From: Synechococcales cyanobacterium S06
Lineage (GTDB): Bacteria > Cyanobacteriota > Cyanobacteriia > Cyanobacteriales > JAABRE01
Length of the DNA: 53,099 nucleotides
Direction: 5' to 3'
Assembly (NCBI GenBank): GCA_011391125.1
Contig: JAABRE010000032.1
Span: forward strand, 1-53,099
Part shown: positions 1 through 53,099 of the stretch, in pieces
Position numbering within the stretch: the stretch's first letter is position 1
Layout of the letters: each line of letters opens with the position of its first letter
Notes under the pieces: generated by a model
Databases searched by the model: none
What the model was told of the DNA's origin: nothing
What the model saw: the letters and a program-made list of their open reading frames with translations, nothing else
Program-made: the position numbers and the translations under genes

Positions 1-818
1 CCATGACTAGAATCTTTTGATTGATATACTGTTAACGGTTTTTTTATTTCTGCTAATTCTTTTAACCGATTCTGTAATTTTATTTGATTCCCTTTTACGG
101 TAATCAAATAGTCATTTTTACTCTCAATTATTGCCTGAGTTGTTTTTTTATTGCAGTGAAGAGCATCAAGAGTAAATGTCTTATTAATTAAACCACAGTT
201 CTCTATCATAGACAGGACTTGAGCATTTTCTGAATTCTTTTTACTCTCAAAACTTTCTGCCTTTATTACTAACTTAGTTTCTTGACTAAACCAAGAAACC
301 ATGACTAATATATTTTGATGTTCATTTGAATAGTTAGTGAGAGTATTTTTCAAATTTTTCCCCTCAATAGCAATCCAATCTTTAGTAGGTTTAGGAGGAT
401 AATAATCCTCAATTATTGAATCAAAAATTGACTGAAGTTCAGCGAGATTTATACCATTCATTATTCTTCTAATTGTGCCATAAGAGGGCAAAGAATTGTG
501 TGGTATTTGGAACAAATTAAGCAGTTGACGCTTTTCATTTTGGCAGAATTGTTCTATCTGTTTATATAGTAATTCCAATTAAGATTAAAACAGTTGAAAA
601 ATAGGTTCGTAGTTGCGCTTTAGCGCTTCTTAGGACTAAAGTCCAACAACAAACTAAAAACTTTTGTTTAATTTTTATTTGGAATTACTATAACTGGTAT
701 TTCCCGCGAGTAGGGCGAAAATAATGATAGTTAAAACTACCCATAATTGATGTCTTTTACCCTGATTTCGACGAAAGTCCTTGACTAATTTAAACTTTTC
801 AATTAAACTGTTTAACAT
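1..818 (-). pseudogene. ISAs1-family transposase, interrupted by a MITE, partial
   Basis: Reading the minus strand from an ATG at 818 gives MLNSLIEKFKLVKDFRRNQG and continues to residue 43 (GNTSY). There a 124-bp MITE (567-690) interrupts the gene and brings an in-frame stop. Beyond the MITE the same frame resumes with KQIEQFCQNEKRQLL and runs to the window edge. It includes DALHCNKKTTQAIIESKNDY and LITVKGNQ, the conserved DALH/KGNQ block of ISAs1-type DDE transposases. Removing the MITE and one TA restores an uninterrupted reading frame. The C-terminus is outside the window. Family assignment is confident; the gene is inactive as it stands. Confidence 0.8.
567..690. mobile_element. 124-bp MITE, family A copy 1, inserted in transposase
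   Basis: The ends are TAGTAATTCC and GGAATTACTA, perfect 10-bp terminal inverted repeats, flanked on both sides by TA (565-566 and 691-692). No coding capacity is visible. The centre holds a GCGCTTTAGCGC hairpin core shared with the family B repeats of this window. A second copy in opposite orientation at 30846-30969 has the same length and, by my alignment, differs at only two positions. The TA duplication is typical of elements moved by IS630/Tc1-mariner transposases; the mobilising enzyme is not in this window. Confidence 0.9.
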
Positions 819-968
819 ATTTTTGGAAATCAAAAAAATAGTGTTATCTTTTTGATTTTATCAAGAAAAGATCACTATTTTTTTCTATTTTACCCCTGAG
901 AATGAAAACACCCTGCTTTACAAGAGGGGGAACAAAAAGCCACCCTTTCCAAGGGGGGTTGGGGGGTT

Positions 969-1268
969 ATAAAACCCAAATTAAAAGCTGATAAAACCAA
1001 AGGTCAAATAATCATTGATGAGATTACCACTTTAGAAAATGTCCCTGAAATTGCTTGGGAATATCAGTTAGGAAATCGTAGTGCGATCGAGTGGATTTTG
1101 GACCAATATAAAGAGAAAAAACCCAAGGATTCCACCATTGCTGAAAAGTTTAATAACTACCGTTTTTCTGACTACAAAGAACAGGTGATCGACTTATTAA
1201 GGCGCGTTACAACTGTTAGTATAGAAACTATAAAGATTATTAAAGAAATGAACAAGTGCTACATTTAA
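969..1268 (+). pseudogene. C-terminal remnant of a type ISP restriction-modification enzyme
   Basis: An open frame without a usable start ends at TAA 1266-1268 and encodes IIIDEITTLENVPEIAWEYQ followed by LGNRSAIEWILDQYKEKKPK and, near the end, FNNYRFSDYKEQVIDLLRRV. The WEYQLGNRSA-EW-DQYK block is characteristic of the extreme C-terminus of single-chain type ISP (helicase-methyltransferase-specificity) enzymes. Only about 100 residues remain of a protein that normally exceeds 1000. Just upstream (905-968) is G-rich repeat sequence and then the insertion-sequence end, so the body of the gene was lost by insertion or deletion. Not functional. Assignment rests on recalled family motifs. Confidence 0.6.
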
Positions 1269-1621
1269 CCTATTCAAACCTATATAAAGCTAATTAAAGC
1301 ATTTAAAAAGATTGAATAAAGTATGGCATTATCTTGACAGATAACGGCGGTAGCCCGCAAAGCTCATAACATAAAATCACAAGCGCTTTAGATATGCTTT
1401 TTGTTCTGTCGAGTATAGATAGACTTTTAAGGTTAGTGGTATAGAAATAAAACATTCTAAGGTTTTCACACTAACGAGCCTTTGTATCTACGAACTGTTT
1501 CTTCGCAATTAAAGTATAGCTTATTAAGCTAAAAAATTTTTAAATTTTAATTATTTTGATGGTTTTTCTGATTTGTATAAGTTTACTAAGGTATTTTGCT
1601 ATTAGTAACAGCTCTTAATTA
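1269..1621. other. Intergenic, AT-rich, no gene seen
   Basis: This 353-bp stretch lies between the restriction-enzyme remnant and the end of the antiporter gene. It has no convincing open frame and no strong hairpin followed by a T-run. The segment around 1340-1370 is somewhat richer in GC, but I cannot assign it to any RNA family. Near 1615-1635 there is a short ATTAATTATTAATTG repeat typical of spacers in this window. Confidence 0.4.
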
Positions 1622-3535
1622 TTAATTATTAATTGTTGCCATGGTAATGGGTATTTCTTCTACTTGGGGTAATTTTTCTAAACTAAGACATTGAGCTTTG
1701 GAGCTACCTGAAAGCCGTTTCAATAGTTGTGGCCGTGGATCATGGAGTAAATAAATAATCTCATCTCCGGCCTGCCATTCTTCCTGAGATTTAACAATTT
1801 GCAATCTTTCCTCTCGTTTACATAATAAGGGTAAGATTTCACCAGCTCGAATTAACGCTTCCAAATGTGCTTGTTGAAAGGCTAAATCCGTTAAGTTAAG
1901 GGTGGTTTTGCCTAATTTAACTTGTTCTTGATTGAGGTAATTATTCCATGTTTTCAAATCAGTTTGGTCGAAAAAAACCTGATTTATTTTACCGTTATGG
2001 TTTTTTTTCGTCCCATTTTGTTCCTCGATTTCTAAAATAGGAAATAAGGCAAAAATGCAAGGAGGATTAAATTCTTCTAAGGCTCGTTGTGCTAAGAATA
2101 GGTTAACTTCGCCGTTATTTGTTAATACTAATAATGTACCCAACGATTCAATTCCCGCTTCTTCTAAAGCATTAATATTTAAACCACTACTTTGAAATAC
2201 GGGTAAGTTTTCTTGTTCAGCTTTTTGACAAGCTTCGGGATCCGTGTCAATTAAAACAACAGATTCGCCTTGGGCTTGAAAAATCCGCGCCATTAAACGA
2301 CTCAGGGGATTACAACCGATAATTACTGCTCCCGTGGCTTGGGCTGTTGTAATTTTTAACCAATTTGCGACAATTCCAGCCGTTAATCCTTGACAAAATA
2401 CGGTCATTATAATGGTTAAAAAGACTAAAGCTTTAATGGAATCCCCACCATTAATGCCTTTTTCCGTTAATAAAATGGCAAATAATGACGCAATGGAAGC
2501 GGAAACAATACCTTTAGGAGCAATCCAGGCCAGAAATAATTTCTGTCGCCAATTTAGGTCACTATTGATGGTGCAAGCTGCAATACTAAGGGGACGTATG
2601 ACCAACATTAACATTAAAACTGTGCCGACACTTCCCCAACCTAATGCGAAAACACTGGGAATTGATAAATCCGCGGCGAGTAAAATAAATAAAACTGAGA
2701 CACAAAGAACGGTTAATTGCCCTTTGAAACGTAATAACATTCGTTCCTCTGGTAAAGATGACGCTCTTAACACCATTCCGGCTACCACTGTGGCCATTAA
2801 TCCCGATTCGCTGATTAAACTTTGGGATAAACCAAATAATCCCCAAACTCCCGCTAAAACTACTAAATTTTTCAAATCTTCCGCTAAAAAGGTGGCTTTT
2901 TGTAATCCGAAACTCATTAACCAACCACCGGTAACGCCGATTATTGCACCAATTCCTAATCTAAATCCTAAACCGGTAACTATTTCTAAAGGTACAGCAT
3001 CCACATTGATAATCGTATCTAAGACCACCACGGCTAAAATTGCGCCGACAGGATCGATTAAAACTCCTTCTCCTTCCAATAATGTGGCTACTTTTTTGTC
3101 CACTGAAACTTGTTTTAATAATGGTCCAATTACCGTAGGTCCGGTGACAACCACTAAGGAAGCGTACAAAAAAGCGATCGGCCAAGGAAATTCTCCTAAC
3201 CAATGTGCTGCCATTCCACCACCAATTAAGGTGATTAATGTACCCAAAGTGACTAAATTTCTCAGACTTCCTGACACTTGGCCCAAATCTCTGAGTTCTA
3301 AATTTAGCCCCCCTTCAAATAAAATAATCGCTACAGATAAGGCCACTAAGACTTCTAATCCTATTCCCAAGTCACTGGGATGTAGTAAATCTAAGCCATC
3401 TTGACCTAAAACAATGCCCAATAATAGTAAAAAAACAATACTGGGCAATTTGAGGTATTGCCCAATGACTTGCGCGCTAATACCGGCAAAAACTGCGATT
3501 ATTATTTGTAAGGTCAGTTGAAATGATCCTTCCAT
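1622..3535 (-). CDS. CPA1-type Na+/H+ (cation/proton) antiporter with C-terminal TrkA-N domain
   Basis: The 637-residue product is an inner-membrane cation/proton exchanger. Roughly residues 1-395 hold about twelve hydrophobic segments with the sodium/hydrogen-exchanger fold, including GLDLLHPSDLGIGLEVLVAL and FEGGLNLELRDL, motifs of NhaP-like transporters. Around residue 400 the chain switches to a soluble TrkA-N (RCK-type) domain beginning AVIIGCNPLSRLMARIF and containing ESVVLIDTD, which should bind a nucleotide and gate transport. The ATG at 3535 directly precedes a hydrophobic first helix. The gene stands alone, facing away from petA's end. Ion specificity cannot be read from sequence. 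Confidence 0.85.
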   Translation of the reverse strand: MEGSFQLTLQIIIAVFAGISAQVIGQYLKLPSIVFLLLLGIVLGQDGLDLLHPSDLGIGLEVLVALSVAIILFEGGLNLELRDLGQVSGSLRNLVTLGTLITLIGGGMAAHWLGEFPWPIAFLYASLVVVTGPTVIGPLLKQVSVDKKVATLLEGEGVLIDPVGAILAVVVLDTIINVDAVPLEIVTGLGFRLGIGAIIGVTGGWLMSFGLQKATFLAEDLKNLVVLAGVWGLFGLSQSLISESGLMATVVAGMVLRASSLPEERMLLRFKGQLTVLCVSVLFILLAADLSIPSVFALGWGSVGTVLMLMLVIRPLSIAACTINSDLNWRQKLFLAWIAPKGIVSASIASLFAILLTEKGINGGDSIKALVFLTIIMTVFCQGLTAGIVANWLKITTAQATGAVIIGCNPLSRLMARIFQAQGESVVLIDTDPEACQKAEQENLPVFQSSGLNINALEEAGIESLGTLLVLTNNGEVNLFLAQRALEEFNPPCIFALFPILEIEEQNGTKKNHNGKINQVFFDQTDLKTWNNYLNQEQVKLGKTTLNLTDLAFQQAHLEALIRAGEILPLLCKREERLQIVKSQEEWQAGDEIIYLLHDPRPQLLKRLSGSSKAQCLSLEKLPQVEEIPITMATINN

Positions 3536-3882
3536 GGTAAGAAGTAAAAAGTAAGAAGTAAGAAGTATATAAATTGAGGTTTTTTGTACTATAACACTTT
3601 ACTCTTAAGGAGGATGTGGTCATTCACGAAGTAAGAAGTAAGTACCTAAGCAAAATTAATGGTGAAAATAAATAAGGTTTGTTGTTGCGCTTTAGCGCAC
3701 TTTTAGCGCTAAAGCGCAACAACGAACTTTTACATTAGACGAATTGCAGATTGTAGCCCGTTGCAATGCCCACTCCAATCTTTAATTTTAAAAGTAATAA
3801 ATGTTATTAAATCAAATAAACAATATAGAAATAAAAGCTCTGAAATTAATTAACAGCAAGCGTTATAGCACTTTCTGTTAAT
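3536..3882. other. Repeat-rich spacer between petA end and antiporter start
   Basis: This spacer contains a short AAGAAGTA tandem run (about 3539-3570, echoed at 3630-3645) and one family B hairpin listed separately (3677-3727). The longer element, starting with CCTAAGCAAAATTAAT at 3645, shares its arms with the copy at 6169-6291. No gene is visible. The upstream region of the antiporter should lie in its left part. Confidence 0.5.
3677..3727. repeat. Family B hairpin repeat (GCGCTTTAGCGC core)
   Basis: Inverted arms GTTTGTTGTTGCGCTTTAGC and GCTAAAGCGCAACAACGAAC surround a short loop, giving a long near-perfect hairpin. Within each arm GCGCTTTAGCGC is itself close to palindromic. The flanks (CCTAAGCAAAATTAAT on the left, TTTACATTAGACGAATTG on the right) match, partly in inverse orientation, those of the copy at 6169-6291, so the full element is about 100 bp and MITE-like. 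Confidence 0.85.
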
Positions 3883-3906
3883 AAAAAAACAGGCAAAAAT
3901 GCCTGT
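3883..3906 (-). terminator. Intrinsic terminator of petC-petA
   Basis: On the minus strand, 27 bp past the petA stop codon, ACAGGC-ATTTTT-GCCTGT forms a 6-bp stem followed directly by TTTTTTT. This is a standard rho-independent terminator in the right orientation and position. Confidence 0.85.
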
Positions 3907-3933
3907 GTAAAATGTAAATTATTTTGAATCCAA

Positions 3934-4893
3934 TTAGAAATTCATTTCGGCTGCTTGTACTCTTTCGATTTGTTTTTTCTTGAGAACTAAGAAAATTTGT
4001 GCAAGCATAATTAAAGCAATAAACAGAACTAAACCGGTAACACGGGCAGGACTTTGTAGTACAACTTCCGTGTCTTTTTGACCAAAACCACCCACATTTG
4101 GATTGGTGGTTAAAGCTTCACCAGCCGCAACTTGTTGGCCTTCGGCCACGATTAACTCAGGTCCTGCGGGGATGTTTTCAACTACGGTCTTGTCACCAGT
4201 GTTGAGGGAAACTTGATAACCACCAGCTTCATCTTGGCTAATTAGGCTAATTGTACCAGCGACGGAAGCTTTGAACAGGTTATTATTGGTAGGATCACCT
4301 GTGGGATAAAGTTGACCACGACCGCGGTTTGCTCCTAGGTGAACGGAATATTTACCGAAGTGAACACTTTTATCGGTGGCCGGATCGGGAGAGAGTACGG
4401 GGAACACAATTTCTTGATATTGTTCACCGGGTAAAGGACCAACGATGACCACATTATCCATACCTTCTTTATAGGTTTGATAATAAAGTCCTTCGGTTTT
4501 TTCCTTCATTTCTTCGGGAATCCGGTCTTCGGGAGCAATTTTGAAGCCTTCGGGTAACATTAAGACTGCACCCACGTTCAATCCGCCTTTAGAACCATCG
4601 CCCAAGGGCTGTTGACTGTTTAAGTCGTAAGGAATTTTTACTACAGCTTCAAAGACCGTATTCGGTAAAACTGCTTGGGGAATTTCGATTTCCGAAGGTT
4701 TTTTGGCCAGGTGACAGTTAGCGCAAACAATGCGGCCGGTTGCTTCTCTGGGAGTTTCGGGAGCGGTTTGTTGTGCCCAAAATGGATAAGCTGCAGCAGA
4801 TTGGGGTAAGGATAAAACTGTGCCGAGGAAAACTACCACGGTGGCGATCGCCACGAGGACAGTTTTCGATAATTGTTGCAAAGGTGTTCTCAT
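3934..4893 (-). CDS. petA: Cytochrome f of the cytochrome b6f complex
   Basis: This c-type cytochrome passes electrons from the Rieske protein to plastocyanin or cytochrome c6 on the lumenal side of the thylakoid. An export signal ends in SAAA, and the mature chain starts YPFWAQQ, where the Tyr amino group becomes an axial haem ligand. The haem site CANCH follows about 21 residues later. The C-terminus carries one membrane helix ([20 protein letters not shown]) and a basic tail. The longer open frame starts at a TTG (4926), but I prefer the ATG at 4893, preceded by AAGAG, giving 319 residues. It lies downstream of petC on the same strand and is probably co-transcribed with it. Confidence 0.97.
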
Positions 4894-4976
4894 CTCTTGG
4901 TTAAAAATAGTAATAATCTGAGTCAAAGGTAATCTTAATCTGGGGGACAGGTTTGTGGGTCTGTGAGGTCATTTCA

Positions 4977-5036
4977 GTTATCAGTTAACAGTTAACAGTT
5001 ATCAGTTAACAGTTATCAGTTATCAGTTAACAGTTA
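4977..5036. repeat. TTATCAGTTAACAG short direct repeats
   Basis: Several units of the type CAGTTATCAGTTAACAG are placed head to tail between petC and petA. The same words recur at about 21740-21760, 26153-26180 and 51170-51232. They look like a slippage-prone dispersed repeat rather than a regulatory site, although here they lie inside the presumed petC-petA transcript. Confidence 0.7.
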
Positions 5037-5134
5037 TTCTCTCTCACTAAACCGGAGGAAACTTGAAAAAACGACTTATTCTCCTTATTTTTTCCTTGGA
5101 AAAGAGGAGGCCTTACACCGCTTTCTTTGGTCAA

Positions 5135-5677
5135 TTAAGACCACCAAGGATTTTCATCGGTACGAAAATCGGTTTCTGTCCAAGTCGTAAAGCTAACTTT
5201 GTCATCTTCGGTAACAGTTGCGTGAGCTAGGGCCAAAGATAAAGGAGCAGGTCCGCGAACGACTTTACCCGTTGCGTCATATTGGGAACCATGACAAGGA
5301 CAAATAAATTTGTTTTCGCTACCATTCCAAGGAACGACGCAACCTAAGTGAGTGCAAACTGCGTTAATACCATAACTAGCGATGGTGTTTTCGCCTTCGA
5401 CTACCAGATAGGTGGGATCACCTTTGAGACCTTGTGCTAAGGTGCGATCGCCCACTTTATGGGTGGCCAAGAATTGACTAGCAACAACATCATTGCCGAC
5501 AGCGTCTTTGGCGATTACACCACCACCTGCTGCACCCGAAGAAGGAGGGATAAAATACTTAACCACTGGATATAAAGCACCCAGAGCAACCCCTGTAACA
5601 GTACCAAAGGTTAACAAATTCATAAATTGGCGACGACCCATATCGGGGACATCAGAAGAACCAGAAAATTGAGTCAT
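5135..5677 (-). CDS. petC: Rieske iron-sulfur protein of the cytochrome b6f complex
   Basis: The 180-residue product carries the [2Fe-2S] cluster that takes electrons from plastoquinol. CTHLGC (residues 108-113) and CPCHGS (126-131) supply the two Cys and two His ligands and the disulfide pair. The N-terminus has GRRQFMN followed by a hydrophobic stretch ([19 protein letters not shown]), a Tat-type uncleaved anchor, and then the glycine-rich hinge SSGAAGGG. The length is normal for the family. It precedes petA by about 240 bp. tatC, whose product would export this protein, lies nearby at 6534-7298. Confidence 0.97.
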
Positions 5678-5838
5678 AGTTAAACTTCTAATTGTATTCT
5701 TGATTTTTAGTCTTCTGTAAAGCTTTTTTGTCCCGTTACCTTGTCCCTAGAAGGAAAATTCGCGGCGACATTTTGTTAAAAGGTTTACAACTTATTTTAA
5801 ATATTACAAGTTTTTGGACCTTAACCATAATCAGAAAA

Positions 5839-6147
5839 ATGACAGGAACACAATTACATCAAATTTTGTTAGACAAATGGGGTTATTCCTACGATATTCA
5901 ACTGAAAAAGCTCAAGGATCGCCTTTTCTTCCAAGTTATGTGGAAATACTTGGAACAAGCGTCTTTTCCCCTTTCCCAAGACCAATATTTTCAGCATTTG
6001 GAGGATATTTGCAATTATTTGAATGCTTGGGGCGTGGTGGAACAAGTCAAAATCCATTTGGCGGAAACTAAAGAAAAACCCCGACTTGGTAAAGCAGTCA
6101 GTATTCCTTTGGATTTGGGAGAAAGATCTTCGGAGTGGATTGTTTAA
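5839..6147 (+). CDS. DUF3067 family protein
   Basis: A small protein of about 102 residues (MTGTQLHQILLDKWGYSYDI...), matching the cyanobacterial and plastid DUF3067 family, often found beside petC. It has the sequence WGYSYDIQLKKLKDRLFFQVMWKY-type core and no signal peptide or membrane helix. The frame is open back to 5728, but the upstream residues look non-coding. The ATG at 5839 gives the family's usual N-terminus. It is divergent from petC, with about 160 bp between starts. A role in b6f or plastoquinone assembly is only suggested by location. Confidence 0.75.
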   Translation: MTGTQLHQILLDKWGYSYDIQLKKLKDRLFFQVMWKYLEQASFPLSQDQYFQHLEDICNYLNAWGVVEQVKIHLAETKEKPRLGKAVSIPLDLGERSSEWIV

Positions 6148-6168
6148 TAATTGATAAGTAGATAATTA

Positions 6169-6291
6169 CCTAAGCAAAATTAATTATCTAAATGTAAAAG
6201 TTCGTTGTTGCGCTTTAGCGCACTAGATAGCGCTAAAGCGCAACAACCAACCTTCTTTATTTTTCGCAATTAATTTTCCTTCGATACTTAG
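6169..6291. repeat. Family B MITE-like element with long hairpin core
   Basis: The core 6200-6251 pairs GTTCGTTGTTGCGCTTTAGC with GCTAAAGCGCAACAACCAAC. The outer arms are CTAAGCAAAATTAATT on the left and AATTAATTTTCCTTCGATAC...TTAG on the right, an imperfect terminal inverted repeat. The element is related to the one around 3645-3745, largely in inverse orientation. Confidence 0.75.
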
Positions 6292-6324
6292 ATGTCATGA
6301 AAAAATATCAAACAAATTTAGGGA

Positions 6325-6404
6325 AGATGGTGGGTTACGGTGCTATTTATCAATTGTGGGTTTTTCCTCAAAATTAATCTCGCACCTAACCCACCCTACA
6401 AAAT
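6325..6404. repeat. Family C element, first copy of an exact 80-bp direct repeat
   Basis: It begins AGATGGTGGGTTACGG and ends CCTAACCCACCCTACAAAAT, so GGTGGGTTA/TAACCCACC form inverted ends. The 80 bases are identical, by my reading, to 6448-6527, with a 43-bp spacer between the copies. Together with the family B element these fill the 6148-6533 spacer, where I see no gene. Confidence 0.9.
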
Positions 6405-6447
6405 GCTCATTTGTCTAATTTATTTCTGCTCTCGGCATTTTGGGACA

Positions 6448-6527
6448 AGATGGTGGGTTACGGTGCTATTTATCAATTGTGGGTTTTTCCTCAAAATTAA
6501 TCTCGCACCTAACCCACCCTACAAAAT
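6448..6527. repeat. Family C element, second copy of the 80-bp direct repeat
   Basis: Same sequence and orientation as 6325-6404. It ends 7 bp from the tatC stop codon, so transcripts of tatC run into it. Its GGTGGGTTA...TAACCCACC ends may form a long hairpin and could act as a transcript end, though no T-run follows on the minus strand. Confidence 0.9.
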
Positions 6528-6533
6528 TATCAA

Positions 6534-7298
6534 TTATTTGCCTAGTATTTTCACCATGCCAATTCCACCAAAATAGAGGCCTAAAACAGCACCTGCTAAC
6601 AGTGATTGAGTTAAAGGATCGGTTGAAGGGGTAAGCACTGCCCCTAAAATCACCGCTCCTAACACGACATAGCGCCAACCTGCTAACATGATTTGGGAAT
6701 TGATAATGCCGATTAGGCTTAAAAGTAACTGAATTACGGGGATTTGAAAGGCTAAACCCGTACTGAACATTAGTAATAACACAAATTCAAAGTAGCGATC
6801 AATTGACCAAGCTTGCTCCACAACTTCACCACCGTAGGAAATAAAGAAGTTTAAAGCGGCGGGAATTAGGGCAATATACGCAAATCCTAACCCCACTAAA
6901 AATAAAATACCTGAACCGAGTACCACTGGACCGATGATACGTCTTTCTTGGCGAGTAAGTCCGGGTAAAACAAATTGAATAATTTGGTACAAGATGAACG
7001 GACTTGCTAACACGATACCGCTATAACCCGCGACTTTGATGGATACGAAGAAAAATTCCCCCGGTGCTAATTGTAAAAATTTGACCGCTCCGGCAGGTTT
7101 TTCTAGGAGTTGAACCAATGGTTTAACGAAGATGAAACAACCAATGCAGGCGATCGCCACCCCAATTAAACTATAAAAAATTCTTTGTCGTAACTCGTCA
7201 AGATGGTCAAAAAAGGACATTTCCACCTCGTCAGGTAGTTCCTTGAGGTATTCGGCGGATTTGGGGGGGGTGGGGTTTTCTACTTCAGTGGTTGGCAT
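6534..7298 (-). CDS. tatC: Sec-independent (twin-arginine) protein translocase subunit TatC
   Basis: A polytopic membrane protein of 254 residues and the substrate receptor of the Tat pathway, which exports folded proteins such as the Rieske protein PetC encoded nearby. The N-terminus holds the invariant [14 protein letters not shown] block, and six hydrophobic segments follow. FPVP-type and proline-rich features such as [20 protein letters not shown] near the C-terminus are typical. The first about 30 residues are polar with a Pro run (NPTPPKS). No tatA or tatB gene is visible nearby. Confidence 0.96.
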
Positions 7299-7391
7299 TA
7301 TTTTTGATGATTGGGAGTAGTTTTAATTATAATAAGAGGAAAAATCGTTTACCTAATTATATTTCACCAAATTACTTACAGATAATTAATT

Positions 7392-7685
7392 ATGACAATT
7401 TCTCCTCTTAAAACCCGTGAAAAAGCCTCGCAAACCGTTAAAAAGCCTTATCCTAATTACAAAGTGATTGTGCTTAATGACGATTTTAATACTTTTCAAC
7501 ACGTTTCTAGTTGTTTGATGACTTATATTCCAAATATGACCGGCGATCTGGCTTGGGACTTGACCAATCAAGTACATTATGAAGGTCAAGCCATGGTGTG
7601 GGTTGGTCCCCAAGAAATGGCCGAACTTTATCACCAACAATTGAGAAGGGAAGGTTTAACCATGGCTGCTTTAGAAGCTGCTTAA
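7392..7685 (+). CDS. clpS: ATP-dependent Clp protease adaptor ClpS
   Basis: This 97-residue adaptor binds N-degron substrates and delivers them to the ClpC/ClpP protease. The sequence YKVIVLNDDFNTFQHVSSCL contains the NDDxNTF pocket signature (one residue loop variant), and the C-terminal half ALYHQQLRREGLTM-type helix matches cyanobacterial ClpS1. The gene diverges from tatC by 93 bp. Start ATG 7392 gives a normal length with a short disordered N-terminus. No clp gene is adjacent. Confidence 0.95.
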   Translation: MTISPLKTREKASQTVKKPYPNYKVIVLNDDFNTFQHVSSCLMTYIPNMTGDLAWDLTNQVHYEGQAMVWVGPQEMAELYHQQLRREGLTMAALEAA

Positions 7686-7735
7686 ATGATAATTGACCCT
7701 CCCGTACTTACGGTGATCAAAAATACTTATACTTG

Positions 7736-7810
7736 GTAGGGTGGGTTAGCAGCGAGATTGATTTAGATGAAAAACTAATAAGTTTTGATTCGCAGCGTAA
7801 CCCACCATCT
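7736..7810. repeat. Family C element, inverted orientation
   Basis: It reads GTAGGGTGGGTTAGCAGCGA on the left and TTCGCAGCGTAACCCACCAT on the right. Its reverse complement matches the copy at 30972-31051 closely. It lies 50 bp after clpS in the spacer 7686-7945, which holds no gene. Confidence 0.8.
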
Positions 7811-7945
7811 TAAAGATGGTATCCAATTATACATTTTACACCCATAATTTGGGAGAGCCTCTTTTTTTCCGATCAATTATCATTTATCCTAGTATTTATT
7901 GATAACCAAGTTCAGAAAATTTAGTCTTGAGAGATATTTTTAATC

Positions 7946-8272
7946 ATGTTTAGTAAACAACCAAAAGAAAGCAATAAATCGGAAAATCGCGAATTACAGG
8001 ACTTACTTAAAAACAAGGAAACAGGTTTAATTGAAAACGAAATTATTGAACCGGAAACTAAACCAGAATTAGTAAATCTGGTGGAAAAAATAAGCGGGAT
8101 TGTTTCTCCTTATTTTATTGTGTTAGTGGGTTTAATTTTATCCGATGATAACTTTTTGTTCGGGACAATTTTAATTATTGTCGGTATTTTCTCTTTATTA
8201 AAAGTTACCAGTCAAGATTTGAGTAAATTACTTAACTGGTTAAAAAACTTTTTTAGTGGTAGTGATACTTAA
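7946..8272 (+). CDS. Small membrane protein, unknown function
   Basis: The 108-residue product has a charged, disordered N-terminal half (SNKSENRELQDLLKNKETGL) and two adjacent hydrophobic segments (ISGIVSPYFIVLVGLILSDD and FLFGTILIIVGIFSLL). A basic or polar tail follows. I do not recognise a family. It overlaps the end of the convergent exosortase gene by 4 bp. Codon use resembles its neighbours, so it is likely real. Confidence 0.6.
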   Translation: MFSKQPKESNKSENRELQDLLKNKETGLIENEIIEPETKPELVNLVEKISGIVSPYFIVLVGLILSDDNFLFGTILIIVGIFSLLKVTSQDLSKLLNWLKNFFSGSDT

Positions 8273-9150
8273 TCTTCATTGACCATTGTTAATTGATCTA
8301 ATCGATCTATTAATTGCATTAAGAACATTACCAATCCTAACATCATCGCTGAATAAACATCTCCTCCCCAACCGTCATGGATTAAATCAAACATTGAGTC
8401 ATTTCCCGCTCCATGAAAATAGGTTAAGAGGGTATTTCTAATAATATTACCAACTACACTAATCATGGTTGTTCCTATTAACATGAGACTAATTTTTTTA
8501 GAACTGCTTAAATTGTCCGTCCAATATAACAAAATTAAAGCGACATAAAGACTGGTAAATAACATCTTTAAACCAGCACAATAGGGCGCAACTTCAACCA
8601 ATCTTCCCCCGATGGTTAAATAAATTTCTTCCACTTGGACATCAATTCCTAATTGGATTAAGATAAAACCTGCACAACTTGCAATGAATTTTTGCAAAGG
8701 TAAGGTATAAGGTGTTAATAAATAGGGAAAGGAATTTGGTGTAGCTAACCAAACTAATAATAAGGGAAAAAACTGTAATTTGAAACCTTTAATTCCCTTT
8801 AAACACAGGCAAATTCCTGTTAACATAAAGGGAAAAGATAGATTGACAAATTCCCTAACTCCGGTGAAATAGAAAATAGCAGCTATTACTAATAAAGATA
8901 TTCCCACCGGATGAGATTTATCCGCTAAATCTTCCCATTTTTGACGATTTTCCCACACAATATAAGTTGCAAAAGGAAACCCAATTAAAGCATAACTGAA
9001 GTATTCATGTTCAATATTGATACTCTTGTTTAACCAACCATCAATCCAAAATGAAATTACGGGAATATAGAGGATTGTTAATAATCCTAGAATGAATAAA
9101 TTAAATAAATTTTGCTCAATAAATACCGGTAATTTTTGTTTAAGCTCCAT
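8269..9150 (-). CDS. crtB: Cyanoexosortase B
   Basis: A multi-pass membrane transpeptidase that processes C-terminal PEP-CTERM signals of exported proteins. The 293-residue product has about eight hydrophobic segments. The catalytic Cys is in VAPYCAGLKM (C191), the Arg in NIIRNTLL (R238), and candidate His residues are H246 (TYFHG) and H258. The sequence WLNKSINIEHEYFSYALIGF and the EVAPYCAGLKMLFTSLYVAL block are those of the cyanobacterial B type as I recall it (symbol crtB in that family, not phytoene synthase). It starts 12 bp after the aminotransferase gene and is probably co-transcribed. A PEP-CTERM protein lies at 13212-13973. Confidence 0.88.
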   Translation of the reverse strand: MELKQKLPVFIEQNLFNLFILGLLTILYIPVISFWIDGWLNKSINIEHEYFSYALIGFPFATYIVWENRQKWEDLADKSHPVGISLLVIAAIFYFTGVREFVNLSFPFMLTGICLCLKGIKGFKLQFFPLLLVWLATPNSFPYLLTPYTLPLQKFIASCAGFILIQLGIDVQVEEIYLTIGGRLVEVAPYCAGLKMLFTSLYVALILLYWTDNLSSSKKISLMLIGTTMISVVGNIIRNTLLTYFHGAGNDSMFDLIHDGWGGDVYSAMMLGLVMFLMQLIDRLDQLTMVNED

Positions 9151-9162
9151 GACATTATATTC

Positions 9163-10296
9163 CTATTTAGTTACTAATGACTTGATTGTTTTAACGACGA
9201 ATTCAATTTGACTTTCCTCTAAACCCGGATACATGGGTAAAGATAAAATTTGTTCAGACAATAATTCAGCATTGGGAAAATTACCTTTATGATAGCCTAA
9301 AAATTTATAAGCGGGTTGTAGGTGACAGGGTAAGGGATAATGAATACCGGTTTGAATACCGGTTTGGGCTAATTTATTTTGTAATTCATCTCTTGTCAGA
9401 GGACAATTTTCAGTAATTCTGATCACATATAAATGATAAACATGACCTTCATTGGCTAAATTTTTTAAGGGAATTATGCCATTATTTTCTAACTCCTGTA
9501 AACCTAAATCATAGAATTTTCCTGCTTTATTTCTCAGGTTATTCCAGTTAGTTAAATGGGGTAATTTTACGTTTAAAATTGCTGCTTGTATGCTATCTAA
9601 ACGGCTATTTGTACCTAATTCTGTGTGTAAATATTTTTGAGGAGCACCATAATTTCTCAAGGTTTTAACTTGTTGCGCTATTTTTTCACTATTAGTAAGA
9701 ACCATTCCACCATTACCAAATGCTCCTAAATTTTTACTGGGATAAAAACTAAAAGCTGAAGCAATTCCCACACTTCCAGCTATGTAATTGTCCCGATGTG
9801 CTAAATGCGCTTGTGCCGCATCTTCAAAGATTAATAAATTATGTTTTTTGGCGAGGTTTAATAATTCCGTTGGCGAAACCATTTGACCATATAAATGAAC
9901 GGGTAAAATCGCCTTAGTTTTATTAGTAATAACCTGATTTATCGCCGATAAATCGATTAAAGCTGTCTCCAAATCACAATCTACTAAAATTGGTTTTGCT
10001 CCTGCTTTTAAGATACCAATAATAGTAGCAATAAAGGTATTACTAGGAACAATTACCTCGTCATTTTGACCGATGCCACAAGCTTGAAGCCCCATGGCAA
10101 TCCCCTCTGTACCGCTTGCTACTCCGACACCATAGCTAACTCCTGATACTGAACTAAAAGCAGCTTCAAACTCAGTTACCGCTTGACCTAAGACAAAATC
10201 TCCCCGATAAATGACAGAATTAATCGCAGTTTTAAACTCATTTTCTAGGGGATTATGCTGATAGGATAAATCGACAAAAGGAATTTTATTTAACAT
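9163..10296 (-). CDS. DegT/DnrJ/EryC1/StrS-family sugar aminotransferase
   Basis: A 377-residue PLP enzyme that would transaminate a nucleotide-linked keto sugar for surface polysaccharide or glycan synthesis. SFYPSKNLGAFGNGG contains the Schiff-base Lys (K188), IFEDAAQAH holds the Asp contacting the PLP ring (D159), and GVASGTEGIAMGL forms the cofactor phosphate site. The C-terminal domain has the usual GIHYPLPCHLQPAY motif. It sits 12 bp upstream of the exosortase gene, a pairing that fits export and decoration of cell-surface material, though that link is inference. The substrate cannot be told. Confidence 0.92.
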   Translation of the reverse strand: MLNKIPFVDLSYQHNPLENEFKTAINSVIYRGDFVLGQAVTEFEAAFSSVSGVSYGVGVASGTEGIAMGLQACGIGQNDEVIVPSNTFIATIIGILKAGAKPILVDCDLETALIDLSAINQVITNKTKAILPVHLYGQMVSPTELLNLAKKHNLLIFEDAAQAHLAHRDNYIAGSVGIASAFSFYPSKNLGAFGNGGMVLTNSEKIAQQVKTLRNYGAPQKYLHTELGTNSRLDSIQAAILNVKLPHLTNWNNLRNKAGKFYDLGLQELENNGIIPLKNLANEGHVYHLYVIRITENCPLTRDELQNKLAQTGIQTGIHYPLPCHLQPAYKFLGYHKGNFPNAELLSEQILSLPMYPGLEESQIEFVVKTIKSLVTK

Positions 10297-10359
10297 AAAA
10301 AAATAAATTGGAGTAAAATTGTATTTTTGTAAAAAAACCTAATATTTTTTGGTTAAATA

Positions 10360-11244
10360 TTAATTTTTGGGGTCAAGTGCATCCCGAAGTCCATCACCAA
10401 TATAATTAAAACTAAGGACCGTTAAAAAGATAGCTAAACCGGGGAAAATTGCCATATAAGGAGCAGAAGTTAGATAATTTTGTGCATCAAATAACATTCT
10501 TCCCCAAGTGGGAACATCCGGGGGAAAACCTAACCCTAAAAAGCTTAAAGTTGACTCGGTTATTATAGCATTACCCACGGATAAAGTGGCCGCCACAATA
10601 ATAATATTTAACATATTGGGTAAAATATGATAAATAATTATTCTAAGAGGATTAGCTCCCATGGAACGTGCAGCCATGACAAATTCCATTTCTCTTAATT
10701 TTAAGAAATTTGCTCTGACTAATCTCGCTACTGACATCCAATTTAAACTGCCAATTACTAAGACTATTAAAATAAAAATACCAGTTTCTGGACCAGCAAT
10801 TTTTTTCAGAGTATCCCGAAATAAGTAAACTATTAATAATAGTAATGGTAACTGAGGTAAAGAGAGAAATAAGTCGGTCAAACGCATTAATAAACTGTCA
10901 ATTATTCCGCCATAAAAACCGGCGATCGCCCCAATTAATGTACCTAAAAAAATGGCTACCAACATAGCAGTAATACCAACAGTTAAAGAAATACGGCCAC
11001 CAACTAAAATGCGTGCCAATTGATCTTGACCTAAGTCATTTGTGCCAAAAGGATGTTGCCAACTAGGGGATAAAGTAGATTGACTAAAATCAATTTTGTC
11101 CATAGACATAGGATAAATTAGCGGACCGATAATCAGACTAATTATTATTATTAATAAACAGATTATTCCGAAGATTGCTGTTTTATTTTGGCTATATTTC
11201 TGCCAAATATTGGCAACTATTTTTGTCAATGGCGATTGATTCAT
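10360..11244 (-). CDS. ABC transporter permease of the OppC/DppC type
   Basis: The 294-residue inner-membrane permease has an OppC-type N-terminal segment (FGIICLLIIIISLIIGPLIY) and five further helices. The ATPase-contact (EAA) loop is MEFVMAARSMGANPLRIIIY followed by HILPNM. The C-terminus LSFNYIGDGLRDALDPK is classic for dipeptide/oligopeptide/nickel uptake permeases. No partner permease, ATPase or binding protein is in the window, so the substrate is unknown; the partners are presumably elsewhere in the genome. It precedes the DegT gene by 63 bp on the same strand. Confidence 0.92.
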   Translation of the reverse strand: MNQSPLTKIVANIWQKYSQNKTAIFGIICLLIIIISLIIGPLIYPMSMDKIDFSQSTLSPSWQHPFGTNDLGQDQLARILVGGRISLTVGITAMLVAIFLGTLIGAIAGFYGGIIDSLLMRLTDLFLSLPQLPLLLLIVYLFRDTLKKIAGPETGIFILIVLVIGSLNWMSVARLVRANFLKLREMEFVMAARSMGANPLRIIIYHILPNMLNIIIVAATLSVGNAIITESTLSFLGLGFPPDVPTWGRMLFDAQNYLTSAPYMAIFPGLAIFLTVLSFNYIGDGLRDALDPKN

Positions 11245-11353
11245 CTATTTTATCCCACCGAATAAATCAAGGTTAAAAAATTTTAAGTGAAAACTGCATA
11301 ATTTTTGCATTCTATCAGGATAAAGAGAAGATAACCCGATCAATCTAAAAACA

Positions 11354-11752
11354 ATGAATTTAGCCGAAAAACAAGCACAAATTAATCAATTAAAACAACT
11401 GTTGAGCTTAAAATTGGATAATCCGCCATCGGTGAAACTGCAAATCAAACAAATTAACCTGATTCAAAAGCAGTTAAAAGCCATTAAAAAAGAGCTTAAT
11501 TTGATGATCAAACAAATCAATCAACAGGCAACACAATCAACTCCTGATAGCATCATTTCCGTTGGTTTAGATTTATTTGGTAAGCGAAAATTAGCCGGTA
11601 GTGTGAGATCACACACTAGAAAAAATATTCAAGTAGAAAAAATTAACTTAAGACAACCCTATTTAGAACTTAAAGACCAGATTGACCAACTAATTTTAGC
11701 CGGAGACCAACTTAAATTAAAAGGAGCAGAATATTTATTAGAAAATAGTTAA
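11354..11752 (+). CDS. Coiled-coil protein, unknown function
   Basis: The 132-residue product is nearly all Lys/Gln/Leu-rich helix. Residues 1-60 form a likely coiled coil (EKQAQINQLKQLLSLKLDNP and following). A short central stretch IISVGLDLFGKRKLAGSVRS is followed by a second helix. There is no signal peptide or membrane segment. I do not recognise a family; it looks like a conserved cyanobacterial hypothetical. It is divergent from the ABC permease by 110 bp. Confidence 0.6.
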   Translation: MNLAEKQAQINQLKQLLSLKLDNPPSVKLQIKQINLIQKQLKAIKKELNLMIKQINQQATQSTPDSIISVGLDLFGKRKLAGSVRSHTRKNIQVEKINLRQPYLELKDQIDQLILAGDQLKLKGAEYLLENS

Positions 11753-11833
11753 ATTTGTCCGTAATTCCTTTAACTACATCTGTAGTAGAGATCAGTATAA
11801 TTTATTAAGCAAATTGAATGTTGGTATCAAGTT

Positions 11834-13072
11834 ATGAAAAACAATAATTTTCCTGTGCTAAAATCTTCGGTTATCGTAGCTGGAATTATCTCCCTTACTG
11901 GATTAATCACGCTTCCTGAAGTTGCTTTGGCCAAAAGTAAAAGTCAAATTGCTCAAAGTGCTATTCCTGTAACGGTACAAATTAATTCCATTTCTGGTGG
12001 TGGTTCTGGTGTTATTATTAATCAAAAAGCGGCACCAGGTGGCACAATTTACACGGTTTTAACTGCTAATCATGTGGTGCAAAATGCGGGTGTAAAATAT
12101 CAGGTTAAAACCCATACTGGTGATACTTATGAGGTAATGAGTGTGGATCATTATCTAAAAAATAAAAGCAAAGACCCTGATTTAGCTGTCATTACTTTTA
12201 AAACTACGGATGTTTATCCTACCGCCAATTTAGGAGATTCCAATCAAGCAGGTTTTGGTTATAGTATTGCTATTTTTGGTTATCCCTATTTAGATGATAA
12301 TCAACAAGCCGAACAACGGCCTTTTGTCTATTCTTCGGGAGAATTGAATAATCCTAAGGGTCAACGCCCCAATGGCTATGACTGGTTATACAATGCTGTT
12401 ACCCAAAAGGGAATGAGTGGTGGTCCTGTTTTTGATGAAAACGGCGCTGTTGTTGCTATTCATGGTCGGGGTGAACAAGTCCAAGGTAAAGCCGCTTTTA
12501 ATGCTGGTATTCCCATCAATACATTTATTGCTTTAGCTCCATATCTACCACGAACTGAGGCGATCGCCTTGAATACACCTTCTAGCAACAGTCCCTATGA
12601 AAGCGGTTCAAATCCAGTCCCCACGGAGAGTGCTTATAATAACAACGATCGCTATGCGGGAGCTTCCCATTTTTATTGTGACGCAACGGGCGAAACGCCG
12701 AAAACCATGGCCCGTAACGTAGTTAATAAACAGGAAATCACTTTAATCGAATGGAAAGAGGACCCGAAATTTAAGTGGTCAATGACACCAAAAGAACGTT
12801 GTCAAACAGTTTCGGGACGTTTTCAAAGGGCTTATTATGAAAATAAATTAGATTATCTGAAAACAGGGGAAAGTGGAGGCCTACCTGTTATTTGTGGTGT
12901 CACGAATGAAGATCAACCCTGTAGCGGAAGTGATGTTTTAGTGACTTTCCAACCCAATACGAATGCACAGGAATGGTTAAATGGCTTTTTGCAAGGTAAT
13001 ACCATGACTGTTAGGGGAGAAACTCAAGGGACAAAAAACATGAGAATGGTACTATCTAATATCTCTGATTAA
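11834..13072 (+). CDS. Exported trypsin-like serine protease fused to a COP23 domain
   Basis: The 412-residue product has a signal peptide or N-terminal anchor (residues 10-33, ending EVALA). A chymotrypsin-fold protease follows, with catalytic residues in LTANHVV (H80), KDPDLAVI (D116) and GMSGGPVF (S195). From about residue 275 it continues into a cysteine-containing COP23-type domain (YCDATGETPKTMARN..., WMTPKERC-like and PVICGV...PCSGSDVLVTF), named after a circadian-oscillating cyanothece protein. The protein should act in the periplasm or lumen. An HIP1 octamer lies within the linker. The gene ends before a clear terminator at 13160. Confidence 0.85.
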   Translation: MKNNNFPVLKSSVIVAGIISLTGLITLPEVALAKSKSQIAQSAIPVTVQINSISGGGSGVIINQKAAPGGTIYTVLTANHVVQNAGVKYQVKTHTGDTYEVMSVDHYLKNKSKDPDLAVITFKTTDVYPTANLGDSNQAGFGYSIAIFGYPYLDDNQQAEQRPFVYSSGELNNPKGQRPNGYDWLYNAVTQKGMSGGPVFDENGAVVAIHGRGEQVQGKAAFNAGIPINTFIALAPYLPRTEAIALNTPSSNSPYESGSNPVPTESAYNNNDRYAGASHFYCDATGETPKTMARNVVNKQEITLIEWKEDPKFKWSMTPKERCQTVSGRFQRAYYENKLDYLKTGESGGLPVICGVTNEDQPCSGSDVLVTFQPNTNAQEWLNGFLQGNTMTVRGETQGTKNMRMVLSNISD

Positions 13073-13159
13073 TAGTCTTCTCTAGCGGTTACGGTTAACC
13101 CAAAACTAACCACCCGCTAATTGAGAAAACGCAATCCAAAACCGATCATACAATCCTTG

Positions 13160-13193
13160 CAGACTAATTATACAATTTAGTCTGTATTTTTTT
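13160..13193 (+). terminator. Intrinsic terminator after the protease gene
   Basis: CAGACTAA (13160-13167) and TTAGTCTG (13177-13184) form a perfect 8-bp stem with a 9-nt loop. It is followed on the plus strand by TATTTTTTT. It is well placed to end the protease transcript before the convergent PEP-CTERM gene. Confidence 0.85.
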
Positions 13194-13211
13194 GTTTGGC
13201 GTTTTCCCCTA

Positions 13212-13973
13212 TTATTGAAGATTGCCTTTACTGACAGCAATACCGATGCCAAAGGCTATACATAATCCTAAAAGACTAGACGATTCGGGAACAGTTTGGG
13301 TTGTATAAGTAGCAAATCCGTTTTGTGTAAAAGAATTATATCCTTGGGTTCCAGTCACATTCCCCGCCAAGGCTTCATTAGAGCGAAAAGCGCTGTTGGC
13401 AATATAAGTGCCAAACAGCGTAAAAGCTTGACCCGATCCCGGTGTTAAGCCAATATTAGCTAAATCGAAGGAAAAAGAGTAGTTAGTGGCTGTACTGTTG
13501 GCTAATGGAGTCAAGTTAACTGAGGTCAAGAAACCAAGGCTGTTAGCCCCTCCTGTTGCCAATGACCAAAGACCCCCAAAGTTATCGCTTGTTGGTCCGA
13601 GAGCAATAACGAAATCAGGGCTGAAATTGGCATCAAAGGTCATTGTACTGCGCTGTGAACCATCAAATCCAGAAATTGCCTTCCGCAACCCATCGGCGCT
13701 ATCGGAAAAACCTGACGTATTTGCAAAGCCACCACTCACGGAATCGATATAAATCACTAAGGCATCGTTGAAGTTGCCGCTACCCCGTGTTAGAGTACCA
13801 GAAACAGTTGAGCCATCGTCGGAAAGGGTCAAGCTGCCTTGTCCGATCGCCCCACCAAAGCCATTGCTTCCATTTCCGTTAAAAACAGCAGCTGAAACCG
13901 GAAGGGAGCAGACAGAGAATCCTAGTGTAGCCATTACTACCAATTTTGGACAAATAGGATGATATTTCATCAT
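13212..13973 (-). CDS. Exported protein with PEP-CTERM sorting signal
   Basis: A 253-residue protein with an N-terminal signal peptide (LVVMATLGFSVCSLPVSAA). The body is rich in Gly, Ser, Asn and Thr and looks like a beta-rich surface or extracellular domain. The C-terminus reads TVPESSSLLGLCIAFGIGIA and ends VSKGNLQ. This is the three-part PEP-CTERM signal (PE motif, hydrophobic helix, short basic tail) recognised by exosortases. The cyanoexosortase at 8269-9150 is therefore its likely processing enzyme. The function of the mature domain is unknown. Confidence 0.82.
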   Translation of the reverse strand: MMKYHPICPKLVVMATLGFSVCSLPVSAAVFNGNGSNGFGGAIGQGSLTLSDDGSTVSGTLTRGSGNFNDALVIYIDSVSGGFANTSGFSDSADGLRKAISGFDGSQRSTMTFDANFSPDFVIALGPTSDNFGGLWSLATGGANSLGFLTSVNLTPLANSTATNYSFSFDLANIGLTPGSGQAFTLFGTYIANSAFRSNEALAGNVTGTQGYNSFTQNGFATYTTQTVPESSSLLGLCIAFGIGIAVSKGNLQ

Positions 13974-14158
13974 AATTCTTGCGATTATTCAAAAATTTGG
14001 TTTCTACAGACAGAGTATATCTCTTGAATGGAGATGTGACAAGTGCAGATTTCTATTCAAAACGCGCTCTTATTAGATTTCTCTAGTTTTTAACGAGCGG
14101 TAAAGGCTTAAATTGAAGTTAAAAACATGGCTTGACAAAATGCAAGGATGATGCTGTG

Positions 14159-14192
14159 TAGGTTAGTTTTGGCGATCGCCAAAACTAACCTA
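14159..14192. repeat. Perfect 34-bp palindrome centred on an HIP1 octamer
   Basis: TAGGTTAGTTTTGGCGATCG is followed by its exact mirror, centred on GGCGATCGCC. It begins one base past the stop codon of the PBP2 gene, so it may act as a hairpin 3' end for that transcript, but no T-run follows on the minus strand. The rest of the 13974-14193 spacer shows nothing. Confidence 0.85.
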
Positions 14193-14193
14193 T

Positions 14194-15999
14194 TTATTTG
14201 GCGGGTTTTTTCTTGAAATAAACCTCCATAACTTGACGGACTTTTGGTCCTTGAGTAGAACCACCACCACCACCGGAATGTTCCCCAAAGGCCACCACGA
14301 CTATTTCGGGTTTGTCGTAGGGAGCAAAACCGCCAAACCAAGTGTGTACCTGTTTCGGAGGTGCTTCTGCTGTACCACTTTTGCCAGCAGCTGGCGGTAA
14401 CGTTGGGGTGTTTAAAGCTTTACCAGTTCCTCCATCCACCACTGCTCGCAGCCCTTTTCTTAGGGTGTCAACGGTGCTAGGTTTCAGGTTGAGGGATTGT
14501 TTCCATTCCTTCGCGTCTCGATTATCTTTCAATAAATGGGGTTTTACTCGATAACCGCCATTGGCCGGAACGGCAAACATAACCGCAATTTGTAAAGGTG
14601 TAGCTTGGGTGAAACCTTGACCAATGGACATATTGACGGTATCTCCTTCTGACCAGTCCCAGTTATAAACTCGTTTTTTCCATTCTCCATCGGCAATTAG
14701 GCCTTTTGCTTCATCTGGTAATTCGATGCCGGTTCTTTCGCCAAAACCATAGCGACGAGACCAGTCAATTAAAGCAGGTCCGCGTACCCCTCGTCCTACT
14801 TGACCAAAAAAGGTATTACTACTCATGGCCATGGCCCTCACATGGCCAATTGGTCCGAAACCGGCTCTATTCCAGTCATGGAATCTCACTCCAGCCACGG
14901 CAATGTATGCGGAAGTCCTTAAAATGACATTCGGGGGGAATTTGCCCGTTTCCATTCCAGCGGTAGCTGTGACGATTTTAAACGTGGAAGCTGGTGGAAA
15001 TCCCCGCATCGCTCTATTGATAAAAGGATCGCCTTTGGCCTGTAATTTTTTCCAAATGTCGGGAGTGACTCGTCCGGAAAAGACGTTAGGATCAAATTTG
15101 GGGTTGCTGACCATGGCCAATACGCCGCCATCTCTGGGATCTAGGGCAACAATAGCCCCCAATTTATCGCCTAATGCTGCTTCGGCGGCTTTTTGTAATT
15201 CTAAATCAAGGGTGAGGGTGACATCATTACCCGCTTTGGGTTGGATTTCTTCTAATAGTCGCACGGTTTTTCCCGCTCCGTTAACTTCGACTTGTTGACC
15301 TCCCCATTCTCCCCGCAGTTGTGACTCGAAAGCTGATTCCACACCCATTTTGCCGATAATATCACCCATGCGATAGCCTTCGGCTTTTTTCTCTTTTAAG
15401 GTTTCCGCATCAATTTCTCTGGTATAGCCCAAAACGTGGGAGGCCATTTCTTTGTGGGGATAGTAGCGCAAAGAATCGATGTCGATTTTAACCCCATCCA
15501 ATTCTTGGTGATATTCTTCAATGGCGGTCATTTGCTCAGGGGTAAGGTTTCGCGCTATTCTCACGATGGTGGAAGAAGTGTAGCCTGCTTGTTCCACGGT
15601 GCGCTGTATTTCGGTTTCTGGTATGCCTAAAATTTCAGATAAACGACGTAGGGTTGTTGGCCACGTTTCTTTTTTCTGGGCAATCGGCCAAATAAAGGCC
15701 GAATAAGATAAACGTGTGCTTGCTAATACTTTACCATGGCGATCGAAAATATTTCCTCGGACTGGTGGTTTTGGAATAATTCGAATGCGGTTATCATCAG
15801 CTTGTTGTAAATATTTTTTACCATTTAAGAGTTGTAGATAAGCCAAACGCGTACCCATACCACCAAACAAAAATAAACTTACTAACAGCATGATAAACAC
15901 CGATTGATATTGGTTACCAACGCTTAGTTCTCTTTTGTTATCTTGTTTACGGACATTTGATTTTTGTTTTTTGCCAGAAGAAGGTTGAAAGATCGTCAT
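14194..15999 (-). CDS. mrdA: Penicillin-binding protein 2 (peptidoglycan transpeptidase)
   Basis: This class B PBP cross-links peptidoglycan during side-wall growth. The 601 residues comprise a cytosolic tail, one membrane anchor (about 33-47), a dimerisation region starting PPVRGNIFDRHGKVLAS, and a transpeptidase domain. The active-site motifs are STFK (338-341), SSN (393-395) and KSGT (540-543). The length and the IIGKMGVESAFE block fit MrdA rather than FtsI. No rodA or mreBCD gene is adjacent. The coding strand has a palindrome just past the stop. Confidence 0.93.
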   Translation of the reverse strand: MTIFQPSSGKKQKSNVRKQDNKRELSVGNQYQSVFIMLLVSLFLFGGMGTRLAYLQLLNGKKYLQQADDNRIRIIPKPPVRGNIFDRHGKVLASTRLSYSAFIWPIAQKKETWPTTLRRLSEILGIPETEIQRTVEQAGYTSSTIVRIARNLTPEQMTAIEEYHQELDGVKIDIDSLRYYPHKEMASHVLGYTREIDAETLKEKKAEGYRMGDIIGKMGVESAFESQLRGEWGGQQVEVNGAGKTVRLLEEIQPKAGNDVTLTLDLELQKAAEAALGDKLGAIVALDPRDGGVLAMVSNPKFDPNVFSGRVTPDIWKKLQAKGDPFINRAMRGFPPASTFKIVTATAGMETGKFPPNVILRTSAYIAVAGVRFHDWNRAGFGPIGHVRAMAMSSNTFFGQVGRGVRGPALIDWSRRYGFGERTGIELPDEAKGLIADGEWKKRVYNWDWSEGDTVNMSIGQGFTQATPLQIAVMFAVPANGGYRVKPHLLKDNRDAKEWKQSLNLKPSTVDTLRKGLRAVVDGGTGKALNTPTLPPAAGKSGTAEAPPKQVHTWFGGFAPYDKPEIVVVAFGEHSGGGGGSTQGPKVRQVMEVYFKKKPAK

Positions 16000-16143
16000 A
16001 TAATCAAGGTATTTTAAACCATTTACTCTTATTAACTATTTTTGTTTAATTTTATCAGTATTGTGAAAATATTCAGGATTTTTGCCCTTCATAAAATGAT
16101 TAATTTTATTAGCTTAATTTATATTATCAAATTAATTCTGATC

Positions 16144-16234
16144 TAGCATTTTCTGATTAAGTATTATATACCCCTCACCCCCTCATCCCAAAGGGAGAGG
16201 AGGAAAAAGAGGCCAAATATCAAAAAAAATGCTA
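16144..16234. repeat. Family D MITE-like element overlapping a gene end
   Basis: Ends TAGCATTTTCTGAT and ATCAAAAAAAATGCTA are imperfect inverted repeats. The centre is the G/C-skewed CCCCTCATCCCAAAGGGAGAGG. Related copies lie at 19177-19279 and 20192-20296. The right end overlaps the stop codon of the DALR gene: on the minus strand the repeat's TAG is the stop. Confidence 0.75.
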
Positions 16235-17011
16235 TAATTGCTGGAGTAATAAGTAGGTTAAATAAACTAATCGTAATCTAGCTTGAGCTAAAGGCAAATT
16301 TTCCTGTTTTACAGAACCAAAAATGCGACAATATCTTTCAAATTCCCAGAATATTTCACTTAATTTTCTCCCTAATTTGAGAGATTTTTTTTGGTCTTTC
16401 CAGTTATCAATAACTGTTATTATTTCACTAATTAAATTTTTTTCTTCCTGCTTAAATAATAAAGAATAGTGATTTTCTTCTGGTTTTATCCAGCATAAAG
16501 TCATCAGATTATACTCACTATTTTTTAGTTTAATTAATTGCTGCTCTTGACCTAAATTTAGTAAGGAATAACAACGATTTAAGGTTAACTTAATTAAAAA
16601 TGTCTCATTATTTTCTATATTTTTACTTGTCTTTTTTCCTTGATTTTCAAAGATTTTTTTCGCTACAATATCTAAATAAATATCAATATTTTCGATCATA
16701 AACTCAATCATTCCTGATGGTAACACAGAAATAGTAATATCTAAATTTGGTGCTTTTTCACCAGGTAATTTAGTTAGTTCAGTCACCAAATTATGGGCAA
16801 TTTCTACGGATTTTAAACTTGTTTTACTCGCCAAATAAAGGGCGATCGCACTACGATAAGTTACATTGGTATAATTTTTACACTGAGATAACCGTATCTC
16901 TGATAAGGTCTCAGAATCGGCTAAAGTTCCGATGCTCCTTAACTTAGCTTCGATTAATTCCTGAAGATAAATGCCATTTAAACCAAGAAAAGCAGGTATT
17001 TTTTGATACAT
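16232..17011 (-). CDS. DALR anticodon-binding-domain protein (arginyl-tRNA synthetase C-terminus-like)
   Basis: The 259-residue product lacks any aminoacyl-tRNA synthetase catalytic motif (no HIGH or KMSKS). Its C-terminal third, including the terminal LAQARLRLVYLTYLLLQQL, resembles the DALR helical domain that closes arginyl- and glycyl-tRNA synthetases. N-terminal residues 1-125 are of unknown fold. Such free-standing proteins occur in cyanobacteria; their role is unknown. It is divergent from the Crp/Fnr gene, with 50 bp between starts, so the two probably share a control region. Family assignment is by eye. Confidence 0.55.
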   Translation of the reverse strand: MYQKIPAFLGLNGIYLQELIEAKLRSIGTLADSETLSEIRLSQCKNYTNVTYRSAIALYLASKTSLKSVEIAHNLVTELTKLPGEKAPNLDITISVLPSGMIEFMIENIDIYLDIVAKKIFENQGKKTSKNIENNETFLIKLTLNRCYSLLNLGQEQQLIKLKNSEYNLMTLCWIKPEENHYSLLFKQEEKNLISEIITVIDNWKDQKKSLKLGRKLSEIFWEFERYCRIFGSVKQENLPLAQARLRLVYLTYLLLQQL

Positions 17012-17061
17012 GAGACAGTGTATAATATTTAAGTATAACTTTTATTTTCTAATTTTTAAAT

Positions 17062-17760
17062 ATGGAAACATCAAACTTAGCTTTAGAAACCTCTCGACCT
17101 TTTTTAACTTGGCAAGTAATTTTGAAATGGGGAAAAGACCACTATCGCGAACGCAATTTTAACAAAGATGAACGTATCCCCACTCGTCCTGGTTTATTAT
17201 ATTTAGTGGAAAAAGGAGCAGTAAGAATAGTAGGAGAAACCCAAGAAAGTCCTCTCAATAAATATAATAAAAATACCGTAATTTCTAACTCCGAAAACGA
17301 AAAAGATGAAGCTTTTTTAGGTTTTATGGTGGGTGGAGAACCCTTTGAAATTGTCGTTAAAGCTCCCTATAATATTCAAGCATACTCTCATGTTGATAAT
17401 ACATCTGTTATTTGGTTATATTGGCAGGATATTGATAATTGGCCTCATTTTAAAGGCGAAGTTTTTGAAGCTTTTCGTCGTCAACATCAGCGGAAATTAC
17501 TTTGGTTAAGTGTGTTAGGCCAAAAACATACCATCGATCGCCTTTTTGGTTTTCTTACTCTTTTAATTGAGGAATATGGAGCACCTTACAACCATGGTTA
17601 TCGTCTCCCCTATCCCTTAACTCACGCTCAAATTGGCTCGGCGATTGGTTCAACCCGCGTCACAGTCACCCGTTTAATGGGAAAATTGCGCCAAATGGGC
17701 TTAATTAGCATCGAGGAAGACGGTTTAATTTGTCTCCCCAATCTTTCAGTTAATAATTGA
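17062..17760 (+). CDS. Crp/Fnr-family transcriptional regulator
   Basis: The 232-residue product has a cyclic-nucleotide-binding-like beta roll (about 20-145) with an unusual Asn/Lys-rich insertion near residues 65-80. A long dimer helix and a C-terminal helix-turn-helix follow: LTHAQIGSAIGSTRVTVTRL, whose GSTRVTVTR recognition helix resembles that of NtcA. The N-terminal domain does not match NtcA, so I do not call it that. The cAMP-binding RxS phosphate cassette is not evident. It may regulate the divergent DALR gene or itself. Confidence 0.88.
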   Translation: METSNLALETSRPFLTWQVILKWGKDHYRERNFNKDERIPTRPGLLYLVEKGAVRIVGETQESPLNKYNKNTVISNSENEKDEAFLGFMVGGEPFEIVVKAPYNIQAYSHVDNTSVIWLYWQDIDNWPHFKGEVFEAFRRQHQRKLLWLSVLGQKHTIDRLFGFLTLLIEEYGAPYNHGYRLPYPLTHAQIGSAIGSTRVTVTRLMGKLRQMGLISIEEDGLICLPNLSVNN

Positions 17761-17773
17761 TAATTATTAATTG

Positions 17774-18196
17774 TTAATTATCCATTGTTAATTGTAACGC
17801 CTTTTTTTTCATTAATTGAAAAATATTATAAAAACCATTGGCACGAGAAGGAGTTAAACTGACATCTAAACCAGTTTCTTGGATAAAATCGGGAGTAACT
17901 TGTAAAATTTCCGCCGGAGTTAAGCCATTTAAACCCTCAATTAATAAGGCAACTAATCCCTTTACTAATTGGGCATCTGAGTCCCCTTGATAAATAATTT
18001 TATCCTCATTTAATTGAGCAATAATATATACTTGAGACACACAACCATGAACTTTATTTTCGGGAATTTTTACTTCTTCTGGTAATTCTGACAATTTTTT
18101 TCCATACCAGAGGAGTTGTTCATAACGTTGTTTCGGATTAGTATGTCTTTTAAATTTATCGACTATACGTTTTAAATTTGGTGGTAAAGATGTCAT
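17774..18196 (-). CDS. sufE: SufE-family cysteine desulfurase activator
   Basis: A 140-residue protein that accepts persulfide sulfur from the SufS cysteine desulfurase for Fe-S cluster assembly. The acceptor Cys is in KVHGCVSQVYI (C52), and the C-terminal half has the typical SRANGFYNIFQLMKKKAL block. Length is normal. It is convergent with the Crp/Fnr gene, 13 bp between stops. No suf operon genes are adjacent. Confidence 0.95.
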   Translation of the reverse strand: MTSLPPNLKRIVDKFKRHTNPKQRYEQLLWYGKKLSELPEEVKIPENKVHGCVSQVYIIAQLNEDKIIYQGDSDAQLVKGLVALLIEGLNGLTPAEILQVTPDFIQETGLDVSLTPSRANGFYNIFQLMKKKALQLTMDN

Positions 18197-18236
18197 AATT
18201 TGAGATTATTAATTGATACTTATTTTGACTTGCGAA

Positions 18237-18686
18237 ATGAATAAAAAATTAGTTCAAGGAATTTTAGCCGCAATTTTTATTATACTACTAACGGCCTGTG
18301 GTACAACCACTCCCCCGACGGAATTAGCCCCCAGTGGGGACATTGTTGAAAAGGCGATCGCCCTGCAATTACAACAAACCAGCAGCAGTCTCAGTCAACA
18401 ACTTGAGTTAACTACGCCAAAGTTAACTATTAGTAATATTAATGTTAACAAATTAGAGCCAATTTTTATTGCGGAATTACCAGCTTATCATTTAGTAGGT
18501 ACATATAATTTAACCATGAAGTTTTCTCGTCAAAAAGTTAAGTTAAAAAATGATCCTTTTGAGATATATTTACAAAGACAAACTGAGGGAAAAACATGGC
18601 GTTTATTAAGAAAAAAAATCACAGATTCAGGGAATAAAATTGAATGGTTAAGTTATTTAATACCTCAATCTGAACCAGAATCTTAA
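18237..18686 (+). CDS. Putative lipoprotein, unknown function
   Basis: From the ATG at 18237 the product is 149 residues and begins MNKKLVQGILAAIFIILLTA followed by CGTT, a clear lipobox (LTAC) for diacylglyceryl attachment. The open frame extends upstream to a TTG at 18213, but those residues spoil the signal peptide. The mature part has a probable mixed alpha/beta fold with no motif I know. It is divergent from sufE by 40 bp and overlaps the convergent MEKHLA gene by 4 bp. Confidence 0.75.
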   Translation: MNKKLVQGILAAIFIILLTACGTTTPPTELAPSGDIVEKAIALQLQQTSSSLSQQLELTTPKLTISNINVNKLEPIFIAELPAYHLVGTYNLTMKFSRQKVKLKNDPFEIYLQRQTEGKTWRLLRKKITDSGNKIEWLSYLIPQSEPES

Positions 18687-19153
18687 CTTTTTAAAAATGT
18701 CCATTGGGGATAAGTTGCGGCTTGTCCACAATAGTTATTTTCATTATCTATTACATTCCAAACTGTGACATTTTCAATCCTAAAAAGTTTACCTGATTTA
18801 GAAATTCTAATTCCCTGAAAATTCTCAATATAGCCCTTATCTTTCACTTCCTGTAACATTTTTTCCCTAACTTCTCTTACGTCAGGGATAGCAGATTCTC
18901 GGGAAGGAAGTTGGGTGATTTGCTCCCAATTCATTTCCCATAAATTTTGAGCAGTAAGATTAGCATAATTAAAAATTGGAGGAGTTTCTGTACCATGGGA
19001 TACCACCACAAAAGATGCTAAAAATAAAGTTTGTGATTCGTCAATTTTATTCCCATTTCTCGGAATTAATTGTTTACCTAAAAGTTGCTCATAACTATTT
19101 AAAATTAGCTGACACCAGTTAACTATTTTTTCTTGTTGCCAAATTTTTGTCAT
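18683..19153 (-). CDS. MEKHLA-domain protein
   Basis: The 156-residue protein matches the MEKHLA family, a PAS-like fold found in cyanobacteria and at the C-terminus of plant HD-ZIP III factors. Diagnostic stretches are IFNYANLTAQNLWEMNWEQI and TQLPSRESAIPDVREVREKM. The C-terminal part (GKLFRIENVTVWNVIDNENN YCGQAA) forms the second half of the PAS-type sheet. A ligand- or light-sensing role is possible, but none is shown. It overlaps the lipoprotein gene end to end by 4 bp. Confidence 0.82.
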   Translation of the reverse strand: MTKIWQQEKIVNWCQLILNSYEQLLGKQLIPRNGNKIDESQTLFLASFVVVSHGTETPPIFNYANLTAQNLWEMNWEQITQLPSRESAIPDVREVREKMLQEVKDKGYIENFQGIRISKSGKLFRIENVTVWNVIDNENNYCGQAATYPQWTFLKS

Positions 19154-19176
19154 CTTTAATAAGGTTTTAATTAGGT

Positions 19177-19279
19177 TATCGCATTTTCTGATAAGTGTTA
19201 TATATCCCTCACCCCCTCACCCCCACCAACCAAAGGGAGAGGGGGAAAAAGAGGTAAAATATCAAGTAAAAATGCTATA
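19177..19279. repeat. Family D MITE-like element
   Basis: The left end TATCGCATTTTCTGAT and right end ATCAAGTAAAAATGCTATA are imperfect inverted repeats. The core again reads CCCTCACCCC...AAAGGGAGAGGGGG. It occupies most of the spacer between the MEKHLA gene and the epimerase gene, so the epimerase promoter must lie in or just after it. Confidence 0.75.
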
Positions 19280-19333
19280 ATTGTTCAAAATTATTATATA
19301 ATAATTATCGTTAAATGTTAATAGTTTTTTAAG

Positions 19334-20164
19334 ATGAAAATTGCAATCATTGGTTGTGGTTACGTTGGTCAATCTGTGGCACGTTTGTGGCAAAAAAAGG
19401 GTCATTTTCTAACAGTTACTACCACTACTCCTGAAAAAAAAGCCTCCCTTGAAAATATTGCCAATCAAGTAATCGTGATGACAGGAAATGATTTAGAATC
19501 CCTTAATCAAGTGTGTGAAAATCAAGACGTGATTCTGTTATGTATTGGGGCAAAAAATCGCAATAGTTACAGGGAAACTTATTTAGAAACTGCACAAAAT
19601 TTAACCAAAGTTTTAGCGAATAATTCGACAGTAAAACAGTTAATTTATACCGGAAGTTACTCAATTTTAGGAGATCAAAAAGGAGTTTGGACAGATGAAA
19701 CTGCGACTCCTGCTCCTACCAATGAAAATAGTCAAATATTATTAGAAACTGAGCAGGTTTTATTAACACAAAATAACCCAAATGTCAAGGTTTGTATTTT
19801 ACGTCTAGGAGGAATTTATGGACCAGGTCGAACAATTTTAAGAATATTTCAAAGTTGGGCCGGTACGACTCAAAATGGCAACGGCGAAGATTACAGCAAC
19901 TGGACACATTTAGATGATATTGTGAACGGTTTAGACTTTGCCAAAAACGAACAATTAGAAGGTATTTATAACTTAGTTCATGATACACCAATGCAAAGAA
20001 AGGAAATATTAGAAAAACTGTGTAGAATTCATAATTTACCAGAAGTTAACTGGAATACCTCAGATTCTCAAATGTATCCCTACAATACTCGTTTATCAAA
20101 TCAGAAAATAAAGGATCAAGGTTATCAATTTATACACCCCGAAATTATTTTAGAATTAACCTAA
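19334..20164 (+). CDS. NAD(P)-dependent epimerase/dehydratase-like protein (YeeZ-like SDR)
   Basis: An atypical extended short-chain dehydrogenase of 276 residues. The Rossmann motif is MKIAIIGCGYVGQSVARLW (GxGxxG), followed by a variable dinucleotide pocket, then LIYTGSYSILGD and RLGGIYGPGR, the usual substrate-side landmarks of the family. The canonical YxxxK is replaced by a weakly conserved region, as in YeeZ relatives, so the reaction is uncertain. The gene stands alone between two family D repeats. Confidence 0.82.
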   Translation: MKIAIIGCGYVGQSVARLWQKKGHFLTVTTTTPEKKASLENIANQVIVMTGNDLESLNQVCENQDVILLCIGAKNRNSYRETYLETAQNLTKVLANNSTVKQLIYTGSYSILGDQKGVWTDETATPAPTNENSQILLETEQVLLTQNNPNVKVCILRLGGIYGPGRTILRIFQSWAGTTQNGNGEDYSNWTHLDDIVNGLDFAKNEQLEGIYNLVHDTPMQRKEILEKLCRIHNLPEVNWNTSDSQMYPYNTRLSNQKIKDQGYQFIHPEIILELT

Positions 20165-20191
20165 AGAGGAGGGTGGACATTTTTGATTAAA

Positions 20192-20296
20192 TATAGCATT
20201 TTCAGATTAAATGAGATACAACCCCTCACCCCCCTACCCCCCTCATCCCAAAGGGAGAGGGGGAAAAGAGTCCTCATAAATTTGGCAAGTGCTATA
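20192..20296. repeat. Family D MITE-like element
   Basis: Ends TATAGCATTTTCAGATT and GGCAAGTGCTATA are inverted repeats flanked by A/T. The core is CCCCTCATCCCAAAGGGAGAGG. It lies between the convergent epimerase and bestrophin genes. Confidence 0.75.
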
Positions 20297-20349
20297 TTTA
20301 AAACATAATAATTAATATTTCAAAAAATGCCACCTTAGAAATTATATTG

Positions 20350-21249
20350 TCAACTATTATTCCAATGTTTAACAGTAGGAGGAAGACTAATTAAATCATT
20401 AATATTACGTTCCATTGTTTGGCAAATTGCATCTAAAGGCAAGTCATTGGGGTCATGGCCAAAAGGATTTTCAATTTCAATTCCGATGGCCTCAATACCA
20501 AAAATTGTAAAGCTAATTGTACCAACTAAAATACCAGTCCACCAACCTAATTGATTAACAATTTGAAACGGTAAAGTTAGACAATAGATTAAGATTAATT
20601 GCTTTATATGAATGGAATAAGCCAACGGAATCGGAGTCCTTAAAATCCTTTCACAACCTCCTAAACAATCTACCATGGTATCTAATAACTTTACCATGGC
20701 AATTAATTGATAATTATTAAGGTAATTTTTTTCCGATTGTTTCTGCAAATAATCACCAATCCAAAAAGCAATTTCTAAGGGAGGATGATTCATGTTTTCA
20801 AGTTTTTTAAACCATTCTTCTGGCATTAATTTGTTTAAGTCTTCGTTAAGAATTTCAGTTCTTAAATGTAACTTGGTTGCTACAGCAAAAGCGACTAATA
20901 AACGCAAAACTTTAATTTTTTCGTCTCTATCTTCAGGAGTGTTTTCAATAACTGTTACCCAAATTGTACGAGATAAATTTCGCACCGTATTAACCAAAGT
21001 GCCCCAAATTTTTCTTCCTTCCCAAAATCGTTCATAAGCAGTATTTGTCCTAAAAACTAATAATAAACCTAAGACAATACTAGGAACTAAAGTACTTAAA
21101 ATTGGTAACGAAACGGGGAATTTAAAGTAGTATAAAATCGAAATTAATTGCCCAAATAAAGCGCAAAATATCACCTTGGACAAAATTGAAGGAATTACCG
21201 AATATTCCCATTGTAACAGCACTGAAAACCACGTTTTTTTTTCATCCAT
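20350..21249 (-). CDS. Bestrophin-family anion channel
   Basis: The 299-residue membrane protein belongs to the bestrophin/UPF0187 family; in cyanobacteria and algae such channels carry chloride or bicarbonate across photosynthetic membranes. The signature LLLVFRTNTAYERFWEGRKI is in the first third, preceded by two helices, and a second pair of helices follows near residues 215-255. The gene overlaps the upstream GNAT gene by 8 bp, indicating translational coupling. Ion selectivity cannot be predicted. Confidence 0.9.
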   Translation of the reverse strand: MDEKKTWFSVLLQWEYSVIPSILSKVIFCALFGQLISILYYFKFPVSLPILSTLVPSIVLGLLLVFRTNTAYERFWEGRKIWGTLVNTVRNLSRTIWVTVIENTPEDRDEKIKVLRLLVAFAVATKLHLRTEILNEDLNKLMPEEWFKKLENMNHPPLEIAFWIGDYLQKQSEKNYLNNYQLIAMVKLLDTMVDCLGGCERILRTPIPLAYSIHIKQLILIYCLTLPFQIVNQLGWWTGILVGTISFTIFGIEAIGIEIENPFGHDPNDLPLDAICQTMERNINDLISLPPTVKHWNNS

Positions 21250-21736
21250 AAATTTTTTTACCTAAAATAATTAAATCCCTGTCTATGTGATCAAGTTCTG
21301 CTATTTTAGGAAAATGTCCCCAAGTTTCAAAACCGAACTTTTTAAATAGGTTTAAACTCGGTTGATTATGACCAAAAATAAAACCTAACACTGTTTTAAT
21401 TTTTAATTTTGGACAGTTGTTTAGACCCTCTTCTAACATTTGAGAGCCAATTTTTTGACCACGAAAATTACCATCAACATAAAGACTAATTTCGGCGGTA
21501 TATTGATATGCTAAACGGCCATAAAAATCCTGAAAACTTAACCAAGCAATTACTTGATTATTATGTATCTTAACAAAAATTGGACGAGTTTCTGGATTAT
21601 GTGCTAAAAACCAATTTAAGCGAGATTCCACCGAAACGGGAGTTAAATCGGCGGTGACTAGGCGCGAGGCAATGGTAGAGTTATAAATATTGACAATGGC
21701 GGGTAAATCGTCTTGCTTTGCCAATCTAATGGTCAT
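21242..21736 (-). CDS. GNAT-family N-acetyltransferase (phosphinothricin acetyltransferase-like)
   Basis: The 164-residue enzyme has the acetyl-CoA-binding signature DGNFRGQKIGSQMLEEGL (R/QxxGxG/A type), and its N-terminus MTIRLAKQDDLPAIVNIYNS is that of the PAT-like subgroup. FGHNQPSLNLFKKFGFETWG is the family's C-terminal block. Substrate unknown; relatives acylate amino acid analogues such as methionine sulfone. Its stop lies inside the start of the bestrophin gene. A 28-bp palindrome is upstream. Confidence 0.9.
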   Translation of the reverse strand: MTIRLAKQDDLPAIVNIYNSTIASRLVTADLTPVSVESRLNWFLAHNPETRPIFVKIHNNQVIAWLSFQDFYGRLAYQYTAEISLYVDGNFRGQKIGSQMLEEGLNNCPKLKIKTVLGFIFGHNQPSLNLFKKFGFETWGHFPKIAELDHIDRDLIILGKKIYG

Positions 21737-21761
21737 TTTAGTTATCAGTTATCAGTTAACA

Positions 21762-21789
21762 GTAGGGGTTAACGGCCGTTAACCCCTAC
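21762..21789. repeat. Perfect 28-bp palindrome upstream of the GNAT gene
   Basis: GTAGGGGTTAACGG is followed directly by its exact reverse complement. It lies 26 bp upstream of the GNAT start codon, next to TTATCAGTTAACAG repeats, and could form a hairpin in the leader. It looks like a dispersed palindromic repeat; a regulator-binding site is possible but unsupported. Confidence 0.7.
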
Positions 21790-21968
21790 ACAGCAGAAGG
21801 ATAAATTATAATGGTATTATCCCTTAAAAAGGGAAAATTAGATAATAATTATGATTTGTTTATAAATATTAAAAAGAGAAAATAAAAAAACTGTTAGCTT
21901 TAATTCATGGTTAACAGATAAAAAATCTACAGTTTGGAAAGCAATTAGACAAAACAGTGCTAATTGTT

Positions 21969-21991
21969 CATACTCCTCTGAGAGGAGTATG
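21969..21991 (-). terminator. Hairpin after the lmo0937-type gene
   Basis: CATACTCCTCT and AGAGGAGTATG form a perfect 11-bp stem with a one-base centre, 6 bp past the stop of the small membrane-protein gene. No T-run follows on the minus strand, so it is a possible transcript end or stabiliser rather than a certain terminator. Confidence 0.5.
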
Positions 21992-21997
21992 AATAAA

Positions 21998-22147
21998 TTA
22001 CCGTCCCCGTATAAATAAGTTGTAAACAATGCCAATTAAGATTAAAACTAAAAGCAGGTGGATTAAGCTACCGCCAATGTTAAAGGAGAATCCTAATAAC
22101 CAGAGAATCAAAAGCACAACAAGGATCGTCCAAGCGAAATCTAACAT
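21998..22147 (-). CDS. lmo0937-family small membrane protein
   Basis: A 49-residue protein, MLDFAWTILVVLLILWLLGF followed by SFNIGGSLIHLLLVLILIGI and VYNLFIRGR: two short membrane helices joined by a glycine-containing turn and a basic C-terminus. The start ATG at 22147 has a strong AAGGAGGG ribosome-binding site. Proteins of this family are commonly encoded with stress proteins. It is the last gene of the minus-strand CsbD/BON island. Function unknown; probably membrane protection under osmotic or envelope stress by association. Confidence 0.82.
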   Translation of the reverse strand: MLDFAWTILVVLLILWLLGFSFNIGGSLIHLLLVLILIGIVYNLFIRGR

Positions 22148-22268
22148 AATTCCCTCCTTAATTTGAGATAAAAGTGATCAAAATTCAGTCGCTGGTAAAA
22201 AATGGTGACATCCACAAAAGTGGATGTTTAAATGTTTTTTTTAAAATCAGTTTTTGTTTAATTTGTTT

Positions 22269-22742
22269 TTAATTGAGCTGATCTCGAACACTGTCTTTCA
22301 CATCTTCGACTGCATTGCGAGCTTGACTTTCGACTTGTTTAGCTTTGCCAACAACTTGATCTTTGCGATTACCCGTCATATTTCCGATCGCCTCTTGAGC
22401 TTTACCTTCCATGTTTTTGGTAACAGCTTTTGTTCTTCCTTGTAACTCAACATTGTCTTTTACATCTTCGGCCGCATTACGAACTTGACTTTCGACTTGT
22501 TTGGCTTTTCCCATGATCTGATCTTGGGGATCACCAGTAATGTTACCGATCGCTTCTTGAACCTTGCCTTCAACATTTTTACTAAAGGCTGAACCTCGAT
22601 TCATGGTTGCAATGTGTGCCGCAGGGGCTGTGGTAGCTGCCCAACTATTGGCTGTGCCAAAATCAAAAGCGATAGTAATGGCAAGCATGATGGTTAAAAT
22701 CATGGTGAGAAAAAATTTACGAATGGGTTGAAGTGAAATCAT
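22269..22742 (-). CDS. Exported protein with two CsbD-like repeats
   Basis: From ATG 22742 (GGAG nine bases upstream) the product is 157 residues. The open frame runs five codons further to a TTG that I reject. An N-terminal signal (KFFLTMILTIMLAITIAFDF...SWAA) is followed by two CsbD-type units, each with the KNVEGKVQEAIGNITGDPQD / KNMEGKAQEAIGNMTGNRKD core, KAKQVESQ and RNA-EDVKD helices. CsbD proteins are general-stress proteins of unknown mechanism and are normally cytosolic, so export is unusual. It is a tandem paralogue of the next gene upstream. Confidence 0.8.
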   Translation of the reverse strand: MISLQPIRKFFLTMILTIMLAITIAFDFGTANSWAATTAPAAHIATMNRGSAFSKNVEGKVQEAIGNITGDPQDQIMGKAKQVESQVRNAAEDVKDNVELQGRTKAVTKNMEGKAQEAIGNMTGNRKDQVVGKAKQVESQARNAVEDVKDSVRDQLN

Positions 22743-22911
22743 TTTTTTGAACTCCAAAAAAGAATTTAATAGATTAATGAAATAGGGATAATTAATTGGT
22801 TAATGACTAGGCCAACTTTAAGGAAAAAGTATTGCCTATAAAATCTCAGATATCAGCGTATCTGATTTAAGCCTTCAAAGTAGCCTTAAAGCACTCTAGT
22901 TTTTGATGATG

Positions 22912-23316
22912 CTATTTAGTCGGTGATTCCCAGTTGAAGGTATCACGAACTCCACTTTCGATATCTTTTATAGCCTCACGGTCTTCTTTTTGGGCTTGCT
23001 TAGTTTTTTCACTAGGTTTATAGTTGGGATTCTGAATGCTGTTATCCATCCCTTCTAAAGTTTCAGCTTTAAATTGATTGGGTTCTTCAATGGTCTGCTC
23101 TTGGGGCTCTCCGGTTATATTACCGATCGCTTCTTGAACCTTGCCCTCAACATTTTTCGTAAATGCTTCGACTCGATTCATGGTTGCCATGTGTGCCGGG
23201 GCTGTGGTAGCAGCCCAACTATTGGCGATGCCAAAATCAAAAGCGATGGTAATGGCAAGCATGATGGTTAAAATCATGGTGTGAAAAAATTTACGAATGG
23301 GTTGAAGTGAAATCAT
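22912..23316 (-). CDS. Exported CsbD-like protein with degenerate second half
   Basis: From ATG 23316 the product is 134 residues. Its first 75 residues, signal peptide included, are almost identical to those of the gene at 22269-22742. The first CsbD core (KNVEGKVQEAIGNITGEPQE) is intact, but the remainder (QTIEEPNQFKAETLEGMDNS onward) is a divergent polar tail with no second CsbD core. The upstream sequences are also duplicated (CTCCAAAAAAGAATTTAATAG after both starts on the plus strand). This is a recent duplication with later divergence. Confidence 0.78.
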   Translation of the reverse strand: MISLQPIRKFFHTMILTIMLAITIAFDFGIANSWAATTAPAHMATMNRVEAFTKNVEGKVQEAIGNITGEPQEQTIEEPNQFKAETLEGMDNSIQNPNYKPSEKTKQAQKEDREAIKDIESGVRDTFNWESPTK

Positions 23317-23543
23317 TTTTTTGAACTCCAAAAAAGAATTTAATAGATCAATTAAACATGAATGCGAAACTAGATTATTTCATTATCAGGGGTGGAACTT
23401 GCTTCTTTAAGCGTAGTAATTGGTAAAAGAACTCACTTGTTGAATTAATTTCCATGAAATAACCTTGATTTTGAATTGACTTATAATGCTGAGATAGTTC
23501 TGATCGGCCTTGGGAAACCCTTAGTTATTAACAGGAAATAGTT

Positions 23544-24008
23544 TTATGGCTTCACGACAGCTTTTACCATAACGGTCTTAACGCCTTTAATTTCCATGGC
23601 CAATGGTTTAATTTTATCGAGTTGCTCCTGTGTTTTTACCACCCCGGATACCGTAACCTGATCATTTTCAGCGGCCACCGTGAGCTTACCACCGGGAATA
23701 TTAGCCTCTAGCTTACTACGCACTTCACTAGCCAAATCTCCCTCAGTACGTTCTTGGGGATCGCCTCCCATATTATTGCGCTGCTCTCGCGCTCGGATAT
23801 CATCATCTAGCTGCTCTCGGCGAGTTTCACTTTCAGCATCATCTTGGGTAGTTTTACGATTTTCTGCTGTCGAAACTTCCCCATTTTTATCTGTGGAATT
23901 GGGAGCATCCGATGCCGTTTTAAAGTCGCTGCAAGCCGATATTGTTGTCATCAACAAGATGCTAAACAGTAAGGGCAAGGTGCAACTTATTCGAAAAATC
24001 TTATTCAT
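23544..24008 (-). CDS. BON-domain lipoprotein
   Basis: The 154-residue protein starts with a lipoprotein signal (LLFSILLMTTISAC, lipobox ISAC) and a charged, disordered linker rich in Asp, Glu and Arg. It ends in one BON domain (about 88-154: LASEVRSKLEANIPGGKLTV, NDQVTVSGVV, IKGVKTVMVKAVVKP). BON domains bind membranes or phospholipids and occur in osmotic-shock proteins such as OsmY. AAGGAGGAGAAC precedes the ATG. Its BON core resembles that of the gene at 24795-25616. Confidence 0.85.
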   Translation of the reverse strand: MNKIFRISCTLPLLFSILLMTTISACSDFKTASDAPNSTDKNGEVSTAENRKTTQDDAESETRREQLDDDIRAREQRNNMGGDPQERTEGDLASEVRSKLEANIPGGKLTVAAENDQVTVSGVVKTQEQLDKIKPLAMEIKGVKTVMVKAVVKP

Positions 24009-24065
24009 GTTCTCCTCCTTAACCGTAGTTAAGTCGTTATTCGGATCAACTCAGACCTCAATTTT

Positions 24066-24695
24066 CTAATTCCGTAGCTCATAAGCAGAAACTTTTTTTG
24101 TCTCCGTCGGCACTGATTCCTTCGGGACATCATAGGTTTGCCATTCCTGAATACCATGATGATTGAAAATTGACTCTGCCAAGGTGAGCTCATCTTCTGA
24201 CCCTTCGACAATGACTAGATAATCCCCCTGAGCCAGGCGATCGCTATAGACTTTAGCCCGATCTCCAGGGATACCTAACCCCACCAGTCCACCGGCCAAA
24301 CTACCGGCGATACCACCGATAACTCCGCCAGAAATAGTGGAAACTAAAGCCGTGGCCGCCGCACCGGCCAGCATCACTGGCCCGACACCAGGGATCGCTA
24401 AAGCCCCCAGACCAACTAATAAACCAGTGAAACCCCCTAAAGTGATACCAGCCATAGCTCCATCGGCAGCTTTTTCCCCAGCTTTATTGTCCTTAATCTG
24501 TACATTATTCTCGTTACTGATATCGGCAAGGGTATTACTGGTATTAGCTCCGGTAACTTCTGTATAATTCTCAATGTCACGGCCGACGACGGAAACTTGA
24601 TCCATCACAAAGTTATTGTCTTTTAATTCATGCAGAGCCAGTTCAGTTGCTTGATAACTCGAAAATGTACCAACGGCAAATTTTTTGTAAATCAT
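24066..24695 (-). CDS. General stress protein, YflT/GsiB-17M-like with glycine-rich membrane segment
   Basis: The 209-residue protein begins MIYKKFAVGTFSSYQATELA and VSVVGRDIENY, the fold of the YflT/heat-induced stress family. The middle (about 78-150) is a glycine/alanine-rich hydrophobic region (AGITLGGFTGLLVGLGALAI, GGVIGGIAGSLAGGLVGLGI) likely to insert in a membrane. A second half-domain ends with DYLVIVEGSEDELTLAESIF. Start ATG follows AGGAGAAAACC. It sits inside the CsbD/BON island, consistent with a stress role. Confidence 0.78.
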   Translation of the reverse strand: MIYKKFAVGTFSSYQATELALHELKDNNFVMDQVSVVGRDIENYTEVTGANTSNTLADISNENNVQIKDNKAGEKAADGAMAGITLGGFTGLLVGLGALAIPGVGPVMLAGAAATALVSTISGGVIGGIAGSLAGGLVGLGIPGDRAKVYSDRLAQGDYLVIVEGSEDELTLAESIFNHHGIQEWQTYDVPKESVPTETKKVSAYELRN

Positions 24696-24794
24696 GGTTT
24701 TCTCCTAAAAAATTATTAATTTTTTATTGGTTAAATTTGTTAGCCAGATTTTTTCAATGTGCTAATTATGATGATCACCATTAACAGCGACCTG

Positions 24795-25616
24795 TCAGTC
24801 AATAACTTTCTTGACTTCATCTTTCACATTTTCGATAGTGTCATTAACTTTCGGGGTGACCATGGCGGTGACATCGGTCTTTTTAATCCCTTGGATGGAC
24901 TTTAGCAAAGGTCGAATCTGTTCCAGTTGCTCTGGTGTTGCGACAGTACCGGATATAGTCACTTGACCATTTTTCACCTCAACCGTCAATTTATGGTTAG
25001 CTAGGTTATTTTGAAACTGCTTCATAATTTCAGTTTTGATCTCGCTATCCGTTTTAGTCGGGGTGGGAGTGGTCACATTCTCCTTAGGTGTTACGACTAT
25101 CGGTTTTGGAGCTGAGACACTGGATTTTTCAGAGGGTTTAACCGTATTCACATTCTCTTGTTTAGAGGATGGATTCGATGCAGACGGATTGGCCGTGATA
25201 TTCACCGTGGAATCCGGTGTCTCAGCTTGGGGAACTGGCACAATGGTGACAATAGGTTTCTCTACAATCGTAACCCGCTCAGGAGTAGGTGCTGGAGTGG
25301 TTTTATAAGTTGTATTTATTACCGATACAGGTTCAGGGTTGTTCAGGGTTGTCAAAAAGTAGATTGTACCGGCCGTCAGTCCCACTACACAGGTGATAAT
25401 TACACCAATTAGTAGTCCTTTAGATGTGTTTTTGTCAGCACGATCTAAACGCACATCTTGCCTATACTCCTCGGCCAATTGACTATCGAGAGAGCCATTT
25501 TTATAGATGTGGATATTCCCTTGAGTATCTTTATACTCAGTATAGAGATTCCCGATCGCATCTTTATATTCCCGATGGATGACCCAAGTGGAATTTTTGC
25601 TATCTTTTGTGTTCAT
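24795..25616 (-). CDS. Membrane-anchored BON-domain protein
   Basis: The 273-residue product has an N-terminal cytosolic region with unusual YKDAIGNLYTEYKDTQGNIH-type Tyr/Gly repeats. One membrane helix follows at about 67-90 (GLLIGVIITCVVGLTAGTIY), then a Pro/Thr/Val-rich linker of about 100 residues. A BON domain ends the chain (about 188-255: IMKQFQNNLANHKLTVEVKN, GQVTISGTVATPEQLEQIRP) with a VKDEVKKVID tail resembling the CsbD C-termini nearby. The linker would span the periplasm. Role inferred from the island: envelope stress. Confidence 0.8.
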   Translation of the reverse strand: MNTKDSKNSTWVIHREYKDAIGNLYTEYKDTQGNIHIYKNGSLDSQLAEEYRQDVRLDRADKNTSKGLLIGVIITCVVGLTAGTIYFLTTLNNPEPVSVINTTYKTTPAPTPERVTIVEKPIVTIVPVPQAETPDSTVNITANPSASNPSSKQENVNTVKPSEKSSVSAPKPIVVTPKENVTTPTPTKTDSEIKTEIMKQFQNNLANHKLTVEVKNGQVTISGTVATPEQLEQIRPLLKSIQGIKKTDVTAMVTPKVNDTIENVKDEVKKVID

Positions 25617-25908
25617 AATTTTGATCTTCTATTTAGATCTTTTGTTTTTAAATCTTGTTTGAATATCCTTGTTTTTTCTCCTAAATTTAGGTTTTTTTGT
25701 TAGTTAAATTTGTTAATGGCCATATTTATTCTGCTTTTTGACAGGGTAAACTTAGCGAGAGATAGCTCCCTAGCTTGATAAGCCCCACATCAGGTCAGTG
25801 TTTATTTACCCAACCTTTTACCAGTGGCCTACTTTTCTCGAAAGAATCATTTATTGAGGAAAAGTTTTAAGCTTGTCTCAACAGTCATGGTTCTTTGTTA
25901 TGATACAA
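25617..25908. other. Spacer within the stress island
   Basis: This is an AT-rich spacer of 292 bp with T-rich runs near 25635-25700, upstream of the membrane-anchored BON gene. A GC-richer patch around 25740-25830 has no open frame I would support. It probably carries the promoter and leader of the BON gene on its left side. Confidence 0.4.
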
Positions 25909-26091
25909 TTAGTCAATTATTTTTTTTACTTCATCTTTCACATTTTCGATAGTGTGACGAACTCTTGCCTCGGCCTGTTTTTCTTGGCCCTCGACTTGAG
26001 CTTTAGTATCCCCTGTCAAATCGCCTAGGACTTCTTGGACTTTACCTTCAATATTTTTGGCGGTTGCCTCAGCTCTATCTTTTAAACTCAT
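25909..26091 (-). CDS. CsbD-family stress protein
   Basis: The 60-residue cytosolic protein MSLKDRAEATAKNIEGKVQE followed by VLGDLTGDTKAQVEGQEKQA is a full CsbD domain, with a C-terminal VRHTIENVKDEVKKIID helix. Length is typical. AAGGAAGC lies upstream of the ATG. It is about 75 percent identical by eye to the protein at 26361-26543; both are in the same orientation. CsbD is SigB-controlled in Bacillus; regulation here is unknown. Confidence 0.88.
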   Translation of the reverse strand: MSLKDRAEATAKNIEGKVQEVLGDLTGDTKAQVEGQEKQAEARVRHTIENVKDEVKKIID

Positions 26092-26360
26092 AATGCTTCC
26101 TTATTTGATTTTTCTTAAATTTTGCTTGAATTGTTTAGAACTACTTGGCCTCAGTCATTTCAGTTAACAGTTATCAATTATTAACTGATAACTGGCAACT
26201 GAGGGGGAGGGAGACCCTACCCAGTTTAAAAATCAAGTTGATAACTTTGAAGTTATTTTTGAGTAAAAAGGGCGTTGGCCCTCGTTTAAATCTTCGTGAA
26301 GCAACTGATATAATTACTTCACCAAGTATCTAAATGGCGATCGCTTTTAAGAGAAGTATT
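26092..26360. other. Spacer between two csbD-type genes
   Basis: This 269-bp spacer contains CAGTTAACAGTTATCAATTA-type repeats at about 26158-26200 and the segment AAAAAGGGCGTTGGCCCTCG (26266-26285) with a small GGGC/GCCC stem. A GCGATCGC octamer lies at about 26337-26344, at the end of the gene to the right. No open frame is credible. Confidence 0.4.
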
Positions 26361-26543
26361 TTAGTCCACTGCTTTTTTAACTTCATCTTTCACATCTTCC
26401 ATCGTGTGACGAACTTTTGCTTCGACCTGTTTTTCTTGGCCCTCGGCTTGAGCTTTAGGATCTCCAGTTACATTGCCCATGGTTTCTTGAACTTTACCTT
26501 CGATATTTTTGGCAGTTGCCTCGGCTCTCTGTTTTATACTCAT
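26361..26543 (-). CDS. CsbD-family stress protein
   Basis: A 60-residue CsbD protein, MSIKQRAEATAKNIEGKVQE then TMGNVTGDPKAQAEGQEKQV, ending VRHTMEDVKDEVKKAVD. It is a close paralogue of the gene at 25909-26091. AAGGAGGCATC is the ribosome-binding site. It is the first gene of the minus-strand island. Its leader contains a 16-18-bp T-rich tandem repeat (26574-26655). Confidence 0.88.
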   Translation of the reverse strand: MSIKQRAEATAKNIEGKVQETMGNVTGDPKAQAEGQEKQVEAKVRHTMEDVKDEVKKAVD

Positions 26544-27149
26544 GATGCCTCCTTATTAAATTGTTACTAATGTTTTGTTAAATTGTTGTTTTGTTAAATT
26601 GTTGTTTTTTAAAATTGTTGTTTTTTAAAATTGTTGTTTTTTGAAATTGTTTTAAAACTTGCCTCAGTCAAGCGAACAACTTGTTTTTACTGTTTTTAGT
26701 ATAAACGATTATTTTTCTTTTAGCCTTAATTTAGTTAAATTTGTTACAAAACGTAATACAAACGTAAGTGGGAAGCCCTGTGATGGGTATTGTGAAAAGT
26801 TCTCGATACTTTTATTTGAAAAAAACAACATTGAAGCTTGTTACCTAATTATTGATAGAGATTACGGCTAAACCCATTTTATCTTAAAAGAGAAAACAAA
26901 GTTTGATTTTTCAATTAGGGCAATCTTTTTGTTTTAATTGATTGGTTAAAAATCATCTGCGGTGATCTTTCCTTCGTCAGGATTAAAGATTTCTGGGAAT
27001 ATTTTTGTGTAGGGATAAATTTAAAGAAATTCCTAGAGATGACCTTTTAAAATAACTAATTACTGATAACTGACTGTTATTTTCGCTTAAATTACCTCTA
27101 AAAATGTTATTATTACCGCTTAGTGTGTAAATGGTATAAATGTTTAAAG
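26544..27149. other. 606-bp non-coding region upstream of the stress island
   Basis: This region contains the tandem repeat listed separately and AT-rich sequence. A 70-codon open frame at 26659-26871 has no family resemblance and poor composition, so I do not call it. The region separates the divergent csbD-type gene and the thylakoid thioredoxin-fold gene and should hold both promoters. Confidence 0.45.
26574..26655. repeat. Tandem repeat AAATTGTTGTTTT, about 5 units
   Basis: Units of about 16-18 bp (ATTGTTGTTTTTTAAA and variants with GTTA) are repeated from 26574 to 26655. On the minus strand this gives a purine-rich, AACAACAATTT-type leader about 30 bp upstream of the csbD-type start codon. 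Copy number is likely to vary between strains by slippage. Confidence 0.8.
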
Positions 27150-27695
27150 ATGTTTAGAAAATTGTGTTTATGGTTGATAATTACAGTATTATCCAGTGTA
27201 TTACTGTTTAATAATTCCGCGTTAGCTGGACTTAATGACGATCGCTATGATGGTAATATGTTTGTAGTTTATGCGGGTAATGGTTCTTTAGTTCCTCCTC
27301 GTTTTGGTCTTGAGCAATCTTTGGAACGAAAAATGCCAACTTTTTTGGTATATTACCTTGATGATAGCAGCGATTGTAAGCAATTTGCTCTTGTTGTATC
27401 CAATCTGCAAAATCCCTACGGTAGGGTAGCTAATTTTATTCCTGTAAGTGTGGATTCTCTCCCTGTAAAAGACAAATATGAGCCTACAGAATTGGGTTAT
27501 TATTATCAAGGAATTGTACCTCAAGCTGTCATTTTAGATCAGGAAGGTAAGGTTGTTTTTAACGAACAAGGACAAGTTAAATATGAGCAACTTGACGACG
27601 TTTTTAGGGAAGTTTTTGACTTGTTACCTAGAGATAAATCAGAAGAGCTGAAGTTAAAATCCTTTAATGAGTTCAATTCTGAATTAACTAATTAA
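27150..27695 (+). CDS. Thylakoid thioredoxin-fold protein, probable photosystem I accumulation factor
   Basis: From ATG 27150 the protein is 181 residues with an N-terminal hydrophobic signal or anchor (LCLWLIITVLSSVLLF). A GTG start at 27123 would add nine residues that seem unnecessary. The body has a thioredoxin-like pattern (FVVYAGNGSLVPPRFGLEQS, MPTFLVYYLDDSSDCKQFAL, GIVPQAVILDQEGKVVFNEQ), but without a CxxC pair. It resembles cyanobacterial proteins annotated as thylakoid membrane photosystem I accumulation factors. Alone in its transcript, ended by the hairpin at 27703. Function is recalled, not shown. Confidence 0.65.
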   Translation: MFRKLCLWLIITVLSSVLLFNNSALAGLNDDRYDGNMFVVYAGNGSLVPPRFGLEQSLERKMPTFLVYYLDDSSDCKQFALVVSNLQNPYGRVANFIPVSVDSLPVKDKYEPTELGYYYQGIVPQAVILDQEGKVVFNEQGQVKYEQLDDVFREVFDLLPRDKSEELKLKSFNEFNSELTN

Positions 27696-27702
27696 GCAAA
27701 CT

Positions 27703-27741
27703 ATAAAGTTAGGAATTAAATGGTTAATTTCCTAACTTTAT
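27703..27741. terminator. Bidirectional hairpin between convergent genes
   Basis: ATAAAGTTAGGAA and TTCCTAACTTTAT are perfect inverted arms, with further AATT/AATT pairing around a short loop. A/T-rich sequence follows on both sides, and the two flanking genes converge here, so it can serve both. Confidence 0.65.
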
Positions 27742-27763
27742 GATGACAAATTATGGGGAAATC

Positions 27764-28093
27764 TTAAATTTTTCCGTCTCTAAGAATCCAAGCAATACTT
27801 GTTACTGTGGCTGTAAAAACAATGATGGCTATTTGTTTCCAGTTTTTCAATTCTCCTACCTTTTCAGCTAAATCGGGGATTTTTTGAATCGCTTTATCTT
27901 GACTGTCTAATCTGGTATTAATTCCTTTGACTGTTTCATTTAAGATTCTAATCTCACCCTTTAACTCGTTTTTAGTTTCAACTTGACTAATTGCTAATTG
28001 ATTAATTATTTCAGTTATTTTGTCAATTTTATCTGATAATTTATCAATTTTTTCTTCTACTTTTTTAAGGTCGTTTTCTGTTACTGTTTTCAT
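27764..28093 (-). CDS. Coiled-coil protein with C-terminal membrane anchor, unknown function
   Basis: The 109-residue product is a Lys/Glu/Ile heptad-type coiled coil (KKVEEKIDKLSDKIDKITEI, LNETVKGINTRLDSQDKAIQ) ending in a single hydrophobic helix (WKQIAIIVFTATVTSIAWIL) and RDGKI. The layout resembles XhlA-like or generic phage/cyanobacterial small anchors, but I do not assign a family. Probably a real gene because its codon use matches neighbours. Confidence 0.6.
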   Translation of the reverse strand: MKTVTENDLKKVEEKIDKLSDKIDKITEIINQLAISQVETKNELKGEIRILNETVKGINTRLDSQDKAIQKIPDLAEKVGELKNWKQIAIIVFTATVTSIAWILRDGKI

Positions 28094-28154
28094 GTTATAT
28101 TATCCTTAACTTAGGTTAATAGGTAGCGTTGGCGCGCTACCTTAATTATAGTAT

Positions 28155-28185
28155 AAAAAAGGTAGGCAAAGATCACCCTACCTTT
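28155..28185 (-). terminator. Intrinsic terminator of the dehydrogenase-methyltransferase unit
   Basis: AAAGGTAGG (28158-28166) and CCTACCTTT (28177-28185) form a 9-bp stem. On the minus strand it is followed by TTTTATAC, about 40 bp past the dehydrogenase stop. Confidence 0.75.
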
Positions 28186-28225
28186 GTTTATTTATAATTA
28201 ATTTAAAGAAAAAGTAAAAATCGGT

Positions 28226-29083
28226 TTATTCTGGGTTTATAGCGGAATAAATCGCTGAATAATCGCCGTTTTCTAAGCCTAATTCCATCGCCCTTTGGAT
28301 AATTTCTCTTATACCTTGTAAACCGGCAATATTTTGCCCAATTACTGTTGCTTGGTTAAGGAATAAATCGGTATCTTTTAATAAATGTTTGGTGGGAAAA
28401 TTAGGATTTTCATAATTTTTATCCTCCATTCTTGATAATTTTTTATCAAAAGTTGGAGCATATAAAGCACTTTGTCTGAGAATTTCCATAAAGTCTTCTA
28501 CCTTAACTCCCTGACGTTGGATAAACCCTAAACTAAGAGCAAAACTAGCAGTTAAACCGGCAATTAATTGGTTTAATGCTAATTTTAAAGCTGCTGCTGT
28601 ACCAACTTCACCGATTAATTTGGGATTTTCACTAAATACTTTTAATAAGTCGTAATTTTCCTGAAATAAACTCTCTTTTGCTCCCACCATGACTAATAAT
28701 TTACCTGTTTTTGCTTCGGGAATACTTCCTAAAACAGGAGCTTCTAAATATTGTCCTCCTAATCTTTCTATTTCCTGACAGATTTCTTTACTTTCATCGG
28801 GAGAAATTGTCCCCATTTGAATAACAGTTTTACCGGCTAATTTGTCCTTATTTTCTGTTAATAAAACCGATTTTATTGCCTCAGCACTTGTTAACATTAA
28901 AATTAAACAATCGGCTTTTTCAAGTATTTCTGAAACCGAATTAGTAATTTCTACTCCTGCGTTTTTTAAGGGAATTAATTTTGAGTAAGTCCGATTATAA
29001 GCTATTACTGATAAATTAGCATTTAATAACCTATTTACCAGAGCTTCTCCCATTAATCCTGTACCTACTAATCCTATTTTCAT
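28226..29083 (-). CDS. Beta-hydroxyacid dehydrogenase family NAD(P)-dependent reductase
   Basis: The 285-residue enzyme belongs to the 3-hydroxyisobutyrate dehydrogenase/glyoxylate reductase (GLYR) family. The Rossmann motif is MKIGLVGTGLMGEALVNRLL, and VIQMGTISPDESKEI is the substrate-binding block. LEAPVLGSIPEAKTGKLLVM is the signature loop, and the catalytic Lys lies in AAALKLALNQL. NADP preference is likely from YNRTYSK but not certain. Substrate may be glyoxylate or succinic semialdehyde. It follows the methyltransferase gene by 17 bp on the same strand. Confidence 0.92.
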   Translation of the reverse strand: MKIGLVGTGLMGEALVNRLLNANLSVIAYNRTYSKLIPLKNAGVEITNSVSEILEKADCLILMLTSAEAIKSVLLTENKDKLAGKTVIQMGTISPDESKEICQEIERLGGQYLEAPVLGSIPEAKTGKLLVMVGAKESLFQENYDLLKVFSENPKLIGEVGTAAALKLALNQLIAGLTASFALSLGFIQRQGVKVEDFMEILRQSALYAPTFDKKLSRMEDKNYENPNFPTKHLLKDTDLFLNQATVIGQNIAGLQGIREIIQRAMELGLENGDYSAIYSAINPE

Positions 29084-29100
29084 GGTATTTTTTCCTTTAA

Positions 29101-29763
29101 TTAATTATGATTATATGCTCTTTCTGCTGTCCAATGAATATCGGAAGATTGATAAACTTTTAGACCATTTAATCCCGATATTTTGATTAATTTTTTGACT
29201 TCTTCTAGGGTAAAAGCTGCATGAAGAGAATCAGCAAATAATTTTTTTTGATGGTGATCATAATCCTGTCCTAATTTGTCCACAATCTCGTTTAAAGATG
29301 CTTCATTATTTGGTCGAATTAAATCTCTAATTAGTATAGCACCATTGGTTTTAACTACTTTTTTAATTTCCCTTAAAAAAGGAATTGGTTCTGGTAAATG
29401 ATGAATCAAGCTATTCGAGATTAAGACATCAAAAGAATGGGGAAGATAGGACAAATTTTTCCCATCTCTTAATTCTATTTTGATCTGGTTTTCTAAGTTA
29501 TTTTGAGTCACATTTTTCCGGGCAATTTTTAACATGGAATGTGCTAAATCTATGGCGGTAATTTCCCATTTTTTACGCTGTTGACAGATTAAAATTGGTA
29601 TTCTTGCTGTACCGGTTCCGACATCTAATACTTTCGCTTCTAATGGACTAATTTCGATCACTTTTTGGGCAAAATCTGTATTAACTTTTGTGAAGTCCAT
29701 GGAGTCATATTCCATAGCTTCGGTATCATTATCCATTACTTCTGGTTCTAAAATTCTCTGCAT
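29101..29763 (-). CDS. Class I SAM-dependent methyltransferase
   Basis: The 220-residue protein has motif I VLDVGTGTARIPILICQ, an acidic motif II (ITAIDLAHSML) and motif IV FDVLISNSLIHHLPEPIPFL. This is the UbiE/Methyltransf_11-25 fold. The stretch VDKLGQDYDHHQKKLFADSL lies in the cap. Substrate unknown; it may act on a small molecule or quinone. It is co-directional with, and 17 bp upstream of, the dehydrogenase gene. Confidence 0.88.
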   Translation of the reverse strand: MQRILEPEVMDNDTEAMEYDSMDFTKVNTDFAQKVIEISPLEAKVLDVGTGTARIPILICQQRKKWEITAIDLAHSMLKIARKNVTQNNLENQIKIELRDGKNLSYLPHSFDVLISNSLIHHLPEPIPFLREIKKVVKTNGAILIRDLIRPNNEASLNEIVDKLGQDYDHHQKKLFADSLHAAFTLEEVKKLIKISGLNGLKVYQSSDIHWTAERAYNHN

Positions 29764-29891
29764 TTTTCTGACTAAAGTTTAAGTTTAATTAGAAATCCGA
29801 TTTTTGCTTCTTTTTTTATTTTTAGCAAAGGGATTTTGTTAAAAATTCGGATTTCTGCTCCGTATAAATAAATTATTATAGCTGATTTTAT

Positions 29892-30707
29892 TTATAGTAA
29901 AAACTTTTCTAGAGCGATGGCCACTCCATCTTCTTCGACAGTAGGAGCAACCCAATTCGCAATATTTTTTATCTCAGGAGGAGCGTCACCCATAGCAACA
30001 CTAAAACCAGCATATTTTAGCATTTCTAAGTCATTAAAATTATCGCCGATCGCCATGACATTTTCGGATTTTAAACCCAAAATTTTCTCAGTTAAATAAC
30101 AAATTGCATTACCTTTATTAACACTAGGATGAGTCATTTCTAAATAAATCTTAGAAGACTGAGTAAGATAGACATTTTCAGTCGGAAAAATTTGGCTTAT
30201 TTCTTGTTTAAGTTGAGCCATTATTTTAGGTTGATAACACATGGCTAAAATTTTAGTTGTATTTTGCTTAATAATTGTTCTTAAATTATCAATGACAACG
30301 GGTTCAATTTCTGAACGTTGGGCATAAATTTTGGTTTTTTGTGTTATTTTTTTAACATAAAGTTGGTCATTAAAATAACAATGTATTTCAATATGTTCGT
30401 TAAATTTATGTTGTTCAAAGTAGTCTAATAATTGCTCACCAACTACGGAATTAAGGGGAATATGGGAATGAATTTGATTAGTTGCAGGACATTGAATCCA
30501 AGCGCCATTATAGCCAATTAAAGGTAAATTAGCATTAATTGACTGGTGAAAACGAAGAGCAGAGCGATACATTCTTCCCGTGGCAATGGTAACATTAATA
30601 CCGCGATTTTGTACCGCTTTAATTGTCTTAATCACCCGTGGATTAACCTGATTGGAAATCCCAGAAATTGTACCATCAATATCTAAAACTAATAACTTAA
30701 TATCCAC
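29892..30707 (-). CDS. Cof-type HAD-IIB family phosphatase
   Basis: A 271-residue haloacid-dehalogenase phosphatase. Motif I is LLVLDIDGTI (nucleophile Asp 8 and acid/base Asp 10), motif II is VTIATGRMYRSAL, the Lys motif is SVNKGNAICYL, and motif IV is VMAIGDNFNDLEML. The C2-type cap lies between motifs II and III. The gene starts at GTG 30707. Family members act on sugar phosphates, phosphoglycolate-like or flavin phosphates; the substrate here is unknown. The neighbouring spacer on its right holds two mobile repeats. Confidence 0.93.
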   Translation of the reverse strand: MDIKLLVLDIDGTISGISNQVNPRVIKTIKAVQNRGINVTIATGRMYRSALRFHQSINANLPLIGYNGAWIQCPATNQIHSHIPLNSVVGEQLLDYFEQHKFNEHIEIHCYFNDQLYVKKITQKTKIYAQRSEIEPVVIDNLRTIIKQNTTKILAMCYQPKIMAQLKQEISQIFPTENVYLTQSSKIYLEMTHPSVNKGNAICYLTEKILGLKSENVMAIGDNFNDLEMLKYAGFSVAMGDAPPEIKNIANWVAPTVEEDGVAIALEKFLL

Positions 30708-30845
30708 AAATTTTACCTAACTTCTTACTAATAATTATCTTAAGACTAGCAGACTTTTATTACCTGTTAATTAATTCAATATACGATTTTGATAAAATTT
30801 AGGCTCTCTCAATTTTTTGGGGTAAATAATTGGATACAATATTTA

Positions 30846-30969
30846 TAGTAATTTCAAATAAAAATTAAACAAAAGTTTTTAGTTTGTTGTTGGACTTTAG
30901 TCCTAAGAAGCGCTAAAGCGCAACTACGAACCTATTTTTCAACTGTTTTAATCTTAATTGGAATCACTA
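30846..30969. mobile_element. 124-bp MITE, family A copy 2
   Basis: This copy is the reverse complement of the element at 567-690, with the same length and, by my alignment, two differences, both near the ends (TAGTGATTCC versus TAGTAATTCC, and AAATTACTA versus GGAATTACTA). It is flanked by TA on both sides (30844-30845 and 30970-30971). No coding capacity. Confidence 0.9.
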
Positions 30970-30971
30970 TA

Positions 30972-31051
30972 AAATGGTGGGTTACGCTGCGAATTAAAAT
31001 TCCCTAGTTTTTCATCAAAATTAATCTCGCTGCTAACCCACCCTACAAAAT
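30972..31051. repeat. Family C element abutting the MITE
   Basis: It begins AAAATGGTGGGTTACGCTGC and ends GCTAACCCACCCTACAAAAT. It is inverted relative to 7736-7810 and closely similar to it in its outer 25 bases on each side. The left boundary touches the TA duplication of the family A MITE, so one element probably inserted at the edge of the other. Confidence 0.8.
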
Positions 31052-31087
31052 ATAAGTGTTTTTGCTTACCAAGAGTGCGCCCCAAAA

Positions 31088-31813
31088 TTATTGATCAAAT
31101 AAAACTTGCCAAGTTTGATAGCCAACTATTCCATCAGCACCAAGATTGAATTTGCTTTGGACAGCAATAACAGATTGTAAAGTTTCTACACCGAAAACAC
31201 CGTCAATTGTACCATTAAAAAAGCCTAAAGTTTTCAATCTTTGCTGAAGTATTTTAACAGATTCTCCTGACATTCCTTCTTTTAAAAGGGGCATATTTTC
31301 GGCGCTTAATTGAGGTTTAGTAGTCGTATTTTGGTGGGGTTTATTTTGGGTATTTTGAGTAGTTGTAGTCGTATTATTTGGTGTATTATTAACAGGTTTA
31401 TTGGTATTAGTCTGGGAATTATTATTAGATGAAGGTTTATTTGTCGTTGTATTCTGGTTATTATTATCTGAATTTGTAACAGCAATGGAAGGATTATTAG
31501 TTGGCGGTTTTAAAGGTAATAAAGTTTGCCAAGTTATACTATCAACTACTCCTGTAGAAGTTAAATTAGCCGCTTTTTGAAATGCTAAAACTGCCCATTT
31601 TACCTCCTCGGAATAAATACCATCTACTTTACCTTGATAATAACCTAAAAGTTTCAGCACTGCTTGTAATTCCGAAACCACATTTCCCTGATTTCCTATT
31701 GCTAAAGTTGGCCGATTAATTAGGGGAGTCGCTGAGGATTGACTTAAACTTGGCAAAGTATTGAATAACCAGATATTAAGGGCTAAAAATATAAATTGTC
31801 GGTGATTTTTCAT
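31088..31813 (-). CDS. Exported protein with two peptidoglycan-binding (PG_binding_1) domains
   Basis: The 241-residue product has a signal peptide (FIFLALNIWLFNTLPSLSQ). The first peptidoglycan-binding domain (about 42-105) contains VVSELQAVLKLLGYYQGKVD and FQKAANLTSTGVVDSITWQ. A linker of about 60 residues follows, almost wholly Asn, Thr and Gln. The second domain (about 175-240) has VKILQQRLKTLGFFNGTIDG and FNLGADGIVGYQTWQ. No catalytic domain is present. It probably anchors or senses the cell wall. The low-complexity linker is a likely site of length variation. Confidence 0.88.
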   Translation of the reverse strand: MKNHRQFIFLALNIWLFNTLPSLSQSSATPLINRPTLAIGNQGNVVSELQAVLKLLGYYQGKVDGIYSEEVKWAVLAFQKAANLTSTGVVDSITWQTLLPLKPPTNNPSIAVTNSDNNNQNTTTNKPSSNNNSQTNTNKPVNNTPNNTTTTTQNTQNKPHQNTTTKPQLSAENMPLLKEGMSGESVKILQQRLKTLGFFNGTIDGVFGVETLQSVIAVQSKFNLGADGIVGYQTWQVLFDQ

Positions 31814-31860
31814 AGCTTTTTAAATTAAATTGTCTGGTTTTTATTGTAACTAAAAATAGG

Positions 31861-34758
31861 CTAAATTCTACTTTTAATAACGCAATTACGGCCTTGTTTT
31901 TTAGCTTGATATAGATAGTTATCAGCAATTTGAAGGACTTTTTCTAAGGTTTTTCCATCTTCGGGGTAACAAGCAACGCCAAAGGAAGCTGTAATTTGAC
32001 CTAATAATTGTTCATGATGTTTTAACTCTAATTGCTCAATTTGTTGTCTAATTTGTTCGGCGCGATTAAAGGTATGATTAAGGTCAACTTCGGGCATAAT
32101 AATTGTTAATTCTTCGCCACCATAACGACAAGCAATATCTCCTTTTCTAACATCATTTTTCAAGACTTTAGCGACTTCTTTAAGAACATAATCTCCAGCA
32201 TCATGGCCAAAAGTATCATTAAATCTTTTAAAGTGGTCAATATCAATCATTATAACACCAACTGTGTATTTTTTTCGTTGTGCTAAATATAATTCTCGCT
32301 CTAAAGATTCTTCTAAATAACGTCTATTAAACAAACCAGTAAGTGCATCTCTAATACTACTTTGATGGAGACTTTCTCGTAATTGTAAATTAGCAATATT
32401 TAAAGATATATTTTCAGCAACTGTGCGGGCAAATTGCTGTTTATGTTCATCGATGGCGTGATTATTTTTGCAGGCTAAATAAAGTAATCCAATGGATTTA
32501 CTTTGAGCCATCATGGGGAGACATAATGATATATTTGGCTGGTTATTCTCTTTAGTATGTGGGCAGAATAAACTGTGATAAGCTTGATTACTTAAATGGA
32601 TATAACCATGTCTTAAACCCCAGCATTCTGCGGGAGAAAATATCTTTTCGGTAAAGGAATTTTCGCCCCAAATAGTAACTGCTTCTACTAAGGTATTAGA
32701 ATTATTAATAATAAAAACTGCACCGGAACAATCGGGAAATAATGGTGCTAATAAATCCCCTAAAACGCCATAAGCTTCCCTGACGGTTACACAAGCTTGA
32801 ATAAACTCATTTAGTCTATTTAACAAGTCTCTTTCTCGGTTATGTGCTTGTAATTCTTTAACATATTGTTTAAGTTTTTCATTGGTTTTTTGTAAAGCTT
32901 TTTCGATTATTTTATGTTCAGTAATATCACTCAGTAATCCTAATGCTCCTGTATAATTTTTAGCACTATCAAATAGGGGATTGGTGGCAATTAATGTCCA
33001 AATTTCTCTACCATCTTTATGAATAAATTTAAACTCATGCTGTTCTTTAATTCCTTGACGACGACGCTCAATATTAGCTAAAGCCATTTTTTTACCTTGT
33101 TCATCAGTAAAATATAATAATTCTTTTCCTAACATTTCTTCTTCTTGATAACCGAGCATTTCTAACATTCTTTGGTTCACAAATGTGGTTTTATTATTAT
33201 TGTCAATAATCCAGACTCCTTCATGGGCAGTTTCAATCATATTGCGATATTTTTGCTCACTTTCTTGTAAGTCTAATTCCGATTGTTTACGCTGAGTAAT
33301 ATCTTCAATTATGGCCACAATAAATAAACCTTTATTGTTTGAATCTTTGATTAACGAAACGATTAAATTACCCCAAATACTGTTACCATTTTTACAGAAA
33401 AAACGTTTTTCGCTTTGATGGAATTCTATTTCACCATTAATAACAGCTTGAAATTCTTGATTATTTTGTTCATAAGAACAAATAGTTTGTTGAAAATCTA
33501 AGTTTAGTAGTTCTTCTTCTGCATAATCTAACATTATTTGCAATGAATTATTGGTTTTAATAATTTTTCCAGCTAAATTTAAGAGGGCTATTCCTAATAC
33601 TGATTTTTCAAAGATTGCTCTAAATTGTGCTTCTCTTTGGGATAATTCCTTTTGACTAAGAAGTTGTTGAGTTATATCTTCAAAAGCATATAAAACTCCT
33701 TTTATTTGTTCTTGATGATCGAAAATTGGCGCTGCATTTATGGATAAAAATATGCGACCTTTTTGATCTAGGTTTAAAGTACGAATCTGATCATAAATTG
33801 GTTGTTTAGTTTCTAAAATTTTCTTAGCCATTAAGTCATTTTCTTGAACCACATTACCATCATAATCCCTTAAATCCCAGCGAGGATCATTCGGGGAAAG
33901 TTGACTCATTTCCTCTTTAGATAAACCTAAGATTTGTTCCGCTTTTCCACTGGCTAAAATAATTTTACCTTGGGGATTAACTAAGACAATTCCTACTTGG
34001 TTTAATTCCATTATTTTCGCTAAAATATTAATCTCTTGTTGCAGAGCGTTTTCGATATTTGAGCGTTCAATTATTTCCTGTTGTAATTGTTTGTTAATAT
34101 TTCGATTATCTAACTCACTTTTTTCTAATTTTTTGAGCATGGGATAGGTTAATTTGATAAAAAAACTTGCTCCAAAACTATTAATAATTAGCCCAATAAT
34201 TGCTGTATAAATAGTAATTCTGATAAAAGGCGATCGCAATTCCACTAAGTCAATTTTGGCGACAATTCCCCACTTTAATTTTTCGATTGGTTGATAAGCT
34301 GCTAATACTTTAACTCCACGATAATCTAAGTCAATTGTCGTACCAGATTCACCTTTTAAAGCTGCGCGACTTGGCACTCCAAATTTACTTTTCCAATCTA
34401 TAAATACAGGTTGTTTAAATTTTTCATTGCAATTTGTTAATAAATAAATAATCAGATTATCTTCTTTTTTAGCTAAATTTATTTGTCCTGTTTTCGCAAA
34501 ATTTTTACAACTTTGATTAGCATTTTGTAAAATTTTTAAAGTATTTTCTTCTTGTTTTTTTAAACTCAAATTTTTAGTAGCTTCTTGATTAACAATTGCA
34601 TTGATTAATCTTATTTCACTATCTAAAATTTCCTGTAATCTTTCTTCTTGTTGTCTAAAAGAAATCTGATAAAGACTAAAAATTCCTATACTGGCCACTA
34701 CCAAAGAAACCGTGGTCATATTAATAATTAAAAGCCATAGTCTTTGTTTGTGCTGCAT
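31861..34758 (-). CDS. Membrane-bound PAS-GAF-GGDEF diguanylate cyclase
   Basis: The 965-residue sensor makes cyclic di-GMP. Order: membrane helix (about 10-28), an extracytoplasmic sensor with Cache-like YRGVKVLAAYQPIEKLKWGI, a second helix (about 180-205), a coiled coil, three PAS domains (about 245-365, 375-490, 500-620), a GAF domain (about 645-790) and a C-terminal GGDEF domain. The catalytic motif is RYGGEEL, with IMIDIDHFKRFNDTFGHDAG before it. RKGD, just upstream, is a product-inhibition I-site (RxxD). No EAL domain is present. Signals are unknown. Confidence 0.93.
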   Translation of the reverse strand: MQHKQRLWLLIINMTTVSLVVASIGIFSLYQISFRQQEERLQEILDSEIRLINAIVNQEATKNLSLKKQEENTLKILQNANQSCKNFAKTGQINLAKKEDNLIIYLLTNCNEKFKQPVFIDWKSKFGVPSRAALKGESGTTIDLDYRGVKVLAAYQPIEKLKWGIVAKIDLVELRSPFIRITIYTAIIGLIINSFGASFFIKLTYPMLKKLEKSELDNRNINKQLQQEIIERSNIENALQQEINILAKIMELNQVGIVLVNPQGKIILASGKAEQILGLSKEEMSQLSPNDPRWDLRDYDGNVVQENDLMAKKILETKQPIYDQIRTLNLDQKGRIFLSINAAPIFDHQEQIKGVLYAFEDITQQLLSQKELSQREAQFRAIFEKSVLGIALLNLAGKIIKTNNSLQIMLDYAEEELLNLDFQQTICSYEQNNQEFQAVINGEIEFHQSEKRFFCKNGNSIWGNLIVSLIKDSNNKGLFIVAIIEDITQRKQSELDLQESEQKYRNMIETAHEGVWIIDNNNKTTFVNQRMLEMLGYQEEEMLGKELLYFTDEQGKKMALANIERRRQGIKEQHEFKFIHKDGREIWTLIATNPLFDSAKNYTGALGLLSDITEHKIIEKALQKTNEKLKQYVKELQAHNRERDLLNRLNEFIQACVTVREAYGVLGDLLAPLFPDCSGAVFIINNSNTLVEAVTIWGENSFTEKIFSPAECWGLRHGYIHLSNQAYHSLFCPHTKENNQPNISLCLPMMAQSKSIGLLYLACKNNHAIDEHKQQFARTVAENISLNIANLQLRESLHQSSIRDALTGLFNRRYLEESLERELYLAQRKKYTVGVIMIDIDHFKRFNDTFGHDAGDYVLKEVAKVLKNDVRKGDIACRYGGEELTIIMPEVDLNHTFNRAEQIRQQIEQLELKHHEQLLGQITASFGVACYPEDGKTLEKVLQIADNYLYQAKKQGRNCVIKSRI

Positions 34759-34877
34759 AAGAAACTTAACCTAATTCAGATTCATCTTTATCATAGCGAT
34801 TACAATCTTAAAAAAGTGTGATTTTAACCAGAAGATAAGGTGATAATAGACAGATTGAGCTGTGCATCGACCTACTC

Positions 34878-36167
34878 TTAAATGGCAAATTGCTGTTTAA
34901 TAATGTCTTCAGGACCTACTAAAGAAAGATAGGGTTTAGTTAAGTAAGAAATGGCTACATTTTGTAACTGTTCGGCCTCAATTAAGTTAATTTGTTCGCA
35001 AAATAAAGTATCAAATTCTATTCCTAAACCTAATGTTTCATACCAACCATAAATTTGCGCAATTTCCGCATTTGTTTGCTTTCCTAAAGCATATTGACCT
35101 AATAATTTATTCTTCGCTGCTTTAATTTCTAGTCCATTTAGTCGCTGATTCGCCAATCTATCAACTTCATTGCGTAATCCCTCAATGGCGATCGCCGTAT
35201 TTTCGGGAGCAGTGCCCATATAGACGACAAATTGAGCTTCATCCAAACGAGTAGGATAAAACCCCGACACATCATAAGCTAAACCGCGTTTTTCCCGCAA
35301 TTCCACAAACAAACGACTAGAAAGCCCATTTCCCAAATAGGTATTCAACAACTTTAATGCAGAATAATCCGCCATCTTGGCTACGCCCGGTGCTAAATAC
35401 CCCAACATAACGATCGCCTGTTGGGTTTCCTGGATGGTAACTTTTTGACCGGGTTGTACTGAAATAGGGGGGAATTCTAAGGGAGGTAGAGAAGAAGGGG
35501 GAATTTGCCAATCACCGAAGGCATCTTGCACTAAATCTACAGCTTGCTTAAAAGTCAAACACCCCGACAGACTAATGACAAAATTATCAGGGCGAAAATA
35601 ATTCTGATGATAGCGATGCAAATCCTCAGAAGTCAATTGAGACACGGTTTCCTCTGTGCCCAAAATGGAAAGGGCGTAGGGGTGGTCTTGATACATCAAC
35701 TCTCGTAACTGATTAAAACCCACATTAAAAGGTTGTTCTTGTTGAGAGCGAATACCTTGAATAGTAAGGCGTTTTTCCAATTCCACTTCTATTTCTGGAA
35801 AAGTCGGAAAACGGAGAATTTCCGCCATCAAATGCAATATTTGCGAAAAATCTGCGGCAATGGTTTTCACACTAAAGCCGAAATAATCACTGGAAGCATC
35901 TGCTCCCAAACTTGCACCAATGGATTCAATTTTTTCGGCAATTTCGATGGAGGATAAATTTTTTGTCCCCTTAGTAATAACAGAGGATAATAAATGGGAA
36001 ATCCCTGCTTGATGGCGATTTTCCCAACGTGTGCCCGCATTTTTGAGGAACATTCGGCCAGCAACTAAATCGGCCGTGGGATTTTCGACAACAATTAAAG
36101 TAATCCCATTACTTAAAACTAAACGGTTAACAGCAGAATGATGGTTAGAATTGGTCAGAGTTGACAT
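34878..36167 (-). CDS. M16-family peptidase, zinc-site-lacking subunit
   Basis: The 429-residue protein has the M16 fold, but the zinc motif HxxEH is replaced by GISHLLSSVITKG, so it should not be catalytic by itself. In this family (mitochondrial processing peptidase alpha/beta type) an inactive subunit carrying the flexible glycine-rich loop pairs with an active one, here the gene at 36186-37460. The R/Y pair that helps substrate binding in inactive subunits can be sought in the C-terminal half. The two genes are 18 bp apart and co-directional. Confidence 0.88.
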   Translation of the reverse strand: MSTLTNSNHHSAVNRLVLSNGITLIVVENPTADLVAGRMFLKNAGTRWENRHQAGISHLLSSVITKGTKNLSSIEIAEKIESIGASLGADASSDYFGFSVKTIAADFSQILHLMAEILRFPTFPEIEVELEKRLTIQGIRSQQEQPFNVGFNQLRELMYQDHPYALSILGTEETVSQLTSEDLHRYHQNYFRPDNFVISLSGCLTFKQAVDLVQDAFGDWQIPPSSLPPLEFPPISVQPGQKVTIQETQQAIVMLGYLAPGVAKMADYSALKLLNTYLGNGLSSRLFVELREKRGLAYDVSGFYPTRLDEAQFVVYMGTAPENTAIAIEGLRNEVDRLANQRLNGLEIKAAKNKLLGQYALGKQTNAEIAQIYGWYETLGLGIEFDTLFCEQINLIEAEQLQNVAISYLTKPYLSLVGPEDIIKQQFAI

Positions 36168-36185
36168 TATTTTAAAATTAACAGT

Positions 36186-37460
36186 TTAACAAGGCCGAAT
36201 AATACTAATAGCATAACGTTCCGGTGCCAGATATTGGTTAGCAATCCGTTGCAAATCCCAAGCATCCAAACATTTAATCATTTCCGGATAAATTACCGCT
36301 AATTCGGCATTAGCAATGGTATGATAATAACCATATAAACCAGCTAATTGACCAGGGGTTTCCGTGGAAAAAATGTAATCATGACAGAGCATTTTTTTAT
36401 AACGAGCTAACTCTCCAGGAGTGACTGGATAATTTTGTAATTGGCGTATTTTTTCCTGAATTATCTCTTCCACAGACTCAAGAAATCCTGTTTCTAACCA
36501 TGCACTAATGGTAAATAAACTGGAATCTTTTTGTAAAGAAAAACTGCTACTAATATCCAAAACTAACTGTTTTTCTTCCCGTAATTCTCGCACCAAACGG
36601 GAATTTCTACCACTTGCTAGGATAACTGAAATTAAATCCAAGCCAAATGCATCCTGTAACTGGTCAACTCCTGGTCCCAACCAACCCATGGATAATCGAG
36701 CTTCCTCGATTCTAGGCACATAAAGCTCACTGCGACGCACATCAATTAAAGGTGGTTCGGCGTCGATAAAATGGGGAGGACATTCAGAAGGAGTGCTAAA
36801 ATTACGAAAGGACTTTTCTAGCAACGTGAAGGCTTTATCCTCCGCGATTCCCCCCACGATACACACAGTGATGTTTTGCGGTTGATAATGGGTGCGGTGG
36901 AAGCAGCGCATCTGATTTGGAGTATGCTGTAATAAAAGCCCCTCATCCCCTAAAATTGGGCGTTTATAGGGGTGATTTTGATACATGGTCTCCGTTAAGG
37001 CTTGAAATGCTATCCAATCGGGATCATCAAGGGAGTAGCGCAATTCTTCTAGTACCACGTCTCGCTCGCAGTAAAATTCATGCTCCGGAATTTCCGCTTG
37101 TAACAGGATTTCGCCTAAATAGGGCAATGTGTCTTTTAAATAATCAGCAGCCGTGGTCAGGAAAAAATGGGCGTAATCGTGACTTGTTGCGGCGTTGGTC
37201 GAACCGCCTAAATTTTCAATGGTGCGATCGAAAACCCCCGGACCAATGCGTTTTGAACCTTTAAAGATCATGTGTTCAAGGAAATGGGCCATTCCAGACC
37301 ATTCCTCGGGTTCGATGGTAGCACCAGCACGCACCCAAACATCGGCCACTACTACTGGTGTGGTCGGCAAATATTGATGAATCAGGGTTAAACCATTAGC
37401 CATGGTGTGGATTTTTGCCTGAAAGACTGATTTTTGGATGCGTTCTGATACTTTATACAA
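36186..37460 (-). CDS. M16-family zinc peptidase, catalytic subunit
   Basis: The 424-residue protein carries HFLEH (residues 59-63), with the third zinc ligand at the expected spacing in VVLEEL (about E139). It therefore is the active partner of the M16 gene that follows it by 18 bp. The products should form a heterodimer that degrades or processes peptides, possibly cleaved targeting or signal peptides. The open frame starts at TTG 37460; the first ATG (37403) would leave MANGLTLIHQY as the start, so the true N-terminus is uncertain by up to 19 residues. Confidence 0.9.
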   Translation of the reverse strand: MYKVSERIQKSVFQAKIHTMANGLTLIHQYLPTTPVVVADVWVRAGATIEPEEWSGMAHFLEHMIFKGSKRIGPGVFDRTIENLGGSTNAATSHDYAHFFLTTAADYLKDTLPYLGEILLQAEIPEHEFYCERDVVLEELRYSLDDPDWIAFQALTETMYQNHPYKRPILGDEGLLLQHTPNQMRCFHRTHYQPQNITVCIVGGIAEDKAFTLLEKSFRNFSTPSECPPHFIDAEPPLIDVRRSELYVPRIEEARLSMGWLGPGVDQLQDAFGLDLISVILASGRNSRLVRELREEKQLVLDISSSFSLQKDSSLFTISAWLETGFLESVEEIIQEKIRQLQNYPVTPGELARYKKMLCHDYIFSTETPGQLAGLYGYYHTIANAELAVIYPEMIKCLDAWDLQRIANQYLAPERYAISIIRPC

Positions 37461-37554
37461 CTTTAACCGCCCATAATTTCCCTAAAATTTACCTAAATTT
37501 TAGCTTATCCTTAAACTTTATTTTGAATCCTGTTATACAAATAGTAGACGGTTT

Positions 37555-37708
37555 GGTGGGTTACGCACGGAGCTACACATCCTACGATTAACTCATAAAT
37601 TATCGCTCCTAAATACAGGTTTGTTGTTGCGCTTTAGCGCGCTTTGCGCAACAACGAACCGTTTTTACCTAAATTCATCTAAAGTAGGTCGTTGCTAACC
37701 CACCCTAC
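37555..37708. repeat. Family C element with a nested hairpin and KGK leader remnant
   Basis: The outer ends are GGTGGGTTACGCACG and GTTGCTAACCCACCCTAC. Inside lie a 50-bp segment (37591-37640) identical to 38426-38475 and a family B hairpin (GTTGTTGCGCTTTAGCGC...GCGCAACAAC). The 50-bp segment includes the ribosome-binding site and ATGAGT start of the KGK gene at 38108-38431, here followed at once by TAA. Confidence 0.8.
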
Positions 37709-37715
37709 GATTTAA

Positions 37716-38003
37716 CTATTCATTAAATGTTAAAGATTTTCTAATATCATCTAAGGGAGATTCTGGTTCATCGGGGATAAATTGCATGGTTAATTTTACC
37801 TTTCCTTTTCTCCATCCTTTACCAGCAGCTAATACTTCTGCTTCTACTCCTTCTTCCCATTTAGTCTTCGGATTAATTTTAGAGGTTAAAAATTTAGAAA
37901 ATTCCTTTATTTTAAAGGTAGGATTTGGCATTCCCAGTAATGATTCTGTATCTTTCAGGGATACAACATCATCGACATCTAAGCCTTCTTTTTGACCTTC
38001 CAT
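37716..38003 (-). CDS. KGK-domain protein
   Basis: The 95-residue product belongs to the KGK family of cyanobacterial proteins, named for its Lys-Gly-Lys motif, here GKGWRKGKVKLTMQF. It ends IPDEPESPLDDIRKS, as does its paralogue. Residues 1-35 are acidic and polar (LDVDDVVSLKDTESLLGMPN). TAGGAGTAAATACA precedes the ATG. Function of the family is unknown. It lies downstream of a second KGK gene and the dynamin-like gene, all on the same strand. Confidence 0.85.
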   Translation of the reverse strand: MEGQKEGLDVDDVVSLKDTESLLGMPNPTFKIKEFSKFLTSKINPKTKWEEGVEAEVLAAGKGWRKGKVKLTMQFIPDEPESPLDDIRKSLTFNE

Positions 38004-38069
38004 TGTATTTACTCCTAAATTTTAAGGTTTATATTCACATAAAAATGTGATTTAGTCAAGTAATTTTAC

Positions 38070-38098
38070 AAATCCGATTTCGTTCAGAAATCGGATTT
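38070..38098. repeat. Family E hairpin (AAATCCGATTTC)
   Basis: AAATCCGATTTC and GAAATCGGATTT are perfect arms around GTTCA. The same arms occur at 47272-47304 inside a coding region, and a related, wider pair at about 29793-29858. It lies between the two KGK genes, at the 3' end of the upstream one. Confidence 0.85.
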
Positions 38099-38107
38099 CT
38101 GTTTAAC

Positions 38108-38431
38108 TTATTCTCGATACTCATCTAAGGGAGATTCGGGTTCATCTGGCATAAATTCCACTGTGACATTTACCCTAATTTTGCCTTTTTTCCAACCGAA
38201 ACTTCCTACTTTTAAAACTTCAGCATTTAAACCTTCAACCCACTTTTTTCTTAATAAATGATTTTGATTGTCACTTTCCCAATCTTTACCATACATATTC
38301 AAACATTTATTTAAAACAAATTGGGTTAATTTTCCTGATTTAAACGTGGAAATAGTGATAAATTCTTCTGAGAATTTTTCCTGTAATTCGATCGCATCTT
38401 CAGGTCCTAATTTTTCCCATTGATTACTCAT
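38108..38431 (-). CDS. KGK-domain protein
   Basis: The 107-residue product has the KGK motif in SFGWKKGKIRVNVTVEFMPD and the same DEPESPLDEYRE end as its neighbour, but a different N-terminal half (EDAIELQEKFSEEFITISTF). The start ATG has TAGGAGCGATAATTT upstream. That leader is part of a 50-bp direct repeat with 37591-37640. It follows the dynamin gene by 68 bp, in which a family B hairpin lies, and may be co-transcribed with it. Confidence 0.85.
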   Translation of the reverse strand: MSNQWEKLGPEDAIELQEKFSEEFITISTFKSGKLTQFVLNKCLNMYGKDWESDNQNHLLRKKWVEGLNAEVLKVGSFGWKKGKIRVNVTVEFMPDEPESPLDEYRE

Positions 38432-38490
38432 AAATTATCGCTCCTAAATACAGGTTTGTTGTTGCGCTTTAGCGCTAAAGCGCAACAACG
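38426..38490. repeat. Direct-repeat leader plus family B hairpin upstream of KGK gene
   Basis: Positions 38426-38475 are identical to 37591-37640. The hairpin GTTGTTGCGCTTTAGCGC and TAAAGCGCAACAACGAACC directly follows, making a near-perfect foldback in the gap between the dynamin gene and the KGK gene. A hairpin here could affect read-through or mRNA stability. Confidence 0.8.
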
Positions 38491-38499
38491 AACCTTTTA

Positions 38500-40902
38500 T
38501 TATTCCTCAGTTTTCACCACATTAAGATGACCAATTAAAGGTAATTTGCGCTCATAAATTCCCATGGCTTCCAAACAGTTATTAATCCCAGAAACTGCTT
38601 CGTTATATTGGTTAATTTGCTGCTTAATTTCTGTTAATAAAGCCTCATTTTTGGCAATTTTTTCTGAGGCTTCTTTTTGCAGAACTTTCTCTAAATTTTC
38701 CCTTGCTAAACCGTATTGCTGCAAAATTTCATCCGCTAAAATTTCCGCCATGGGTAATAACTGACTTTTCAAAGTCTTATTAATGGCAAGGCCAAAAGTT
38801 TCGCTAATTGTTTTCTTCACTTTTGGCTCAATATCTAACTTTAATAATTGACGAATTGCTGGCTCACATTGCACAATACTTTCAACGCCATAACCTTGGC
38901 CAACTTCCTGTACAATTTGACGGAATTGATAGAGAGAAAATGTACCATCATCATAAAAACGTGGGCTTTCTCTTACATATTTATCGCACTCAGTTTTTGC
39001 CTGACTTGATAAAGCAATGATGACAATTTTTTCTAATTCATTTAACTGATCTTCCATGCCAGCATCACTACCCAATAAACGGTACAATTCGCGATAGTAT
39101 TCCTCCTTTTTGATCTGCTCTTTTAAACGTAGGAAAAAGTTTTTAGCGACTATTTCGGAAAACTCGACCAAAACATCTTCCAACTCGTCGGCTAAATAAT
39201 ACAAAGCCTCGACTAAAACAGCCATTAAAGGTGCAGTTGCGTGACGGGGATGACTTAAAGTAGCGCGACTATAAGCATTTTTGACGGAAAATGTATTTAA
39301 TAATTCATCCATTCGACTAACCATTCTAGCCTTGAGCTTGGCAAAATCTTCCTCAAAATTAGCATCGTTATTATTAATCGCTGTATTGACCAGATTAGCA
39401 ATATGTTTCGAGAATTTCTTGCCAATGTCCTGTAACTGCTGATTTAAACGGGTTAATTCAAGGGATTTCATACCTTCAATTTCCCGGGGTTGACTGTCTA
39501 AATTGCGATATTTTTCCTCATAAAAGCGGGTTAAATTAATGCAAAGTGGTTGTAAATCATCGGCTAAAGTAGCAAATAATTGGGGGCGTTTTTCTTCGGT
39601 TAAATAACGAGTAATTCCCGTTCTAAACTCCTCAATTCCACTATCTTTAATCAATTGATCAATTAAAGGTTTACCCCACTCTGCTAAAATATTCACATAA
39701 TTCTCATTCGGAGTCAGATAACCATGAACAGAAACTTTAAAATTTTTACCCAACAATTTACCAGAATTAGCGCAATAATTATTAAATTCGCTGACAAATT
39801 GGGGTGTTTCTTCTTGGCCTCCCACGGACTTAACACTTTCGGCAAAAATTGAGTCTAAACCAAATCGATCTTGACTACTTGTCTGCTTGATTTGACTGCC
39901 ATAAAACCCTAATAAACCACTGGTTTTGTATATCCTAGAACTATCCCTAAATTGAGTATTAATTAGGTCATCTAATCGCTGTCTTAATTGTCCAGCATAC
40001 CAGGTTTGATCGATGCGATTAAACACATGAAAAACCCGATCGCGAATACTCAAATTAGAGCGCATTGTCTCAATTAATTCGGTTTCTTCTGTGATTAAAT
40101 CCCCCGCAGAAGCAGGTTTTAAAACCATGACAACAGCAGATGTATCAGGGTTTTCCAGCTTGCGATAAATCAATTCTGCATCCTTTTTAACGGGTGCATC
40201 AATCCCCGGAGTATCGACTAAAATGTTACCATCTTCTAATAAGGGATGTTCACAATAATATTCGATCCTTTTTAACACCGCACTATTACTTCCTCTCCTT
40301 GCATAAGTAGCAGCTTCACTGAGGTTAGAAAAGTTAAATTGTGCCATAGAAAAGGTGTTATTTCTATTCTGATCGATTCTGTCTTTATTATGAAGATAAC
40401 CCTCTAATAATAACTGCAAAGCGTGTGCTTGTTTAGCCCGTTCCGACTTTTGATTTCCGCCCTCTTTTTCGATAATTTCTGAGGTGATTTTTTGCAGTAA
40501 ATTAATTACTTCTGGTTCATTAATATTCGGACTATTTGTTAAGCCTAATTTGCCACAAATAGCCGTAGCTTGTTGTCCAATTTCTATGCCACTAAGAAAG
40601 GTTAAAACTACTTTTTCCTCGTCTTTTTTCGCATAATGAATGTAACATTCTGTACCAGTGGCGTGACCTTCTGCACTATACAACAACTCCCTTTCTAAGA
40701 GTGCATTAATTAACATTGATTTTCCCGCACTAAAAGCTCCAGCGAAAACAATTTCAAAAGTAGGAGAAACTGCTTTTTTCAGTGAAGTTTCGATCGCACT
40801 AATATTTTGTTGACCCCGCAAACTCTGTTCTTGCTGCGATAACTCTAATAGGGTTTGGACGTTTTCTTGAAGATTTACACAGCTTGGATTGACTTCCGTC
40901 AT
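38500..40902 (-). CDS. Bacterial dynamin-like GTPase, SynDLP-type
   Basis: The 800-residue protein is a large GTPase expected to remodel or fuse membranes, plausibly the thylakoid. The P-loop is GAFSAGKS (55-62), the T-containing switch region follows near 81-84, DTPG is at 230-233 and the base-recognition NRID at 295-298. The rest is long helices (bundle/stalk). Cys 8 and Cys 776 near the two ends match, as I recall, the positions of the intramolecular disulfide in Synechocystis SynDLP (C8-C777). Two KGK genes follow on the same strand. No transmembrane paddle is obvious. Confidence 0.85.
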   Translation of the reverse strand: MTEVNPSCVNLQENVQTLLELSQQEQSLRGQQNISAIETSLKKAVSPTFEIVFAGAFSAGKSMLINALLERELLYSAEGHATGTECYIHYAKKDEEKVVLTFLSGIEIGQQATAICGKLGLTNSPNINEPEVINLLQKITSEIIEKEGGNQKSERAKQAHALQLLLEGYLHNKDRIDQNRNNTFSMAQFNFSNLSEAATYARRGSNSAVLKRIEYYCEHPLLEDGNILVDTPGIDAPVKKDAELIYRKLENPDTSAVVMVLKPASAGDLITEETELIETMRSNLSIRDRVFHVFNRIDQTWYAGQLRQRLDDLINTQFRDSSRIYKTSGLLGFYGSQIKQTSSQDRFGLDSIFAESVKSVGGQEETPQFVSEFNNYCANSGKLLGKNFKVSVHGYLTPNENYVNILAEWGKPLIDQLIKDSGIEEFRTGITRYLTEEKRPQLFATLADDLQPLCINLTRFYEEKYRNLDSQPREIEGMKSLELTRLNQQLQDIGKKFSKHIANLVNTAINNNDANFEEDFAKLKARMVSRMDELLNTFSVKNAYSRATLSHPRHATAPLMAVLVEALYYLADELEDVLVEFSEIVAKNFFLRLKEQIKKEEYYRELYRLLGSDAGMEDQLNELEKIVIIALSSQAKTECDKYVRESPRFYDDGTFSLYQFRQIVQEVGQGYGVESIVQCEPAIRQLLKLDIEPKVKKTISETFGLAINKTLKSQLLPMAEILADEILQQYGLARENLEKVLQKEASEKIAKNEALLTEIKQQINQYNEAVSGINNCLEAMGIYERKLPLIGHLNVVKTEE

Positions 40903-40992
40903 ATTGCCTCAATTTTGTTGTAAGATATATTTTTGATTGTGACATCACGGGAGCGCTTTAGATCAAAGTTTAATAAAAATTAACATCAAATG

Positions 40993-41058
40993 GTAAGGTG
41001 GGCAGTTAATTTGTATTTAAGTGGTAAGTAAAAAACTTAAAATAACTGCCCATCCTAC
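40993..41058. repeat. Inverted-repeat element related to family C
   Basis: GTAAGGTGGGCAGTTA and TAACTGCCCATCCTAC pair at 14 of 16 positions around a 34-bp centre. The sequence lies across the apparent 5' extension of the YqhA reading frame, which is why I use the later ATG at 41081. Confidence 0.75.
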
Positions 41059-41080
41059 ATTTTTCAACAAATACAAAACC

Positions 41081-41611
41081 ATGAAAAAAACTTTAAAAAA
41101 AATTGAATTAACCTTTGAATTTTGTCTGTGGAATTTTCGTTTATTTGTCTTATTTCCCGTCGTATTTGGTTTATTAAGTACCTTAAAATTATTTATAATT
41201 GGTACTTTAGATGTGTGGTTAGGAATTACATTAGCTTTTGATATGAATAACCCAGAAGGAGAAACAACTTATAAAATTGTTTCCCATCTTATTGGGGGAA
41301 TAGATTATTATTTAATCGGAATTGTGTTGTTAATTTTCAGTTTTGGTATTTATGAGCTATTTATTTCTAAAATAGATATTAGATTTGAAGAAGAAGAATC
41401 TAATATTTTACAAGCGGAATCTTTAGAGGAATTAAAAGGTAAATTAGTCCAAGTAATGGTAGTAGCTTTAATTGTCGGTTTATTTAAAAAAATGTTAAAT
41501 ATGAATATAGAAACTGCATCAGATATGGCCTATTTTTCGGCGGCAATTTTACTGATTTCTGTTAGTAGTTATCTTATCTATATCCAACATCCCAATAAAC
41601 ATAAAGAATAA
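41081..41611 (+). CDS. YqhA/UPF0114-family membrane protein
   Basis: From ATG 41081 the protein is 176 residues. The frame is open from 41021, but that part is encoded by the inverted-repeat element. Three to four membrane helices are visible (RLFVLFPVVFGLLSTLKLFI, YYLIGIVLLIFSFGIYELFI, and LVQVMVVALIVGLFKKML). The FGIYELFISKID and EELKGKLVQVMVVALIV blocks are the family's landmarks. Function is unknown. The gene is single and is followed by a family B hairpin. Confidence 0.85.
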   Translation: MKKTLKKIELTFEFCLWNFRLFVLFPVVFGLLSTLKLFIIGTLDVWLGITLAFDMNNPEGETTYKIVSHLIGGIDYYLIGIVLLIFSFGIYELFISKIDIRFEEEESNILQAESLEELKGKLVQVMVVALIVGLFKKMLNMNIETASDMAYFSAAILLISVSSYLIYIQHPNKHKE

Positions 41612-41614
41612 TCC

Positions 41615-41652
41615 TTCGTTGTTGCGCTTTAGCGCTTTAGCGCAACAACAAG
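41615..41652. repeat. Family B hairpin, compact form
   Basis: TTCGTTGTTGCGCTTTAGCG and CTTTAGCGCAACAACAAG form an almost perfect foldback centred on GCGCTTTAGCGC. It sits 3 bp past the YqhA stop codon and is followed by TTTTTTTAT some bases later, so it may also act as a terminator. Confidence 0.8.
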
Positions 41653-41729
41653 CCCTTTTTTTATAAGTAATAAATAGTTTTTAATATAACTGATATAATT
41701 AGAAAAATTTATCCCGGAGCTTATAATTA

Positions 41730-42404
41730 ATGCCAAAATTCTTAACAGTTTTAATGTTGTTTGTTTTCAGCCTAGGTATTTTTGTCACACCTGCCCAAGC
41801 TACGGGTGTTTACGATATGCCCTACTTAAGTGCGGGTGCTGATACTTGGATCATTGATAATGCTGACACCCTCAGTATTGCCAACGAAGGCAACTTAAGC
41901 AATTCCCTGAAAAATTTGGCAAAAAAAACTGGCCAAGAAGTCAGAATGGTTGTTATTCGTCGTCTTGACTTTGATCAAACCATTGACAGTTTCAGCGATC
42001 AATTATTTAGCAAATGGTTTCCTACTCCTGAAGAACAAGCCAAGCAAACTTTGCTGGTCATGGACACTTTAACCAACGACACCGCCATTCGCACCGGTGC
42101 TGAAGTCAACACCATTTTATCGGCGGACATTGCTACGAGTATTGTTCAAGATACCATGGGTGTACCTTTGCGGGAAAGTAAGTATAATCAAGCTTTCATG
42201 GATGCTAAAACTCGTTTAGTCGCTGTTTTATCAGGGGAAGCAGATCCCGGACCACCCGAAGTTAAAGAAATCAATGTAGCTGGAACTTTCACCAGTGCCG
42301 AAGATACCGACGATCGCAGCGCCACTGTTTGGGTAGTGGTACTATTATTATTAGCTACCATAATTCCCATGGCCACTTATTTCTTTTATGTTGGTTTTAA
42401 CTAA
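41730..42404 (+). CDS. psb32: Psb32-like TPM-domain protein
   Basis: The 224-residue protein has a signal peptide (TVLMLFVFSLGIFVTPAQA), a TPM domain (about 35-165: DTWIIDNADTLSIANEGNLS, GQEVRMVVIRRLDFDQTIDS, NDTAIRTGAEVNTILSADIA) and a C-terminal membrane helix (TVWVVVLLLLATIIPMATYF). Psb32 protects photosystem II and assists its repair after photodamage, on the lumenal side. Length and layout match the cyanobacterial protein. The gene overlaps the convergent DUF4346 gene by 4 bp at the ends. Confidence 0.88.
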   Translation: MPKFLTVLMLFVFSLGIFVTPAQATGVYDMPYLSAGADTWIIDNADTLSIANEGNLSNSLKNLAKKTGQEVRMVVIRRLDFDQTIDSFSDQLFSKWFPTPEEQAKQTLLVMDTLTNDTAIRTGAEVNTILSADIATSIVQDTMGVPLRESKYNQAFMDAKTRLVAVLSGEADPGPPEVKEINVAGTFTSAEDTDDRSATVWVVVLLLLATIIPMATYFFYVGFN

Positions 42405-42784
42405 TCTTGAATGTAATGTTCACCAGTAATTAAAGCATTTTCGGCCTTCATGAATTCCCTACCTAAATAGGCTGCATGATCTAATTTAGTCACAGGAGAA
42501 GGCTGAGTTTGCTCAAAAATTTTAACACAGATTTCCTTGGCCGTTTTTCCTTGAAATAAAGTTTCAGCTGTTCTCATTACTTTACCTTTAGCGGGAATTA
42601 CTTTGCCAGTTTCGGGGTCAACTGCTAAACCATCTTCATTAATAATATTAGTAAAATGTTTAGCACAAATTAAATTTTCTTCTCTATCTAAATAGATAAT
42701 AAAATAGCCAGCCGGATCAAGTTCTAACTCTCGTTTAGATAATTCATCATCTATTAAGCTAATTATTTCTGATAATTGATTCAT
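42401..42784 (-). CDS. DUF4346 family protein
   Basis: From ATG 42784 the product is 127 residues (a TTG at 42799 would add five). ELDPAGYFIIYLDREENLIC, AKHFTNIINE and the DPETGKVIPAKGK block match the cyanobacterial DUF4346 family. Neither a signal peptide nor membrane helix is seen. Function unknown; related sequences are found as domains of thymidylate-synthase-like or dihydropteroate-related proteins, which I would not press. It is immediately downstream of rsmG on the same strand, 35 bp away. Confidence 0.75.
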   Translation of the reverse strand: MNQLSEIISLIDDELSKRELELDPAGYFIIYLDREENLICAKHFTNIINEDGLAVDPETGKVIPAKGKVMRTAETLFQGKTAKEICVKIFEQTQPSPVTKLDHAAYLGREFMKAENALITGEHYIQD

Positions 42785-42819
42785 GTTTTCAGTTTTCAAA
42801 GTTGATCTTCACCTTTTGT

Positions 42820-43575
42820 TTATTTTTCTTCTTTTATCATAAATCTTTTTTGAACAGGAATTTTCACTAATTTAGAAAATTCTGTCCTAGTTTCCTCGAT
42901 TTTTCTTAAGTACACACCATGACGAATACTATTAGTTAAGGGTGTCTCTAATTTGTTGACTGACTCAATTTGAAAGCCTAATTTTGCTCCCGTTTGCTCT
43001 AAAATTTCAGTTTCTTCTTCACTCCATTGACCGCGATATAAAATGACTAATCCTCCTTTTTTGACTAAGGGAATTGCATATTCAGCGCAAATAGAAACTT
43101 GACCCACGGCCCGAATTAAGGCTAAATCATAACCACCCCGATGAGCGTTATTTTTCTTAATTTCTTCCGCTCTTCCTAGTAAGGTTGTCGCATTTTTTAA
43201 CCCTAATTTTTCAATTAAACTATCTAAAAAGGTGATTTTTTTACGGGTAGCATCGAGTAATTTTACCTGCATATTTTCGAGGGCGATCGCCACTGGAATC
43301 CCCGGAAAACCTGCTCCTGTTCCAATATCAATTACCTGAAAATTTGGGTTAATTTCTGCCTTTTCTTCCCCCAAAAACGGCTGAAGACAAATTAAAGAAT
43401 CCCATAAATGTTTCTCCCAAAATTCAACGGGTTCAGTAATTCTGGTTAAATTTAACTGCTTATTTCCCTCGATAATTTCTAAATATAATTGCTCAAATAA
43501 TTGCAACTGTTCATGATTAGGAATCCATCCCAAAGTAGCTTGCCAAATCTCCAAATTTTCCGGTAATAAATTCAT
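42820..43575 (-). CDS. rsmG: 16S rRNA (guanine(527)-N7)-methyltransferase RsmG
   Basis: A 251-residue SAM methyltransferase that modifies G527 of 16S rRNA. The SAM loop is FQVIDIGTGAGFPGIPVAIA, followed by VKLLDATRKKITFLDSLIEK (motif II). DLALIRAVGQVSICAEYAIP and the KKGGLVILYRG block are also diagnostic. The N-terminus NLTRITEPVEFWEKHLWDSL is typical of the family. Length is slightly longer than the E. coli enzyme, as in other cyanobacteria. It is followed by DUF4346. Confidence 0.96.
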   Translation of the reverse strand: MNLLPENLEIWQATLGWIPNHEQLQLFEQLYLEIIEGNKQLNLTRITEPVEFWEKHLWDSLICLQPFLGEEKAEINPNFQVIDIGTGAGFPGIPVAIALENMQVKLLDATRKKITFLDSLIEKLGLKNATTLLGRAEEIKKNNAHRGGYDLALIRAVGQVSICAEYAIPLVKKGGLVILYRGQWSEEETEILEQTGAKLGFQIESVNKLETPLTNSIRHGVYLRKIEETRTEFSKLVKIPVQKRFMIKEEK

Positions 43576-43576
43576 T

Positions 43577-43670
43577 TTTTGTTTGTTGTTGGGCTTTAGC
43601 CCAGTCTTTTTGTTTTTTGCTTTTAGCCTATTAAAAGCCCTTTAGCGCAACCCTTGTTAATTATTAATTA
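43577..43670. repeat. Degenerate family B element
   Basis: TTTGTTGTTGGGCTTTAGCC begins the region, then GCTTTTAGCC...TTAAAAGCCCTTTAGCGCAAC resembles family B arms with changed core bases. The spacer between rsmG and the ABC gene contains this sequence and ATTAATTATTAATTG short repeats, and no gene. Confidence 0.6.
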
Positions 43671-44300
43671 TTAATTGTCAATTGTCAATTCTCCATTGTG
43701 AATTTGCCAACAGGAATCAGCAAATTCTAATAATTCTCCTGGATCATGAGTTACCACTAAAAGAGTCCAAAACTCCTTTAATTTGGCTAATAAATTAGCT
43801 AATTGACGACGAGAAGACCAATCAAGACCAGCCGTTGGTTCATCTAACATTAAAACATTAGGTTGACGAATTAATTGAACAGCCAAAGCTAAACGTCGTT
43901 GCTGACCTCCACTAAGGTTCAAAGGGGAAGTCTCAAAAGATAGATAATCTAATCCTACCTCTTTAAGAGCCTCCTCCACTTGAGTTTTTCCCAATTCGGG
44001 ATGACCTAAACGTAACTCCTCCAAAATAGTTTTACCGCAAAAATGACGTTCGGGAAATTGAAATACAATACCTGCTAATTGTTGTAAATCCAAAGGAGTT
44101 AATTCTTGATCGCGCCAAAAAATATTGCCCTTTGTTTGTTGCGCTAACCCTGCTAAAATCTCTAATAGGGTAGTTTTTCCTGAACCCGATGGACCAATTA
44201 TGACACCTAATTTTTGTGGTCCCAATTCTAAATTAATTTCTTTAAGAATAGGATTCACAGTCGCTGGAGGATGATAACTGATATTTTTTAGATATAACAT
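43671..44300 (-). CDS. ABC transporter ATP-binding protein, energy-coupling-factor-like
   Basis: The 209-residue ATPase has Walker A GPSGSGKTT, Q-loop region GIVFQFPERHFCG, signature LNLSGGQQRRLALA, Walker B VLMLDEPTAGLD and an H-loop (LLVVTHDP). The FPERHF wording after the Q loop is that of EcfA/CbiO-type ATPases. No transmembrane or S-component gene is adjacent, so the transported compound is unknown. It is near rsmG but has its own leader. Confidence 0.9.
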   Translation of the reverse strand: MLYLKNISYHPPATVNPILKEINLELGPQKLGVIIGPSGSGKTTLLEILAGLAQQTKGNIFWRDQELTPLDLQQLAGIVFQFPERHFCGKTILEELRLGHPELGKTQVEEALKEVGLDYLSFETSPLNLSGGQQRRLALAVQLIRQPNVLMLDEPTAGLDWSSRRQLANLLAKLKEFWTLLVVTHDPGELLEFADSCWQIHNGELTIDN

Positions 44301-44377
44301 AATTTAATCATTGCTAGAAACCAATTTTATCATCAATACGTCAAATTTATTACTTAAGCCAACTACTTTTTTTACCA

Positions 44378-45286
44378 ATGATAACTATGATAACTCTAAT
44401 ACGCAAATTTACTAAATTTAAACTATATTTTCCCCTCTTATTTGCTCTTACTTTGATCTTGATTAGTAGTTTTAATTTTAGTTTAGCTGCTGATCCTTTC
44501 CGTAATCTTAATGCTAAGAATATAGGAGCAAACACCCAAGTCGCTTTTGAATTACTTTTTCAGCAAGGTAACTATCCCCAAGCAAAAGAAAAGTTAATTG
44601 TAGCCGATCAAAATGAATCTAATGAACCTTTGGCTCACGCTTTACGCGCTTCTTTGGCCTATACTGATCAAGACTGGCCAACTTTAAAAATTTATGGCGA
44701 TAAAACCTTAGAAACTGCTACTAATTTAATTAATCAAGAGCCACTTAGAGGTAATCTTTATGCAGCAGTCGGTCATTTTTTACAAGGTGCTTATAATTTT
44801 TATCAAGAAGGTCCGATTTCGGCTATTCCTAAGTTACAACAGGTTTTTGAATATTTAGATAAAGCGGAAAAAATAGCACCCAATGATCCGGAATTAAACC
44901 TCATTAAAGGTTATATGGACCTACTTTTAGCTACCAGTTTACCCTTTTCTAATGCGGAAGACGCTTTGCAACGTTTGCAAAGTTATGGTGCTCCTGAATA
45001 TTTAGTTAATCGCGGAATTGCGATCGCCTACCGGGATTTGAAAAAGTATGATTTGGCCTTAGAATATGTCAATCAAGCGTTAAAAAGTACACCGAATAAT
45101 CCCGAAATTTACTATCTTAAAGCACAGATACTTTATCAAAAAGCTAAACCCGATAATCGCTCCCTTTTTAGACAGTCAATCGACCACTTTCAAGAAGCAT
45201 TAAAAAAAGCAGATCAACTACCAAAAGCAACGGTAAAACAGATAAAATTTGAATTAAATAATGCCGAAAAAAAACTTAACAATTAA
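44378..45286 (+). CDS. Exported TPR protein (Sll0314/Alr1548-like)
   Basis: The 302-residue product has a signal peptide (YFPLLFALTLILISSFNFSLAA) and repeated helical hairpins. These include NYPQAKEKLIVADQNESNEP and, near the C-terminus, canonical TPR units such as LVNRGIAIAYRDLKKYDLAL EYVNQALK and YYLKAQILYQKAK. It resembles a cyanobacterial TPR family known from Sll0314-type proteins; my recall of that label is not certain. It probably scaffolds proteins in the periplasm or lumen. It is 77 bp divergent from the ABC ATPase and 24 bp upstream of the NADAR gene. Confidence 0.75.
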   Translation: MITMITLIRKFTKFKLYFPLLFALTLILISSFNFSLAADPFRNLNAKNIGANTQVAFELLFQQGNYPQAKEKLIVADQNESNEPLAHALRASLAYTDQDWPTLKIYGDKTLETATNLINQEPLRGNLYAAVGHFLQGAYNFYQEGPISAIPKLQQVFEYLDKAEKIAPNDPELNLIKGYMDLLLATSLPFSNAEDALQRLQSYGAPEYLVNRGIAIAYRDLKKYDLALEYVNQALKSTPNNPEIYYLKAQILYQKAKPDNRSLFRQSIDHFQEALKKADQLPKATVKQIKFELNNAEKKLNN

Positions 45287-45309
45287 CTATCAATGATCAA
45301 TTACTTAGC

Positions 45310-45762
45310 ATGACAATTTATTTTTATAAAGAATATGATCCTTATGGTTGTTTTTCTAACTTTTCCCCCCATCAAATCCACTGTTTTGGGAAAAAATGGC
45401 CGACTGTAGAACATTTTTACCAAGCTCATAAATTTGTGGGCACAAAACAGGAACATCTAATTGAGATAATCCGTCAAGTAAAAACCCCCCAAGAAGCGGC
45501 CGACCTTGGCAGAAATACTCAAAACCCGGTGCGTTGGGATTGGGAAAAGGTCAAAAACTGCATCATGTGGCAAGGAGTGGTGACTAAATTCCTTACTCAC
45601 CAAGACATTCAGCAAATTTTATTGGGCACAGGGAGCGAAACTCTCGTGGAAAACTCTCCCCGGGATTATTATTGGGGTTGTGGTCAAGACAAAAGCGGCC
45701 AAAATGAACTTGGCCAAATGTTAATGACCGTTAGAGCGACGATTCGGGCAAATTTAACTTAA
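45310..45762 (+). CDS. NADAR-family protein (YbiA-like N-glycosidase)
   Basis: The 150-residue protein has CFSNFSPHQIHCFGKKWPTV and EHFYQAHKF, the typical first half of NADAR domains, and DYYWGCGQDKSGQNELGQML near the end with the conserved WGCG..GxN..G. YbiA-type members remove reactive riboflavin intermediates or ADP-ribose-derived adducts as N-glycosidases. The gene follows the TPR gene by 24 bp and overlaps the convergent LCP gene by 4 bp. Confidence 0.93.
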   Translation: MTIYFYKEYDPYGCFSNFSPHQIHCFGKKWPTVEHFYQAHKFVGTKQEHLIEIIRQVKTPQEAADLGRNTQNPVRWDWEKVKNCIMWQGVVTKFLTHQDIQQILLGTGSETLVENSPRDYYWGCGQDKSGQNELGQMLMTVRATIRANLT

Positions 45763-47198
45763 AAACCGGCTACTTTTGGTGATTCTGATTGAGATAAGAT
45801 TTGTTTTTCCCAATCTTTACCAATTTGGATGGTAACATCGGAAGCTAATGAACCGGTACTTTCTACCAATACTTCCCCTAAACCCAGCGTTGAACGTAGA
45901 GCCGAGGCACTGGCATTGTCGCCTGATTGAGCAAGAATGCGGGTAACTTGTAGAGGTTCTGACCATTGATCGCCCACATAAACCCGATGATAACCGGCTT
46001 CTTGCAGATATGCGATCATTTTTTCAACGGCTTGACTATCCCCGGTGCTATCTTGAATAGCGATTCTAACCCTTCCTGGATTAACTTCTCGATCACCCGT
46101 TGATAATTGATCTATTTGCCCAAAATGACTGGCCATCATGGTTCTAATTCCCCGTTGGCTAGGCAACCAGTAACTAACTTCTTTTTTACCATCGCCACTA
46201 AATTCTCCTGGTAACATCAACATTTGCACATCGGAGCGTTTCATTTGCGAAGCAAAACCTCCCAATGCCATCAATTCTTCAACGGTCAAATTAGTATCCA
46301 GGTTAGACTTGACTACGTCTAAAATTTTTGGAGTTCGCATCAAGGTTGAAGGCTTGAGGGTTTGTTCGATGACCGATCGCATCAAAAGTTGTTGCCTTTG
46401 AACCCGACCAATATCCCCTAAACTGTCATAACGAAAACGCAAAAATTGCATCGCCTTTTGGCCGTCTAAATATTGTTTACCCTGTGCTAAATTAATATAA
46501 AAACGCTGGCTATCATCCTGATATTTCATCTCTTTGGGAACATATACTTCAACACTGCCCAAAGCATCAATTAATTTTTCCACACCCTGTACATTAACCC
46601 TTAAATAACGGTCAATGGGAATTCCTCCTAACAGATTGCTAATACTTTTGGCTGCTAAGGCCGGTCCACCTGCGTAGTTTGCTTCATTAATCTTGGTATC
46701 GCCATAACCTTCAATATAGGCCTGAGTATCTCGGGGAATAGACAAAACGCTTAATTTTTGGTTTTGAGGATCGAACCTCAATAACAACATCGTGTCGCTA
46801 AGACCTTCAAAGGAATTAACCAAAGCATGATAGCCTAAATCTTCTTGGGGAGCATCCTTGACATCGGAAGTTAAAACTTTTGTACCTAAAATTAAAATAT
46901 TAACCGGTCTAGTCAATTCTGGTAATCTTAAATGATTATAGACGATCGCCTCCTCGGCCGCAAAAACCCCTTCCTCCTTGGCTGTCAAGGCTTTTTGCTG
47001 TAAAGGACTACTAGACAAAGACACTGCTAATAATGCCCCTGCCGTTGCTGAGAGAATCGAAACTCCCGTTAAACCTAACCAGACCCACAACCAAGCTGAT
47101 GAAGTTTTTTTCTTATTTTTCCCTTTCATTTTGACGTGATTTTCGGATTTAAGTGGTCTTGTTTGAGTCGTTTTTTTAGATGACACGATTTTCCTCAC
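45759..47198 (-). CDS. LytR-CpsA-Psr (LCP) family cell-wall glycopolymer ligase
   Basis: The 479-residue membrane protein has a cytosolic basic tail, one helix (about 33-58) and an extracytoplasmic LCP domain (about 100-270). Landmarks are DTMLLLRFDPQNQKLSVLSI, PRDTQAYIEGYGDTKINEAN and FLRFRYDSLGDIGRVQRQQL. The Arg/Asp residues of these blocks bind the lipid pyrophosphate. A LytR_C-like domain follows (about 370-450: VRIAIQDSTGDSQAVEKMIA). It should attach polysaccharides to peptidoglycan. The frame starts with GTG 47198; ATG at residue 24 is an alternative. Confidence 0.93.
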   Translation of the reverse strand: MRKIVSSKKTTQTRPLKSENHVKMKGKNKKKTSSAWLWVWLGLTGVSILSATAGALLAVSLSSSPLQQKALTAKEEGVFAAEEAIVYNHLRLPELTRPVNILILGTKVLTSDVKDAPQEDLGYHALVNSFEGLSDTMLLLRFDPQNQKLSVLSIPRDTQAYIEGYGDTKINEANYAGGPALAAKSISNLLGGIPIDRYLRVNVQGVEKLIDALGSVEVYVPKEMKYQDDSQRFYINLAQGKQYLDGQKAMQFLRFRYDSLGDIGRVQRQQLLMRSVIEQTLKPSTLMRTPKILDVVKSNLDTNLTVEELMALGGFASQMKRSDVQMLMLPGEFSGDGKKEVSYWLPSQRGIRTMMASHFGQIDQLSTGDREVNPGRVRIAIQDSTGDSQAVEKMIAYLQEAGYHRVYVGDQWSEPLQVTRILAQSGDNASASALRSTLGLGEVLVESTGSLASDVTIQIGKDWEKQILSQSESPKVAGF

Positions 47199-47243
47199 AC
47201 CTTAATTTTGTTTAATAATGACTATGTATATTAACTTATGGAC

Positions 47244-47468
47244 TTAGTTTAAACTAATTTGACCAAACTTAAAAATCCGATTTCGCGCTAAGAAATCGGA
47301 TTTTGGGGATTCATTTTCTTCAATAATCAAGGCGATCGCCTCCACCAAGTTTTGACGGTATTTTTCCAGGGGTTCTCCCTGTTCATTTGCTCCTGAAATT
47401 GTGGGACAATCAGCAAAATAGCGTCCTTCTGAGGCCTGTTCCGTAATCGCAGTAAATTCATAGCGCAT
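47244..47468 (-). CDS. HicB-like protein with repeat-encoded C-terminus
   Basis: The 74-residue product has the HicB antitoxin-type fold: GRYFADCPTISGANEQGEPL and EKYRQNLVEAIALIIEE. The last about 20 residues (KSDFLARNRIFKFGQ) come from a family E hairpin in the DNA, so the original C-terminus was altered. No HicA toxin is on either side, and no helix-turn-helix domain follows. It is an orphan antitoxin-like gene that may no longer act as one. Start ATG 47468. Confidence 0.72.
   Translation of the reverse strand: MRYEFTAITEQASEGRYFADCPTISGANEQGEPLEKYRQNLVEAIALIIEENESPKSDFLARNRIFKFGQISLN
47272..47304. repeat. Family E hairpin inside a coding region
   Basis: AAAATCCGATTTC and GAAATCGGATTTT pair perfectly around GCGCTAA. 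The same arms occur at 38070-38098 in a spacer. Here the hairpin is translated as part of the HicB-like protein. Confidence 0.9.
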
Positions 47469-47540
47469 AAAAATTACCTACTTAATAAATTGAATAGATG
47501 ATAACCAATTTTATAATCTTTTTCAGTGATCCAGATACAA

Positions 47541-47900
47541 TTATTTCTTAATTTTGTGCTTAAGTTGGGGAAAATTCGGCAGCTTTCCCCGCCAAACACC
47601 GAACATAAACAGGACACAGACAATAAAATAACCAGAAGTAATTAATCCATTCAAATACATTAACCTAAAAGTAACTAAATCAGATGTATTTACCGCTCCA
47701 GTCCACAGTAAAATATAAGCGACTAACCAACTTATACCTAAACTTAAAGACACACGACTAACCTTTTTTTCCTCAGAAGTGCTACCACCTTGGTACAGAG
47801 TCAAAAAAGCAGGCAAACAACCAATTATCGGCAGTAAAATTATTAACAACTTAAGGAATTTCAGCTTATTTTCTTTTAGTGGATCATCATTATTAAACAT
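47541..47900 (-). CDS. Small membrane protein, unknown function
   Basis: The 119-residue protein has three to four hydrophobic segments (KFLKLLIILLPIIGCLPAFL, VSRVSLSLGISWLVAYILLW, and LMYLNGLITSGYFIVCVLFM), a GGSTSEEKKVSR loop and a basic tail. I do not recognise a family; it has the look of a conserved cyanobacterial membrane protein. Its ATG is only 6 bp from the start of the divergent fusion gene, so its leader must lie within that gene or it is translated without one. Confidence 0.65.
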   Translation of the reverse strand: MFNNDDPLKENKLKFLKLLIILLPIIGCLPAFLTLYQGGSTSEEKKVSRVSLSLGISWLVAYILLWTGAVNTSDLVTFRLMYLNGLITSGYFIVCVLFMFGVWRGKLPNFPQLKHKIKK

Positions 47901-47906
47901 AAAACT

Positions 47907-49349
47907 ATGGATATTTCAACTATTATTTTGGCTGGTGGAAAAAGTAAGCGTATGGGTCAGGATAAGGCCTTAATTAAGATTAATAATATACCCTTATTAA
48001 AACATATTTGTAGCGAAGCACAAAAATTAACCTCCCAAGTTTATATTATTACCTCTTGGCCAGAAAAATATCAGCCTATTTTACCTGATAACTGTACCTT
48101 AATTAAGGAAACAACCCTGGCCGGTCCCTTAATTGCTTTTAGTGAAGCTTTAAGACAAATTACCACAGAATGGGTCTTACTTTTAGCCTGTGATTTAGGG
48201 AATTTTAACAGCGAAGAATTAGCACAATTTGCCCATCAATTAGGAGAACTTAACTCAGATTATATTGCCTATCTTCCCCTTAATCCTAAAGGTTTTGAAC
48301 CCCTTTGTGGTTTTTATCGTCGTAATTGTCTTCCCTTATTAGACGATTTTATTAATCAGGGAGGTAACTCCTTTCAAAAGTGGTTAAACCAACATAAAAT
48401 AGCCGAATTACCTCTTACTAATCGGGAAATATTAGTTAATTGCAATAATCCTCAAGACTTACAATTAATTAATAACTTTCAACCACAAATTACCAAAGAT
48501 GGCTCATTTACCTTTTTTTCACCCGAATTTAATGAGTCTTTCCATTCCCATTATGGCGCAAAACAAGAAGCACTTTATAAATTTGTGATCCCCTGTAAAT
48601 TACCCGAATTAGCAACACAAACTAACTCGATTAAATTGCTTGACATTTGCTATGGTTTAGGGTATAATACCGCAGCTGCTTTAGCAACAATTTGGCAAAT
48701 TAACCCCCAATGTCACATAGAATTAATGGCCTTAGAATTGAATGAAAATGTACCAAATCAAGCGATCAAATCTAACTTACTTAATGAGTGGAATGAGCCA
48801 ATTCCCGAATTATTAAGCCAATTATCCACGGATAAATATCTCAAAAATGAATTAATTTCTGCTCATATTTTTTATGGTGATGCTAGAGTTACAATACAGG
48901 AAATTATTAACCGAAATTTTATCGCAGATGCCATTTTTCTCGACCCTTTTTCACCCCCAAAATGTCCTCAACTTTGGACAGTAGATTTCCTTAAATTGGT
49001 CACAAAATGTATCAACTTAAATGGTATTTTAGCCACTTATTCCTGTGCTGCTTCTGTTCGTACGGCCTTACAATTAACAGGACTAAAAATCGGGGCCAGT
49101 GCTAGTGTCGGCCGGCGATCGCCCGGTACCATCGCCAGCTATAATAACCCTAATCTACCTCCTTTGTCCCTTCAGGAATTAGAACATTTACAAACCAAAG
49201 CCTCTATACCCTACCGAGATATTCAATTAATAAATACTGCCGAGAAAATTTTAGCAAAAAGGTTGCAAGAACAAAGTACCAGTACCCTGGAGTCAACCAG
49301 TCAGTGGAAAAAACGTTGGGAAAAACCAGCAATATGCAAAAAGGAATAG
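47907..49349 (+). CDS. Fusion of MobA-like guanylyltransferase and MnmC-like methyltransferase
   Basis: The 480 residues join two enzymes. Residues 1-190 are a MobA-type nucleotidyltransferase, IILAGGKSKRMGQDKALIKI with LLLACDLGNF and FEPLCGFYR, which adds GMP to molybdenum cofactor. From about 198 the chain is an MnmC-like SAM methyltransferase: FTFFSPEFNESFHSHYGAKQ, LLDICYGLGYNTAAALATIW (SAM loop) and AIFLDPFSPPKCPQLWTVDF. No FAD domain is present, so it would do only the methyl-transfer step at wobble uridine. One open frame with no sign of a frameshift. A divergent gene starts 6 bp away. Confidence 0.85.
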   Translation: MDISTIILAGGKSKRMGQDKALIKINNIPLLKHICSEAQKLTSQVYIITSWPEKYQPILPDNCTLIKETTLAGPLIAFSEALRQITTEWVLLLACDLGNFNSEELAQFAHQLGELNSDYIAYLPLNPKGFEPLCGFYRRNCLPLLDDFINQGGNSFQKWLNQHKIAELPLTNREILVNCNNPQDLQLINNFQPQITKDGSFTFFSPEFNESFHSHYGAKQEALYKFVIPCKLPELATQTNSIKLLDICYGLGYNTAAALATIWQINPQCHIELMALELNENVPNQAIKSNLLNEWNEPIPELLSQLSTDKYLKNELISAHIFYGDARVTIQEIINRNFIADAIFLDPFSPPKCPQLWTVDFLKLVTKCINLNGILATYSCAASVRTALQLTGLKIGASASVGRRSPGTIASYNNPNLPPLSLQELEHLQTKASIPYRDIQLINTAEKILAKRLQEQSTSTLESTSQWKKRWEKPAICKKE

Positions 49350-49658
49350 ATAAAAGGGCATAATTTAAACCATTTAATCACCCATTTAAGAAATATAGAT
49401 TATAATAAAATTAATTTTTTTTTAACAAATTTTAGAAACACCTAGTCAAAATTCAAAACTCAAAAGTCAAACATAAGAAATAACAAGTAACAAGTAACCC
49501 GTCTAGTCAATCTTCACGATTGGTGAAGTTATCGAGAAGATTGACTAAGGAATAATTTTTTTATTTTCCCAGAGAAAGGGGATGGGCTTCAAACACAAGT
49601 TCCTTGGTAAATTTAAAAAATTTTTAGATAATCTCAGAAAGAGAAGGAGTATCAAATA
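49350..49658. other. Intergenic with hairpin 49504-49547
   Basis: In this 309-bp spacer TAGTCAATCTTC and GAAGATTGACTA form a perfect 12-bp stem with a 20-nt loop, followed on the plus strand by AATAATTTTTTTA. It could end the fusion gene transcript, although it is 155 bp past the stop. No gene is visible. The strong ribosome-binding site of the next gene (AGAGAAGGAG) lies near 49640. Confidence 0.6.
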
Positions 49659-50708
49659 ATGAATCAATCAAAGAATTATTCAACAGCTAATCAAATAAAT
49701 TTTGAAACCGCTAAAATTCTTGTCATTGAAGAAACTATCTTTAGTCGTCTGGCGATTATTGATCTATTATCCACAGAAGGTTATGAAGTTTATGAAAGTG
49801 ATGGTAATTGTCAAATATTAAAGCAAGTTTTAAAGATTGATCCCGACTTAATCTTATTAGGTTTAATGAGTTCTCAAGTCCTTAGTTTTGACCTTTGTAA
49901 ACAGTTAAAAGAAAACCCACAAACCTGTTTAATTCCGATCATTTTTACCAGTGTTTCCGATGAGAATACCCTACGTTTAAAATGTTTTGAAGCAGGAGGT
50001 GATGATTTTTTAACTAAACCATTAGATAGAATGTTATTGAAAACAAGAGTAAAATCTTTAATTAAACAAAAAAAACTTAATGAAAACTTAGATCAAACAG
50101 AACAAGTATTATTTTCCATAGCAAGAGCCATTGAAAGTAGATATTATACCTCTGAAAAAAATAGTTGTAAATTAGGAGATTTAGCTCAAGAATTTGGCTT
50201 ATTTCTAAATTTAACGACCTCAGAAATACATGATCTAATTTGTGCAGCCTATCTTCATGATATTGGAACAATATTAATTCCTGATGCGGTTATTTTTAAG
50301 CAAGAAAAACTAACAGAATCCGAACAAGAAATGTTAAAACAACACGTATTATTCGGAGAGAAAATTTGTCAACCACTGAAAAATAAACAAGGAGTAATCT
50401 CAATTATACGTCATCATCACGAACGAAGAGATGGTAGTGGTTATCCCGATGGTTTAATCGGTGATCTTATTCCTTGGTTAGCACAAATATTTCAAATCTT
50501 AGATATTTATCACGCTTTAACCAGTGAAAGACCTCACAAAAAAGCTTTAAATTGTCAAAAAGCTTTAGACATTTTAAAAGAAGAAACTCTCAAAGGTTGG
50601 CGCAATGGCTATTTAGTCGAACAATTTAGTTTATTTATCAGCAATTATCGAAAACAAGAACATTTAACCGTTAAAAATTCTCTGCATAATTGGCAACAAG
50701 CAAGTTAA
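49659..50708 (+). CDS. Degenerate response-regulator receiver fused to HD-GYP-type domain
   Basis: The 349-residue protein has a receiver fold (about 18-130) and an HD-GYP phosphohydrolase-like domain (about 145-330), which in active members cleaves cyclic di-GMP. In the receiver the phospho-acceptor Asp is Gly (PDLILLGLMSS, G68) and the acidic pair is EE, while Thr 97 and Lys 120 remain. In the HD domain the HD pair (YLHDIGTILIPD), HHHERRDGSGYPDGL and ILDIYHALTSERPHKKAL are present, but the usual N-terminal GHSxRV ligand region reads SEKNSCKLGD. It may signal without phosphorylation. It ends at a strong hairpin. Confidence 0.88.
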   Translation: MNQSKNYSTANQINFETAKILVIEETIFSRLAIIDLLSTEGYEVYESDGNCQILKQVLKIDPDLILLGLMSSQVLSFDLCKQLKENPQTCLIPIIFTSVSDENTLRLKCFEAGGDDFLTKPLDRMLLKTRVKSLIKQKKLNENLDQTEQVLFSIARAIESRYYTSEKNSCKLGDLAQEFGLFLNLTTSEIHDLICAAYLHDIGTILIPDAVIFKQEKLTESEQEMLKQHVLFGEKICQPLKNKQGVISIIRHHHERRDGSGYPDGLIGDLIPWLAQIFQILDIYHALTSERPHKKALNCQKALDILKEETLKGWRNGYLVEQFSLFISNYRKQEHLTVKNSLHNWQQAS

Positions 50709-50710
50709 TC

Positions 50711-50751
50711 AATTAAAACCAGTTTAATTGACAATTAAACTGGTTTTAATT
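50711..50751 (+). terminator. Long perfect hairpin after the HD-GYP gene
   Basis: AATTAAAACCAGTTTAATTG and its exact reverse complement flank a single A, a 20-bp stem beginning 2 bp past the stop codon. The 3' arm ends GGTTTTAATT. It is likely a terminator or a stabilising 3' structure. Confidence 0.75.
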
Positions 50752-51234
50752 ATTAGATTAGACCCATTTATTTCTGTTAATTTTTGTAATTTTTTCTGTT
50801 TTTTTTTCCCAAAAATGTTAATATGAAAATAAGCGAATCAATATTTTTTCACTAGGGTTAGTTTCTTTTTTATTTTATAGGAAAGTAATCAAACATCTAT
50901 CCTGCGACAAATTAGTTTTTGTTCATTGTGAACATTTTTTATTTTTGCGCAACACCGATGTTTTGCGAGCTTCACACCCTGGCGGGTGTCCGCTAACATT
51001 GCGCCCGGATTCTTTGCGCAATCGAACCGTCATCTTTTTTATTTTCCTAGTTTAATTGTAACAAATTAGGGTAAAAATTACCACTTTTGTAACAAATATT
51101 TACATTAATTCTTAACAGCTTGATAGGAACTAAAGAACCTAGCTAAAGTGGAGAAGGATTGATAATTAACAATTGACAATTAACAAGGGATAATTGATAA
51201 TTGATAACGGAATAACTGATAACTGATAACTGAA
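50752..51234. other. 483-bp spacer upstream of glmU with a GC-rich structured patch
   Basis: This region is mostly AT-rich, with a GC-rich island at 50945-51030 described separately, and CAGTTATCAG/GATAACTGATAACTG-type repeats (51160-51232) directly before glmU. No open frame is credible. The glmU promoter probably lies between about 51050 and 51140, where a TTGATAG-type element cannot be assigned with certainty. Confidence 0.5.
50945..51030. ncRNA. GC-rich structured segment, possible RNA or diverged repeat
   Basis: The segment is bounded by TTGCGCAA (50945-50952) and TTGCGCAA (51014-51021). Inside, ACACCC (50974-50979) and GGGTGT (50984-50989) form a hairpin with a 4-nt loop. It is followed by ATCGAACCGTCATC and TTTTTTATTTT. 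The composition stands out sharply from the surroundings. It may be a small RNA ending in the T-rich run, or a decayed family B element, since GCGCAACA and CGAACC recur. Not assigned to a family. Confidence 0.3.
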
Positions 51235-52584
51235 ATGGTAGCCGTAGCAATTCTAGCCGCAGGTCGTGGAACTCGCATGAAATCTGACTTACCCAAAGTA
51301 TTACATAAATTGGGCGGGCGATCGCTCGTCGAACGTACTTTGGCAAGTTGCAACTTACTTAAACCCAGCCGAAGCTTAATCATCGTGGGTTATCAAGCTA
51401 ATTTAGTCATCGAAAATTTGCGTCAAAATGAGGGACTCGAATTTGTCAACCAAACTGAACAACTCGGCACTGGTCACGCAATCCAACAACTTATACCCCA
51501 TTTAAGGGACTTTAACGGCGATTTATTAGTCTTAAATGGAGATGTGCCCTTATTACGACCAGAAACCCTCGAAAAATTCTTAAAAATCCACAAAAATAAC
51601 CAAAATGCTGCCACTTTACTAACTGCAAATTTACCAGATCCCACCGGTTATGGCCGAGTTTTCTGTGATAGTAATAACATAGTCAGCCAAATTGTCGAAC
51701 ATCGCGATTGTACTGACGCTCAAAAACAGAATCACCGCATCAACGCCGGGGTATATTGTTTTAATTGGCCAAAATTAGCCCAAGTATTGCCCAAATTAAG
51801 CGCCAATAACGACCAACAGGAATATTATTTAACCGAAGTAGTTGACTATCTTAACCCTGTTATGGCGGTGGATGTTGAAGATGCCCTCGAAATTACTGGC
51901 ATCAATGACCGCCGACAATTAGCAACGGCTTATGATATTTTACAAATCAGAGTCAAAGATAATTGGATGAAAGCCGGAGTCACCTTTATTGACCCCGATA
52001 GTACAACAATTGACGATACTGTGCAAATAGCTCCGGATGTGATCATTGAACCCCAAACCCATTTACGAGGTGAAACAATCATCGGTCAAGGTAGTAGAAT
52101 CGGTCCCGGAAGTTTAATTGAAAATAGCACCATTGGCGAGAATGTTACGGTACTCTATTCCGTCATTACCGATAGTCAAGTACAATCAAATTCCAGGGTT
52201 GGTCCTTATGCCCACTTACGAGGTCATGTTAACATTGGCCAAGCTTGCCGCATTGGTAACTTCGTCGAACTGAAAAACAGTCAACTCGGAGCTAATACCA
52301 ATGTCGCTCATTTATCCTACATCGGTGACGCAACTTTAGGCAATCGCGTAAACATCGGAGCAGGTACAATTACCGCCAACTATGATGGCGTAAACAAACA
52401 TCGCACCCAGATTGGCGATAATAGCAAAACTGGCTCAAATAGCGTCTTAGTCGCTCCCGTAACCTTGGGGGAAAATGTCACCGTTGCCGCAGGTTCTGTC
52501 GTCACCAAAGACGTAGAAGACGACAGCTTGGTTATTGCGAGAGCCCGTCAAATTGTCAGAAAAGGCTGGAGACAACAGAAGTAA
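51235..52584 (+). CDS. glmU: Bifunctional N-acetylglucosamine-1-phosphate uridyltransferase / glucosamine-1-phosphate acetyltransferase
   Basis: The 449-residue enzyme makes UDP-N-acetylglucosamine for peptidoglycan. The N-terminal nucleotidyltransferase has [20 protein letters not shown] and [15 protein letters not shown], and [11 protein letters not shown] follows. The C-terminal left-handed beta-helix of hexapeptide repeats begins near residue 250 ([20 protein letters not shown]), with the acetyltransferase landmarks [12 protein letters not shown] and [12 protein letters not shown]. Length is normal. The start ATG 51235 follows a TGATAACTGATAACTGAA repeat without a strong ribosome-binding site. 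Confidence 0.97.
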
Positions 52585-52654
52585 GAAGTAATAAGTAAGA
52601 AGTAAGAAGTTAAGAAGTTAATTAACAGACCTCTTGCGAAACTACGAAAATCTG

Positions 52655-52776
52655 TCATACTGAGTCCCGCAGCACAGCGAAGGAGTGCTACGCACCACCG
52701 AAGGTGTTCACGAAGAATCACCGAGATATTTCGCTACACTTACAGTTCCTTCGGGGTGCTGCGGAACTCAGTATGA
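52655..52776. repeat. Large foldback repeat with TCATACTGAGT ends
   Basis: TCATACTGAGTCCCGCAGCAC (left) and GTGCTGCGGAACTCAGTATGA (right) are near-perfect inverted ends (one mismatch, bounding about 122 bp). The inside holds CGAAGG / CCTTCG and CGAAGAATC words, typical of a widespread bacterial dispersed repeat. It is GC-richer than its surroundings and directly abuts the 3' end of the group II intron. Confidence 0.8.
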
Positions 52777-53099
52777 GAAAAGTCGGCAGGTGTGTTACCA
52801 CGTCCTGCCGCTTATCCGTAACTGAGCGTGAGATTTTCACCTCACTCAGCTACTCAACAAAACTACCCTTGTCATGGGAGCTTCTTTTACCGGTTATGAG
52901 TTATTAAGTTTTGACTTTGTTATGTTTATTAACCTTTAAGTTGGTTTTCCTCTGGTCAATACTTCCGTCCTCTTTGGTCTTTGTATCGTGACAGTGACCA
53001 TGAAGTAATTGTAGGTTTTTATATTCATCTTTGCCTCCTAGGCTTTTCGGGATAATATGGTCTACCTCCATTACTCCATCATTAAGAAAATACAACCCA
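52777..53099 (-). mobile_element. Group II intron, 3' part, cut by window edge
   Basis: On the minus strand, after the stop codon of an HNH-containing maturase, domain V is recognisable at 52818-52853 (GTAGCTGAGTGAGGT, GAAA tetraloop, ATCTCACGCTCAGTTAC). Domain VI (CGGCAGG...CCTGCCG, 52784-52810) follows. The exact 3' splice boundary (about 52775-52783) cannot be fixed. The rest of the intron is outside the window. An HNH domain argues for a retrohoming-competent class rather than class C. Confidence 0.75.
52904..53099 (-). CDS. Group II intron-encoded maturase, C-terminal HNH endonuclease domain, partial
   Basis: The frame is open to the right edge and encodes GLYFLNDGVMEVDHIIPKSL followed by GGKDEYKNLQLLHGHCHDTK TKEDG, then a basic tail ending KVNKHNKVKT. 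DHIIP and LLHGHCHDTK form the zinc-finger HNH nuclease typical of the C-terminus of group II intron reverse transcriptases. There is no true start here; the apparent TTG at 53095 is internal. It would cut the target strand during retrohoming. The reverse transcriptase domain lies beyond the window. Confidence 0.85.
   Translation of the reverse strand, partial: GLYFLNDGVMEVDHIIPKSLGGKDEYKNLQLLHGHCHDTKTKEDGSIDQRKTNLKVNKHNKVKT

Follow-up and report, generated by a model that had tools for sequence, protein, structure and literature searches.

The closest described relative of the dynamin treated here is SynDLP (Slr0869) of Synechocystis sp. PCC 6803 (PDB 7zw6, 9em7, 9em8 and 9em9), which has been assigned to the KGK clade of cyanobacterial dynamins and shows dynamin-type stalk interfaces (PMC10104851). 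The defining mark of this clade is a KGK gene downstream of the dynamin gene (PMC5827413). According to the SynDLP report, GTPase activity falls in the K61A variant, and exchange of the stalk motif HPRN for AAAA stops assembly beyond dimers (PMC10104851). A disulfide between C8 and C777 connects BSE1 and BSE3 of the bundle signalling element (BSE), is seen in the cryo-EM structure as well as on gels, and is dissolved by DTT in vitro (PMC10104851). The C777A variant retains oligomerisation while its kcat is down by almost 40% and its thermal stability is lower (PMC10104851). In the account given there, a BSE stabilised by a disulfide had not been described before, and the sole other disulfide named is that in the paddle domain of CtMgm1 (PMC10104851).

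The same authors report both cysteines as conserved throughout the KGK clade and propose that the bond may form reversibly via the thioredoxin system. Conservation of the pair and the idea of redox control are hence both already in print (PMC10104851). A remark in the initial annotation, that such a bond would stand in a reducing cytoplasm, is likewise answered in print, since the authors point to disulfides in cyanobacterial cytoplasmic proteins (PMC10104851).

A SynDLP ortholog in the window

The window comprises 53,099 nt of contig JAABRE010000032.1 from Synechococcales cyanobacterium S06. Its features are summarised in Table 1. The dynamin gene encodes a protein that aligns with 7zw6 (SynDLP) over residues 1-798 of both chains at 1077.2 bits (phmmer, PDB sequences). 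Two distinct PDB matches were obtained and both are Slr0869, the second being the 9em9 construct with 713.5 bits. Pfam detects Dynamin_N (PF00350, E 9.2e-16). The protein has the traits of the dynamin superfamily, namely a GTPase domain with the P-loop GxxxxGKS, followed by a long helical BSE and stalk. It also has those of the SynDLP-type KGK clade: full-length orthology, a downstream KGK gene and equivalents of C8 and C777. The gene is a full-length SynDLP ortholog and an ordinary member of the published KGK clade.

Table 1. Features of the dynamin locus. Positions refer to the window.
Feature	Position	Strand	Basis
SynDLP ortholog, KGK-clade dynamin-like GTPase, 800 aa	38500..40902	-	ORF with ATG start; phmmer; Pfam; predicted fold
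P-loop GAFSAGKS, residues 55-62	40717..40740	-	K61 invariant in 30-row alignment
Cys8 codon TGT, equivalent to SynDLP C8	40879..40881	-	phmmer alignment; Cys in 158/166 orthologs
Cys776 codon, equivalent to SynDLP C777	38575..38577	-	phmmer alignment; Cys in 160/166 orthologs
Stalk interface-3 loop HPRH, residues 551-554	39239-39250		N in 164/166 orthologs, H in 2
KGK-domain protein, 107 aa	38108..38431	-	PF08872 E 2.4e-14; 69 bp downstream of dynamin gene
Second KGK-domain protein, 95 aa	37716..38003	-	PF08872 E 3.5e-10
LexA-motif occurrence inside dynamin coding sequence	40805		proposed motif (PMC4759255)
Inverted repeat just upstream of dynamin gene	40988-41063		25-nt arms, 80% complementary, 26 nt apart

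Cysteines are located at positions 8, 86, 116, 217, 377, 454, 639, 679 and 776. In the phmmer alignment Cys8 pairs exactly with SynDLP C8 and Cys776 with C777, whereby the offset of one in the numbering reflects a gap of one residue around position 122. The initial annotation had named this correspondence, and its numbering is right; no misalignment of the two cysteines with SynDLP was observed.

SynDLP and the window protein share the fold, 61-62% identity and the P-loop GAFSAGKS. They differ in the stalk loop, which reads HPRH in the window and HPRN in SynDLP, and in an additional Cys679 in the window, a position occupied by Ala in 163/166 orthologs. Altogether 22 residues of the window protein deviate where at least 90% of 166 orthologs agree. 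Thirteen of the 22 lie within residues 531-705, and evolution of this region may be rapid in the lineage of the window.

More distant dynamins share the general architecture. Like the window protein, Nostoc punctiforme BDLP1 (2J69) is of the dynamin-like GTPase type and has a neck and a trunk (Foldseek E 2.1e-12), but identity is only 13%, and it belongs to another clade (Tandem B) with another gene context (PMC5827413). Eukaryotic dynamin, Drp1 and Mx have the three-domain dynamin architecture in common with the window protein at 10-16% identity in the matched chains. A profile of alignment A1 (30 sequences picked by eye for diversity) was searched for other dynamin clades in 40 related genomes at E 1e-8 and returned just SynDLP orthologs, intact or in pieces, and a 32-residue fragment in genome G121.

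Cysteine pair and KGK gene among orthologs

Matches at E 1e-20 or better were found in 91/386 genomes drawn from the phylum and in 44/60 related genomes. Named carriers include Gomphosphaeria, Hydrococcus, Crocosphaera, Microcystis, Picosynechococcus, Nostoc, Anabaena and Oscillatoria. ORFs were taken from stop to stop and hence keep their upstream residues. Merging by identity over a 700-residue core reduced 182 full-length loci to 166 distinct proteins. Nine loci with an ORF below 780 aa are excluded from the counts: L087, L199 and L200 are dynamin pieces cut at contig ends or on separate contigs, while L069, L095, L096, L097, L098 and L198 are broken by stops or frame changes. Seemingly the dynamin gene is dispensable in places, or some assemblies are faulty.

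Both cysteines are present in 157/166 distinct orthologs. Neither is found in five (L068, L082, L088, L192 and L197), three have lost only C8 (to Ser in L034 and L107, to Val in L194) and one has lost only C776 (to Tyr in L167). A smaller alignment of 83 sequences gives 79 with both cysteines, three with neither and one without C8 only. Conservation in another genus, which the initial annotation named as support, is seen across many genera. The published statement is confirmed in one more genome, now with numbers.

The end regions holding C8 and C776 have a median column conservation of 0.70 and 0.67, respectively (166 orthologs). Judged against these medians, the sequence conservation of the two cysteines is more than chance. 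Other cysteines are at least as well kept, with Cys in 166/166 orthologs at positions 86, 217 and 639, in 163/166 at 454 and in 162/166 at 377. Owing to these five non-pair columns, cysteine conservation alone is uninformative in this dynamin.

A KGK gene lies within 1 kb downstream in 99/159 distinct orthologs having at least 1 kb of downstream sequence, counted with a home-made profile from the two window genes which divergent KGK proteins may escape. The remaining 7 of 166 orthologs have too little downstream sequence and stay outside this count. Among the 159, a KGK gene and both cysteines occur together in 91, both cysteines with no detected KGK gene in 59, a KGK gene without both cysteines in eight, and neither in one. 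A dependence of the cysteine pair on the KGK gene was considered and rejected, as eight of the nine losers keep the KGK gene and 59 carriers of the pair have none detected.

Coupled loss of the pair and readings of the proposed disulfide

Presence of C8 and C776 is associated over the 166 orthologs (Fisher p 3.3e-7, relatedness ignored). Ranked against 251 other variable columns conserved to at least 90%, C8 loss has its best partner in C776; conversely, C8 ranks first for C776 loss against 142 other columns with a conservation of 0.93-0.985. Parsimony on a FastTree tree places seven losses of C8 and four of C776 with three branches in common, leading to L088, to L192 and to the ancestor shared by L082 and L197. 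A fourth lineage lost C776 first, and L068 then lost C8 as well. When losses were placed at random weighted by branch length, 0.25 shared branches were expected on average, and three or more were reached in a fraction of 0.00035 of 20000 draws.

Each cysteine also tops the partner list of the other among the 154 homoplastic columns scored. The same branch-sharing score is attained by 27/11935 homoplastic column pairs, and an equal or higher simple correlation is found in 162/10153 pairs of similarly conserved columns, in some of them owing to changes across a whole clade. The top-correlated sets of columns (phi 1.0, fully correlated with one another) probably reflect shared ancestry. Taken together, these counts are good but not conclusive evidence that C8 and C776 function as one unit, in the way expected of a disulfide. 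The claim is limited by the four single losses, the 59 pairs without detected KGK gene and the five other cysteine columns that are conserved at least equally well. The count of coupled losses is a small addition to the published statement.

The structure of the window protein was predicted with AlphaFold2 from 47 sequences (mean pLDDT 81.6, pTM 0.60); alignment A2 consists of the window protein and 46 of 70 distinct named loci. Predicted helices span residues 398-420, 423-509, 514-537, 558-598, 680-728 and 730-779. In the model residue 8 is placed just ahead of helix 11-24, where the first BSE helix begins, and residue 776 sits in the last long helix (730-779), close to its end. The best solved match is again 7zw6 (Foldseek E 2.4e-71; Z 50.3, 783 aligned residues), whereby the rmsd of 11.6 means that the relative domain placement of 7zw6 is not reproduced.

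On the basis of sequence and of analogy to SynDLP, we consider it very probable that the window gene encodes a SynDLP-type KGK-clade GTPase with a Cys8-Cys776 disulfide. Cys8 at the start of BSE helix 1 and Cys776 at the end of BSE helix 3 would most likely form this bond within one molecule. The bond would clamp the bundle signalling element and so support stability and GTPase rate. By transfer from SynDLP, the protein would oligomerise via its stalk, bind anionic thylakoid lipids and remodel or repair membranes.

A further reading is that of a redox switch, as in the initial annotation. In a reversible form of it, thioredoxin would open the bond in the light, or oxidative stress would close it, and GTPase rate as well as membrane repair would thereby be tuned in vivo. 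This is conceivable, if rather unlikely. The drop of kcat by almost 40% in C777A, the sensitivity of the bond to DTT and the thioredoxin control raised by the authors (PMC10104851) speak for it, and the coupled loss indicates that the two cysteines count jointly. A static bond, however, leads one to expect the coupled loss equally well, and several lineages that lost both cysteines retain an open full-length gene. No in vivo redox study of SynDLP/slr0869 was found in the literature searched, which lacks most subscription journals; on thioredoxin together with dynamin it yielded work on a yeast only. What stands of the redox proposal is a pair conserved over many genera and lost together above expectation; the support drawn from conservation is not new (PMC10104851).

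The wider proposal, namely that the BSE disulfide is selected as a unit clade-wide and serves as a light- or stress-dependent switch in vivo which sets the GTPase rate of a thylakoid-associated dynamin, we regard as doubtful. If true, the lineages around L068, L082/L197, L088 and L192 would carry a redox-blind enzyme. If the switch is real, a bacterial dynamin that remodels membranes would be linked to the photosynthetic redox state. The double-loss lineages are a natural experiment, and comparison of their enzymes with those bearing the cysteines could distinguish a redox switch from a structural clamp.

Divergence or faulty annotation of sequences could also produce the coupling artificially, through wrong start sites, terminal alignment errors or long branches. 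Both cysteines are terminal, and it is at the ends that alignments and start calls are least reliable; L088, L197 and L082 are within the 20 most divergent of 166 sequences. Since these are three of the five double losers, part of the coupling signal may be general divergence. We consider such an artefact improbable: the stop-to-stop ORFs lost no upstream residues, conserved flanking residues align in the losers inspected, and L068 and L192 are only moderately divergent (ranks 64 and 42 among 166). That the cysteines are conserved for another reason, such as helix capping, packing, metal binding or partner binding, would agree with cysteines 86, 217 and 639 being invariant with no known disulfide and with C776 being kept without C8 in three lineages, but is very unlikely given the bond visible in the SynDLP cryo-EM structure and on gels (PMC10104851) and coupled losses that tie positions 8 and 776 specifically.

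Regulation and surroundings of the locus

In a Synechocystis lexA mutant slr0868-slr0871 are up about 6-16 fold, and slr0869 is grouped with its neighbouring genes as a single set of induced rows (PMC4759255). Control by SigC or SigE has been suggested as well (PMC8875361). LexA control in the window was considered and rejected: the proposed motif (PMC4759255) occurs three times against a chance mean of 3.31, with no occurrence upstream of the dynamin gene and one inside its coding sequence (Table 1).

Genes for a UPF0114 protein and a TPM-domain protein lie upstream of the dynamin gene on the opposite strand. The inverted repeat just upstream of the dynamin gene has the ends GTARGRTGGGCA. This 12-mer is present in 146 copies in the genome compared to two for the reversed control, and copies often form inverted pairs with a distance of about 55 nt. 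The GTARGRTGGGCA repeat is classed as a dispersed palindromic, MITE-like element.

Downstream, the two KGK genes of the window compare with runs of four or five tandem KGK genes behind the dynamin genes of L060 (L060:2220-7001), L078, L088 and L102. Three more KGK-domain matches are found in the same genome off the dynamin locus, on contigs C117, C76 and C82, one of them with an internal stop. Moreover, contig C81 of this genome carries a 643-aa ORF (L230:651-2582, minus strand) with a weak Dynamin_N match, possibly a second dynamin-family GTPase.

Follow-up and report, generated by a model that had tools for sequence, protein, structure and literature searches.

The fused frame and its two domains

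The window, i.e. the whole stretch of DNA that was analysed (53,099 nucleotides), contains the following features at the locus.

47541..47900, minus strand: divergent ORF of 119 amino acids upstream of mobA, outside the fusion; without a match in Pfam or NCBIfam
47907..49349, plus strand: fused mobA-mnmC2 ORF, 480 amino acids, ATG start, no internal stop
47907..48470, plus strand: MobA domain (molybdenum cofactor guanylyltransferase), residues 1-188, assigned by PRK02726.1, by alignment with the separate MobA proteins of relatives and by pLDDT mostly above 85
48471..48497, plus strand: junction or linker, residues 189-197 (NNFQPQITK), at the position where relatives have a mobA stop and an mnmC2 start
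48498..49331, plus strand: MnmC2 domain (DUF752, Methyltransf_30), about residues 198-475, assigned by the match to 3vyw and by alignment with separate proteins of 52-63% identity
49659..50708, plus strand: response regulator with an HD domain, the downstream neighbour, kept in several relatives

The preliminary description had proposed that a MobA-like domain and an MnmC-like methyltransferase share one 480-residue frame, and had placed the junction near codons 190-200. The open reading frame and the Pfam, NCBIfam and structure matches bear out the former, and the boundary was found at about residues 189-197. The motifs quoted in that description are present in the frame. The profiles of both domains match: PF12804 and PRK02726.1 for MobA, PF05430 and, below its cut-off, the MnmC2 model NF033855.1 for MnmC/DUF752.

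In the Pfam search of the fused protein PF12804 covers residues 6-163 (E 3e-27). The MobA half passes the curated NCBIfam cut-off of PRK02726.1 (259.6 bits vs 179), carries the LAGGxSxRMGxDK motif, with the nucleotide-binding motif LAGGKSKRMGQDK, and has the MobA fold; the E. coli MobA structures 1fr9 and 1e5k span residues 3-185. The MnmC2 domain opens with DGSFTFFSPEF and contains the SAM motif DICYGLGYN as well as LDPFSPPKCPQLWT. PF05430 (Methyltransf_30) matches residues 310-412 (E 1e-26, 93.6 bits vs a cut-off of 22). The score against the NCBIfam MnmC2 model NF033855.1 is below the cut-off (92.8 bits vs 136). However, the separate MnmC2 homologues of relatives also fall below it (103-106 bits), and thus this model seems to be tuned to the MnmC type. 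The best solved relative of the fused protein is 3vyw, the Aquifex MnmC2 (residues 194-448, E 1.5e-44).

An AlphaFold2 model of the fused protein, built with 20 sequences, has a mean pLDDT of 87.8 and a pTM of 0.62, with pLDDT below 50 at residues 189-200. As modelled, the protein is composed of two confident domains and a disordered or loose linker, and the mutual orientation of the domains is undefined. In Foldseek comparisons the MnmC2 half matches 3vyw (5.5e-25, TM 0.76 by target) and the MobA half matches 1e5k (TM 0.82 by target).

The gene pair in related genomes

The sample of relatives comprised 40 genomes, that is, the host and 39 relatives. It contains no further genome of the same genus or family, and the nearest relatives belong to the same order. 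The mobA and mnmC2 genes are adjacent and on the same strand in five of the 39 relatives (G003, G013, G015, G017, G024); in the rest they are apart, or only one of them is present. Wider searches and inspection of individual loci yielded further head-to-tail pairs (G342, G353, G303, G315, G339, G065, G085, G102, G232, G062). Separate adjacent genes are thus found in at least 15 genomes of Cyanobacteriales from 8 families, often at the same locus. The intergenic gaps range from -4 bp, where the mobA stop overlaps the mnmC2 start as ATGA (G015, G303, G315), to 298 bp.

The flanks are partly conserved too. The ATG of the 119-aa ORF lies 6 bp from the mobA ATG, and this head-to-head layout is kept in several relatives. 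Since this ORF and the downstream response regulator are common to several relatives, the fused frame sits at the old site of the gene pair. Elsewhere in the window, a gene encoding a NADAR-domain protein (PF08719, 45310-45762) lies near a LytR/CpsA-type gene.

No second uninterrupted fusion was observed among the matches listed for 389 genomes of the order; the list of full-length matches is headed by the window, followed by G342, G003, G353 and G065, each of them interrupted by one or two stops. The matches listed for a phylum sample (386 genomes, overlapping the order sample, strict E-value) and for 50 genomes of family f7 contain no additional fusion. A fusion far more diverged than the listed matches could escape such searches, given the strict E-value in the phylum sample. 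Scans of genome-contig and viral-contig collections revealed no second copy, and the literature searched contains no MobA–MnmC2 fusion. Open frames of 529-672 aa had suggested fusions in several other genomes, but in G013, G102, G085 and G062 there are stops between two ORFs, and the apparent fusion in G052 involves an unrelated neighbour gene. In a motif check of the loci retrieved by that stage, the only hit was the ORF in the window.

The preliminary description had proposed looking for the same fusion in relatives; it did not turn up in any of the other genomes searched. It had also named, as evidence against a real fusion, separate adjacent genes in relatives together with a base error at the junction. 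Such relatives do exist, whereas a base error is unlikely.

Two irregularities of the pair were observed in other lineages. Most genomes of genus g2 (family f2; G001, G032, G091 and others) have a MobA match and no MnmC2 match; other genomes of this family keep both, so mnmC2 has apparently been lost in the genus. In G065 (locus L036, 2374-2895) the mobA frame ends early, lacks the NCNTP motif, and stops just before mnmC2, whereas its congener G015 has the full mobA end and the ATGA overlap. The mobA end of G065 is damaged or misassembled.

The junction

In the relatives mobA stops shortly after LFNCNTPxDL, and mnmC2 starts 8-13 codons ahead of DGS[F/Y]TFF, mostly with ATG. In the window NCNNPQDLQLI reads on through NNFQPQITK into DGSFTFF. 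The FQPQ of the linker matches FKPQ of the mnmC2 product in locus L062; accordingly, the first mnmC2 codons and the start, as well as the mobA stop, are lacking in the window. In the alignment of this region, where read-through rows of adjacent gene pairs served as bridges, the junction is shorter by seven columns (codons) than in loci L034 and L035, with the stop counted in the rows of both. The relatives from which the deletion size is estimated are only 56-57% identical. The fusion was probably caused by one short deletion, as far as can be judged from this alignment.

Separate translation of MnmC2 finds no likely signal within the frame. There are no in-frame ATG, GTG or TTG codons from codon 150 until GTG-227, and the latter is too late for an internal start. 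ATT codons at positions 188 and 195 are remote candidates for this role. A perfect sigma-70 consensus, TTGACA-17-TATAAT, was found at 48640-48668, but it lies inside the methyltransferase domain and thus could not drive an intact MnmC2. It falls on the conserved LDICYGLGYN codons, and the same site reads 12/12 in L034, L035 and L037; this match is probably driven by the protein sequence.

One possibility is that the organism has two adjacent genes, as its relatives do, and that a base or a few bases of the junction are missing from the draft assembly, which consists of 168 contigs. We consider this unlikely. Of the 768 single-base edits tested between codon 166 and the DGS motif, only 8 produce a stop with a nearby start. 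Seven of these are located upstream of codon 183 and would corrupt the sequence NCNNPQDL at the conserved end of MobA. The remaining one, a G inserted after codon 188, would make MobA end in LQLIE and let MnmC2 begin with TTG 10 codons ahead of DGS, which is plausible as an arrangement of two genes. On the other hand, neither the stop nor the start is present, and the frame is still open.

Origin of the fusion

Thus it is very likely that the ORF is a lineage-specific fusion of a linked gene pair; its occurrence in one genome only counts against this. The ancestor presumably had separate mobA and mnmC2 genes arranged head to tail, as observed in the relatives. A short in-frame deletion, or an equivalent event, would then have removed the mobA stop, the mnmC2 start and a few N-terminal codons, as suggested by the junction. 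The predicted result is a single polypeptide in which two enzymes fold independently and are joined by a flexible linker. The preliminary description had mentioned an accident of adjacent genes as one origin of the fusion, and this is the version favoured here, given that the genes adjoin at the same locus in relatives and are fused nowhere else in the genomes searched.

The separate mobA and mnmC2 genes of Cyanobacteriales (e.g. G342, G003, G015) encode the same proteins in the same order, several with the same flanks. However, each of these genes has its own stop and start, whereas the window has one frame. The Aquifex aeolicus protein MnmC2/DUF752 (3vyw), for which Kitamura et al. (2012) are cited in PMC9976899 and PMC6313347, is like the MnmC2 half of the fused protein a methyltransferase without the MnmC1 oxidase domain, with 31-36% identity in the Foldseek alignments; unlike that half, it has no MobA attached. 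E. coli MnmC (3awi, 3ps9) has a related methyltransferase domain, but it is fused to the FAD oxidase MnmC1 rather than to MobA. Judging by the names of NCBIfam models, MobA is joined to a second enzyme in MobA/MobB (PRK14489, PRK14490) and MoaC/MobA (PRK14500) proteins as well; these partners, unlike MnmC2, come from the same cofactor pathway. In the fused protein two known enzymes form a new combination of domains, the origin of which is ordinary.

By homology, the MobA half would transfer GMP onto molybdopterin for the molybdoenzymes of the host, and the MnmC2 half would carry out the SAM-dependent conversion of nm5U34, supplied by MnmEG, to mnm5U34. The two halves most likely act independently, each doing the job of its separate homologue, if their sequences are a guide. 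The likeliest functional consequence would be only that both enzymes are made in equal amounts; catalytic coupling is not implied.

An alternative is that the fusion was selected for function, through a physical coupling of molybdenum cofactor synthesis to tRNA U34 modification that would serve regulation or a shared supply. Both halves are conserved, and members of at least 8 families have the two genes side by side, in some cases with overlapping stop and start, which hints at co-expression. However, most of the 39 relatives have the genes apart or only one of them, and several genomes of genus g2 have MobA without an MnmC2 match. In addition, the predicted linker is disordered, with no defined orientation of the domains, and to our knowledge MobA and MnmC2 have no common substrate. 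We regard such selection as distinctly improbable. The preliminary description had also offered regulation by way of guanine nucleotides or a sulfur relay; such a link is unsupported, given the rarity of adjacency (5/39).

The fusion of the linked pair, probably accidental, is a case of two unrelated housekeeping enzymes merging where their genes adjoin. It is also a warning for annotation: inference from domain fusions ('Rosetta stone') would join pathways that the evidence from relatives leaves otherwise unlinked.

The host genome

The host genome is a 4.8-Mb draft, 99.98% complete, and the window is its contig C94. The fused ORF is the sole match to either half. Since both parts are single-copy, any need for the two functions must be filled by the fused protein. 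MnmA is present, as are MnmE and MnmG, which make the nm5U substrate. No MnmC1 oxidase above its cut-off was observed in the host genome. This fits a published survey, which lists Cyanobacteria among the organisms with orphan mnmC(m) (PMC9976899).

Three molybdoenzyme genes (PF00384) were found in the host genome. They encode NarG (TIGR01580), an FdhF/YdeP-type protein, and a protein that is NarB/NasA-like by the nearest models, over no cut-off.

The last possibility concerning function is that the fusion ties molybdenum-dependent nitrogen use to decoding, as MobA would serve nitrate reductases and other molybdoenzymes, and MnmC2 would act on the ammonium-derived nm5U34 of MnmEG. We set this reading, which is very unlikely, beside a rare respiratory nitrate reductase cluster in the same organism.

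Finally, that one half has been decaying and riding along since the fusion is hardly credible: although the window differs at four MobA positions (S14K, L100F, W130F, V165I) where the 14 others are invariant, genomes with separate genes have similar counts of such changes (0-5), the MobA/MnmC2 identity ratio of 0.875 is normal (0.82-0.96 in others), and the genome has no second copy of either half. On the sequence level, the conservation of both halves is that of separate homologues, with few broken invariant positions.

The nitrate reductase cluster lies outside the window (contig C66:21000-38500, locus L080, coordinates 3455-13572 and 14920-17211 of the locus) and has the order narH-narJ-narI-narK-cytochrome-like ORF-ORF-narG. 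The narG score is 1565 bits, and narH, narJ and narI are above their cut-offs. The NarB-like gene is about 1.3 kb from the cluster. Including the host, narG was detected in just 4 of 243 Cyanobacteriales genomes.
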